In this document: positions 1 to 64,000 of the stretch, piece after piece
How the letters are laid out: the number at the start of each line of letters is the position of its first letter
Position numbering within the stretch: the first letter of the stretch is position 1
From: Luzula sylvatica
Taxonomy: Eukaryota; Streptophyta; Magnoliopsida; Poales; Juncaceae
Assembly (NCBI GenBank): GCA_946800325.1
Contig: OX326957.1
Span: 64,335,570 to 64,399,569 of the forward strand
DNA: 64,000 nt
Direction: 5' to 3'
Position numbers and translations under genes: made by a program
Notes under the pieces: generated by a model
The model's database searches: none
What the model was told of the DNA's origin: nothing
The model's input: the letters and a program-made list of their open reading frames with translations, nothing else

Positions 1-940
1 TTAAGGTACTAGACTTCATTTTTTGCATTTTCAGAAAAAAAAAAAAAAAAAATAGAAATTTGTGTGTGTTAGTCATCTATTACGGAGTACTTTGATGACA
101 AACATGAAAACTGAGTATTTTTCTTCATGTTACACTTGAACTTTGACATTTTTAGAAAATAAGATAATTGATATTTTTTGAATGTATTAGACTTCAGTTT
201 TTGCATTTTTAACAGTATTTTGAAAAAAATAGAAATTTGTGCGTGTTGGTCTACTATTACGGAGTACTTTTATGACAACATGAAAAATGAGTATTTTGCT
301 CGTTATTTTAGAAATATATTTTGCATTTTTTTAGAAAAAATAGGATAATAGATTTTTTGAAGGTGTTACACTACATTTTTTTGCATTTTTGCATAATTTT
401 AGAGAAAAGTAGAAATTTGCTTGTGTTCTTCAATTACGATGTTTTTTTAAGAAAACGTGAAAATTTGTTATTTTTCCCTTGTTATATATCTATTTTGCAA
501 TTTTTGAGAACAAAGGATAATTGATTTTTTGAAGGTGTTGGACTACACTTTTTTTCATTTTGGCAAAAGTTTTGAAAAAATTAGAAATTTTCTTGTGTTA
601 GTCTTCAATCAAGAAATGTTTTTAGTAAAACATGAAAATTGCCTATTTTCATCATGTTCGACATCTATTTTTCATTTTATAGAAAATAGGATAATTAATT
701 TTTTGAAGGTGTTAGACTTCAAATTTTGCAAAGTTTTAAAAAAAATGGAAATTTGCTTGAGTTAGTCTTCAATTACGTAGCTTTTTGAGGAAAACATGAA
801 AATTAAGTTATTTCCTCATGTTAGACTTTGATTTTTTATTTTTCAGAATTAGTATAATTTAATTTTTTGGAGGTGTTAGACTTGACCTTTTGCATATTTT
901 GCGATATTTCTAAAAATATATATATTTACTTGTGTTATTC
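1..940. repeat. Diverged ~175-bp satellite, left block
   Basis: AT-rich tandem repeat with no credible genes. Each monomer is about 175 bp and consists of three related subunits of about 58 bp, each starting with a version of GTTAGNCTNCAATTT. The same repeat resumes at 10249 and 15719, so the three blocks are one array split by insertions. Monomers are strongly diverged, which suggests an old array. Length and composition resemble plant pericentromeric satellites, but location cannot be judged from this window. Confidence 0.85.
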
Positions 941-1295
941 TGTAGGGAATTCACCCGACCCCGGGCCCGAACAGCGGATATGAAGGCCCAGTCCGGTTCC
1001 CAAAATCCAAGATCACGCCATGACTTCGAGGGTACGATGCAATAGAAGGATAGACGATTACCAACGTGAAATTGATCACGCACGACGGGTTGATCGCTCG
1101 TATCCTTTCCTTCTCCGGTGTCACGTTGGTGACTAGCCCGTGCGTCCCCATACCACACGTCTCCCACCGTCTTGACACGCCTCCGGTTGTCTTTCGTGCG
1201 TCCCACGTCCACACTCTTCCACAGCCAACAGTTTTGCTCCTTCGGTTTGATCACAATCGGAGAGCCACAAGTGTCGCTCCTGTACTTGTATCCAC

Positions 1296-2299
1296 TGAAG
1301 GAAATACAATTTCAGGATCAACCGTAAAAGTATACACAAGGATAAACGAATGTAAGCGTACATTCGTGGTCATATCTTTCAGTAGGAAAATTCAATTTGA
1401 ATGGTTCAAATTGGGTTAGATAGATAATAAGATTATCTACAACCTTCATATAGAAATATATTTCATATGAATGAAGTATCAGTGTCGTTTCTATGAAATA
1501 CCGAAAGGGTGCAACAGTATGACATACAGTTAGTAAAACAGTCATAACGTTTGCATACGAACTCCAATTGGGCCAGGCCAAATTGGACTGTGTAGATAAT
1601 AAGATTATCTACAACTTTCGTGTTGGGTAATTTTCTGTCAGAGAAATGTACCAATTTCGTATGGACAGAATACTGGACAGATTCATGCAACTTTCTGTGT
1701 GAAAGAGTGTATATTGGATATACATGTCTTTTGGCCCATCCTAATCCTATGTGATATAAATAGGATAATTCTCTCTCATCTGGTGTGGTTCATTCAGTCC
1801 AATTCATTCAATATATTCCAGAAAATTGTGAGACAAATTTCTAGAGAGTGAAAGGGTGTAAAAGAGAGAAACCGTGAAAAGATGTTTTCCGGTATAGAGA
1901 ATCAAACAATCGAGCAAGTTCGCCGGTGCATCGTCTAGGCAGTTGCACCCGCGACCGACGTCTTACGAGTCAAGGTGGATACGTGTAGAGGAGCAACAAT
2001 TGGGGCTCTCTCGGTTGTGATCGATTCGGACGAGTAATTTCAGTCGGAGACGAATTCGAGTGAACCGGCAACGAACGGTGAAAGACGCGTGGTGTGGGAC
2101 GCGCGGATTGTCACCAACGTGACACGAAAGAAGAATAGCAATCAACCCTTCGTGTGCAATCAATTTTGCACTGGTATGAATCTAATCTTCTTATTTGCAT
2201 CGTACCCTTCGAAGTCATGGCGTGATCTCGGGAATTGGGGAAACGGACCGGGCCTACATATCCGCTGCGCGGGCCCGGGGCCGGGTAGAATACCCAACA
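1296..2299 (+). repeat. 5' LTR of A1
   Basis: 1004 bp, from TGAAGGAAATAC to TACCCAACA. It contains a TATA box at 1755-1763 and lies one base before the primer-binding site. It pairs with the LTR at 8548-9551. Confidence 0.95.
1755..1763 (+). promoter_or_regulatory. TATA box of A1 LTR
   Basis: TATAAATAG in the LTR, repeated at 9007-9015 in the 3' LTR. It is followed by pyrimidine-rich DNA, as expected at a U3/R boundary. Position and sequence fit an LTR promoter; activity is not shown. Confidence 0.6.
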
Positions 2300-2300
2300 G

Positions 2301-2312
2301 TGGTATCAGAGC
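2301..2312 (+). other. Primer-binding site, initiator tRNA-Met type
   Basis: TGGTATCAGAGC directly follows the 5' LTR with one intervening base. This is the standard plant LTR-element sequence complementary to the 3' end of initiator tRNA-Met, and it fixes the plus-strand orientation. Confidence 0.95.
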
Positions 2313-2539
2313 GATCGCCATCGATTCGTGGGTCGAATCATAGTCGTATAATCGATATACGCACGGGTTATCAAAGTTCGTACCCGTTTGCATGATGTTA
2401 CATATAGAGAAAGTCAAATTCCATTAAAATCACAAGTGGAATGCGCTTGAGATCGATCAAAAGTTGATTGAGAGTATCTAGGAATGATCGTGAAAAAATT
2501 TCATGATTTATCGTTTTGGAAATGAGCGAAAACAGAAAA

Positions 2540-2615
2540 AACTGCAGAAAAACTGCATAAAACTGCAGAAAACTGCAGAAAAACTGCAGAAAACTGTGAA
2601 AAACTGTGAAAAACG
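2540..2615 (+). repeat. CTGCAGAAAA-type short tandem repeat in the A1 leader
   Basis: About eight units of AACTGCAGAAA and its variants (CTGCATAA, CTGTGAAA). It directly precedes the palindromic array and lies in the untranslated leader. Confidence 0.8.
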
Positions 2616-2619
2616 CATA

Positions 2620-3110
2620 GTCGGTTATAACGGACCTGTAGTTCAGTTATAACGGAAGTGTTCCGTTGTAACGGACTAGGAGTTCGGTTGTAACGAATCT
2701 TGTATAGGATACGAGGATGCGGAGATGCCTTTTGGTCGGTTATAACAGACCTGTAGTTCAGTTATAACGGAAGTGTTCAGTTATAACGGAACTATGGTCA
2801 GTTATAACGGAAGTGTTTCTGGATTTTGATCCAGAATTCGCAGTTTGGTCAGTTATAACGGAACTATGGTCAGTTATAACGGAAGTGTTCAGTCATAACG
2901 GAACTTTTGTCAGTTATAACGGAAGTTTTTCTGGATTTTGATCCAGAATTCGCAGTTTGGTCAGTTATAACGGAACTCTGGTCAGTTATAACGGAAGTGT
3001 TCAGTTATAACGGAACTTTGGTCAGTTATAACGGAATTTTTTCTGGATTTTGATCCAGAATTCGCAGTTTGGTCAGTTATAACGGAAGTTTAGTCAGTTA
3101 TAACGGACTA
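2620..3110 (+). repeat. Phased palindromic array, TATA core (A1 leader)
   Basis: About 18 units of CAGTTATAACGGA or close variants such as CCGTTGTAACGG. Within clusters the units start every 20-21 bp. Clusters are separated by a spacer containing GGATTTTGATCCAGAATTC, which begins near 2821, 2932 and 3045, giving a higher-order period of about 112 bp. The full-palindrome form is TCCGTTATAACGGA. The array sits between the primer-binding site and the first coding relics. Confidence 0.92.
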
Positions 3111-4439
3111 GTTTCTGTTTGCTGATTTTGTTTTCGTGATAACTTTGGCTACACAACTCGGAATTTTGAGTTCTTTAAATCGATTTGATCGGCATCAATC
3201 ATTCTAGCATATTAGATAACTAGTTATTTAGAATAATTAGTCTCCCTAAATAGATCATATGCATTTAGAAATCTTGTGATAGTGATATAATATGATTATG
3301 TCACGAATTAATTAAACATGCATAGGCATGATCCCTCATAATATTTAAGTCGTGGAAATGTCTTCCATGTCCACATCAATCGAGATTGGTATGACATAAT
3401 GCGTGGTTTCAGGCCATAGTCGGGCACGTATTATTGTATGTATTGATGCGGGTGGTAAGCGTTAATTGGGGACTCACGTGGGTTCAGGCCATAGTCGGGC
3501 ACGTGAGTAGTTCAATTGAACGATACGTTGGATATGGTTGTGACTTAACCGTCCAAGCTAATCCGATTAGAGTTCGGGGCATAGATAGAATGCACACACG
3601 GAATTGGGATTGTATATGATACGATCCATCACCGAAATTCTATAAAGGTTCAAGAGTCGTATATGATACGATTGGATAAGAATCCTACCTAAATAAGCGA
3701 GATCCCATTTGTCGGCCATAGTCACTTATGGGAGGATTGCGAAATATGGATCTTGGGTGTTATGGACTTGGAGTCCCGTATCGATATGAGGGTTATCGAT
3801 TCGATAAAATAACACTATTCATATAATCATCATATAAGCATATAGATTAAGTACGCACGGTTAGGAGCTTAATTTTCATCATCCATTTAGAATTATGTTT
3901 TCAAGCAACACCAAATATATCGATGAGATCGATATGATAGATGGCTTTTGGGCCGGAATTACCGTAATTAACCTTGATAGTCAAAGAATAGTTCTTAGAC
4001 TCGAAGGAACGTGTTTGACACGGCAATGGTAGATTCAGGGCTTGAGGCTTTGGCTTTAGAGAAAGCCGGATTCGATAAACTTTAAGAAGAAATCGAATGA
4101 TATTACGTGCCTTGTGATGGCATGTATAGACGCAAATTTCTCAAAATTGTTTTTGAGAATTCGGGTGTATATGAAAGTAAAACGCAACGCTCAAGAAATA
4201 GTTTCAAGAGCTAGAGCGTGTTGAATGGTTCAATGCGGCTTAAAGAGTAGGTTAATTTTGAGACGCCTTATGGGTCTTTAATTAACACTCGTGTGTTGAT
4301 GGTACGAGATTTGATCTTCGTGACCGAATATCATATGCATTCGATAGATGAGTCGATCTCGAAATTGCATGAGATGCGATGTAAATTTGAATAGGAGATG
4401 CTTGGAGTATCCGGGGAATCCAAAGCATAGGGATGCGTG
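3111..4439 (+). other. A1 interior, gag region without readable frame
   Basis: This is where gag should lie, between the leader array and the pre-integrase relic. I see no open frame and no zinc knuckle. A direct repeat around TTCAGGCCATAGTCGGGCACGT occurs near 3410 and 3484, and a diverged version of the same region is present inverted in A2 near 40350-40540. Confidence 0.6.
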
Positions 4440-4720
4440 AATGTTCTTGTAATTCAAAGGCGGGATTGAAAGAAAGAAATGTCTAAGGGTATTTTGGGAA
4501 ATTGTTTTCCAAACAAAAGTTCGGACAAGGAGTTGTCCAAACTAATGACTCAAAGAACGGTGAAATCCGAGGAGGATTAAACCTAGAAGTTGATTGCTTC
4601 TTTTGGCGTTGCCGTCTTGGCCATATAAATGAGATACGTGTATCTAGATTCCATATGATGGATTGCTAGAATCATTCGAATTAGATTCGATTGATTAATG
4701 CGATACTTATTTATTAGGCA
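4440..4720 (+). pseudogene. GAG-pre-integrase relic of A1
   Basis: The plus-strand translation near 4600-4680 keeps the CRLGHINE-type core of the copia GAG-pre-integrase domain, which precedes the integrase zinc finger. The frame is broken: there is a frameshift upstream, and an in-frame TAA at 4696-4698 inside an otherwise readable stretch. The same TAA occurs in A2 at 39225-39227 (reverse strand), so this stop predates the two insertions. Confidence 0.75.
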
Positions 4721-5350
4721 AGATGACAAAATGCATCATTCTCCAAAGATTGGAGAAAGATTCAACGAATTATTGGAAATTACATTAAGATGTAAAAAAT
4801 CCGATAAATTTCGAGGCAAGAGGAGGCTATTGGTATTTTGTTACGTTTACGGACGATTAAAGTAGATATGATAATATCTGTTTAATGCGTGCCGCAACGG
4901 AGATTTTTTGAAAGGTTCAAAGAGATTCAAAAACAAAATACAAAATCGACTTAGCAAGAAAATCAAAGCCCTTTTGATAGGATCGAGGAGGCAAGTATTT
5001 GAGCTACGCAATTCGATAGGATCGAAGAGGCGATATTTGAGTTATAAATATTGATTATCATTCATGATTGTGAAATCGTTTCACGATTATTTTCATTTCG
5101 GAACATTGAGATGTGTCCGAAAAGAGGAATTGAACGCATGTTGGACATGGTTCGATAAATGATAAGTCAAACGGATCTCCCAAAAATATTTTGGGGATAC
5201 GCCCTTGAAACAGCGGCACTAATGAATGGTTGCATATATGATATGGACCATAAACCTTCTAATCGGTACAAAAGACACCATATGAGATATGGATCGGAAT
5301 GGTTCCGAAGTTGTCATTTATACAGATTTGAGGATGTGAGTATATTTTGA
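4721..5350 (+). pseudogene. Integrase relic of A1
   Basis: The clearest part is 5159-5350, whose translation starts MISQTDLPKIFWGYALETAA. This is the late copia integrase segment that follows the catalytic core. Upstream (about 4840-5150) the integrase core is recognisable only as scattered words with many stops. It matches the minus-strand segment near 38600-38800 of A2. Confidence 0.78.
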
Positions 5351-5879
5351 AATTTGTTTCGATTAAACTCAATCCCAAATCTGAAAATTGTTCGTTTATG
5401 ATATATCCTTAATGAAACTAAAGGGTATTAGTTCTAACGTCCCGACGAAAATGAGATTTTCGTGGCTCGAAGAGATGACTTCTTGGAGGAGGACATGATG
5501 CACACAAGTTGGGAACTTGATTTCGCTTATCTCTATGCGGGCTAGTGGGAGTAGAATAAATCTCGAAAGAGTTCGAGATCTGAAAAATGAATATTGTACC
5601 GATGAAAGTTGACACGACTTCATCAAGAGTCGATGAATACAAGTCGAACACACAAAGGAATTTTTATAGATCAAGTAGGCTATATATCATACGCCGATAA
5701 ATACGGATTTATCGTGGCTAATGATGATAGATTGATATCATATGATGATTCGATATCCTACAATGATGCTATGAAAAGTTGATTCCACATGACATGGTGT
5801 CATGAAATCTGAGATTCAATCCGTGTACATTATCAAGTTTGGAACTTGATTCAATCACTTTCTGGGTTAGACTCATGAA

Positions 5880-6360
5880 ATGTGAATGGGTTTTCAAGGT
5901 GAAGAACCTACATGGATAGGAATTTGCATATATGCAAAGCGAGGCGCGCAGCGAAGAGTTTCAAGTAATTCATAGTCAGACTATGAAGAAACGTTTTCGC
6001 ATGTTGCCATGCTTTCACATTCTCGAAATTCTGCTTACCATGGTCGCATATTATGACTATGTGATATGGCAAAATGGATGTTAAAACCGAATTTCTTGAC
6101 AGAAATTTTATGAAAGGGTGTGTACTTGACACAACCTTACGGTTTTTTCGATTCATAAGAATCGGGGATAGGATATGCACGCTTTAATGATCCATATGAT
6201 GGATTAGAAAAAGCTTCTGGGAATTGGAATATTCGTTTTGACGAAGTTATAAACTGTTATAACATTGTCGAAACGAATGGAAAACTTTGTGTACACATGA
6301 AGGTTAGTGGGAGTCGCGTTATATTTCTTGTAACGACACAAAATTTAGGCGAGACCGCTT
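5880..6360 (+). pseudogene. Reverse transcriptase relic of A1
   Basis: From 6074 the plus strand reads MDVKTEFLDRNF, the copia RT motif around the first catalytic aspartate. Near 6225-6250, in another frame, it reads NWNIRFDEVI, which lies further along the same domain. Frameshifts and stops separate them, and no YVDD box is readable. A2 has the same pieces at 37648-37866 on the minus strand. Confidence 0.78.
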
Positions 6361-8530
6361 ATGAATTAAGCATGAAGATCTATAGGATAGATCTAAGAAG
6401 TTCCTCGTTCTATATTATAGCACGTATATCGACATATTGTTGAAAATGGTTTTCAACATATAACTCCTTGGCGGAGTTAAATCGAAATGTCGAACGACAG
6501 AAATTTTCTACGGCTCGATGTGAGACATCAAGTAAGGCGGAAAATAATAATATGATGCTTTACATTTGATGTGAGGATCTATTATATCTGTCATGACATG
6601 TATGTGGCTATACGTCGTACACATAAAGCGTCTAATTCATCGTCATTAAAATCCAAGGGAATCACACGAGTTTGAATGTAATGCGATTACATGAGACTAA
6701 CTCTTGTGACTGTATAATGGTTATACATATATATCCATAATGGTTATGTATTTTTAAACCCATCGGGATTTGTATTAATAGCGGTGAAGTTTATCCTTGA
6801 ATACTTTATGAAAGAATTCAGGATTTTATTTTATCTATAATGGTGTGAAGGACGTGTTGGTTATAAAGAGTTATAACAACAACTGTTTCCAAATATGGCA
6901 CGTCCAAATATGTAGCACGACTTTTGATCACAAAGTGTGTACATGATTTGCTTAAACGAAAACATGGTTATGGGGAAAGGTTCCACATGACCAATAATTA
7001 ATGATTCTATTTACGGAGGTGAGTATATTGTGGTTAGGAATCACAAAAGGAAGCGGTATGGATCAAGGATACATGACCAAACTCGAGTAGTCACGAGTTA
7101 TCGGATTTATGGTTGTGGATTGCGTGAGACGCAATAGTACAAGTAAAAAATGCCGAGGTCACAACCACTTCTAGCCAATACTCAGAAAATTTCATTTGAT
7201 CCGTGAAATTTTGTGAAAAGATGTGATCATAGGTATATGGAAATGTTCCAAACCTTAAGAAGATTAACACTAGCGGCAACGTGCGGAACCGTTTACAAAA
7301 CCGCTCTCTCTAGTCGCGCGTGAATGTCATGCGATGACTATGGGTATGAGATACCTAGAGGAGGAAGAAGAGAGTAAAGTGTAGTTATCTAATACGATAG
7401 TCCTCGCAGGTTGTGGGTATGGAGATACCCATAGGTAAACGTTGCATCGCCCCATTACTTAATCCATATGAGTGCATTTTAAAAAATTTGTTTACTTAAA
7501 TTTTTATGCATTCCCCCTATATGAAAACTGTGTGCGGGTTGCGTAATTTGATTACATGAACCCTGATTTGAATTTGTGTGGACGTCGACATAGTTGAGGA
7601 CTATGTGCAGCGGAACCGTCACACTTAAAGTTTCATTTCTAAACATCCCAAGTCATGATTCAGTTTGCTTAAGAGTGAAGCATTTACATTATCAGATAAT
7701 AGACTGAACATGTACACTAGTACGTTAGCCGAGGAGATGATTATGTTTTGCTAATCATAGGACAAAGGTGTTTGTCGAATCGGGAACGTAGATATATGCT
7801 AGGTGACATATATTGGATATGACCGAATCCGCGAGACCATGACATGGTTTAGTCATTATATATGGACTTGCGACGAGTAGGGTATTAGGTTCTTCATACT
7901 TGAGGGGACCATTGATTGCGTTACGTGCGTAACACAATGCTTTGATATGATCTTACGCTCACCGTAATAGGGAGCTAAAACGGTCATCATTGGGTATTGT
8001 CCGAAACACGGAATTCAATGTGAGTCTCCAAGATAGGAATTGTTTATTCCGAAAGGAAGAGATATCTCTTAGGCCACTCGATGAATTGATTAACGAAAAC
8101 CAAGGCCTTGGTCAATGATATTAACGGTTAATATCGATTGAATTAGTTAAATCAGTTCGGAAACGAGGAATAAGTATAGTTAATCAAAATATAAGGATGA
8201 CTAGCACCATGCCTTTTGATTAACGGATATCGCTAACAAGAGAACTAATGACCGCTATTCGAGATAGGCACAATGATCACAATCATTCTTCGTGTTAACA
8301 TGGGTAGCCATGATGGAGTGACTAGATCCCGCTCATGGGCTTGTAGTGCTATGGAAACAGCCTACTGCCATCGTTAACCGAACCTACATGGTCACACAAC
8401 GAGTCGTACTAAGTCGGACTTGATTACAAAATTGGCACATAAGATGTGCGTAGCTTGGTATTTGATACGCGAGCTATATTCTCTAAAATCGTGCATATTG
8501 GATATGCATGAGTACCTTTTAGGTAGATCT
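6361..8530 (+). other. A1 interior, decayed 3' part
   Basis: This region should hold the end of RT, RNase H and the 3' non-coding interior. I see no reliable RNase H motif. Much of it is conserved with A2 (for example 7755-7937 against 36280-36465) although neither copy has an open frame there. Confidence 0.6.
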
Positions 8531-8547
8531 GAAATTGAGTGGGAGAC
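8531..8547 (+). other. Polypurine tract of A1
   Basis: GAAATTGAGTGGGAGAC lies immediately upstream of the 3' LTR. The equivalent tract of A2 (35666-35687, reverse strand) also contains GAGTGGGAGAC, supporting its role as the plus-strand primer. Confidence 0.85.
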
Positions 8548-9551
8548 TGAAGGAAATACAGTTTCAGGATCAACCGTAAAAGTATACACAAGGATAAACG
8601 AATGTAAGCGTACATTCGTGGTCATATATTTCAGTAGGAAACTCCAATTGGAATGGTTCAAATTGGGTTAGATAGATAATAAGATTATCTACAACCTTCA
8701 TATAGAAATATATTTCATATGAACGAAGTATCAGTGTCGTTTCTATGAAATACCGAAATGGTGCAACAGTATGACATACAGTTAGTAAAACAGTCATAAC
8801 GTTTGCATACGAACTTCAATTGGGACAGACCAAATTGGGATGTGTAGATAATAAGATTATCTACAACTTTCGTGTTGGGTGATATTCTGTCAGAGAAATT
8901 TACCAATTTCGTATGGACATAATACTGGACAGATTCATGCAACTTTCTGTGTGAAAGAGTGTATATTGGATATACATGTCTTTTGGCCCATCCTAATCCT
9001 ATGTGATATAAATAGGATAATTCTCTCTCATCTGGTGTGGTTTATTCAGTCCAATTCATTCAATATATTCCAGAAAATTGTGAGACAAATTTCTAGAGAG
9101 TGAAAGGGTGTAAAAGAGAGAAACCGTGAAAAGATGTTTTCCGGTATAGAGAATCAAACAATCGAGCAAGTTCGCCGGTGCATCGTCTAGGCAGTTGCAC
9201 CCGCGACCGACGTCTTACGAGTCAAGGTGGATACGTGTAGAGGAGCAACAATTGGGGCTCTCTCGGTTGTGATCGATTCGGACGAGTAATTTCAGTCGGA
9301 GACGAATTCGAGTGAACCGGCAACGAACGGTGAAAGACGCGTGGTGTGGGACGCGCGGGTTGTCACCAACGTGACACGAAAGAAGAATAGCAATCAACCC
9401 TTCATGTGCAATCAATTTTGCACTGGTATGAATCTAATCTTCTTATTTGCATCGTACCCTTCGAAGTCAAGGCGTGATCTCGGGAATTGGGAAAACGGAC
9501 CGGGCCTACATATCCGCTGCGCGGGCCCGGGGCCGGGTAGAATACACAACA
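8548..9551 (+). repeat. 3' LTR of A1
   Basis: 1004 bp, the same length as the 5' LTR and nearly identical. It is followed by the TCCAC target duplication at 9552-9556. Confidence 0.95.
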
Positions 9552-10248
9552 TCCACCGTGAGTCGGAGTTCGTCGGTCGCGGGTGCAACTGCCTAGACGC
9601 TGTACCGGCGAACTTGCTTGATTAGATCGATTCTCTACACCGAGAAAAACTCTTTTTTCTCGATCTTTCTCTCTTCACACTCTTTCACTCTCTTGAAAGA
9701 TGTCTCCTTATATTTCTGGATTATTCTGAATAATACCATAGATTGGTTTGAATGATCTGGTCCAGAGAGAGAGAGAAACATCCTATTTATATCATATAGG
9801 ATAAGGATGGGGCAAAAGGCATGTATATCCAATATACACCCTTTCACACAGAAAACTGCAGACACCTTTCAGTATTCTGTTGAAACGAAAATATTAAATC
9901 GTTCCAACCGACTTTGAACATTCACGAAAGTTGTCGATAATCTGATTATCTTTCCAACCCAATTTGGCCTGGCCCAATTGGAGTTCGGATGCGAAAGTTA
10001 CGGACGGTTTAATAACTGTATGTCAAACGGTCGCACCCTTTCGGTATTCCATTCAAACGACACTGATACGTCGTTCAAATAAACAATATTTCAACATGAA
10101 AGTTCTAGATAATCTCATTATATATCTAACCCAATTTGAACCAACAAAATTGGATTTTCCTACTGAAAGTTATGACCACAAATGTACGCTTACATTCGTT
10201 CATCCTTGTGTACACTTTTACTGTTGATCCGAAACTGTATTTCCTTCA

Positions 10249-12095
10249 TTGTAGAAATTTGCTTGTGTTAGTATTCATTTAAGAATTTTTTGACGAAAAG
10301 ATGATAATTGGTTATTTTCCCCATTGTAGAAATCTTCTTTGCATTTTTTAGAAAAAAATGATAATTGATTTTTTTGAAGGAGTTAGACTGCACTTTATTG
10401 CACTTTTGCGAAGTTTTTGAAAAAATTAGAAATTAGCTTGTGTTTGTCTTCAATTACGAAGTTTTCGTAGGAAAGATGAAAATTGGTTATTTTTCTCTTG
10501 TTAGACATCTATTTTGAAATTCATTAGAAAAAAAGGATAACTGATTTTTTGAAGCAGTTAGACTACATTTTTTTGGTATTTTTTGCGAAATATAAAAAAA
10601 AATAGAAATATATTTGTGTTAGACTTCGATTACGGACTTTTTTGAGAAAAATATCAAATTTAAGTATTTTTCTCATGTTAGACTTCAATTTTTGATTTTT
10701 TTAGAAATTTAGGACAATTTAATTTTTTTAAGGTGTTCAACTTAGCTTTATTTACTTTTTGCAAAATTTTAGAATAAAATAGAAATTTTCTTGTTTTAGT
10801 CTTCAATTACTGAGTTTTTTTAGGAAAACATGAAAATTGGTTTTTTTGCTCATGTTAGACATCTATTTTAGATTTTTTAGAAAAATAGGATAATTTATTT
10901 TTTGAGGATGCTAGACTACACTTTTTGCTTTTTTGCGAAATTTGAAAAAAAAAGAATAGAAATATGCTTTTTGTTAGTATTCAATTAAGAAGTTTTTTTT
11001 TTTGGTAAACATGAAAAATGAGTATTTTGATCATGTTGATCAACTATTTTGCATTTCATAGAAAAATAGGATAATTGCTTGATTCAATGTGTTAAACTAC
11101 ACTTTTTGCATTTTTGCGAAATGTTTGAAAACAAGAGAATTTTGCTTGTATTAGTCTTCAACTACGGAGTTTTTTGAGAAAACATGAAAATTAATTATTT
11201 TGCTCATGTTAGACTTCATTTTTTAAATTTGTTGGAAAATTAGGATAATTTATTTTTTGAAGGTGTTAGACATCAGTTTTTTGCATATTTTGTGAATTTC
11301 TTTTAAAATAAAAATTTGCTTATGTTAGTCTTCAATTACGGAGTATTTTGAGGAAAATATGAAATCGATTATTTTGGTATTATTATACATATATTTAGGC
11401 ATTTATTATAAAAATAGGATAAATTAATTTTTGTAAGGAGTTAGCCTTCTCATGATGCATTTTCGCAAAATTTTCGAAAAAATAGAAATTTCCTTTTTTT
11501 AGTCTTCAATTACAGAGAGTTTTGAGAAAAACATGAATGGTTATTTTACTCATCTTAGACAACTATTTTATATTTTGTAGAAAAATATGATAATTTTTTT
11601 TAGGGTTTTAAACTACACTTTTTACATTTTTGCGCAATTAAAAAAAATAGGAATATGCTTTTGTTAGTCTTCAATTCAGGAGTTTTTTTGGAAAACATAA
11701 ATATGGAGTATTTTTCTCATGTTAGACTTCAATTTTGAATTTTATAGAAAATAAGATAATTGTTTTTTTTTTACTTCTACTACGGAGTTTTGTGAGGAAA
11801 AAATGAAAAATGGTTATTTTTGCTCATATTTGAGAAAAATAGGATAATATATTGTCTGAAGGTGTTAGACTACACTTTATGCATTTTTTGAATTTTTTGA
11901 AAAAAAAAATAGAAATTTGCTTTTGTTAGCCTTCAATTAATGATTTTTGTTTTTTGGAAAATATGAAAATTGAGTATTTTCCTCATAACTTCAAGCTTGG
12001 AATTTTTTTGAAAATAGGATAATTGATTTTGTTTTACTTGATGTAAGGACATTATTGAGGAAAACACGGAAAATTTGTTATTTTGCACATGTTAA
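10249..12095. repeat. ~175-bp satellite, middle block
   Basis: About ten monomers. The recurring CTTCAATTACGG-like landmark occurs near 10447, 10622, 10798, 10977, 11152, 11327, 11499 and 11665, giving periods of 166-179 bp. No gene is present. The block ends at the TTCGGGTCG element. Confidence 0.9.
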
Positions 12096-12521
12096 TAGAG
12101 GTGGCACACTACAACACATCTGATTTTTAGGGTCGGGCCGCCCCTAAAATGTGCTCCTTATTGGGTCGGCCGGCCCCAATAAGGCTTTTGGGTCGGTCAG
12201 AACAGGGTCAGCCCGACCCTAACATCAGGGTCTGACCGCCCCAGAAAGAAATCCCGTCCCAATAATGGTTTTGGGTCAGGTCCGCCCGACCCTAAAATCA
12301 GGGTCCGCCCGCCCCAGAAGGAATTCCCGCCCCAATAAGATTTTGGGTCCGCCCGCCCCTATAAAACACCGACCCAATAAGGTTTTGGGTCGGCCCGCCC
12401 CTACATTCTTCCCGCCCCAATAAGGTTTTGGGTCGGCCCGCCCCAAACATACCGACCCAAAACCTGACGTCCCGTCCCGTCTCCCCTCTCCCCTCTCTCT
12501 CTCTTTACAAACCCTCCTCTC

Positions 12522-12523
<2 letters not shown>

Positions 12524-12562
<39 letters not shown>
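12524..12562. repeat. (CT)n microsatellite
   Basis: A pure CT run in pyrimidine-rich DNA inside the CACTA. It resembles a plant 5' UTR that may have been captured with the exons downstream. Confidence 0.95.
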
Positions 12563-12566
<4 letters not shown>

Positions 12567-13496
12567 CCCCTTTCTTCCCCTCTACTCTCTCCCGAACCCT
12601 AATTTTTTTTGCTTGTCTCTCTGGCTCTCGTCCCTCTCGTGTTCTGGCTCTCGTTTCCTCCCTGGCTCTCGTCTCTCTCGTCTCGTGGCTCTCGTCCCTT
12701 TCTCTATTTCGATCGATTTGATAATGATTTGTTCTTTTTTTATCAGATCTGAAATTTTCGGTATTTTCTTTGGAGCTCGTTGAGGATCTAGCGCCATGGT
12801 TGCTCTCTAGATGTATGCTCTTTCTTGTTGCTGCATTTTTTTTTATCATAATTAGGGTTAAATTGAAGTTTTTTTTCGTTAATTACACTTTTTAGGGTTT
12901 TTTTTGTGTCCAAATTGCTGTTTTTCGAAAGACGAATGTTGTTTATCTTAATTAGGGTGAAAATTGAATTCAGTGAACATCTCGACTCTTAATTTTTTTT
13001 AGGGTTTTCAGATCTGAAGGAGTCGTAGGTTTTTTTTCTCGGTTTCAATTTAGTGTTTGGTTTTTTCGGGATTTTAATCATCTTTTTACTGTCAATTAAG
13101 TACGTGCTTGCTGTTTTTTTAATTTTTTTTTGTTCTATGTTTATTTTATACTAAAACATATGCATATATTTATACTGTTTAATCAACCATTTTACTGTCA
13201 ATTTAATGTTTTTTTGTTCAGTTTTTTTTTGCTGGGGAATTATTTTATTTTCTTTTTCTTTACTGATTTTTTAGTTTTCTATCTCTTTTTCACTCTTTAT
13301 ACTAAAAGGTTTTTTTCCTTCACTGATTTTAGTGTATGATATTTTTTTTTTCAGGGTTCTTCACTGATTTTTTTGGTGTGCAATGTATTTTTTGGTTTTT
13401 TTTACTGTTTTTTTATTGTATTTCTTTGATGTTTTTGAAATGGACTTTTTTAACTTTTTTACTGACTGCAATTTGTATTATTTTTATTTTGTTTAG

Positions 13497-14106
13497 GGGC
13501 AAGAATGGAGGTATTGGCGAGAATGGCCTAAGAAGAAGAAGAAGAATCCGCTTGGCAACAAGTCGAAGAATTTGATGGTAATTTGTTTTCTTATTTATCT
13601 ATATGCTTTAAATTTATTAGATATTGTATCTCCATTTTTGTTAAACCTATCTTATTGTCTAATTTTAGTTAGTATATTATTAAATATTTAGTATAATGGT
13701 TTTCAATTCGATATTTCAAATAATCTTATTTTTTGTTTTTTTATAAGTATTTTTGGTTTTTTCTATGTGTTAATTTGGGTTTTTCTAATTTAATACTGTT
13801 ATTTTGGGTATTTTCAAACTGTTTTTTATGTTCCATTTTTCATTTAGTGATATATAAATAATGTTTTGTATAATAATAAATAATATTTATTATTATTTAT
13901 GATTATTATATTGTTGTTATACTTTATAGGGAAACGATTACATCCAACCTTTGGCCCTGGTACGAGCCTTTGTAGGGTGGAAAGATGCGGAGCATGCCTC
14001 GAGGCTTATGAGAAATTTTTGAAATTTTCTGCAAGGAGTTGATGTACCAGCAAGTCGTGCACCGATTCTCGAAAATCTCGATGATCTCAAAGACAAGATT
14101 GCTCAG
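13497..14106 (+). pseudogene. Exon-like host sequence captured in the CACTA
   Basis: Two stretches richer in GC than the T-rich DNA around them, with plausible splice borders. One is 13497-13577 (after TTTGTTTAG, before GTAATTTG); the other is 13930-14106 (after TTATAG, before GTTTTAAAG). The second reads through most of its length, including the words YIQPLALVRAFVGWKDAEHA, but has an in-frame TGA near 14022. Upstream lie a CT-rich leader-like region and a long T-rich intron-like stretch (12830-13490). I do not recognise the protein. It may be a captured host fragment or a relic of an element-encoded gene. Confidence 0.45.
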
Positions 14107-14981
14107 GTTTTAAAGATGTTTTTTTAGTTTTGCGTATGAAACCCTAATTTTTCTGAAATTATTTATTTTATGGCAGATGAACAAAAAACTTACATTTATT
14201 TCTTCTTCTTTTTCCTAATTAGGTTTAAAAATGTGATTAGCGGCAAAAAAACAAGTGGAGGAAGTTGAAGATAGTTTCAAGAAGAGAGTTGTCCTCTCGA
14301 GACGGTTAATATTTCTAGATATGTTTGTACTATTTTTAAATATGTCAAAAAATTAATGTCTGTAATAATTCGGCCTCTTTGTTATTATTATTTTGATTTA
14401 GTTTTGATAATTCATTTTCACAATCTTTTTGGTCAAATTTGTATGTAATAATTAATTTTCTTTGTTGAATTTGCGCGTAGGATGTATGCTTGTGTGTTTG
14501 TGTATTTGGTTGTTTGTTGAATTTGCGCGTAGGATTAGTATTTCATATAAATATAATTACATAAATTATTTATATAATTAATACTTAATATAATTATTCA
14601 TATAATTACTAATTATAATGTAATATTTCGAATAATTACTAATTAATATAATTATATAATATAATATTTCGAATAATTACTAATTATAATGTAGGGTCGG
14701 CCAGCCCCAATAGTGATGACAGTTGTAGGGTCGGCCCGCCCCTTTAATCACCTGCCATTCGTACTGACAGCATCCACATCTGACACCCTTATAGGGTCGG
14801 CCCGCCCCTTTAACACCCGCCCCAAAACCCTTATAGGGTCGGCCCGCCCCTGACAGGAACGCAGGTTTTAGGGGCACCCATTTAGGGTCGCCTCACCGAC
14901 CCAATAACCTATAGGGGCGGTTTTGAGGTCTTGTTGGGTCAGTTTTGGCTGCCCCAATAGTCCATATGTGTTGTAGTGGCA

Positions 14982-15718
14982 ATCGGGCGGGTCGGGTCGG
15001 TTCATTTCGGGTTCGGGTCGTTTCGGATTGCGGGTCGTTCGGGTCATCGGCCCGTTCAGGTCACGGGTCGATCGGGTTCGGATTGTTTCGGATTTCGGGT
15101 CGTTCGGGTTCGGGTCGTTTCGGTTTTCGGGTCGTTCGGGTTCGGGTCGTTTCGGTTTTCGGGTCGTTCGGGTTCGGGTCGTTTCGGTTTTCGGGTCGTT
15201 CGGGTTCGGGTCGTTCGGGTTCGGGTCGTTTCGGTTTTCGGGTCTTTCGGGTTCGGGTCGTTTCGGTTTTCGGGTCTTTCGGGTCGTGACTATTTTGATT
15301 TTCGGGTAATTCAGATTTCACAAAATTTGATTTCAAATCATTCGATTCTCCAAAAATTTAGTTTTCCGAGATATTTTATCAATATTATATTGATTTTAAC
15401 AATAATATTTTAATTTTCGGGTCATTCGGGTCGTGAATTTCGGGTCATTGGGGTCGTGAGTTTCGGGTCATTCGGGTTTCGGGTTGTTCGAGTTTCGGGT
15501 CATTTGGTTTCGGGTCGATTTCTGGTTCGGGTCATTCGGCTTCGGGTCGATTTCGGGTTCGGGTCATTCGGTTTCGGGTCGATTTCGGATTCGGGTCATT
15601 CGGATTCGGGTCATTCGGTTTCGGGTTCGGGTCGTTGACTTTTCAATATTTTCGGGTCGGGTCGGGTTCGGGCGGGTCGGGTCATTTTTTCGGGTCGGGT
15701 CAGATTTTGCCAGCTCTA
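14982..15718. repeat. TTCGGGTCG minisatellite of the TIR element
   Basis: Irregular tandem iterations of TTCGGGTCGTTTCGG and shorter forms at 14982-15300 and 15415-15700. Open frames here are repeat artefacts: all frames stay open because the repeat lacks stops. Confidence 0.9.
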
Positions 15719-16800
15719 CGTGTTAGACATCTATTTTGTATTTTTCAGAAAATAGGATAGTACATTTTTTGAAGATGTTAGACTATACTTTTTGCATTTT
15801 TTTAGAAATTTTGGAAAAATCAGAAATTTATTTTTGTTATTCTTCAATTAAGGAGTTTTTTTTTCGAAAACATGAAAATGGAGTATTTTCCTCATGTTAA
15901 ACTTCAATTTTGGTATTTTTTTGGAAATAAGATAATTTATTTTTTTTATTCCCATTACGGAGTTTTTTTGGAAAAAAAAAAATTGGTAAGTTTGCTCCCT
16001 CTAGACATCTATTTTTTTTTTATAAAATATGATAATTGATTTTTCGATGGTCTTAGACTATATTTTTTGCATTTTGGCAAAAGTTTTGAAAAAAAAATTG
16101 AAAATTACTTGTGTTGGTCTTCAATTATGGGGTTTTTTTTTAGGAAAACATGAAAATTGAGTATTTTGCTCGTGTTTGAGTTCAATTTTTTGTATTTTTT
16201 TAGAAAATAATATAAATGATTGTTTTGAAGGTGTTGGAATATTTTAACTTTTTTTGCAATTTTTTTGAAAACAAAATAGAAAATTTCTTATGTTGATCTT
16301 CAATTACGGAGTTTTTGGAAGAAAACATGAAAATTGCATATTTTTCTCATTAGATTTCAATTTTGGAATTTTTTAGAAAAATAGGATAACTCATTTTTTT
16401 GGGGTGTTAGACATCACTTTTTGCATTTTTCGCGAAATTTTTTGAAATTTGTTTCTGTTAGTCTTCAATAACGCATGTTTTTTATGAAAATATGAAAATT
16501 CAGTATTTTTCTCAAGTTAGACTTTAATTTTGGTATTTTTAGAAATATAACATAATATATTTTTTTAATGTGTTAGACGTCTTGCAGTATTTGCGAATTT
16601 TTTAAAAAATATATAGAAATTTTATAGTGTTAGCCTTCAATTACAGAGTTTTTTTACGTAAACATGAAAATTGATTATTTTGCTCATGTTATACATTTAT
16701 TTTGTATTTTTCTATAAAAATAGGATAATTGATTGTTTTAAGGTGCTAAACATTCTTTTTTGCATTTTTCAGAAATTCTTTTAAAAATTGAAATTTTCTT
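15719..16800. repeat. ~175-bp satellite, right block
   Basis: Continues the same monomers seen at 1-940 and 10249-12095, then decays into ordinary AT-rich DNA near 16800. Confidence 0.88.
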
Positions 16801-19430
16801 TTCCCCAAGATTTTACTCTTCCACAAAATCCCCCCCGCCCCCAGAATTCTCCATATTTTAGTTAACACACTTTATTAACATAATAATTAAATTAATATTA
16901 ATAATTAATAATTAATTAATATTAATTTAAATTTAAATTTATGAATTCAAGTTAATGTTAAGTATGTATTAAATTAATTATCAATTACGTGACATGTGTT
17001 GATTACTTTCCTAATTAAATGGGTTAACTAGAATTTAAAAAATATGATGGTAAACTCAGGGGACACATTTATTTTTAAATTTAATTTGACTCCGAGTTCT
17101 TAAAACCGGTCATTTTTTCCAAAACAATTGGGTCTGCCATAAATCATGATTTAAATTTAATTAACTCATCGGGTTTTAAAATCAGGTGATACCAAAATTT
17201 TAAAATCTTGTTTGAGCTAGTTTTGAAATATTTTGCAAAACAAGATTATTTTTCGAAAAAAATTTGTTACTGTCAGAAATGCTCATTTCACTAGTTCCTA
17301 AATAGTTTAGCTAAGGTTAAATTTTAGGGGAAGTATGACCTGTCACCTATCCTATCTAAGTGGTAGTTATGGCCCTATCATTGGATAGGATTTGGTTTAT
17401 ATATCATTTCGTAACCAACGAAATTTGGGGTTGAAATCCTGCATTCATTGACAATATTTTGAAATTTCAAGGAGACAGTTTCCTTTGCGTACATACTATG
17501 AACATTCAACAGAAAGTGTTAATAGGTATTATAATTATAATTTATAAATGGGAATGGTCATGCATGATGCTTAATAACGTTAGCTAGTTAATGATTTAGT
17601 TCAACAGAAAGTGTTAATAGGTATTATAATTATAATTTCTCATGCTAATATTACTCTTTGTGCCGGCAAAAAATAAAAATACTAATAAAAGGTTTCTCTC
17701 TTCTACATTGTTTTATTTCGTTTATTTTATGACACTAATCAAATTTAAACCTACTATTCTTTTCGACAAAATAAATTATGCGCGGAAGGCATGCAACATT
17801 CTTTAATCATCATATCTATTTTTTTAAACTAGTGGATCAGCCTATACTGGTTAAATATTCGCGGTTATTTTTATATTCACGTGGTTTCCCCCCTAATCAA
17901 TATATCAATCATTTTCTTGTCCCCCATTTTCATTGGTACAACATGTTTAACAACCAGCCAATTAGAACTCTATTGGGCTTTGTATCCTTGATTACATTGG
18001 GCTGGCGGCTTAACCCCCAACAATAATTGATCAATAAATATCAAATATGATAGCAGTATATTTTGTTATTTTATGAACAAAATATTAAATTAAGTTAAAG
18101 GGCCCATTAATATATATTTAGAATGAACAAATGGACGAACAAAAAAGCACAGTGCATCGCTTTTATGATAACGAAATGGAACTATAGAATACAATGACTT
18201 CATTACGTCTTCTAAAGCCACTAGCCATCCATGCACGAACTCTGTATAATATTCCTTTTTTGTCGGTCCCTCGACTCTTAATGATGTTTTTTTTTTTTGA
18301 ATAAAATAAAGTAGGTTCTTACACCATACTTCTATTGTTTTTATTAATAATAATAATTAAGTTCGTACAAATTTAGATGTTTACCCTGAATTTACAAACT
18401 ACTCCTAAACACCTCTTGATTATCTATATGAACTAACTATTATATTATTAACTAAGATCTAATTATGAAATTAAACCTAGCAATTAAATTCCTGGTTTAA
18501 TCATGTTATAATCACGAACTTGGAACTCTTAATGATGCTACTGGGTTATATATGCAGCCCCGTAACACCAAAAAGTAGCTTTGATGAGATGGCAAATGAT
18601 GGTTAAATAAGTTGATTAGTATTATTAATTGATCGTTTAATTGAATTGACACGTAAATTAATATGCACTAATATAATTTATTGACGTGTCAATTAATAAT
18701 TAATTGAGTTAATTAGTTTGTCACTTCATCAAGGACTTGGGATGAGTAGGGCAAGTATATTTTTCAACGGAAAATGTTGGACGTACCCCTAACTCTCTCC
18801 CCAAAAGCCTCGATGACGTGAATATGATTTAACACCTTAATAATTAACACAATAATTCATGGTTTGAAATCTTAATTGGATGTTCAATCATAAATTAAGA
18901 TAATTAAATTATAAATTAACATGTTAAATCATATATTTATGTGTTAATTTTTAAAATGTTAAATCATATTTTAATGTTGTTGAGGAAGAGTATTATGGGA
19001 TGTACATCACTACTCATACAATACTTCAAATATTAGGCATTATTGCATGCAGGCCCTACTTTCTTCTCATTCAAATACGAACTTTCTTCTTATTTTTATT
19101 TTCTTGTTTTTCTGTATTATTGAGAGGACTATATCGTTTAAGAATCTTCCATAAATAAACCCAATGACTTTTGAATAGTTAGAATAATCAATTCCATGCA
19201 GAACAAAACAAACAAGTTAATTAATGGGTAGGAAAAAGTTGCTTATAAGTAATAATTCTTCATAAATTGTATTTTTCCCTGTCGGCAACTTGGATTTATT
19301 CATTTCATCCAAATTTGAACAACAAATATAAATGGACGTATGAGATTACAAATATAATTTACACCTGAAAAGTAAAAAATGCTATTATGGAACAAGAAAA
19401 TAAAATTAACTGCTATAAAACAAAGAATCT
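16801..19430. other. Intergenic DNA downstream of the MYB gene
   Basis: AT-rich single-copy-looking DNA. No convincing coding region: the 82-codon frame at 17778 has no recognisable motif. A perfect 39-bp direct repeat is listed separately. A weak inverted-repeat pair near 18780 and 18985 could be an old MITE, but I could not fix its ends. Confidence 0.6.
17505..17638. repeat. 39-bp perfect direct repeat
   Basis: The same 39 bases, starting TTCAACAGAAAGTG, occur at 17505-17543 and 17600-17638 with 56 bp between them. This looks like a local duplication. Confidence 0.9.
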
Positions 19431-19436
19431 CACTAA

Positions 19437-21513
19437 TCAAACTTGATCATGAACTGTGCCAAAACCAGAAAAAGTTTCACCAACTTGAGGAATTATGAGA
19501 TCATATAATCCTCCTCCTTGGTTTTGACTTGTATTTTCCCATTGTAATTGGAAGTCACCATAAATACTTGAATCTCCAAATCCGGAAACTAGATTTCCCG
19601 TGCAGGATTCTTCATTTTGTGCCGAACCATTGCTGAATACCTCACTATGACTAGTATGGAATTTCGAATCTATACATTGGGTATAATTCATATGATCAAA
19701 CTCGAACCAATCCGCAAACATAATTTTTGGCATTTGTGTTTGAATTGGCATGTTAGCGAATTCAATACTATTAGTCGTCTCTATCATGGTCGGACTCGAG
19801 TCAGGAGAAGTGGATTCGGTACCCATTTCGCAGAACTCCGGTTTTGCGATTATTTGAGTATAGTTGTTTTCTTGGACCAAGTCGATCGAGTTCGGGTTTT
19901 GATCATTGTCCGATACCGTGGATTTGCTCGATGAATCGTTGGAATTGGATTCTTGGATTTTTTGGACTCGTTTCTTCAGATACGAGTTCCAGTGATTCTT
20001 CACCTCGTTGTCGGTTCGACCTGGTAGATGCTTTGCAATTTGAGACCACCTATGTTATAAAATTATTAGGTTTTTGTTTGAGAAAGGACACGTTATAACA
20101 AGCATTTAATTATATATATATGGAATATAATTTACAAAAACTTGTTATATGATAATGCTTGGCTACAGTAAGGGAGTACATGAAATATTAAGAAAAATGA
20201 AGATTGGCCAATACATTTGCTTGCACATGCCATCTAGCATATTTTGTTCATAAAAATGGTATTTAATGTGATCATATTGACCTTGTAGAAATAGTCTATG
20301 CCTTGTGTAGATGAAGAAATAATATATATCTTTTGATTAGTGAAATATCTTACTTTATTGTTGGACAGCTAATTAGTCTAACATGCATTGAATTGGTTAT
20401 TGTTTGATAATACATTTATATATTAGAATTGCTAGAATAGTTCAACTTGCAGGACAATTCCACCGACGAAATTAGGTTTAATGAAGTGATTAAGACAAAA
20501 AAATGTACTAGCTAATTGCCCTCTCTTTAAATATTGTTTCTTACAAAATAGGGCTGATATGGCTATATAGAATTGGTTAAATAATTATGACTGTAATTAA
20601 GGGTTATAATCTTCAGAAAAGGTTGTGATAGGAATCATATATGATAGTATTTTTTATGTCATAATCAAGCTACGCCAACAAAGTCTTAATTATGTAACAT
20701 CAAGCCAGCTCTTTTTCTTTTTCTCTTTTTCATGATCGATTCTTATTTTTCTTTTTCATTTATTGTCGACAACAATTTTTCTTCCTATACGTTACAAAAA
20801 TCTTGATAATTAAGAAGACGAACAAATATTACAAAATAAAATAGGGTTTGCTTTTTGAAGCAATAATAGAAGCACGCCGTTATAATTAAGAACATGTCAA
20901 ATAAATTCTAGAAGGCTATTTTCTATACTATGGCTTCGAAAAGAAAGCCTAGCAAATATGACTTTTTATGCCAATGGCATGTACACTGATAATTAATTCA
21001 ATAAAATTCATTTATTGAAAAGACAAACGAGCTTTCACATTAAAGACTTCGAGCACCCCACAATTAATTTGTAATTTGGACAAAAATAAGAGCATTTTTA
21101 AGTAAATTTGGTGTAAGAAATAAACTTACTTGTTTCCAAGCATGGCGTGAAGGTTCATCACTTTATCTTCCTCCTCTCGCGTAAACATGCCGTGCTTCAA
21201 ACCCGGCCTAAGATAATTGATCCATCTCAGCCTACAACTCTTTCCATTTCTTTGCAATCCTGTCAAAATTAAGAACAAACCCTAATTTACCAAATTGTAC
21301 TACTAGCTACTAATATATTTCTCACGGCATTTAGCACAAAATGAGGACTAAAGTAGGGAAAATATAATGACCTGCTTTGATGGGAACAGAGCTCCAGCAG
21401 CCATGGCCATGGCGGAGGATGTAGTCTCTGAGACGTTGGTCCTCCTCAGGCGACCATAAGCCTTTCCGATAAATGGCCTTTGGTTTCTCACACCCTTTGC
21501 ACCCTATACCCAT
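19437..21513 (-). CDS. LAF1-like: R2R3-MYB transcription factor, LAF1/MYB18-like
   Basis: Three exons on the minus strand: 21513-21372, 21259-21130 and 20049-19437, joined at GT/AG borders; 885 nt, 294 residues. I start at the ATG at 21513 ([12 protein letters not shown]) rather than the upstream in-frame ATG at 21528, because R2R3-MYBs begin close to R2. R2 (about residues 16-66) reads [27 protein letters not shown] and [13 protein letters not shown]3 (about 68-117) has [27 protein letters not shown] and [12 protein letters not shown], with the usual non-Trp first position. Exon borders fall at the typical R2R3-MYB places. [18 protein letters not shown] and [11 protein letters not shown] resemble the LAF1/MYB18-19-45 clade; LAF1 promotes phytochrome A signalling in Arabidopsis. 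The C-terminus is acidic and Ser/Asn-rich, plausibly an activation domain. Intron 2 is long (1080 bp). Acts in the nucleus. Family certain, clade likely. Confidence 0.95.
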
Positions 21514-21633
21514 TACAATGCCGTACAATTAACACTGCTCACAGAAAGAGATGCACGCACACAGAAAGAGAGAAAGATAGAGAGAGATAGTCTGATTGTA
21601 GCTTTGTTTGCCGAGGAGTGCGTAGGTGCGTGG

Positions 21634-21640
21634 ATTTAAA
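21634..21640 (-). promoter_or_regulatory. Possible TATA box of the MYB gene
   Basis: TTTAAAT on the minus strand, about 120 bp upstream of the chosen start codon. A CT-rich leader (CTCTCTCTATCTTTCTCTCT) lies between it and the ATG, as in many plant 5' UTRs. Based on position only. Confidence 0.4.
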
Positions 21641-21659
21641 GGGATGGAACCTTCTCTCT

Positions 21660-23669
21660 AATTTTTAAAAGAACGAATAAACAAACGAAGAAGATAGAGT
21701 CATAAGTTAAACGAGTTTTTTTTGTACCTCTACTTACCAAAATTATTATGGTACCGGTGCAATTAATTAACAAAATTAATCTCTTAACACAAAAGGCCAT
21801 TTTATCTAATTGCAGTCGTAATGAGTCTAATGACCCAATATCAGTTAATTCATTAGTGTGGTAATTACCTCAGATTATACATTACTTCTAAATATTAAAT
21901 CTTTCTTTTCCTGAGATTTATATTAGTTTATTGCCCTGCCAGAACATTCCAAAATGTGATACAAATTGGACATTCTTAATTCTTGTAATTATGAACTAAT
22001 CATACGCCGTTATGCTCGGAGTTTTAACAATTAAAAACTAAACGAGCACAGTAGTGTTTTGAGCCTGTAATTGATTCTCGATCCTCTATGTTTACAAACT
22101 TTGTAACATGTCAAACAATACACTGATATACAAGTTATTAACTTGTTACATAAATATGCGGGCTTTTTTGCAACAAAAAAAAAACTTGTTACATAAATAC
22201 GGATTTTGGGTTTGGTAAATTAATGGTCCTCGAGACATGCATGCATTATTAAAGCACTTGTTCTCATTATTTGTACAGGGAATGTCAACTGTGTTGGGTT
22301 GGTCAATGCCCTCCTCCAATGAACTCGTTTTTGCAGTCCATTCCTACTCATCTACAATCATTTCAATGTAGAATGGAACCATATGAAATTATTATTCGTC
22401 TGATGATGTTAGTTTAACTCAATTACAGTTTTGTCTATATTGGGTCAAGGATTAAGAGGCTAGTTTGTAGTTTTCTGTGTAGTTAGCAAACCGACCCGTA
22501 TTTTCTTCGTTTGTGGCCATACCTACGAACCCTAGGTTTTCCAGCTGGTACGCGTGGAGCTTATCTCTCGAGTTCTTTAGGTCTCCAAAAAGTCATAATC
22601 ATCATGGGAGCATAGAATTCCAAAAGTACCAATAATTTGATCTTGCATCGAAGTGCCAAATTCAAGAACATACGTTTCCTCATTTTCTGAATTTCAAAAA
22701 GATCGGCAAAATTAATAAATAAAAAAGATTTGTAAAGTCATACTCGTATCCCTCGATTTGATGAAATATAATGTCATCAAATCAAGAAGTATAATTTTCC
22801 TATTAATGAAATGAAACTGATATTATTGAGCTAGAAATTGCACCTAACACATGCAAACTTTTCAATGTAAAATTGAAATTTAAAAATAAGCTCATGGAAG
22901 CACAAGTAATTGATTAAGTTATCACCACCAAATAGTTTTTTCGGTTAGTATTATCATGTTTCGGTTTCAACGTGCGCATTTTGCATGAAAATGAAAATGT
23001 CACTTTCTAGATGTCTCTCGTAACATATCATTTTCTTCCAGCTCGCACTTAGTGATTGCATGATTTTAATTCACACTATAAGACAAATAGTATATATAAC
23101 TTATGACTATTAACTTGAGAGACACATTAATTATCACTTTTCGATTAATATTTTTTTTTTTTAGGGAAAATATGGGTTTAACCCATTTTTCATTAATTTA
23201 GACAAGTTTGCATTATTTACACACACCTTACATATCATATCATTTTTTTCTTCCTATCCCTATCCTCATACTGATATGGCCCTCTCTAATCCTAACATAT
23301 TACTCTCGATATTATCTCATTAAATAGAGTATTTATGAATGAGCCATTTCGATTAATATTGTGAAGATAAATAGGTCGTGTTCGAACAATGATGGCGATA
23401 ATAGCGTTTAGTGCAAAAAGTTGAAATTTATGGTCTTCAATAAATTTGGTTCATATGTTAATTGGACCTAGTCAAAAGAAAATATAGCTCTAAATATTAT
23501 CTACATCTAAAATTGTAATTAAAAGATTTTAGAAAACTTATTGCATTGATTAAGAATAAATTATAAAGGTGTAAAATAAAAAGTAATCACTTCCTTTGAA
23601 AATTAAACTCGGAAATAAACTGGTTTTGTTTAGTTATTTTTTTAGGGATAGACTACAACCATTTCGTGG
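21660..23669. other. MYB upstream region and intergenic DNA
   Basis: AT-rich with no supported gene. The 17-mer AACTTGTTACATAAATA occurs twice, near 22140 and 22183. Nothing else stands out on either strand. Confidence 0.6.
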
Positions 23670-24274
23670 GTGTACATTCAATGTGTACACGCCAATAATA
23701 AGGAATTTTTTTTGACACATAGCCTTATCAAAAATCCAATTTGTAAGAATAGCTAGCGAGTTTTGCAAATTGTAAATATAGCTCTTTCGCAAGAAGGTCT
23801 GACGAAAGTGCATATATTTGATGACATCCTCCCCATAGTGGTGGAACTGGCGTCAAATGTCAATTTGACCTATTTCGCCCGACAAAGAGCTGTTAGTTTT
23901 TATTTTTTTTGCAATTTGAACAATTTTTCTGGGTGGTACGGCTCTACAATACAAAATCAAATCATCGGTCACGGGGTGAAAGTGAATGCCTCGTCGTGAT
24001 GGAAAGGGGGTAGGGAGGTACCGACGAACCGAATCATACGGGGTGCACGCGATCTCATCATGACGGAGCCTGTCATACAAAAACCGAATTAAACAAATTG
24101 AAAAAATGAAGTTTGATATCAAAATAAAAATCAAATATGTTGAAATAGTCACGTGAAAGGAACAATTTCTATCTTGGTTATTCACATTCTCCATCATGCT
24201 TCATGTAATACCAAATGATGATCTTATGATTATCTGGTTAACAACAACAAAGAAACATATCTAAGTATCACAAT

Positions 24275-25143
24275 CAGTGTTGCAAATTGCGTTGTGTTGT
24301 GGCGATATAGCGCGATATTGAGTGTATTGGAAGCCAAACGTTGCGCGCTGCGACTTTTTTGCGTTATTGCATTTTTTGATGATATATTAATGTCGCGTAC
24401 GAAATAGCGCGAAGCGTACGTTGTGTGTAGCGCTGCGCAATATCTTATTTTCGCAACATTACTTTATTTGGGCTTTTAAAATAATTTTTAGTACTTTTTG
24501 TTGTTGTATAAAGATTTATAAAGGTCCATTATAGTTAGACATCATAATATAAGAACATAACTCCACAAATAAGCACAAATACTTTTTCATTTATTCGCTA
24601 GGGTTTATTTTTTTTATTTTTGTTCATGTTTTGTGAGGCAATTTTTTCTCTTTTTGGCAGGCAGATATTTGAGTTATATTGTTCTATCTTTTCCTCTTCT
24701 TTCTCCTGATCTTTGGATTGTTTAAGGGCTTAAGAACTAAGATAAACCTCCAAGCATAGCTTCATTTCTTTTTTTCGATTTGTTAAGATACCATACTAAC
24801 ATTCTCTCATCTCCTAAAAAACCAAACTTTCATTTTTTTTTCCATCTTCTCTTTTACTTAATTTATCATATTTTTGTATCATTTTTTAGCACTTTGAATT
24901 AGTAGTACTATTTAATATAATATGATTTTTTGAGTGTCATGTTCTTGTATTTTTTGTATCTTTATTTATGTGGTTGAAATGCCGTAATGGATTTTGATTA
25001 TGAACTACCGGTATATCATATACAAAATGGCTATTCTTATTGCTTGCTACAAAAGTGTAGCTTCGATATATCGCACGCTATGCGCTGTACGCTACAAAAT
25101 AAATCACGATGCCGCGCCGCGCTAAACGCTATTTGCAACCTTG
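24275..25143. mobile_element. Non-autonomous hAT element
   Basis: 869 bp with inverted ends CAGTGTTGCAAATTGCG (left) and CAAGGTTGCAAATAGCG (right, reverse strand). A perfect 8-bp target duplication, ATCACAAT, flanks it at 24267-24274 and 25144-25151, which is diagnostic of hAT. Subterminal regions are rich in GCGC and TAGCG words (24300-24450, 25060-25130), probably transposase-binding repeats. The middle is T-rich with no transposase. Confidence 0.93.
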
Positions 25144-25676
25144 ATCACAATTCACATGTGTGGAATCCAATGATAACCTAGGGTCCAAGAACTAAAACTC
25201 TATTTGTTATGAAAAAATATATAATGACAATAACCACGTATATTCTCATAAGTTGGTCAGGCCAATATGTAGTCTCTAATACATATCTATATTCCATACT
25301 TGACATCTCCACATCTCCATGTCCGTGATTAGTAAAACATAATCATCTCATATGTGAATATACTGGTGCACATATATATTTATATTTCCTTAGACATGTA
25401 TATCTCCATATACATCATATCTATGACCAGGGACATATTTTAGAATCGTATTACGTTCATTTTACAGTTTTACTATCATAATCACATATTATGATGTACA
25501 AACAAGTCATACAATTCATGACTTATTCACAGTCCTAAATATGTTAAATAATCAGTACACTTATTAAAATTAAACTTTAATCAAATATATAATATTAGAT
25601 TTACAAACATAAATAATAACTGATATTCGTTTACAAACAAACAAAACAGTTTAGCATAGGACATTATATCCTTCAC

Positions 25677-25927
25677 CTGCATGCATGGATAGTGTGATAG
25701 GATACTCCGGATACTCCTCCTCCTCCTCCTCGTCTTCACCGATCTCGGCTCCGAGGCCGAACACGTGCTCCTCGGATTTGTAGCTCGAACCCCCACCGCG
25801 GCTCGAACCCACACCGCTACCGCTAGCACCGAACGTCATCACAACAAGCTGCAAAATAATATAATAATATTAAAAATAATAATCTATATAATATTTCCAG
25901 ACAAATAATAATTATAATAATGCTACA

Positions 25928-25966
<39 letters not shown>

Positions 25967-26741
25967 ACAACACACACACAGGCCCTCTACATACATACTT
26001 TCTGAAATATTATATTAATCATAAAATAATATTATAATAACATAATATTATAATAGAATAACTCCAAAATAATAATAATGTAATATTATATTAAAATAAT
26101 AAACTATTATCTGAAAATATAATAATATAATAATATATATAAATAATAGATTACAAAGTTTAATAAAAAATAATATAATAATATAATTTTCTGAAATGTG
26201 TTATATTATTTTTTAATAACTGAAAAGTACAATAAATATAATTATAATATAATATTATAATAATAGAGTAATAAAAAATTATAATAAGCATAATAATTTA
26301 ATAGTATACTTTTCTGAAAATAATAAAATGATATAATAATAATAAAACAATATAATAATATATAATAAGAATATTAATTAGAATAATATTATATATAATT
26401 AATAATATGATAATACAATAATAATATCTTTTTGAAATATAATAATATAATAATAAAAATAATAATTTAATAATAGTTTTCTAAATATCAACCAAATTTT
26501 AATATTATTATTTGCCGAAATTTATTATTTTACTTGTAATAATTGAAAATTTTGCTAAAAAACCCTAAACCGAATTTTTTTTCTAAAGAACCGTAATTAT
26601 CATATAATCAAACTGCATACTAAATCGAATAAATCAAACCCTAAATAACAACAAAACTAATTACTAAAACAAACAAATTTGTAACAAAAATTACTCTAAA
26701 TATCAACCAATAAAAATTCTTACCAAAGAGAGGAGAAACAT
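25677..26741 (-). pseudogene. Two-exon gene fragment captured by the MULE
   Basis: The minus strand has a CT-rich leader-like stretch (about 26900-26760), then an ATG at 26741 opening MFLLSL before a GTAAG donor (exon 26741-26724). After an AT-rich 875-bp intron, an acceptor TTTTGCAG precedes exon 25848-25677, which is GC-rich and ends at CAG/GTGAAG. The exons join in frame. The product starts hydrophobic (MFLLSLLVVMTFGAS), then is Gly/Ser-rich, then has a Glu run before PEYP. No downstream exon is visible, so the gene is incomplete. I do not recognise it. The hydrophobic start could be a signal peptide. The frame at 25581-25829 overlapping it is a shadow. Confidence 0.4.
25929..25966. repeat. 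Poly-C tract
   Basis: 38 consecutive C residues in the captured-gene intron. It is followed by ACAACACACACACAGG and a long AATAAT-rich tract (26000-26480). The exact length is probably unreliable in assembly. Confidence 0.95.
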
Positions 26742-27639
26742 GGTCTTCTATTTAGATCTTAGATTTTCTTAATTTTTCATAGTTTATGTGATTTATTAGA
26801 AAAAAAATTCCAAACCCTCGAAACAAAGATAGAAAAAGAAGAAGAAAAGAAAGAGAGAAGAAGAAGAAGAAAGAAAAGAAAGAGGGGACTGGCGAAAGAG
26901 AGTAAATGAAAAAAGTGCCCACATGTACACAGTGTCTCCTCGGGACTAACGGTGACAGACATGCACTTTTTCACCGGACTCTCTGGTGAAAGAGCTTAAT
27001 GTGCTTTACCCCGTGATTAAGACCCAAATTAACCTATATACTCTTTCGCCAAACCCTCTGGCGAAAGTCCAATTTCTTGTTGTTTAATTTAGACCTAGAG
27101 GGGGGTGAATAGGAAGTCCTAAGGTCCACTTTTCGCGGTAATGGAATACAATTACAATTTGGGCGGAAGCGTAAATAAATTAGAGAAAGAAATACAATAC
27201 TGAAACAAATAACACGCGATATTTGTTTACGGAGTTCGGTAGGTGGTTGCTTTGTAGCTTTAACTCACCGGCTACTGGCTCAATCGACTGACTCGATTGA
27301 TTGCATGTACCTATGTCTCCGGGGTTTCCTTGCGCCTTTTCGGCTTTCGATTGAATACCCAACTCAAACAATTACAAGGTTTGCCTTGATCGATTTACAC
27401 GAATTTATCGATCAATGGCGGGCTTTACAATTAGTAACTAGCCTATTACAATTTACTACTAACGAACTAGTCGTGATCGGTCACGCAAGTTGGGAATCGT
27501 TTAGTAGTGGATTCGAAATTGGATCTAATAATCTCTAAGAATGTTTAGATGATTAAGCTCAAGATTTAAAGCTAGGATTCTCTCTTTTGATTGGAAAAAT
27601 ATATTAGTTAGGATCACATGAGAGAACGAGGGATTGGTT

Positions 27640-27649
27640 CTATTTATAG
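27640..27649 (-). promoter_or_regulatory. TATA box of solo LTR copy A
   Basis: CTATAAATAG on the minus strand, about 40 bp downstream (in element sense) of the last palindromic unit. This places the array in the upstream promoter (U3) position. Confidence 0.65.
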
Positions 27650-27689
27650 AACACATAGACCCTTCCCTTAATATGTTTTTTCTGTATAG

Positions 27690-28240
27690 TCCGTTATAAC
27701 TGACCTGAGGTCCGTTATAACGGACTCAAAGTCAAACTAGCCGTTACAGGCAATATATTCGAAAATTTCATAGTCCGTTATAACCGAGTTTAGGTCCGTT
27801 ATAACTGACCTACTCCGTTACAACTGAGTTTAGGTCCGTTATAACCGACCTCTTCCTGTGACTTCACTTCAGATTTATTCTGTGGTTCCGTTATAACTGA
27901 GAAACTTCCGTTACAACGGTTAGTATATGTCCGTTACAACGGATTGGTGATTCCGTTACAACGGATGATTGGTTATTCTGAAGTGAGTTCACAAGTCCGT
28001 TATAACTGAGTTTATGTCCGTTATAACTGATATACTCCGTTACAACGGACTTGAGGTCCGTTATAACGGACATGCTGTTATTAACAACTATTGTTGAATG
28101 TCCGTTATAACTGAGCTGAGTTCCGTTATAACTGACAGTATGTCCGTTACAATTGACATGAGGTCCGTTATAACGGACATGCTATTTTTAACAGTATTCA
28201 TGTATGTCCGTTATAACTGAACTGAGGTCCGTTATAACCG
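27690..28240 (-). repeat. Phased palindromic array, TATA core (solo LTR A)
   Basis: About 22 units of TCCGTTATAACTGA, TCCGTTATAACGGA or TCCGTTACAACGGA. Unit starts such as 27691, 27712; 27775, 27796, 27815, 27836; 28102, 28123, 28144, 28165; and 28208, 28229 are 19-21 bp apart. Several units are perfect 14-bp palindromes. Longer gaps separate clusters. Confidence 0.93.
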
Positions 28241-29232
28241 ACATGCTTCTGGAAATCTGTTTTATTATTTCATCATTTTAATGGATTTCGAATATATTTC
28301 TTTGACTAATCTTGAGCTTAATAATTCATAAGCAAGTTTAGGGATACCTATAAGTTGTTTTGGTGATTTATGTGATACCCCAACTTGCGGAATCATTGAT
28401 GTCTTGACTTGATCATGCGTTTTCGTGCCATCGTTTCTTCACCGTCTTGACTTCCGACGTCTTCATTCTTCTTTTGATCCTTTTGTGGGTTACGTCTTCT
28501 ATCTCTATAAATGTCACTCCCGCAAATAGATTAGTGGTATCGACATTTTTTTGAGATAATCAAACCCTAGGAAATTTGAACCAACATTTCTTTCGCCAGG
28601 TTCTTTGGCGAAAGAGCTAGATTTGCAATTTGAATAACTTGCTAGCTATTCTTACAAATTGAGCTTTTGATAAGGCTATATGTCAAGAAAATTCAAAAAT
28701 AAGAGCGTAATAAATGACCGTTTTATTTCTGTTTTTTCAATTTGACTCTATTTGTTCAAATCGTATTCGTACACTCCAAACGCACGCCGCATAAGATATA
28801 AATTGTTATACAAAAATTATAAATCTAGTCCCAAAAAAATTATAAAATATGTCACTCATGTAAAAAAATTTATATGTTAAAATATTATCATACTTACATA
28901 TAAAAAAGATAAATTTATTGTATTTTAAAAAATATATATATATCATACATCTAAAAATATATGATATATCTAAAAAAACATAACAAATAAATATATATTA
29001 AACATGTAAAAATGTATAACATGTATTGTATTAAAGAATGTGTATCATACATCTATAAAGATGTAACAAATAAATATATATCAAAATTATACATTTATAA
29101 AAAAATATAAAACATGACGGCGTGCGTTTTGGAGTGCACAAAATTCGGTTAATATTGAAAAAAAATTAAAATGTCACGTGTCGTTCTCTTATTAATGGAA
29201 TGCACGTAGAGTGTACACCTTTAAAGTACACA

Positions 29233-29760
29233 TTTTTTTCATTATTTTATTAGGAATTACATCCTTCCTAGCGTGATGTGTATCGTTTAATTATCGCACT
29301 TGTTTATTTATTTATAATTTGAAATATTGTATATAAATCTTTAATTTAATAGACATGTCGACAATTTTTCTGAAAAAGAAAGGTCTAAAGTAGTACTAAT
29401 AACACATAAATTTAATATTTTTGACCTTATGTGGCCAAAATCGCTATTTTTAATTATTGATGTGAACGTGCTCGATTTTCTACTGGAACCCTTGTCGTAT
29501 TCATTTTGTTAATTTCAGAAGATTAAAAAAGTTAGAAGCAAAATGAAAGCAACATATTTTTTCTAAATTTTGAATTATATATAAAAAAAATTGTTAAATG
29601 AAACAGAGTTTATATTAATAAGGCTTACTGAAGGATGATGTATATTATATATAAGCGTGTTATAAAAAAAAAAATTCACTCACAATATTTTTTATTTAAC
29701 TTTACAAAGCAAATGAAATATAAATAATTACCCAGATATTGTTTTCTTGAATAAAACAGA
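29233..29760. other. AT-rich intergenic DNA
   Basis: I see no gene, RNA or defined repeat here. Confidence 0.5.
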
Positions 29761-29769
29761 TAAAAACAA

Positions 29770-30946
29770 GGGAAATTTACATATAACCCCCTAACTTTTC
29801 ATGAATTTACAAAAAAAACCCTATCTTTTGAGAAACTCCAAAAAAAACCTACATACAAACTTTTATTTTCAATTACCCTCCTATAGGGATATTTTATGAT
29901 ATTGCAATTTTTTTGGACCGAAATACCCCTCTATTTTTCATCTTTAAATTTAATAAATACATTTTTGTATTATTTATTAATTTAAAATCACTATAAATAT
30001 TTTTTAACATATACTAATTTAAAAAAACTATGTGTCATCTACATAATTTTAATTTTTAATTTTTTATATATTTTATCATAGAAAACTAGAATTAAATAAA
30101 AAATATGATATAAAATATTTCTGGAAATATCTTGACAAATTAATATTATTCTAGTATTTAATTTTAATTTTAAATAGTTATTAATAAAAATAGTTATTGA
30201 ATAGTTTTTCTCGCCAAATTAACAATGAATGAATGAAAATAGTTACTACATAATTAACAATAAAAAATATTTACTATTTACTATAAGCAAATTAGCTGAT
30301 GAAATCAATAGTTGTTAATAAAAATAATTACTAAAAATAGTTACTATTAACTATAAGCAAATTAGCTGATGAAATCAATAGTTGTTAATAAAAATAGTTA
30401 TTAAAAACTAGCTACTGAAATTAAAATAGTTGTTGAAATTAAAATTAGCCACAATATTATTTTAATCCTAATTTTAATTTTCATTCATTCAATGTTAATT
30501 TGGCAAGAAACACTATTCAGTAACTAATTTTATTAAAAAATATTAACATTAAAATTAAAGATTAGAATAATATTAATTTGTCAAGATGTTTCCAAGAATA
30601 TTTTATATCATATTTTTATTTTGTTTTAGTTTTCTATGATAAAATATATAATAAATAAAAGATTAAAATTATGCGTATGACATATAGTTTTTTTGTAATT
30701 AGTATATGTTAAAAAATATTGATAGTGATTTTAAATTTATAAAATTATGCAAAAATATGTTTATTAAATTTAAAGATGAAAAATAGAGGGGTATTTTGGT
30801 CCAAAAAAATTGCAATACCATAAAATACCCCTATAGGGGGGTAATTGAAAAAAAACCTTGTATGTAGGGGTTTTTTTGGAGTTTCTCAAAAGTTAGGATT
30901 TTTTTGTAAATTCAAGAAAAGTTAGGGGGTTATATGTAAATTTCCC
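29770..30946. mobile_element. Mutator-type MITE with long inverted repeats
   Basis: 1177 bp, starting GGGAAATTTACATATAACCC with the matching inverted end at 30946. The arms are several hundred bases long and closely similar. A perfect 9-bp duplication, TAAAAACAA, flanks it (29761-29769 and 30947-30955). Internally, a 66-bp direct repeat around AAATTAGCTGATGAAATCAA occurs near 30290 and 30356. It encodes nothing. Confidence 0.93.
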
Positions 30947-30955
30947 TAAAAACAA

Positions 30956-31790
30956 ATACCACATAAGCCTTGATTTTTCTTTTTTAATATCAGTGATGGA
31001 TTAAAACAGAATACAAGCTTGTTAAAAAATGTGCCAGGACTCGGGACGCACAAGTACTCCAAAAATAATATAAATATATATTTAGGATATTTTGATGTCC
31101 TTTAATTAGTTTCGTTTTAAAGTAATAGTTAATTTTCTTTTTTAGAAGAGCCATAACCATAAGCAACCAATTTCTTAAAAAATTTGAAAATTTATACCCA
31201 CATTTTTCTTATATATTTTTGTACCAACATTTTTAAAAAATAAAGCAAGTCATGGCCAATGTCCCATCATTTCTAATTAAATTTGACTTTCTGTGGTGAC
31301 TCTCGATCCCATTGGGATCCTGTCAATTCCTATTCATTTTTCTAATTGTCATTTTCGTAATTTCTTACATTTTTTTTAATCAAGAGATCCTCATAGTACT
31401 ATTAAATTAAAATCCTATATATACTTGTTCACATCACCATTCAAACTTGGAACATTTCTGACCGTATGATTTGGCTTCCAAGTCTAGAGTGCATAAGACG
31501 ATGCGTGTTTCTATTGATCTTTCATTAATTATTTATATTGATCTGTCTAGAAATTAATTAAACAGACAAGGAACACAATTATCTCCTAATAAAAAAAGTA
31601 CAATCATTATTTCAATAAAAGAAACTTCGCAAATCATTAGGAACCGTATAGTCTATGGGCTTTTTTAGACAAAAGACAAGAAAGAAAGAAAGAAAGAAAA
31701 CAAAGCTACAAATTGAATTAATATGATTACCCTTCTAAACATTATAGGATTAAGTATTGTAATAATTCATAATTACAGTACAAGAAAAAC
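30956..31790. other. AT-rich intergenic DNA
   Basis: No supported gene. A short AAAG microsatellite (GAAAGAAAGAAAGAAAG) lies near 31681. Confidence 0.5.
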
Positions 31791-32200
31791 CACTGCACTT
31801 TTATTGAATCTGTTGTGTACACGAGTTTGATTTTCGGTTTTGGTGAATTCAAATTCTTGGACTATTTCATCGAAATGAATATTACAGTTTCGACATATTT
31901 GTTTTAATCCATAAATGAATTTACCAAGTTTATAGACCTTTCCAAATTTCATAGCATCGACAAAATCCGTCGATCATATCATGAATATGTTATCGGTCAA
32001 ATTACCACTTAGGAAAATCATTTTGACGTTCATTTGACGCATCTCATAGTCGTAATAAGCGGTTATTATAAACATAATCATGTTTCGATTCAAAGCAATT
32101 GACTCTCAAATACGGTGAAACACCTCCGTAAACGCGCGAAAAAGTGTCGAAGAGTACTTAAAGTTATCGTTCATGAGGAGGACTAGATTCCTAGTCGCAA
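31790..32200 (-). pseudogene. Copia reverse transcriptase relic (minus strand)
   Basis: The minus strand reads words of copia RT in order. YYDYEMRQMNVKMIFLSGN (about 32065-32010) covers the first catalytic region, though the usual Asp of M-D-V-K is Asn here. Then come KVYKLGKFIYGLKQ and NIHFDEIVQEFEFTKTE (to about 31830). One in-frame stop lies near 31975. No LTRs or other domains are attached. The more upstream part (to 32200) is less clear. An old solitary fragment. Confidence 0.78.
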
Positions 32201-32582
32201 TTGAGATGGCCAAGTCATTTCGAATCTATCAGAAGTTGATTGGTTTTGGTGTTTACAAATAGATAAGTAAGGTAAGGAAATACTCGAATTTAGTAATAAA
32301 CACTACCATAATACATGTATACAATGACACTTGTTTGTAGCATTTGAGTATATGTTGTTGTTACTTGTATACATGACGGAATTAATTGATTAATTCTACT
32401 AATACATTGTAAAAGACATCATTTTACGTTAAATGTCAAGAATACTATTATACAACTGTATTTTGTATTGAATGTCGTTATTAACATAAAATAATGACAA
32501 AATTAAATGCTATCAAAATGCTGCCAAATGTCAATGACAACAATAAAACATGCATTCGGCAGCATATATAAATGCTTTTGAA
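32201..32582. other. AT-rich intergenic DNA
   Basis: Nothing recognised. Confidence 0.4.
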
Positions 32583-32880
32583 TCATGACATTGTTGTATT
32601 GAGAGAGAATAATTCTTGGATGTTTCGGGCTACTAGACTAGATTGACGTGTCCCGAGGTATTGATCCAAATTGGTGTACAAGACTATGAAGGGGGGATAC
32701 TTTCCATGGTGTACTAAAATGGTAAAGGCCACCCGTTCTTGTGTAATTACCCAAAGATTAAGTCCTTTGGGTTCTATGAAGACTCGGCTATCCAATGCGG
32801 ATGCCCCAACGGGTCACTCACAAGTTTATATTGGTTCAGTAGGAGTAGCTCGTTCTCGCACAACTAATCTAAATTACTAG
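32583..32880. other. Unrecognised balanced-composition segment with frames on both strands
   Basis: A segment of nearly 300 bp with GC content well above its surroundings. It is open for 70 codons on the minus strand (32795-32583, starting MDSRVFIEPKGLNLWVITQE) and 69 codons on the plus strand (32671-32880). Neither product is familiar. It starts after GTATTGAGAGAGAATAATTC and ends in ordinary AT-rich DNA. It could be an exon relic or part of a transposon. I do not assign a strand or function. Confidence 0.35.
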
Positions 32881-33389
32881 ATCTAACTTAATCAAAACCT
32901 ACACGTCACCTTTCAATTTCACAACTCGACTAGATGTTACATGGCTGAGTGGATGAAAATAACTATCATTTTTTTTATAGAAAATTAAATAATCAATAAC
33001 TTCATGATAAATCATTAATAAAAATAAATTATAACTTCTGAACTAATAAAAAATAGAGCTTTAAATAATCAAAATAAAAAATAAAATTTATGCATATACT
33101 AGTATTTTAACCCAAACATAAGAAATGATAATATTCTTATCAAAATATATTATCATAACAAAAAGTAAAAAAAAATGAATTTATTAATAATCTAAGAAAA
33201 TTTATATAGACAATTAATCGATAATGACATAAACTCAGTACAAATATAATATTTTGATTGTTGTCCCGAGAAGGCCTAGAGGGGGGTGAATAAGTTTATT
33301 TGATGAAGTTTCAAACTAAATTAAAATATATAACTATATGATAACTTTTAATCTTGATATTTTTAAGTAAGATGTTGTGCTAATTAACT

Positions 33390-33580
33390 AAAGTACTGAA
33401 AGTAAAGAATAGTAAAAGTAAAGTACTGAAAAGTAAAGTATGGATAGTAAAGTGCGGAAAGTAAAGAAATGGAAAAAAAATATGAAAAGCAAAGTACGAA
33501 AAATAAAATACGGGAAAGTAAAGTACAGAAAATAAAATAATGTAAAGTAAATAAGAGAAAAGTAATTACTGGAAAGTAAA
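33390..33580. repeat. AAAGTA-rich imperfect tandem repeat
   Basis: Irregular units of AAAGTACTGAAAAGTAAAG and shorter variants inside solo LTR B. Open frames on the minus strand here are artefacts. Confidence 0.8.
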
Positions 33581-33675
33581 ACGTAGTTTCTAATGCGTAT
33601 GAATATTTCTTGATTACGAATGAATACACAACTTAAGGAAAGTCCACTACTGCAAATGTGGTGGTTTGATACACA

Positions 33676-33705
33676 CACAACAACAACAACAACAATAACA
33701 GAGGG
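33676..33705. repeat. (AAC)n microsatellite
   Basis: A run of CAACAACAACAACAACAAT. Confidence 0.9.
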
Positions 33706-34249
33706 GGTATAGCAACTTCGGGTTGCAAGAACAAAAACAAAACAAAAAACAAATAAAAGTAACTATAGAAAAGTAAAGACATGACACCAAATATGATAAC
33801 GAAGTTCGGCTAAATGTGCATACGTCTCCGGGAGTAGTCTTTCTGTCACAAACAACGTGATGAACCTTCTATAGTTTCGATTACAAAAGGATTAACAAGG
33901 GCGTAGAATGTTTACAACAAATAACTATCTCTACTAACAACGTATATAACAAACGATCCAGACAGCCATACGATCTCTCAAGAACGCTCTTACGGATTAA
34001 GGCTAACCTAACTATGAGTATTTAGATATGTGGAACTAGCCTATTGAGAATTGGGTATAGAAAAAATATGGGTGCTTTCTCTATTCCGACAGCTACTTCT
34101 CTCAATTTCTCTCTCTATTCGAATGTTTTGGTGTGTAGAATGAAGGGGGTATGGGTGCCTTCTATAGGGTGAAAGGAGGCAGCCACCAGGGTCGAACTAT
34201 CAGCCTGAACCCTAGACCAACAACTAACGACAAGCTTGAACAAACCTGG

Positions 34250-34300
34250 TCCCGGCCATTTTAGCACGTCCGGGCATCATTTTTTGCCGTCCGGACGGAT
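34250..34300 (-). repeat. Short phased palindromic array, CCGG core (solo LTR B)
   Basis: Three units centred near 34253, 34271 and 34292: GGTCCCGGCC, CACGTCCGGGCA and GCCGTCCGGACGGA. The third contains the perfect 12-bp palindrome CCGTCCGGACGG, and the last two centres are 21 bp apart. The position relative to the LTR TATA-like box matches the TATA-core array of copy A. Confidence 0.75.
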
Positions 34301-34596
34301 AGTGTATTTGGGTCATTTCCAGGGATGTTTTGGGATTTTGGTTTTGTCGAGTCTTTGGATCAACATATGAGTATGTTTGGGGTATAACCAAGGTTGTGTT
34401 GTGATCGTATGTGTCTTCAAATCTTCAAGTCATCTACGGTGATTTTCGTGTCTCGCACGCGTCTTCTACGATATGTTCTTCAAGTCTTCTACGTGTAATC
34501 CTTCGAGTATGGTCGTCTAATTTTCATGGCATATGATATCTCCAAGTCTTCTATGTGTTTGTTTCTTCGTTCACGTGATCTTCGATTAACCGGTTC

Positions 34597-35665
34597 TGAA
34601 GGGAATTATCCCGTCTCCGGGCCCGCGCAGCGGATATGAAGGCCCGGTCCGGTTCCCAAAATCCAAGATCACGCTTCTATATCGAGGGTACGATGCAAAG
34701 TAGGATAGACGATTACTAGCGTGAAATTGATCACGCACGACGGGTTGATCGCTCGCATCCTTCTCTTCCTTCGGTGTCACGTTGGTGACTAGCCCGTACG
34801 TCCCATACCGCACGTCTCCCACCATCTTGACACGTTTTCGGTTGTCTTCGCGCGTTCCATGCCCGCACTCTTCCACAGCCCGTTACTCGATTACTTCTCC
34901 GGTTTGATCACAACGAAGAGCCACATATGTCGCTCCTCTACCCGTATCCACCGTGAGTCGTAGCACCTCGGTCGCGGATGCATCTGCCTAGACGATGCAC
35001 CGGCGAACTTGCATGATTGCGTTTCGATTCTCTAAGACGGAGAAAACTCTTTTCTCCTCTTTTCTCTTTCTCTCAATCTCTTCGCACTCTTTCATCATCT
35101 GATTAGAGTCTCATAATTTCTGGATAAAATACATTAATAATCTGCACTGAACTTATGAGAGAGAGAGAGAAACATCCTATATATACTCCATAGGATAAGG
35201 ATGGGTCAAAAGGTATGTATATCTTCTATACACCTTTTCAAACAGAAAACTGCATACACCCTTTCAGTATTCTGTCAGAACGAAAATATCAAATCGTTCC
35301 AACCGACTTTGAACATTTACGAAAGTTGTAGATAATCTTATTATCTTTCTAACCCAATTGGATCCAGCCCAATTGGAGTTCGGACCCGAAAGTTACGCCC
35401 GGTTTACGGACTGTATGTCAAACCGTCGCACCCTTTCGGTATTCCATTAGAACGACACTGATACGTCGCTCAAATGGAAAATCTTACAACATGAAAGTTC
35501 TAGATAATCTCACTATCTAATTAACTCAATTTTAATCATTCAAATCGGAGTTACCTACTGAAAGTTATACCAGTTTTACTAATCTGTTTAGTATACCCAC
35601 GAACGCGTACGTTCGTTTGTCCTACGTACCATTTTAGCGTTGATCCAAAACTGTATTTCCTTCAG
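34597..35665 (-). repeat. 3' LTR of A2
   Basis: 1069 bp with inverted ends TGAAGGGAATT and ATTTCCTTCA. Frames that cross it (34586-34876) are not genes. Confidence 0.92.
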
Positions 35666-35687
35666 TCTCCCACTCAGTTTCAGATCT
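35666..35687 (-). other. Polypurine tract of A2
   Basis: On the minus strand it ends ACTGAGTGGGAGAC next to the 3' LTR, matching the A1 tract. Confidence 0.85.
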
Positions 35688-37599
35688 TCCTAAAAGGTAC
35701 TCATGTATATCACATATACACTATATCAGAGAATCTAGCCCGCGTATCATATACGCTAAAGCCATGCACATCCTATGTGCAAAAACTTGCAATCAAGCCC
35801 GACATAGTACGACTCGTTGTGTGACCGTGTAGGTTCGTTTAACGATGGCAGTAGGCCGTTTCCATGGCACTACAAGCCCATGAGCGGGATCTAGTCACTC
35901 CATCATGGCTACCCATGTTAAAACGAAAAATGATTGTGATCATTGTGCCTATCTCGAATAGCGGTTACTAGTTCTCTTGTTTGCGATATCCGTTAATCAA
36001 AAGACATGGTGGTAGTCATCCTTATGTCTTGATTAACTATACTTATTTCCCGATTCCGAATTGAGTTAACAAATTACAATCGATATTAACTTTTAATATC
36101 ATTGACTCTGGCCAGAGATTTCGTTAATCAATTCATCGAGCGGCCTAAGAGATATCTCTTCCTTTCGGAATAAACAATTCCTATCTTGGAGACTCATATT
36201 GAATTCCGTGTTTCGCACAATACCCAATGATGACCGTTTTGGCCTCCTGTTACGGTAGGCGTAAGGTCATATCAAAGCATTGTGTTACGCACGTAACGCA
36301 ATCAATGGTCCCCTCAAGTGTGAAGAACCTAAAACCCCATCCGTCGCAAGTTCATCTATAATGACTAAACCATGTCATGGTCTCGCGGCTTTGGTCATAT
36401 CCAATACATGTAACCTAACATATATCTACGTTCCCGATTCGACAAGCACCTTGTCCCATGATTAGCAAAACATAATCATCTCCTCGGCAAACGTACTAGT
36501 GTACACGTCCAGTCTATTATCTGATAATAGAAATGCTTATCTCTTAAGCAAACTGATCCGCGACTAGGGATGTTTAGAAATGACACTTTAAGTGTGACGG
36601 TTTTGCTGCACATAATCATCAATTATGCCGGCATCCACACAAGTTCAAATCAGGGTTCATGTAACAATCATATTACACAACCCGCACACAGTTTTCATAT
36701 AAGGTGAATGCATATTAATTTAAGTAAACAAATTTTTTAAAAGGGATGCATTCATATGGACTAAGTATTTGGGTGATACAACGTTTACCTATGGGTATCT
36801 CCATACCCATAACCTGCGAGGACTATCGTATTTAGATAACTACACTCTACTCTCTTCTTCCTCCTCTAGGTATCTTCATACCCATAGTCATCGCATGACA
36901 GTCATGCGCGACTAGAGAGAGCGGCTTTGTAAACGGGTCCGCACGTTCCCGCTAGTGTTAATCATCATCTATATTGGAACATTTCCAATATCTCCGATCA
37001 CATCTTTTCACAAAATTTCATGGATCAAATGAAATTTTTCTGAGTATTGGCTAGAAGTGGTTGTGACCTCGGCATTTGTGACTTGTACTATTGCGTCTCA
37101 CGCAATAAACAACCATAAATCCGATAACTCGTGACTACTAGAGTTTGGTCTTGTATCCTCGATCCATACCACTTCCTTTTGCGATTAATAACCACAATAT
37201 ACTCGCCTCCGTAAATAGAATCACTAACTATTGGTCTTGTGGAACCTTTCCACATAACCGTGTTTTCATTTAAGCAAAACATGTGCACACTTTGTGATCG
37301 AAAGTCGTGCTACATATTTCGACGTGCTAAATCTTTGGAAACTGTTGTTGTTATAATTCTTTATAACCAACACGTCTTCCACACCATTATAGATAAAATA
37401 AAATCCTGAATTCTTTCGCAAAGTATTCAAGGATAAACTTCACCGCTATCAATACAAATCTCGATGGGTTTAAATACACATAACAATTATGTATATATAT
37501 GTATAACCATTATACATTCACAAGAGTTAGTCTCATGTAATCGCATTACATTCAAACTCGTGTGATTCCCATGAATTTTATTGATGGTGAATTAGACGC
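35688..37599 (-). other. A2 interior, decayed 3' part
   Basis: Corresponds to A1 6361-8530. No reliable RNase H frame. Short frames at 36280 and 37088 are incidental. Confidence 0.6.
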
Positions 37600-37866
37600 T
37601 CTATGTCGTTACAAGAAATATAACGCGGCTCCCACTAACCTTCATGTTTACACAAAGTTTTCATTCGTTCCGACAATGTTATAACAGTTTATAACTTCCT
37701 CAAAACGAATATTCCAATTCCGAGAAGCTTTCTCTAATCCATCATATGGATCCTTAAAGCATGCATATCCTATTCCGATTCTTATGAATCGACAAAACCG
37801 TAAGGTTGTGTCAAGTACACGTCCTTTAATAAAATTTCTGTTAAGAAATTCGGTTTCGACATCCAT
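37600..37866 (-). pseudogene. Reverse transcriptase relic of A2
   Basis: The minus strand reads MDVETEFLNRNF from 37866, then ASRNWNIRFEEVINCYNIV. These are the copia RT first catalytic motif and a downstream conserved segment. Here they lie in one frame, while in A1 they are frameshifted. The region between is shortened relative to a working RT, and the YVDD box is not readable. Confidence 0.8.
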
Positions 37867-38268
37867 CTTGCCACATCATATAGTCATTATATGCGATTAT
37901 GGCAAGCAGAATTTCGAGAATGGAAAAACATGGCAACATGCGAAAACGTTTCTTCATAGTCCGACTATGAATTGCATGAAACTCTTCGCAAAAAGCCTCG
38001 CTTTACATATATGCGTATTCCTATCCATGTAGGTTCTTCATCTTAAAAACCCACTCACGTTTCACGGGTCTAACCCAGAAAGTAATGAAATCAAGTTCTG
38101 AACTTGATAATTTACATTGATCGAATCTCAGATTTCATGACACCATGTCATGTGGAATCAACTTTTCATAGCATCCTTGTAGGATATCGAATCATCATAT
38201 GATTTCGATCTATCACCATTAGCCACGATAAATCCGTATTTACCCGCTTATGATATAGCCTACTTGAT

Positions 38269-38800
38269 CTACGAAAAATTCCTTTGTGTGTTCGACTTGC
38301 GTTCATCAACTCTTGATGAAGCCATGTCAACTTTCATCGGTACAATGTTCATTTTCAAATCTAGAACTCTTTCGAGATTTATTCTACTCCCACTAGCCCG
38401 CATAGAGATAAATGGCACCAAGTTCCAAACTTGTGCGCATCTAGTCCTCCTCCAAGAAGGCATCTCTTCGAGCCACGAAAATCTCATTTTCGTCGGGACG
38501 TTAGAATTAATACCCTTTAGTTTCCTTAAGGATAAACGAACAATTTTCAGATTTGGGATTGAGTTTAACCGAAACAAATTTCGAAATATACCCACATCCT
38601 CAAATCTGTACAAATGACCACTTCGGAACCATTCCGATCCATATCTCATATGGCGTCTTTTGTACCGATTAGAAGGTTTATGGTCCATATCTTATATGCA
38701 ACCATTCATTAGTGCCGCTGTCTCAATGGCGTGTCCCCAAAACATTTTTGGGCCTATTGACTTATCATTTATTGAACCATGTCCAACATGCGTTCATTTC
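38269..38800 (-). pseudogene. Integrase C-terminal relic of A2
   Basis: The 139-codon frame from 38688 starts MDHKPSNRYKRRHMRYGSEW. It continues the integrase tail seen in A1 at 5240-5350 (MDHKPSNRYKRHHMRYGSEW). The catalytic core lies upstream and is broken. This shows that both copies carry the same altered reading frames. Confidence 0.75.
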
Positions 38801-39179
38801 CTCTTTTCGGACACATCTCAATGTTCCGAATAAAGGCAATCGTGAAACGATTCCACAATCATAAATGATCATCAATATTCATAACTCAAATATCGCCTCT
38901 TCGATCCTATCGAAAGGTTTAGCTCAAATACTCGCCTTCTCGATCCTATCGAAAAGCTTTGATTTTCTTGCTTAGTCGATTTTGTATTTCGTTTTTGAAA
39001 CTCTTTGAACATTTCAAAAGTCTCCGTTTCGGCACGCATTAAATAAATATTTTCATATCTACTTTAACCGTCCATAAACGTAACAAAATACCGATAGCCT
39101 CCTCTTGCCTCGGAACTTATCGGAACATTACATCTAAATGTAATTTCCGATAATTCGTTGGATCTTTCTCCAACCTTTG

Positions 39180-39526
39180 GAGAATGATGCCCTTTGTCGT
39201 CTTGCCTAATAAATAAGTATCGCATTAATCAATCGAATCTAATTCGAATGATTCTAGCAATCCATCATATGGAATCTAGATACGCGAATCTCGTTTATAT
39301 GGCCAAGACGGCAATGCCAAAAGAGGCAATCAACCTCTTGGTTTAATCCTCCTCGGATTTCACCATTCTTTGAGTCATTAGTTTGGACAACTCTTTGTCC
39401 GAACTTTCTGTTTGGAAAACATTTTCCCAAAATACCCTTAGACCTATATTTCTTTCGATCCCGCCTTTGAATTAGAAGGACATCCACGCATCTGAATGTA
39501 TTGGATTCCTCGGATGCTCCAATCAT
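39180..39526 (-). pseudogene. GAG-pre-integrase relic of A2
   Basis: The minus strand (39526-39254) ends with the copia motif LFWHCRLGHINEIRVSRFH. It is open over a stretch that is frameshifted in A1. Beyond it, the TAA at 39225-39227 matches the A1 stop at 4696-4698. Confidence 0.82.
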
Positions 39527-40799
39527 CTCCTATTCAAATTTACATCGCATCTCATGCAACTCCGGGATCGACTTATCTATCGAATGCATATGATATTCGG
39601 TTACGAAGATCAAATCTCGTACCATCAACACACGAGTGTTAATCCAAGACCCATAAGGCATCTCAAAATTAACCTACTCTATGAGCCGCATTGAATCATT
39701 CAATGCGCTCTAGCTCTTGAAACTATTTCACGAGCGGTGTGTTTTACTTTCATATACACCCGAATTCTCAAAACAATTTTGAGAATATGCGTCTATACAT
39801 GCCACCACAAGGCACGTAATATTGTTCGATTCCTTTTTAAAGTTTATCGAACCCGGCTTTCTCTAAAGCCATAGCCTCTAGCCCTGAATCTGCCATATTC
39901 GTGTCCAACACATTCCTTTAAGTCTAAGAACTATTCTCTGACTATCAAGGTTAATCATGGCAATTCCGGCCCAAAAGCTATCTATCATATCGATCTCATC
40001 GATATATTTGGTGTTGCTAGAAAACATAATTCTAAACGGATGATGAAGATTAACTCCTAACCGTGCGTACTTAATCTATATGCTTATATGATGAATATAT
40101 GATAATGTTATTTTTATCGAATCGGTAACCCTCATACCGATACGGGACTCCAAGTCCATAACATCCAAGATCCATATATCACGATCCTCCCACAAGTTGC
40201 TTTGGCAGACGGGTGGAATCTCGCTATTTAGGTAGGATTATATCCAATCGCATCCAATGCGACTCTTGAACCTTTATAGGATTTCGGTGATGGATCGTAT
40301 CATATACAATCCCAGTTCCGTGTGTGCATCCTATCAATGCCCCGAACTCCAATCAAGTCGGCTTTGGCCTTAACCCTTATTGGATTGAACGGTTAAGTCA
40401 CAACCATACTCAACGTATCGTTCAAATAAACTACTCCAAGTCGGCTTTGGCCTTAACCCTTATCAGTCCTTATTTAACGCTTGCCATCCTGTCAATAACC
40501 ACAATAACCCATGTCGGCTTTGGCCTTAACCCATGTGAAATGTAGTACCAATCATAGTGGTTGTCAATATGGAAGGCATTTTCATGACTTAAATATTATG
40601 AGGGATCATGCCAATGCATGTTATATTTCGTGACATAATCATATTATATCACCATCACAAGATTTTCTAATGCATATGCACTATCTATGGAGACTAAATT
40701 ATTCTAAATAATAATTAAATAAATATGAAATAAATTGGTGCAAAGAATATGAATTTTCGAAGTGTGTAGTCAAAAACAAATCTGTCAACCAGGGGCTTG
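39527..40799 (-). other. A2 interior, gag region and leader
   Basis: Equivalent to A1 3111-4439, with no readable gag. Near 40350-40540 there are three copies of GTCGGCTTTGGCCTTAACCC, the inverted and diverged counterpart of the A1 repeat near 3410-3500. Confidence 0.6.
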
Positions 40800-41170
40800 T
40801 GCGTCATGATGCACCATAAGTTGCGTCATGATGCACTACCTCATGTAACTCTTTACACAGGATTTTTGTACAGTCCATCATGACTGACAGTTTGGTGCAT
40901 CTTGACTGACCAACATCAAAAACTTCCAAGGGCCCTAGCGTCATGACTCACCAAACGGTGCGTCATGACTGACAAATAGCCTCCGCTCGGTGCGTCATGA
41001 CTGACCGATCGGTGCGTCATGACTGACCAAAGGCACCCCCGCGAATCCGTGGCACCCGCTCGGTGCGTCATGACTGACCGATCGGTGCGTCATGACTGAC
41101 CAAAGGCACCCCCGTGATTCCGTGGCACCCGCTCGGTGCGTCATGACTGACCACTGGTGCGTCATGACTG
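40800..41170 (-). repeat. Phased palindromic array, CATG core (A2 leader)
   Basis: About a dozen units of GGTGCGTCATGACTGACC or close variants. Neighbours are about 22 bp apart (40992 and 41014), in a higher-order unit of about 73 bp that includes CAAAGGCACCCCCG. Reverse-complemented, the unit is CAGTCATGACGC, parallel to CAGTTATAACGG in A1. It abuts the truncated 5' LTR directly. Confidence 0.9.
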
Positions 41171-42145
41171 ACGATGCAAAGTAGGATAGACGATTACCAG
41201 CGTGAAATTGATCACGCACGACGGGTTGATCGCTCGCATCCTTCTCTTCCTTCGGTGTCACGTTGGTGACTAGCCCGTACGTCCCATACCGCACGTCTCC
41301 CACCATCTTGACACGTTTCCGGTTGTCTTCGCGCGTTCCATGCCCGCACTCTTCCACAGCCCGTTACTCGATTACTTCTCCGGTTTGATCACAACGAAGA
41401 GCCACATATATCGCTCCTCTACCCGTATCCACCGTGAGTCGTAGCACCTCGGTCGCGGATGCATCTGCCTAGATGATGCACCGGCGAACTTGCATGATTG
41501 CGTTTCGATTCTCTAAGACGGAGAAAACTCTTTTCTCCTCTTTTCTCTTTCTCTCAACCTCTTCGCACTCTTTCATCATCTGATTAGAGTCTCATAATTT
41601 CTGGATAAAATCCATTAATAATCTGCACTGAACTTATGAGAGAGAGAGAGAAACATCCTATATATACTCCATAGGATAAGGATGGGCCAAAAGGTATGTA
41701 TATCTTCTATACACCTTTTCAAACAGAAAACTGCATACACCCTTTCAGTATTCTATCAGAACGAAAATATCAAATCGTTCCAACCGACTTTGAACATTTA
41801 CGACAGTTGTATATAATCTTATTATCTTTCCAACCCAATTGGATCCAGCCCAATTGGAGTTCGGACCCGAAAGTTACGCCCGTTTTACTGACTGTATGTC
41901 AAACCGTCGCACCCTTTCGGTATTCCATTAGAACGACACTGATACGTCGCTCAAATGGAAAATCTTACAACATGAAAGTTCTAGATAATCTCATTATCTA
42001 ATTAACCCAATTTGAATCATTCAAATCGGAGTTACCTACTGAAAGGTATACCAGTTTTACTAATCTGATTAGTATGCCCACGAACGCGTACGTTCGTTTG
42101 TCCTACGTACCATTTTAGCGTTGATCCAAAACTGTATTTCCTTAA
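41171..42145 (-). repeat. 5' LTR of A2, truncated
   Basis: 975 bp. It matches the left LTR from its base 34691 onwards, so the inner 95 bp (R/U5 end) is missing. The outer end reads TTTCCTTAA instead of TTTCCTTCA, a single change. Confidence 0.9.
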
Positions 42146-42337
42146 GGTTCTTCGATATGTTAACCATGTAGTATCTCGATCTTCTGTGTCTTCTTTCGTG
42201 TAACTCTCTGTATGTTCTTCATGTGTAGTATCTCGATCTCCCGTGTCTTGATATTGTGTAACTCTCCATGTGTAGCACCATGATCTTCAGTGTCTTGATC
42301 TTGTGTATTTCTTCATGTGTTCTTCATGTATAACATT

Positions 42338-43982
42338 GGGCATGTTTGATTTGAGGGATTTTGGTGGATATGTATACCGAAATACAGAATTTGTCCAAAA
42401 TCCGTTGTTTGATTTATAGATGTACTGTATTTGAAGCCTGATATCCCGGGATAGTGTTATACATCAAAATTTTATGTATTACAAAATACAGGGAGAGCTA
42501 TCGTCATGTGTATTCCATGTAAGCACAGGTTTATCCCTAATTTCTCCTCTCCCTCTCGCAAAATACTTGGCGGCTCTCTTCTCCTCCACTTCTCTCCATC
42601 GTGCTCTTCGCCAAGCTTGCCCATCCGGCAGAGAAGGACTCCCCATACACTCTTCAGCACAAAAGGACTCAATTGTTTAGCTCCGTAGAAGGATTAGCCA
42701 AGCTATGCAGTCCACGTATTTCATCTCCGTTGTGAGAAATATCTTTCTTCCCTACCCTAGTTGATATCATTTGAGGAGAGAAGCCCTTCTCGTCAAATCC
42801 ACTCACCCAAGAACCATTCATTTGTCTCACTGACGAATACAAGGAGCTTGCCAAGACCCGTCCATCTCCGTTGTCAAATAGTCGAAGCTTCCCAAAACTC
42901 ATTTCTCTCTTCAAATTCACTCGCCCAAGACTATATTGTGAGGTAATATAGTGTCAATCTGTAATCAAGCCTGCACACTCCATTCTATCTTCTCTGCATA
43001 CTATATTTGAGGTAATAGTGTGGATATGTGTTCAATTAGTGTCAATTAGAGCTAAATAATATCAGTTAGGATTCAATTGCAGTCCAAATTCGAATTAAAT
43101 TAGTTCTAATTAGGTTTAAATCTTGTATATAAGGTTAATTATTGTTAAATAGTGTTAATTAGTGATTTATTACAATAGTACTGTTAAATAGTGTTAATTG
43201 GTTTGTATACTGAGCTAAAAACAGAATTTTGAATTCATAATCATTTGTTGAGCAGTACATTCAAGAAGAAGGCACCAAAGGCAATCAAGGAGATGCGCAA
43301 GTTCGCCCAGAAGGCAATGAGAACCAAAGACGTGAGAGTCGACGTGAAATTGAACAAATATATATGGGGCAGTGGAATTCGTAGCGGTCCAAGATGTCTA
43401 CGCGTTCGTATCTTCCGCAAGTGAAACAATGAAGAGAATGCGAAGGTTAGAAATTTACTAGCAGTGGCTGAGATCCCAGCCGAGGGTTAGGAGAGGGTGG
43501 AAACTGACGATATGGATGAAGCCGGTTAAATCAAATACTTATGTTTAAGTGTTAGTTGGATTCATTATTTTGAATGAATGAAATAGATGGATTAATTAGT
43601 CTATTTATTATGAATACATATGATTTATTTCAATTATTTTGAATTTCAAAATATTTTTCATTATTTGTTCTTATATGGTAATTATTTTGTAATTAATGAT
43701 TCTTTTTTCTGAATTTTTCCAACATGTTTAATTAGTATATGTGTTTTGAATGAAATATTGTTTATATTATTGTAATCATGAACTACTGAATCAAATAACT
43801 AATATAACGAGTCATAATCCAGGGGATTTACAATAATACAAATCAAACAACAGATTTCTATATACATGATTTTGTAATTGATCAAATCAAACAACATCTA
43901 TGGATTATAAAATACGTGTATAGTCATATCCATGTAATTCAAAATACCTTGTATATCAAAATCCCTCAAATCAAACATGCCC
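42338..43982. mobile_element. PIF/Harbinger-like element carrying an RPL31 fragment
   Basis: 1645 bp with inverted ends GGGCATGTTTGATTTGAGGG (42338 and, reverse strand, 43982), continuing to GATTTTG. Flanking ATT (42335-42337 and 43983-43985) is a 3-bp duplication, the PIF/Harbinger length. An 8-bp hAT-type duplication is absent. No transposase is present. It contains a ribosomal protein L31 exon and, at 42490-42960, CT-rich DNA of unknown origin, possibly also captured. Confidence 0.88.
43257..43529 (+). pseudogene. RPL31: Ribosomal protein eL31 exon fragment (captured)
   Basis: The plus strand reads [20 protein letters not shown], then [20 protein letters not shown] and LRVRIFRK. After an in-frame TGA at 43422-43424 it continues in the same frame with LAVAEIPAEG, and ends at TAA 43527. 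These are consecutive blocks of plant eL31, a 60S ribosomal subunit protein of about 120 residues. The N-terminal part is missing. An intron-like end, TTGTTGAGCAG, lies just before the first codon, so genomic DNA rather than mRNA was captured. A second in-frame TAG lies near 43488. Non-functional copy; a working host gene must exist elsewhere. Confidence 0.9.
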
Positions 43983-44504
43983 ATTATGTAACATCATGAT
44001 TGTTTATGTCTTGATCTTGTGTATGTTGTGTATCTATTTATCACACTTAGATGAAATCGTTAGTAGTTCGGTGTTGTTTTGACTCCATCAAACAACATAA
44101 CATTGATAAAACACTTAATTAATAAAAAGAAATATAGATTACAAAATAGTTGTCATGAGAAAGAAGAATAAAAATATAAATAAGGATAATTTAAGTAAAT
44201 AGTATTGATATTAATTGATGTTGTGGAATCGTAAGATCACGATCAATATTGGTGGGAATTATTTTTCCATGAATGTAGAAAAGTTGATCTTTCGTGACAA
44301 TGTCACATTACCGCTACATAAAATTTTCATAGTACACCAAACATGATAATTACATTCTCGTGACTCGATATTTCAAACAAAATCTTTACTTTTTTTTATC
44401 ATCCAAACACACCGTATAGAGATGGATTATGGCCATCAATTTTGTACAATTATATAATATTTACACGTTGCCATGACATCCAAATATCCAGCGGCGGGAT
44501 TAAA

Positions 44505-44523
44505 GGGGGGGGGGGGGGGGGGG
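44505..44523. repeat. Poly-G tract 1
   Basis: 19 consecutive G. Confidence 0.95.
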
Positions 44524-44655
44524 AGCAAAGGGAGCCCTGCACCCCGCATGAAATGAACTTTTTTTAACGATACCCTTCGGAAAATTTAGTTTTGGGTCTT
44601 GCCAAATGAGTTAATAATGACGTGGCTAGACTATGGTTCGACTCAATGGAAGAGA

Positions 44656-44676
44656 GGGGGGGGGGGGGGGGGGGGG
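44656..44676. repeat. Poly-G tract 2
   Basis: 21 consecutive G, about 130 bp after the first tract. Confidence 0.95.
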
Positions 44677-45085
44677 CTTGTAACCCAAATAATGTACTCG
44701 TCTATCTGTATATTATATCTTCAAAACACCAACTGATGTTATATGTAACTATTAGAGATTTAGAAAGTACATGTCATATATACACAAAAATATCATCTAA
44801 AAAAAAGTAATATTTGGTCAATTTTTTCAAAAAATAATAATTTAATCATGTAATTATTTCTTCAAATAGACATTTGTTTGGGTCTGAATCTTGAGACAAA
44901 TAAAAATAAAAAAATTGTCCTGATAATATATTATGTAAACACTCAAGGTCTTTAAGCAACGGAATGGAGAAATCCTCCTTTTCCTTAAAAAAAGTAAAAT
45001 AATAATAATAATAATAATAAGTTTTATGTCTTATCTCCCGTCCCAATTATGGTTCCGCCCCTCCATATACCGAGAGGCGTATATA

Positions 45086-45684
45086 AGGGTGTTATTGATG
45101 TGGGAATTGTCCGAACTGTCCCGAACCGTATTCGAAAAAAAATCCGGATTCGAAAAAGATATCCGGATCCGAGTGGATCCGGATATGGGATATGGTTACA
45201 GATTTTTTAAATCGGAACCGGATATGATATTCGGTTTTGGTGTCGAGACCGGATCGTGTTTCAGATCCGAGTATTTTTAGGATCTGGATACTCGGAACCG
45301 GATTCGAGTATCCGAAATTGGATCCGGATAATTATATTATATACTGTTTTTATGTATTTTATTTGATAGTAGTTCAAATATCATATATAAATTAATGATT
45401 TGTGAGTGATTTAAAATCACAATCGTAAAATCACGTTTAAATATAATCATACATATCGTTCATGTTACAAATAATATATATTTCTAGTAAAAAAATAAAT
45501 TATGTTATCATGACATATTATCCGTTTTAATATAAAAAAAACCGTATCCGTATCCGTATCCGACAATATCCGAACCGTATCCGTATCCGGGTAATTCCGT
45601 ATCCGAATCTGTATTCGAAAAATAATATGGATATGGATCTGGTACGACCACTATCCGAACCGGATCCGAACCGTTGACACCCCT
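45086..45684. mobile_element. Short TIR element with ATCCGGATCC iterations
   Basis: 599 bp, with ends AGGGTGTTATT (left) and AGGGGTGTCAACGG (right, reverse strand). A perfect 11-bp repeat, AGGCGTATATA, flanks it (45075-45085 and 45685-45695). Both subterminal regions iterate ATCCGGATCCG and CCGTATCCG around an AT-rich middle. The duplication length is unusual for any one superfamily; part of it may be element sequence. Confidence 0.8.
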
Positions 45685-45914
45685 AGGCGTATATATCCAG
45701 GCAATGTATCAGCTGCCTTCTTTCAATAAATATTAGATTGATGAAATGAAAATATTTAACAATCTCCTCAACCAATTGATGATGATATATTGTTTTTAAG
45801 TGTTAAATTTAGTGTTAAATAAATATATGATAAATGAGTAAATGAATCCGATTTAAAACATATTTGTATGTAAGAAATAAGCATGTATTAAACGATTATA
45901 TAGTAAATAAATAA

Positions 45915-46375
45915 ATGAACCGATTAAAATATCATATTTACCCAAAAATTGAATACCATCCAATTTTTCCGTTAAAATTAACGGTCAACTATTTTACCTT
46001 TTACATATTTACCCTTCTAAAATCCAAATTATCAGATTTACCTTTTTTTAAATAAAAATATCATATTTACCCAAAGAATATAATAATGTAATCTCATAGA
46101 TAATCATTCTACCAATCTCAAATGACAAAAACAAAAATGTTAAAAATAAAGTTTCATTGTCAAAAAATAACCATAACTAAAAATATTATTAAATTGTAAA
46201 GCGTGATTTCTTCTTGTCCGTTAAGTTTAACGGACAAATTGGATGATTTTTAATATTTGGGCAAATATGATATTTTAGATTTATAAAAGGGTAAATATGA
46301 TATTTTAATTTTAAGAAGGATAAATATGTAATTTTAAATTTAACAAAGGGTAAATATGTAAATCCCCCTAAAATA
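45915..46375. mobile_element. MITE remnant with AAATATCATATTTACCC repeats
   Basis: Inverted copies of AAATATCATATTTACCC and CCATCCAATTTTTCCGTTAA lie on either side of 46080-46200. The right end reads (reverse strand) AGGGGGATTTACATATTTAC, close to the GGGAAATTTACATAT start of the MITE at 29770. The left end is incomplete and no duplication is clear. Confidence 0.6.
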
Positions 46376-47317
46376 TTTTAATTTAACATATTTCTTATTT
46401 TATTTATTTAGTTTACTACCAATTATCGACACGTTAATTGATGTGAAATTTTTTGAAGGGACGAGTATATTTTTTCCTTAATATTTTTGTGGTTTTTGTA
46501 TGGTTTGATAGGTAGGTTATATATATGGAGAAATTTTATTTTGTCCTCCACAATTCTTTTTTTTTCATTCTTTATGCGTATTTCAAGGAGGATTAGTGAG
46601 GATATTTAACAATCCAATTAACACATACAAACGAATTAACTGTTAATTTTAACGTACCAATAAAGATACATGATAATTATGTATTAATTTATTTTTATAT
46701 ATATATTTGATGTTAATTGAATTACTAATTAATTTTTCTATATTTCTTCGAAATACATATAGACAACAAAAGAGGGGGTTTGTGGAGGCATAGTAAATAC
46801 CCTCGTAAAAATACTCAAAAGTCCTACATCATTAATTTGTTTAACACTTACTTTTTAGCTGACGAAAGTCTCCCGTAACGATAAAATTAATCGAATGCGT
46901 GCTCAAATGAGACAAAGCCATTCAAGAATTTTGCTCATATAATAGAAAAAGAAATCAATTAAATTGTATCAGCTATGCGATCTCTGTTAAAAGGTTCTCG
47001 GGCCCACATGATCAATTAACCAACACGTCATATTTTAATAATTAACTGATGCGTCGATCAGAATTATTTAATTAATGACATTCATTTATCTCATAAAGAT
47101 TGACTTGGATTCATTACTGTCTTTTGTTCCAACATGGTTATTTTTTTTATATTTTAGTTGATTTGTTCCCTTAATAATTGTTTTAAATTAAGTGACGTAG
47201 TTCTCAAACCAACCAAAATAATAAAGCATATCTTGTCAAGATAGAATAATGATCCAATTAAATGTACTTATTTATCATTAATAATTTGCGGACAATATAG
47301 ACTTTTATTATATGAGA
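46376..47317. other. AT-rich intergenic DNA
   Basis: No gene. A loose inverted pair (TTGTCCTCCACAA near 46538, TTTGTGGAGGC near 46779) may mark another decayed MITE. Confidence 0.45.
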
Positions 47318-47771
47318 TATGTTGCACGGATACCAATACGGATATCGTTGTACGGTATCGGATACAACGATACGATAATTTAAAAAAAAACATAAGATAC
47401 GATACGTCTATTATATATAATATTTTATAAATTTTAATTTATATATTTAATATTTGTATATATTATATATTTGACATAAAATAAAATAAAAATTTGTTTT
47501 ACAAAAATAACTTCGTACTAATTAATTGTTTATTTTATTTAGTTATTTACTTATGTATACTCATTTATTTCGATTTCTAATTTTTATTTTTATTTTTCAA
47601 GTAGATTTTTTTTATAAGTTAGAAGTATCCGACAAGTATCCAAAAGTATCGTAGAAGTATTCGTTATTATTTTTTAAATAAAATATTCGTATACGAGTAT
47701 TCGACGAGTATCCGACGAATATTGGTATCCGATACGATACGGCTTGATTTTTGAAGTATCCGCACAACATA
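47318..47771. mobile_element. Short TIR element with TATCCGATACG iterations
   Basis: 454 bp, with ends TATGTTGCACGGATACC (left) and TATGTTGTGCGGATACTT (right, reverse strand). Subterminal TATCGGATACAACGATACG-like iterations surround an AT-rich core. TATGAGA occurs in both flanks but not flush with the ends, so the duplication is unresolved. Confidence 0.65.
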
Positions 47772-47822
47772 GTTTATGAGACTAGCTAAGTGTTGCTGGT
47801 GTTTTGTCGTCAGTCCGTACGT

Positions 47823-49002
47823 TAGGGATGAAAGTTTAGTTCGTGGCTCGTGACTTGTTCGTACTCGATTCAATCATAGTTCGGTAATATCTCTCTCGAC
47901 ATCAAATCGAAATTAATTGAGCCGAACCGAGCTATCGAATTTTTTTTTGGAAAGAGAACCTAGACCACGAAACGTGCTCCTACGGCTCAATATTTTATTG
48001 ATAAGTTTGTCAAACGTGCACGAACAATGCTAAACAACAAATCCTAGTAAGATAGAAAAATACGAAACCTTCAACGACTTTACATGACCAACATACCTTA
48101 TTATGAATCTCTGGGTTTCGTAAACGTCCATGCTTTATACAAATTTTGAACCATCTCTTTTAATAGTGTCGGCATTCGATATTTCTAGCCGGGACGAGCT
48201 ATTGAAAACTTATCAAGCCGAGTTTGAGCTAAACCCAGCTCGTTCGGATTAAACTCGGATCAAATTTCGCTCGACTTTTATTCTAATTATTCTCATCCCA
48301 ATTAATTCATAATATATTATACCATAAATTATTATATAATATATACTATGAGAGTAATTATTATTTGAAATATGTAAAAATATATATAATCCCTCTCGTT
48401 AATTAGCATTCGCCGAAGTCACACATCAAGTTCTAAGCGCATCTTCTTTTTGTTAATCAAGACAACAAAATTAAGGAAGATAAATAAATAAATAAATCGT
48501 AGGCTCTCTTTGCTCTCTTGTTAGTTAAATTAATAATAGTAATATTACACATCCAATAAGATAAAGAGTACAATTCCGTCAAAGTTTTAACATTTCAGCA
48601 ATATTTTCCTCTCTATTTCTCTAAAAAATTCTAGCATCGAGCACAGTAGCATTCGGGATCGACAACGAAAATCTCTCTTTCTCTCTCTATCATCTATCGG
48701 ATGTTTTATTATTAGTTTGGTTGTATTATGTGTTTGAATTGTTAAAATATTATGTGTCGGATTTTTAATTAAAATTGTTTTATTTTGTCAGTAACTATTT
48801 AGTATTTTTAGTTAAATTCAAGTTCAGATTATTTTTGTAATCAAGATTTTGTCAAGCCGAGCTAGCTCGATTAAAAATAAGCCGAGTTTTATTTTTTAAG
48901 TCGAACCTTAATGATAAACGAGACGAACCAACTCAAATCAATTTCGAGCTGAGCTTGAGCTAATGATAGCTCAAACTCAAACTTGACTCGGTTGCATCCC
49001 TA
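47823..49002. mobile_element. TIR element with GAGCTCGAGCC-type iterations
   Basis: The ends TAGGGATGAAAG (left) and TAGGGATGCAACCGAG (right, reverse strand) are inverted. Subterminal DNA is rich in GAGCCGAACCGAGC, GAGCTGAGCTTGAGC and similar words. The flanks CCGTACGT and CGACACGT agree at 5 of 8, a weak duplication. The poly-T start at 47941 followed by 48180 may be a nested retroposed fragment; I do not recognise it. Confidence 0.6.
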
Positions 49003-49263
49003 CGACACGTGGGATCTTTTTATGATATTATGTATGGTGTTACTAAACTCTTGAAAAAAGGTATAAAATATTTAAGTAAATAAATAAATCATTATTAAAA
49101 AAATATTCCCGTGTATAAAATAAATTCAAAAAAAAAATTGTACTAAAAATTTATAATTCAAAAAGGCAGGAGAGTCAAAATATATATATATATAAGTCAT
49201 ATACAAAAATCTACTCATAAAAAATATAATTTTTATTTTAGAAAATATATACTGGATACTTTC

Positions 49264-49266
<3 letters not shown>

Positions 49267-49350
<84 letters not shown>
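49267..49350. repeat. (TA)n microsatellite
   Basis: About 42 AT units. It continues after the MITE at 49894-49913, so the MITE sits inside the run. Confidence 0.97.
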
Positions 49351-49352
<2 letters not shown>

Positions 49353-49893
49353 GCTAGGCTCAATGACCAACACCCTTGTATGGCCAACGCCGGCCAACGG
49401 AGCTAATTTTTCTAAATATAAATATCAAAATCAAATTTCAACCGTATGGATATGTTCTTTATCACTTATAAATGTTGTAGATTTAATTTCATGGAAAATA
49501 AAAATTTCTATCTTATTCATCATAACACGTAAAATAATTAACGGTCAAAAAAATTTATGACATGATTTATCATAAAATAACTTGCAAAATTCAATTTTTT
49601 TTTGATGGATTCAATTTAATTTATATAGATTGGATTATGATCAAATTTCATAATATTTCGAGTTTTCCTTCATGGGAATCGAAAAATTGAACAAAATAAA
49701 CGGTTGTGAAAATATGTTGTTGTTTTTGTTAGATCAAATTATGAAAATCACACGAAATTTATTCTACAATGTATCTATATGGTATTGATTATATCTATAT
49801 GGGTCGATTTTGATTTTCAATGATCGATTTAGAGAAATTAACTCCGTTGGCCGGCGTTGGCCATACAAGGATGTTGGTCATTGAGCCTAGCCC
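49351..49893. mobile_element. MITE with 68-bp inverted repeats, inserted in a (TA)n run
   Basis: 543 bp, starting GGGCTAGGCTCAATGACCAA. The two 68-bp ends differ at only a few positions. Target duplication cannot be read because both flanks are TATATA. Superfamily unassigned. The 65-codon frame inside is incidental. Confidence 0.9.
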
Positions 49894-49919
49894 TATATAT
49901 ATATATATATATATTAAAA

Positions 49920-51324
49920 AAATATATAGTCATGTAAATAATATATACTGTTACTCAGAAATGTATGCCGCGCATATATAAAATTTATAATTCAAAAAAT
50001 ATATCATACATATAAAAAAATAAATTATACATCTAAAACATAAAAACATATATGGTATATGTACCCAAAAAAAATGTGAAGTACAATTTTCTTCCCTATT
50101 TTATTTCACTAGGAAATTTGTCCGCGCTTCGCTGCGGATTTTTAATGTAATTGTTTGTATTAGATAAAAGATTGTGTATTCACGTATTAATTGTTATTTG
50201 TTATGTTTACAGAAAAAAATATCATAAAACCAATATGAAATTATTAAATGTGTAATTTGATTTAATATCATAAAATAAATTGATGAATATCACAAAAAAA
50301 TATGAAAATTATTAAATGCGTAAAGCATGATATAAAATTATAAATTAATGAATATCAAATCTCAAAATAAATATAAATATAAAAACATGATATAAATATT
50401 AATATAATTAAGGTAGAACATGATATAAAGATCACAAAATAAATTATTAAATGGGTAAATGGGTAAAACATGATATAAATTAATGGATACATGATATAAA
50501 TTAATAGATATAATCAAATCATAAAATAATTAATGGATATAATCAAATCATAAAATAAATATGAAAATTATATAAATATTAATATGTGCGATAGAAAGTC
50601 AAAGATGAGATGGCTCAATGTGAAAGCTCAAAAACATTCATTCTTTAAAGGGAGAACAATTTGTCTCACTTTGATTTTTGTTTCTTTATAAATAAATTAT
50701 AAAAGTAGGTTAAAATAATTACGGGACATGCATAACGGTGCAGCACCATTACAGTGTCATATCCTATTAATCAGTAATACTAAAGAAGAGGGGGGTTATG
50801 GTCATTTAGTATATATAATTTACTGACTTAGTGGAACGTGCCAGCTAAGTAGTTGGCACATCTTGCATATAATTACGGAGTAGGTTTTAATTCTTTATAT
50901 ATCTCGTTAACCTAGATAGAATTCTATAACACAGTTTCAATAAAAATTCTGAACGAATAATGAGGATGAGATAGTTAAGCGTATAATACTATTACTATGG
51001 ATTAGAAAATATCTTAAATTATATGATAGAAGTTAGGCCTATTATTAACACTAAGTAATAACCTTCGATAAGAGCCGCCCATGGCCCATGTGGATTGTCT
51101 AACTTTTGCTGGAGAGAATAAAGATTTTATTTGATGCAGACATGCCTGTCACTATTCAGTATGTAAATGCAGCAACTAGGTCTATATTAATCTTAATGAC
51201 ATTGTTAATTCAGCCATTTTTAACTTAATGTTTGTTTATCAAATTATATCACAACATTTTTTTCTTTTTGATCTCTATGCCTATATAGCCTAGCTTCTTT
51301 CATTTATAATCATCCATTCTATAA
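49920..51324. other. AT-rich intergenic DNA
   Basis: No gene. A GC-rich hairpin TCCGCGCTTCGCTGCGGA sits at about 50120-50137 next to AT-rich DNA and may be the end of an unidentified element. CGGTGCAGCACC near 50730 is a small palindrome. Confidence 0.5.
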
Positions 51325-51333
51325 TAACTAAGT

Positions 51334-51634
51334 GGGAATTTTTCAAATATAACCACGTATAAAAAGTTAATTAACGAAATAATCAAGTTTTGAAAAATAT
51401 TTCAAATTTGTCTTTTGCGGAGTTTCATACCTCGCCTGACGAGGTATCATTGTGCGCCTTTTGTTTACTTCGTTAGTTGGTGTAAAGAGGAGTAATTAAC
51501 GAAACAAAATGCGCACAATGATACCTCGTCATGCGAGATATGAAACTCCGCAAAAGACAAATTTGGAATATTTTTCAAAACTTGGTTATTTCGTTAATTA
51601 ACTTCTTATACGTGATTATATTTGAAAATTTTCC
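51334..51634. mobile_element. Mutator-type MITE, near-perfect foldback
   Basis: 301 bp with a perfect 9-bp duplication TAACTAAGT (51325-51333 and 51635-51643). The ends are GGGAATTTTTCAAATATAAC and (reverse) GGAAAATTTTCAAATATAAT. The arms pair over about 125 bp with few mismatches, leaving a loop of about 50 bp. It lies about 1.0 kb upstream of the WLIM2 start. Confidence 0.95.
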
Positions 51635-51643
51635 TAACTAAGT

Positions 51644-52672
51644 AGGCATAGTCAGATACAATTTACATATGATCTCATATCACAAAAGTGTTTAACACAA
51701 AAATTTTATTGGTATCACAAATAAAATATTGATATCACAAATAAAATATGAAATAAAAAATATATTTATGATTAATGAATTATATTTCATTTCAAAATAA
51801 AATGAGTGGTTGTTTAGAATACTTGAACTGCAGAAAGGAACTTACATGCATGTGTTTACTGTAGTATATAAATAAATGAACTCAGATTAAGAAGTACAAT
51901 TCCATAAACTTGAGCTTGCTAGAAGAAAAATATACGATGACAAAATTATGTTCCATGTTTCTTTTTGTTTCAATTTGTGTTTTTCCATTCATAGAAATTT
52001 TGTTCAAATTCTTTAAAGCTAACATAAAGAATTAGTATTATTTTTCTTCCAATTACATTACCATTAAATAATAAAAATTCGTTTCTTCTGTATATACTCG
52101 GAAATAGTACAATATGCAATGATCTTAATAAATAGAAAATGAACAATTACAGAAATAAAATATCAAGTATAACAATAAGTACTAGGTATTCAAAAAATAT
52201 ATACATATTAAATAAATAAATAATAATAAGCATACTTTATTTATTATTTTTGAAAAAGGGTATGCTTGTTTGGGCCTACTCAAGGCTCAAAATAAACAAT
52301 TATTTTGGTTGTGATAAGTAACATCCATAAATAACTAAATTACTTACATTTAATTATATTCAATTTTGAGGCTTATTTATAATGACCCACTACATAAAAA
52401 GCCCATATAAGACTGGGCCTAATTTCCAACTCCTTCAAATATTTTTTTCCTAATTTGGACTGATAAAAGACTGAAACCATAATTTCTAAACAGAGTCATT
52501 TGCAGTTACTTAAGAGCTGGCATACCTCTCATTTTTGTACCAACTTATCACATTTTCCAACTGTCACGCTTTAAAATCTCTTTTTCGCCCCCAATTCAAA
52601 TACACCAATCGTTCTATTCTGATCTATCTATTTTTTGCAAAAACCAATCTTAATTGATCAAATTGACCAACA
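51644..52672. other. Upstream region of WLIM2
   Basis: AT-rich until about 52500, then a pyrimidine-rich stretch before the ATG (52560-52670) that is likely the 5' UTR. I see no clear TATA box. Confidence 0.5.
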
Positions 52673-53647
52673 ATGTCTTTCATCGGAACCCAAGACAAAT
52701 GCAAGGCGTGCGATAAGACGGTGCATTTCATCGATCTCCTCTCCGCTGATGGCGTTTCTTATCACAAGGCCTGCTTCAAATGCAGCCATTGCAAGGAAAC
52801 CCTTTCCGTGAGTGCACTCTTCTTTTCCGTTTCTATTATTTAATTTAATTCTCTCTTGATTTTGAGATAACTATGTTCTTTTTCGCGAAATCTTGAAATT
52901 TTATTTTTAAATTCGTATGGAAAATAACAGATGTGCAGTTACTCTTCCATGGAGGGTGTTCTTTATTGCAAGCCTCACTTTGAGCAACACTTCAAGGAAA
53001 CTGGATCTTTTAACAAGAAATTCCCTTCAGGTTTTAATCCTTTCGTTAAATGTGAAACTTTTTTTTTTTTGTTATACTCATGTTCGATTTTGTTACGGTC
53101 ATCTCAGGTTCGAAGTCTGGTGACAAGGAGAATGAACTGGTACGTATGATCATTTAAATATTTATAAGATAATATTATGGATTACAAAAGATAGAGAATT
53201 TAATAATGTATGTGTTCTATTTTAAACAGTCCAGAATTCCGAGCAAACTGTCTTCGATGTTTAGCGGGACCCAAGACAAATGTGCTACCTGCAAAAAGAC
53301 TGTTTACCCCCTCGAAAAGGTAATTAACATACATCCATCAATCTATTAATAATTTAAAATACTCTACAGAATTTAGAATGTACGGAAAATTCGTGCAGTT
53401 AACCCTGGAGGGGGAATCGTATCATAAGACGTGCTTTAGGTGTGCTCGTGGAGGATGCATTCTCACCACATCCTCCTATGCGGCCTTAGATGGAATTCTT
53501 TATTGCAAAATTCATTTCGCTCAATTGTTCATGGAGAAGGGAAGCTACAGTCATGTCATCGAAGCTGCACAGAAATCCGCAAATGAAGAACCTTCCGCGA
53601 ATGAAGAACCCTCCGCAAATAAAGAACCTTCGCAAACTGAAGCTTAA
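52673..53647 (+). CDS. WLIM2: Two-LIM-domain protein, WLIM2 type (actin bundling)
   Basis: Five exons: 52673-52807, 52931-53030, 53108-53139, 53230-53319 and 53399-53647, all with GT/AG borders; 606 nt, 201 residues. It starts MSFIGTQDKCKACDKTV. LIM1 (about residues 10-61) has CKAC, HKACFKCSHC, and YCKPHF as the last zinc ligands. LIM2 (about 110-161) has CATCKKTVYPLEK, HKTCFRC and YCKIHF. The linker has PSKLSSMFSGTQDKC, typical of plant WLIM proteins, which bind and bundle actin filaments in the cytoplasm and also enter nuclei. Length is usual for the family. The tail after GSYSHVIEAAQKS is odd: the six-residue unit SANEEP occurs three times (one as SANKEP), an acidic tail unlike the Ala-rich tail I expect. 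Frames at 52917 and 53490 are shadows. Confidence 0.95.
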
Positions 53648-53690
53648 TATTCAATATATTGAATTTGGAATAAGCATGAGGGTCTAATGG

Positions 53691-53693
<3 letters not shown>

Positions 53694-53781
<88 letters not shown>
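53694..53781. repeat. (TA)n microsatellite
   Basis: About 44 AT units, between the WLIM2 stop and the first readable gag codon of the truncated copia. Confidence 0.97.
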
Positions 53782-53783
<2 letters not shown>

Positions 53784-53787
<4 letters not shown>

Positions 53788-56700
53788 CGAAGTCGAACTA
53801 CGAAAATTGGAGCATCCAAATGCGTGCGTTGCTTGGTGTACAAGATGCATGGGAAGTAGTTGAGGACGGATATGTGGAGCCGGAATCTATCACTGGATGG
53901 ACGGTAAATCAATTGAAAATCCTGAAAGAGACACGCATGAAAGACAAAACCGCTCTCTATTTCTTATTCCAAGCAGTGGATGAGTCGGGTTTTCAGAAAA
54001 TTTCTGGTGCGGTTACCTCGAAGGAAGCTTGGGAGACTTTGCAAAAGGTCTTCAAAGGTGCTGACCGAGTTAAACAAGTGAGGCTTCAAACCTTACGAGG
54101 CGAGTTGGAGGCCATGAAGATGAAAGAAACGGAAGGAGTGTCCGATTATATCACGCGTGTGCAAACGGTTGTAAATCAACTCAAAGGCAATGGAGAAACC
54201 CTAACTGACGCGAGGGTTGTCGAGAAGATTTTACGATCTTTGACTGAAAATTTTGAGAATGTACTATGCGCAATTGAGGAGTCCAATGATTTGGAAAATA
54301 TGACGGTCGATGAACTTGCTGGTTCTTCGGAGGCACATGAACAACGCAAAAAGAAGAAGAAGAACGAGTCGCTCGAGGAGGCCTTACAAGCCAAGGCGAC
54401 TATCAAGGATGATAAAGCGATGTTTGTCCAAACTAATCGAGGGAGAGGACGTGGCCGTGGAGGTCGTGGTTTTGGTCGCGGAGGAGGCCGCGGTCATGGT
54501 GATAATAATTATGAAGAAAAGAGCCACCTAATCAACAAAATTGGCGGGGTCGAGGACGTGGTCGTGGAAGAGGCGGCCGGTTAAATCGAGCAAATTTCGA
54601 GTGCTACAATTGCGGGAAAACTGGGCATTACGCAAAAGACTGCTGGTCCGAGAAACGGGTAGATGAAAATGCTAATCTGGCTGAAAAAGAAGAAGAGGGG
54701 AATCATGGCGTTCTCATGATGGCTTATAAGAGTACCGTTTCGGACATCGACATGGTATGGTATCTCGATACAGGCGCAAGCAATCATATGTGCGGACACA
54801 AACATCTCTTCGTGGAGATGCAAGAAATAGAAGATGGACACGTGTCGTTCGGTGACGCGTCGAAAATCCAAGTGAAAGACAGAGGTAAAATCTGTTTTTC
54901 TGTAAAAGGTGATAAAGGAGGTTCTATCGAGGATGTATATTATGTGCCCGACATGAAGAGCAACATCCTTAGCATGGGGCAGTTATTGGAAAAGGGATAT
55001 TCTGTTTCCATGAAAGACCGGATGATGCACTTGAAGGACAAGATAGGACAGTTAATTGCATGTGTTGAGATGACCAAGAACCGCATGTTCAAGCTGAACT
55101 TGAGCAGCATAAAAGAAACATGTTTGCGAGTCGACATAAATGACAAAGCTTGGTTATGGCACTTGCGGTTTGGGCACTTGCACTACGGTAGTCTAAAGGA
55201 GTTAGCAAAGAAGGACATGGTACATGGGCTGCCAAACATGGATTACATTGGCAAGTTTTGCGAGGTTTGTGTACTCGGTAAGCATGCGAGGAACTCATTT
55301 CAAAAGAAGGCAGAATATCGGGCGAAGAAACCTCTCGAGTTGGTTCATACGGACATATGTGGACCAATTACGCCTACGTCGCTCGGTGAGAAAAGGTACT
55401 TCATCACTTTCATTGATGATTACACAAGAAGGAAATGGGTTTATTTCTTGAAGGAGAAGTCTGAGGCGTTTGAAGTGTTCAAAAAATTCAAGGCTTTGGT
55501 TGAGAAGATGAGCGGATTTTATATCAAAGCTTTACGGTCCGATAGAGGCGGAGAATATATGTCAACTGCCTTCATGAGTTATTGCGAAGAACAAGGAATC
55601 AAAAGATTCTTGACTGCATCTTATTCACCTCAGCAAAATGGTGTAGCTGAGAGGAAGAATCGGACCATTCTCGACATGGTTCGATCGATGTTGAAGAGTA
55701 AAGACATACCAAAAGAATTTTGGGCAGAAGCGGTGCAATGTGCCGTTTATGTACAAAACCGTTGTCCACATACTAGAGTTGCGGATAAAACACCACAAGA
55801 AGCTTGGAGTGGACAAAAGCCGACGGTATCGCACTTGAAGATTTTTGGTAGAGTGGACAAAAGCCGACGGGCCAAACTTGATGATAAAAGCAAGAGATAC
55901 GTATTCATCGGATATGATGAGAGAACAAAGGCTTTTAGGCTATTCGACCCAATTGCAAAGAAGGTTGTAGTAAGCTGTGACGTACAAGTGAATGAAGAAA
56001 TTGCATGGGATTAGAACGATCAAAAGGAAATGATGCATGAGGAGGAGAAAGGAGAATCGTCAACCTCTACGCGATTAATTGAACCAACCAGACCCTCATC
56101 ATCCAGTGATGAAGAAGAACTGAGACAACCACGAATGAGAAGCTTGCAAGATTTGTAGGATGCAACAAGTGAGGTACACCTTGTATGCCTTTTGGCGGAT
56201 GCCGAGAACATTTCTTTTGAAGAGGCAGCAAGAGATAAGAAATGACAAACCGCGATGGATGAGGAAATAAGCGCCATTGAGAAAAATAAAACGTGGGACT
56301 TGGTGAAGTTGCCGGAAGGTTATAGGCCCATTTGAGTAAAATGGGTTTATAAGAAGAAGATGAACGCTCAAGGTGAAGTTGAAAGGTACAAGGCACGTTT
56401 AGTCGCTAAGGGATATCGGCAAAAGGCAGGAATTGACTATGATGAGGTCTTTGCACCGATTGCGAGGATGGAAACAATCAGACTTCTCATATCTCAAGCG
56501 GCACAATTCAAGTGGCCGATCTATCAAATGGACGTAAAATCAGCATTCTTAAATTGTGTGCTAGAAGAAGAAGTGTACGTGGAGCAACCACCCGGTTATA
56601 TGAAAGCCGGAGATGAGAAAAAGGTCTTGAAATTGAGGAAGGCGCTATATGGACTGAAGCAAGCGCCTCGAGCATGGAACACTCGTATCGACACCTACTT

Positions 56701-57760
56701 CAAGGAAAACGGGTTCATGCAATGTCCATACGAACATGCCTTGTATGTGAAAAAGAGAGAAGATAATTTGTTGTTTGTGGCTCTCTACGTCGATGATCTT
56801 ATTTTCATGGGGAATAATAAGGAGATGATACAAGAATTTAAGGCAACAATGACTCGGGAGTTCGAGATGACCGATTTGGGCTTAATGAAATATTTTCTCG
56901 GTCTTGAGGTTAAACAAGGAAGTTTGGGAATCTTTGTGTCGCAAGAGACGTATGCAAAAGATATTTTAAAGAAGAATAAGATGAAAGATTGCAATCCGAC
57001 AGCGACACCGATGGAACTCGGTGCTAAACTCTCGAAGTTTGATGGAGGAGATAGTAATGGTAACGCAAGCAAGTACAGGAGTTTAGTTGGTAGCTTGCGG
57101 TATCTCACATGTACAAGACCGGACATCGCGTATAGTGTTGGCATAGTGAGTCGGTTCATGGAGGAGCCGAAATACTCACATTAGAAGGCAATAAAAAGGA
57201 TTCTTCGATATATCCGAGGTACGGAGTCACTCGGGTTATATTATTCTCAATCAAGTGAGTATAAACTAGTCGGTTATTCCGATAGCGATTGGTGTGGAGA
57301 TGTAGATGACCGAAAAAGTACATCAGGGTATGTATTTTACATGGGAGACACGATTTTCACATGGCTTTCGAAGAAGCAGCCGATCGTAATGTTGTCGACA
57401 TGTGAAGCAGAATATGTGGCAGCATCATGGTGTGTGTGCCACGCAATTTGGCTAAGGAGCTTGTTACACGAGTTAAAACTTCCACAAGATGAAGCGACCG
57501 AAATACGAGTTGACAATAAATCTGCAATTGAGTTGGCAAAGAATCCGGTGCATCACGAGCGGAGTAAACATATCGATGTTCGCTTCCATTTTATTCGGGA
57601 ACATGTGAAGGAAGGAAATGTGCGAATGAGTCATGTTACGACTCATGATCAAGCAGCGGATATGTTCACAAAACCGCTTCCGAAGATGTTGTTCGACAAC
57701 TACAAGACAATGATCGGAATGAAGGATGGAAACAAAATTAAGTTTATGGAGGAGTGTTAA
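53784..57760 (+). pseudogene. Copia gag-pol polyprotein, nearly complete but broken
   Basis: Gag (UBN2-type) runs to about 54515. One frameshift near 54500-54520 separates it from an Arg/Gly-rich stretch and zinc knuckle CYNCGKTGHYAKDC (54601-54642). In that same frame follow the protease motif LDTGASNH (54764), the GAG-pre-integrase LRFGHLHYGS, and integrase with HTDICGP, FIDDYTR and RSDRGGEY. RT follows with MDVKSAFL (56528) and LYVDDLIF (56785). RNase H has YSDSDWCGD (57272), STCEAEYVAA and NKSAIELAKNP. Five in-frame stops interrupt it at 56012, 56156, 56243, 56333 and 57182. All catalytic motifs survive, so inactivation is recent compared with A1 and A2. The protein stop overlaps the LTR start. 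Confidence 0.93.
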
Positions 57761-58077
57761 AAATATAAACTTAATTAATATATTTCATAAAATTATGTTT
57801 TATGTTCATGTTTATTGAGTTCAATGTATGAGTGTGAAAGGTCAAGTTCATCTAGGAAATATGATTCATGAACTTGATATTAGTGAGAAATTAACGTGAG
57901 AGTTTAATGTGATTCATGTATGTATGAATTACCTAGCATATAAATAGGATTTCATTTCATTTGTAAAGAGAGAAGAAAGTAAGAGAGATAAAGATATAGA
58001 AACAATATTGAAATTATAAAGAATAATTCTCCTTTCTTTCTTCATTAAAATCTGAATATTGTAAGCTTATTCCAACA
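57755..58077 (+). repeat. 3' LTR of the truncated copia
   Basis: 323 bp, TGTTAAAAATATAAAC to CTTATTCCAACA, with TG/CA ends. It contains TATAAATA at 57939-57946, then a purine-rich GAGAGAAGAAAGTAAGAGAG leader. Confidence 0.85.
57939..57946 (+). promoter_or_regulatory. TATA box in the copia 3' LTR
   Basis: TATAAATA, 138 bp before the LTR end. It could drive transcription into the DNA to its right. Confidence 0.55.
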
Positions 58078-58167
58078 ATAACAATATGTGACATTTGAAA
58101 CACAATTGGAATATTCATTTCTATAGGTCTTGGGCAATCAATTGCTGTGATTATTATCACTTATCAG

Positions 58168-58800
58168 TAGTGGGCAATTGCTCTCAGGCTCAGAGTTTGC
58201 GCTTGCCAGGACCAAAAATGCAGTGTTTCGTCAATTAGACGCCACTGATTCCAAATATATTGTTTCTTTCAAAGATTTTGTCCAGGCACAATTAAAAACT
58301 CGATATTCTGGTAAGCAAAATAAAATTGCAATAATTTGACATAATCGAGTTGGTTTCTTTTATGAAGTGGTGAGATCGTAAATTCTCAATTCTTAATTCT
58401 TTACAACATAAAAAACAAATTAATGTTTTTGGTTGTGATATCTACAGATTAAAAATGCAGGAGTCGATGGAGTAGAATTGGAACCTCGTACCCTAGATAA
58501 CGAAGATCAAGCTGCAGTTAACTTCTTCGTCTTTTGGGATTTTCTTTTCTAGCTTTCGCTCTATCACTTCCAATATTAAACATAGATAAACTTTAAGAAG
58601 GATTTCTGTTTTGTTTTTTACATTTGAAATTTTAGTCTCAAGACTCAAATAGATAGGAGAAAAGCTATTGCCATTGCCAGTTTCTGCAAGGCTTAAGAAA
58701 CTGCTAAAGAATGAAATTATTATGGAACCAAGAGAATGTGTGAGGCATTTAATTTTATCCCTCTGCTTGAGTTATTTGATTCTCCCAAGATCACTAAGTC
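58168..58800 (+). pseudogene. Unrecognised exon-like fragments right of the copia
   Basis: 58168-58310 follows an acceptor-like CACTTATCAG and ends before GTAAGC. It is open in one frame, with words GSEFALARTKNAVFRQLDAT and VSFKDFVQAQLKTRYS. A second piece, 58448-58550, follows ATCTACAG and reads IKNAGVDGVELEPRTLDNED until TAG. A third, 58640-58800, is broken. They look like successive exons of a host gene, but I do not recognise it and find no start. They may be a relic cut by the copia, or the 3' end of a longer gene. Confidence 0.4.
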
Positions 58801-59288
58801 TCACTTCTTTCAAAAAATGATCCTTTGAAGTTTGTTTTCAAAATGTGGACCAATCCGGGAATAAGAATTCGGTGGAATTCTAAACTTAGAATTCGATGTT
58901 CCGCCGAATAAAAAATTTTGCGCGGTCAATTTTTCAAGATCGCGTGATCAATTTTTCGTATGCGGAACCTCTTCGCATACGAAAATGCCAAAAAATGAGA
59001 CTTATTTTGCACTTCCGCACTCTTTGAGTTTTCAGAAACGTAGAAACGGAGTCATATTCACAAATAAGTCCATGCACCCAGCACTTAAATGGAGCAACTC
59101 GTTATAGGAGCAACTCGTGTCAATTATCTAATAATCGCAAGCTTGTTATAGGATAGCCTAACTACCTACCCTTGCAACAAAAAAAAAATCTTGCATCGAA
59201 CCTTTTGTACCGGACATTTCATTAATGAAAATCCGAGAGTTTGTTTCTCCTTACAAAAAAAATGTTAGTTTTTCAAGAGAAAAAGACC
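58801..59288. other. Intergenic DNA
   Basis: No gene. It contains an inverted word pair, CGTATGCGGAACCTCTTCGCATACG (in two arms), near 58958-58982, and several GCG-containing words unlike the flanks. Origin unknown. Confidence 0.5.
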
Positions 59289-59519
59289 TGTTGGATCTAT
59301 AATCGATTTTTGTTATGAACATAATAATATGAATGTCATTGTATTATATTATGGTAATTATTATAGTATTAATCTCTTGTATTGTAAGTTTTGTTTTGAC
59401 CTAATCACACCCTCTACTATATAAAGAGGGTAGTGGTCATTGTATTTGTTGATTTTTTTTCAATAAAATATTTTTCTCTCTCCTCTCTTTTCTTCTTGTT
59501 TGAGTTTTATTTTATAACA
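59289..59519 (+). repeat. 5' LTR of the decayed copia
   Basis: 231 bp, TGTTGGATCTATAATC to TTTTATAACA. A TATATAAA box lies at 59418-59425 and CAATAAAATA at about 59461. Confidence 0.8.
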
Positions 59520-62500
59520 CGTTATCAGCACGAGATTCAACCAACTGAGAAAAGAAGAATTCGATCACGAGACTATCCAATTGAGATTTTTGAATCACGC
59601 GGCAATCTCAAAATTTCAGTCGAAGGTATTGTTTTAATTCTCTACTAGTGTGTATATATATTCTTTTTATTTTCAATGATAAATTGTAATCACTCTTATG
59701 ACATATTAGGATTATAATTATTAATAATAAAAAGAAACAAAACAAAACAATGAATCCGAAGTTTCATTGTGATTTGTCAAGGTAATTTGTCAAATTAAAT
59801 CAGAAGTTTTTTTTTTTTTTTGAAAATAGAACAATGATGTCAATTTCTTATGAAATCTGAATTTTGACATAGAAAAATCATGGTTCTTTCATTGAGAGTA
59901 ACTTTCATTGAGATAAAATAGTAACTTTCATGGTGCTTTAATTGTGAATAATAATTGCTATTTTTATTTGGTACGTTTCATTTTGTGTTTTTATTTGGTG
60001 CTGAAAAAAAAAAAACTGGTTTTTATTAAATTATTACGTTTTTCATTGATTAAGGTCTGAATTATGTTAAGTGGATATTTATTTATTTATTTTACTGTTG
60101 AAATTTGGTGGCCTAATTCATGCATGTTTCTAGTAAAGAAATCTTTGTCAACTAGTACAGAAATTATACATATTTAATAAATCGTACAATAAACAAATCA
60201 TTGCAAATTTGGTGCTTTAAACATTATGTGCGAATTGATTTCTGTTTACGGTGAATAATTTAAATAGTAAATTTACTGTATAGCGAAATTTTTAAATTTT
60301 GCAAATCAACAAATTATATTAAAAATCAATGAGTTTGTTAAAGCTTATATGATTAAAGATACCAGAAGTATAATGATATTTCGCTTATACCATAATTATA
60401 ATACCAGAAGTATATGATTATAATTTATACCAGAAGTATAAGCATGATTAAAGATACTGTATAGTGAAATATTTAAAGCTTATATGATTAAAGATACCAG
60501 AAGTATCATGTTTCGCTTTATAATTGTTGCATTTTATATGTATAATCCATTTTGTATATTGAATGTAATCCATTTTATAAACTCTGATCGAAGATGATAC
60601 TTCTCGAAAGGTACGTGAGAAGCGCAATGGATTTCATTTGATTTATTTCATATATATTGATTGTTGATCAACAAATATTTCTGTTGATAAATTATTTTAT
60701 GTCATGTGTTGATTTTATATTGAAAAAAAAAAAAAACGATTGAATCCCAGAAGTGAATATCGTTCCGAAAATTTATATACATAAAAGGAAAAATATATAT
60801 CATGTCAGAAGCATATTACATTATGTTACTTAAAAGCCTATTATGCCAGAAGCAAAATGCATCATTAATATATTTTCATGGTCTTTCTAACGGCCTGACG
60901 AAATAGTATTCGAGTTTTAAGTAAAAATAAGTAAATAAATAAATAGTTATTATTTATATGTAACTAGAAGTTGCATGTTCATTTTATTACACACCAGAAG
61001 TTGCTCGCTTAAATTATGCACCAGAAGTTGTAAGTATATTTATCTTTATCTTTATTTTATTTTTTTTCTATTTATTTAGCGCACATTTATTGTATATACG
61101 TTCTTTTTTGCACATTTACTTCTAACACTTTTATTTTCACAAATTTAATTTTGACTATTTATGCATATGTAGTTGCAATTTAGTTTATTGATACAAATAA
61201 AATTTGAAATTTGATTTTACTGAAGCCCGAAGTTTCAATATAAATTGCATTGTATTGAAACCTGAAGTTTCAATATAAAATGGCGATGTTCAAAGTTAAA
61301 GAACATCTAACAAAGTTGATAATGTCATTAAAAGCACCGGGAGTTGCAAGAGAATCAAATATGTAATATATTTAGCCAATATTAAAGGCTTGATATGAAT
61401 AAATATTGGAAGAAAAATAGAGTATTGAAGATATTCTAGATAAATTATTTTTATAGTTATGACGTAAGAAATTCGCTCATTAAAAGGCAAATACAAATAA
61501 GAGAATTTAAGAAGTATTTGAATTAATTTTGTCATGTCTCTTTTATTGAAAAACAAATTGCATTGGCGATTGATATTATTCCATTTCCAGAAGTGAATGT
61601 TGTCTCGAAGACAAAACTAAAATTATAGCCGACATAAATATTGATCATGATAACAAAATCACATAATAATTAAGAGGACTCACGAAAGAATGATCACAAA
61701 GAATATTAAAATATATTCTTCATAACGTGACTTAAAATAGTTGTACCAGTCGTACAACATATGAATTTGTTTTGTTTATCAAACCTCTTGAAGAGAAAAA
61801 CAAGAAACAGAAAAGATGATTTTCTTATCTATCAAGATAAAACTTATCTTATGTCGAATTATTTGTTTAATCAATAAAGATATGTGCGTATTAAATTACA
61901 AGAGCGTATGTTTATGATTGTTGACTCTAGAAGAGTCACTATTTGATTGCTCTAGAAGAGACGTTATCTATATTGCTCCGAAAGAGTCATCATGCTAATT
62001 GAAACACATTTGTTTATTTTTTATGACATGAATTTTGTAAAATTGAAATCATGTTATTATGAACTAGAAGTTCAATATATAAAATAAAAGGCAAATTTAT
62101 GATTGGAATTAATTGATTATACATAGAATATGCATGTCACGATCATGACTCGATTAAGACCAACTATTTATGTATTCCCCAATCTCTATTATAACTTGTG
62201 AGTGACCGGTGTAAAATGCATTCACTGAATTTTGGAATGTGTACCAGATGTGTGATAACACATGGACGAGTTAAAAGAAGTGTTTTGTGTATATATGGTT
62301 GTTTTATTCTTGAAATTGTATATCTTGAATGATTATTTAGTTGAACCAGAAGTTCTGAACAAGAAGTTTAAATATGTACATGTAAACGAGAAGTTCACAT
62401 TCAAGAAAGCAACAAAATTGAATATGTTTGTTGAAAATATGAAATTCCTGAAGAAAATATTATATACACAACTAAGATGCTGTTAGTAAATAACCAAACA

Positions 62501-64000
62501 CGAGTGAAAATTTTCAAAATATAAGATATCATGTTAGTCCCGAAGAACTTCATTAGATATTAATAAAAAATATCAGGAACTCGTGCCTAAATCAAGGGGA
62601 AGAGATTGAAAACTGGAAAAATGAAAAATTATAAGCATCATCATATCAGATCCTCAAACAAGTAAACATGAACTAGGAATTCATAAATTAATTATTTGCA
62701 CGGAATTGCAAATTGGTGATTTGATGCATTTATCAATACAAAAATGATTAATAGATAAAATTTTCCAGTCTAAAATTGCTCATATTTGTAGTATAATATC
62801 CTTGGATAATTTTAAAATAAGCCTGGAGCGTGGTCGACCAATCGGTTCCAATATTAGAAATCCAATGGAATAAGAATGAGCACGATAAAAGGTTGGCAAT
62901 AAAGAAGTTGACAATACTTCTAATAATATATCGTTTTTAACAGGATAATAAAAGATTAATTAGTAGATTTGACATATATATAATCTTTGAAGAAGATTCA
63001 GGTACCTGACAATACTGAAATTATTGAAATAATAAGATCTAAAAATAATGTCTTTACTAGAAAAAGATGGAACCGAAATGAAACTATAGTTATTAGAAAG
63101 TTGGCATGGGTGCACTTTCAATTTATAATCAATAAAACGAGGATCTAAAATTAATTAATTGTTGAATGTCGACATTTAAAACTATTGGCCATAATAGAAA
63201 TCACATATGAAAAATGAAATTGATGGACTCGAAGTCCGAAAAACACCATGGTGATGTAAATTATATTTATTTATTTTAAGTTTTTTTTAGGGTCTCTGAA
63301 GGACTAAAATCGTGTTTTGTATTCATTATAACAGATTATTCATATGACTCATTTAGTTATAATATTCATGAAAATCCCCGTAGGATTTAGTATGCCTGAC
63401 GCATACAATTCAAACTCTCGAGAGATATAATATGTTAAATTATAAAGATCTTTGCATGAATAAAATATGAGTTATAAGATATAATCGTTATAATAAATAA
63501 GGATATATATACCGATATGGATGATCAAATATGCAGATACATATTTATTACAAATAAATAGTGTTTAATTAATAATTATTTGAACTCCTGAAGAGTTCTA
63601 AAAGGCAATTACTAAAAGAAGAAATTTGACGTGGAAGATATTGAATGTGATAATATTTGTCCTTGATCATGGTTTTGTCCTACTGGGTTTTCCTGACAAG
63701 GTTTTTTATGAGGCGTATGAAAGATAATAATGTTGCACTCTTTTTCCTTCACTAGAATTTTTGTCCCATTGGGTTTTACCTAGTAAGGTTTTAACGAGGC
63801 AGATTTTTATGATATAAATATCCTAAGCGAGCTTTCATAACAAGTTCTTCATTCACAATCAGAGTGACTAAAAACGAAATTAAGCAATTCAAGCATAATT
63901 ATTTTTTTGAAAAACGTGAAGATTGTAGACCTGTAGTCCAAACAACTATCGTATGCAACCTACGAACTACAAGTGGGTATGTATAAAAAAAAAAAAGGAA
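59289..64000 (+). mobile_element. Decayed copia element, 5' LTR and interior, runs to the window edge
   Basis: The LTR at 59289-59519 is followed by CGTTATCAGCACGAG, a primer-site sequence common after plant copia LTRs. The interior has no open pol. Relics include RGRPIGSN (about 62830), a pol hinge word, and two TTTTGTCCYAYTGGGTTTT...AAGGTTTTNACGAGGC segments (63670-63715 and 63760-63802). The latter typify the 3' end of copia interiors. No 3' LTR is seen before 64000. The 74-codon frame at 62262 is not a gene. Confidence 0.75.

Follow-up and report, generated by a model that had tools for sequence, protein, structure and literature searches.

How do retrotransposons of plants keep up with the regulators and the silencing of their hosts? 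We addressed this question using a 64,000-nucleotide stretch of the Luzula sylvatica genome (contig OX326957.1, positions 64,335,570 to 64,399,569; hereafter the window), in which LTR retrotransposons carry dense arrays of short dyad-symmetric sites. A sequence-only reading of the window had described four such arrays, each with fixed arms (CGT or AGT, then ACG or ACT) around an interchangeable, self-complementary 4-bp core, and had proposed that they bind a dimeric protein of variable specificity or offer a way to escape sequence-specific silencing. Analysis of the window and of copies found in a 445-Mb genome search suggests a different interpretation. We consider it somewhat probable (roughly 0.58) that these retrotransposon arrays represent clusters of cis-regulatory binding sites, MYB-type in one array class (TAAC), which undergo concerted evolution and have been exchanged as cassettes.

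Three dyad arrays in LTR retrotransposons

Dense arrays of [AC]GT-N4-AC[GT] dyads were present at three places in the window, designated A1, E27 and A2. The framework occurs 15 times in the A1 array (13 sites with a self-complementary core), 16 times in the E27 array (11 such sites, the other five having the core TACA) and eight times in the A2 array, always with a self-complementary core. Because the rest of the window contains 24 occurrences, only three of them self-complementary, the three arrays lie far beyond chance expectation. The features concerned are listed below.

27078..28586, minus strand: E27, a solo LTR (TGTTGG...ACAACA) whose family is Sirevirus-like, ends taken from genome copies
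27073-27077 and 28587-28591: exact target duplication TTTCT of E27
27691..28240, minus strand: E27 array, 20 dyads TC[N]GTTR-YAACGGA, at LTR positions about 346-896 of 1509 (550 bp)
27643..27648, minus strand: E27 TATA box CTATAAATAG (TATAAA at LTR position 939, ~43 bp downstream of the array)
1296-9551, plus strand: A1, whole element, target site duplication TCCAC
1296..2299, plus strand: A1 5' LTR, 97.8% identical to the 3' LTR
2301..2312, plus strand: A1 PBS TGGTATCAGAGC
2622..3106, plus strand: A1 array, 18 units, mainly TCAGTTATAACGGA, in the 5' leader downstream of the PBS
8548..9551, plus strand: A1 3' LTR
34597-42145, minus strand: A2, whole element, sister of A1, inserted in the 34-kb LTR, target site duplication GGTTC
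41171..42145, minus strand: A2 5' LTR, cut off at 41171 at the junction with the array
40801..41170, minus strand: A2 array, 12 units, mainly TCAGTCATGACGCACC, in the leader
34597..35664, minus strand: A2 3' LTR
34287..34298, no strand assigned: one perfect dyad, CCGTCCGGACGG, within the 34-kb LTR (which spans about 33259-34596 and is split by A2)

The orientation of A1 is fixed by its PBS. A2 lacks the end of its 5' LTR, the PBS and the first part of the leader; in 28 of the 40 scored matches to an A2 query, the LTR piece formed a match of its own, set apart from the array by some hundred bases. Two internal blocks of A1 and A2 have identities of 85.6 and 88.8%, and the arrays of the two elements occupy the same position, in agreement with the earlier proposal that they are sister elements with different cores at corresponding places; in element orientation, the unit is GGTCAGT-TATA-ACGGA in A1 and GGTCAGT-CATG-ACGCA in A2. 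We provisionally describe both as degraded, copia-like elements. The description rests on little more than the PBS and gag_pre-integrs matches and is weakly based, since the frames are full of stops and eight ORF pieces, searched separately, gave sub-threshold matches only, with gag_pre-integrs among them in two pieces.

The arrays of E27 and the 34-kb LTR had been placed upstream of a TATA box. Of the three confirmed arrays, only that of E27 has this position; those of A1 and A2 are in the leader, after the 5' LTR. The 34-kb site (34250-34300), proposed as the fourth array, was rejected as such, as it has one perfect dyad and two partial or degenerate copies of it. Among nine fetched relatives of the 34-kb LTR (from 30 matches), six contained scattered CGTCCGGACG-like dyads whose cores differ, as judged by eye, and three contained none. 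One sequence given as an example of the arrays, GCGTCATGACGC, is absent literally from the window, although it occurs in two genomic relatives (L097 and L101). E27 and the 34-kb LTR had also been taken for copies of one family; they show a weak alignment over ~200 bp only (local score 58, compared with a maximum of 44 among 100 shuffles).

Arrays are composed of paired half-sites

A 14-bp unit, TC-N-GTTR-YAACGGA, was common to E27 and A1, which represent two different LTR families, and has the same polarity in both. It consists of two half-sites placed head to head with zero gap (TCNGTTR|YAACGGA); the form conserved in E27 is YAACNGA facing TAACGGA, and these head-to-head half-sites match plant MYB core consensuses. 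YAACNG fits 39 of 40 halves in E27 and 34 of 36 in A1 (73 of 76 in the window), in units that were themselves chosen by similarity to the motif. AACGG is followed by A in the present arrays, unlike in the MSA element, where a pyrimidine follows. Perfect 12-bp palindromes account for only 3 of the 20 E27 units.

Cores were then compared in 40 E27-family loci, including that of the window; these are the 40 scored of 1567 candidates and are biased to E27-like arrays because they were chosen by an array query. Their 685 framework sites had the cores TATA (425), TGTA (227), CAAG (22), TACA (6) and others (5), such that 260 of 685 are not self-complementary; excluding the CAAG sites, which represent a site outside the E27 array, about one third are still not self-complementary. 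Between the first bases of the left and right halves, association was not significant (Fisher p 0.10 for E27 and 0.48 for the TAAC arrays of the A family described below), the outcome predicted if either half-site accepts Y at this position. With cores so often non-self-complementary and halves unassociated, the conserved unit is the half-site and not the palindrome. Moreover, the E27-family cores step from TATA to TGTA to TACA by a single base each time. Non-palindromic cores and base-by-base mutation, which the sequence-only reading had named as evidence against a swapped core, were thus both found in E27, but they do not describe the TATA/CATG difference between A1 and A2.

Divergence among copies shows a footprint at the same positions. 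In an alignment of the 14 full-length LTRs among the 40 E27-family loci, half-site positions diverged by 1.0%, linkers by 4.5% and the remaining LTR by 2.5%, and none of 1508 shifted masks gave an equally low value; when the window copy was omitted, the corresponding values were 1.0, 5.1 and 2.4%. The positions that vary inside the footprint are those left free by the MYB core (N and Y): in 279 units of E27 copies, position 1 was A in 137, C in 93, G in 48 and T in 1, and position 5 was A in 205, G in 73 and C in 1. For the A family, 11 of 19 TAAC arrays and 9 of 17 TGAC arrays were aligned. The dyad centre diverged by 0.7% versus 2.9% in linkers for TAAC (0 of 503 shifts equally low) and by 0.4% versus 2.7% for TGAC (10 of 317). 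Whole TAAC units, at 3.0%, did not differ in this way from linkers (2.6%), and whole TGAC units, at 1.3%, lay between the linkers (2.4%) and the leader flank (0.9%); with all positions except N and R included, the values were 2.1% for TAAC (29 of 503 shifts as low) and 1.5% for TGAC (80 of 317). The CG positions of A-family units changed faster than linkers (4.6% in TAAC and 4.1% in TGAC), as in methylated DNA. The footprint is therefore strong in E27, and in the A family it holds at the dyad centre but not at the CG of ACGG.

Spacing and helical phase

A spacing of about 21 bp had been assigned to all arrays. It is the modal value in E27 relatives (206 cases, the next commonest having 60), but spacings of 19-23, 32, 41-44, 51-52 and 63 bp were also found. 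In five arrays (E27, A1, A2, L077 and L081), spacings above 23 bp fall at 30-32, 41-44, 51-52 and 62-63 bp, and all 17 of them, with each value counted once per array, deviate by no more than 0.2 turn from a multiple of 10.5 bp, odd multiples included, such that the odd half-periods (30-32 and 51-52 bp) stay in phase. For the eight distinct values, some of the long ones being common by descent and 44 and 31 being left out as near 43 and 30, an equally good fit was obtained in 15 of 100000 random sets. A1 alone fits a period of 15.4 better than 10.5 (R 0.92 vs 0.80) and A2 a period of 9.8 (0.97 vs 0.83), and out-of-phase spacings occur elsewhere (25 in L052, 35 in L090, and 45, 66 and 88 in E27 relatives). 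What survives of the earlier description is that helical phase persists, in the five arrays phased, while the site sequence varies and is homogeneous within a copy, as seen in the 47 arrays tallied below. Because the units are in helical phase, proteins bound to them would be predicted to share one face of the DNA.

Three array types in one leader slot

A search with the A1 leader, in which 40 of 3073 candidates were scored, identified copies whose flanks match A1 and whose array differs. Together with the TGAC loci, which came from an A2 query (16 fetched of 40 scored) plus A2 itself, 47 A-family arrays were tallied: 19 of TAAC type, 17 of TGAC type (unit TCAGTCATGACGCACC) and 11 of a type designated CACCGG/CAACGG after its left and right halves (unit TCCGGTGCAACGGAC). 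The tallies are without L065 and L068 (right flank absent) and L067 (1352-bp insert); L080, L082, L102 and L104 were outside the analysis, and L001-L008 are duplicates of later loci. The arrays have 5-21 scored units, and 17 of the 19 TAAC arrays have 12-21 paired units. In two further copies, L079 and L085, other sequence fills most of the array slot and two TACA/TATA units are left.

Arrays were nearly homogeneous within a copy, and TATA and CATG cores occurred together in 0 of 47. Half-way units were found singly (CATA in A1 at 2890; TATG in L054 and L098), as were intermediates among YAAC halves (TGTA, TACA and TGCA in L059, L076 and L081; TGTA and TGCA in L073). The right half was TAACGG in 264 of 311 units of the TAAC arrays, with TAACTG as the commonest left half (162 of 311); in the CACCGG/CAACGG arrays, CAACGG was the right half in 84 of 93 units and CACCGG the left half in 76. 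The downstream-facing half is thus the stricter one in both types. The third type had TGACGC as right half in 181 of 239 scored hits, which include 22 linker look-alikes, and TGACTG as left half in 157. We discarded a separate 'TGCC' class in the TGAC arrays, because these 22 hits are look-alikes of CCGGTGCAACGG located in linkers and not a class of units.

Arms are not fixed across these types: the CACCGG/CAACGG arrays alter the left arm (G for T) and not the core, and they are non-palindromic. When compared with the MYB core (YAACNG/CNGTTR), TAAC arrays fit, TGAC arrays have no fitting half-site, and CACCGG/CAACGG arrays fit in the right half only, so MYB proteins cannot account for every type. 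The sites are best read as protein-binding, with a specificity that would differ between array types.

A separate observation concerns the linkers of TGAC arrays (40801-41170 and most of L086-L101), in which CGGGTGCCACGG occurs; it differs at two positions from the CCGGTGCAACGG unit of another type. This look-alike is perhaps a relic of an earlier array.

Probable exchange of arrays between retrotransposon backbones

Two pairs of copies illustrate the relationship between arrays and the elements that carry them. The left flanks of L069 and L062 are 96.6% identical, and those of L077 and L056 96.9%, over about 1.3 kb, with TAAC and CACCGG/CAACGG arrays set against each other in each pair, and the arrays themselves are 71 and 75% identical. 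Array identity was 71-81% in six between-type pairs versus 97-98% in four within-type pairs.

Flank trees were used to compare TAAC with CACCGG/CAACGG arrays; TGAC entered only via A2, in the first trees. The trees reported here omit L057 and A2, and the right-flank tree also omits L058, L072 and L077, whose flanks are interrupted. The left-flank tree (26 rows) required seven changes of array type (shuffled mean 7.5), and branches with strong support make at least three of them unavoidable. On the right flank, a tree of 23 rows required four, a number as small as this occurring in 23 of 500 shuffles (shuffled mean 6.1); array type is therefore clustered to some degree on this flank. A single origin of the CACCGG/CAACGG type was rejected for both flanks (AU p 4e-47 on the left and 5e-53 on the right). 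Array type, TAAC versus CACCGG/CAACGG, follows the tree of neither flank.

No array switch was seen in the E27 family, where all five flank-selected relatives fetched, each of about 250 bp and drawn from 40 that were scored, carried arrays of TATA/TGTA type. The linkers of CACCGG/CAACGG arrays in L066-L078 bear on this family, as 26 of 31 equal E27-family linkers in the opposite orientation, compared with 0 of 149 in TAAC arrays; the linkers in common are three related 9-mers.

These data point, tentatively, to the array as an exchangeable regulatory cassette. At least three types of different predicted specificity would use one leader slot and be swapped between near-identical backbones, the host factor changing while clustering, polarity and phase persist, and arrays may even have crossed between the E27 and A lineages; we regard this extended version as possible but doubtful. 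Gene conversion, or a switch of template between RNAs packaged together, is the probable route of any such swap between backbones and would be the ordinary one. Since alternative homogeneous arrays sit on backbones up to 97% identical, one genome would suffice to test how array type influences expression, silencing and tissue range while the remainder of the element hardly varies.

In another locus, L114, an E27-family array is broken from about position 160 by sequence resembling the start of the A-family LTR (TGAAGGAAATACAG...), i.e., one array family lies inside the array of the other.

Proposed function and alternative explanations

Plant MYB core consensuses include CNGTTR and YAACKG (PMC10741500), and AACGG, the MYB3R/MSA core, is bound by MYB3R3 (PMC8964727). 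Both halves of the E27 and A1 units fit the plant core (YAACNG = CNGTTR), with the half that faces downstream in element sense being strict, and it is from this consensus match that we infer MYB recognition. The E27 array could act as an upstream activating sequence of its TATA promoter and the A-family arrays, in the 5' leader, as downstream enhancers. Concerted evolution of the units would spread a changed half-site across an array, giving rise to the TAAC, TGAC and CACCGG/CAACGG types. For the kind of Sirevirus repeat described in 2010, the E27 footprint provides a precise prediction: paired YAACNGA half-sites on one helix face.

The symmetry might instead be maintained for pairing at the RNA level, either in hairpin transcripts feeding small-RNA silencing, a role put forward for the palindromes of maize Sireviruses, or in RNA dimerisation or packaging. 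The RNA of the arrays folds far better than dinucleotide-shuffled sequence (z of -11.2 in A1 and -8.2 in A2, with none of 100 shuffles matching either array), which keeps an RNA or small-RNA role a live rival. The A1 and A2 arrays are in the leader and should be transcribed, and in maize Sireviruses the LTR regions rich in palindromes are reported hotspots of sRNA mapping (PMC5311732). However, pairing is possible for the base facing G at mirror position 10 in a minority of units (94 of 279 in E27 copies and 33 of 197 in A-family TAAC arrays), and this base is A in 94 of 95 TGAC units; the CACCGG/CAACGG arrays have a G-A mismatch in their arms, and the E27 array is upstream of its TATA box. 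RNA pairing as the cause of the symmetry is disfavoured by these counts, and an RNA-level function appears unlikely overall. It is also rather improbable that the arrays are functionless by-products of tandem duplication and conversion, homogeneous for that reason and with the spacing and symmetry of a founding unit. The wide variation in A-family array length, the modal 21-bp spacing in E27 relatives (as slippage would yield) and the whole TAAC units that are not slower than linkers would all suit such an origin, but in the E27 arrays linker divergence is 4-5 times that of the half-sites, with N and R left free although conversion would homogenise those too. Similar conservation at the A-family dyad centre, odd half-periods that stay in phase and the occurrence of one 14-bp unit with the same polarity in two LTR families also argue against it.

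The fixed-arm model of the sequence-only reading, with a single dimeric protein whose specificity varies, finds its best case in A1 and A2, where the outer arms are equal and TATA is replaced by CATG through two symmetric changes in nearly all units. Against it stand the many non-self-complementary cores of the E27 family, the unassociated halves, the changed arm of the CACCGG/CAACGG arrays and the differing cores in relatives of the 34-kb LTR. For E27 the model is largely refuted, and as a general account we consider it very unlikely. Clustered binding sites, of MYB type in the TAAC arrays, are our preferred interpretation.

Relationship to known retrotransposon repeats and MYB sites

The E27 family showed three of the four Sirevirus junction features that were tested. 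The 5' junction CA/ATTGG-TATCAGAGC is present as ACAACA|ATTGGTATCAGAGC in a relative (L012), PPT octamers are clustered before the LTR of another (L011; AGGGGGAG four times within 165 bp, the octamer letters having been deduced from substitutions described in PMC2829016), and the poly-C integrase signal was recognized by eye as TATTCACCCCCCTCTAGG near the 3' end of both E27 and the 34-kb LTR. The attachment site differs: AT/TG, with AT described in 20 elements (PMC2829016), is replaced in L011 (one copy) by AGGGGGAG-TT/TG. A1 does not have the Sirevirus junctions tested, since it has CAACA-GTGG-TATCAGAGC instead of ATTGG; its PPT region is GAGTGGGAGAC, and AGGGGGAG is absent from the last 600 bp. 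An internal ORF of the E27 family (piece L103), which we take to be gag-like, matched no family in a Pfam search and one unnamed protein in ENA.

The RM palindromes of Sireviruses are described as near-identical boxes in at least eight copies, forming a region of 300-500 bp in the upper LTR half, 200-400 bp in and upstream of the TATA box; they are located in LTRs and near the beginning of the ENV gene, and are reported to be Sirevirus-specific, with none in classic elements (PMC2829016). The E27 array is likewise palindromic, with at least eight copies in the upper LTR half upstream of TATA; its 20 units start at about LTR position 346, and its relatives share the junction motifs. A CGG-CCG signature is given for 12 of 13 Sirevirus RMs, Tnd-1 being without it (PMC2829016). 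The E27 unit is TCNGTTRYAACGGA and lacks this signature, having CCG-CGG with AAC half-sites, and the A-family arrays, unlike RMs, are in the 5' leader of an element without Sirevirus junctions. The RM section of that paper offers database matches and no tested binding protein, and it contains no spacings, half-site footprint or array exchange of the kind found here (PMC2829016).

Modular regulatory evolution and MYB regulation of retrotransposons are already known, the former from Tnt1 and the latter from Tto1 and, by motif, from Rider. In the account of the Tnt1 superfamily (PMC1838419), the regulatory region also diversifies fast, apart from the remainder of the element, and defines subfamilies, but the variants are whole U3 regions, whereas here homologous arrays occupy one slot and their type is changed in nearly all units. 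Tto1 is activated by the R2R3-MYB NtMYB2, and the tomato Rider LTR has two MYB motifs (PMC6762207); MYB core motifs in copia regulatory sequence are thus a shared feature, although Rider's two motifs differ from the paired units, 12-21 of them in 17 of 19 TAAC arrays, of the present elements. An MSA-containing promoter bound by MYB3R (PMC8964727) resembles the arrays in having clustered AACGG cores in both orientations, but it belongs to a host gene and has four cores versus dozens in a retrotransposon here. A literature search that covered titles and the beginnings of abstracts, with most subscription papers outside its scope, turned up neither arrays of paired MYB sites nor exchange of arrays in the leader of a retrotransposon.

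Other features of the window

Additional repeats and coding sequences surround the elements described above. Satellite-like tandem repeats with units of ~170 bp form three blocks around A1 and beyond (46-941, 10252-12090 and 15721-16800), and A1 itself is inserted in an older LTR related to that of A2, in the opposite orientation (938-1295 and 9551-10248). A piece of an R2R3-MYB-like gene was detected at 19437-20054 on the minus strand (Pfam Myb_DNA-binding); we claim no link between it and the arrays. Finally, copia gag-pol frames with few interruptions are located at 53688-57760 on the plus strand and start in an (AT)n run.
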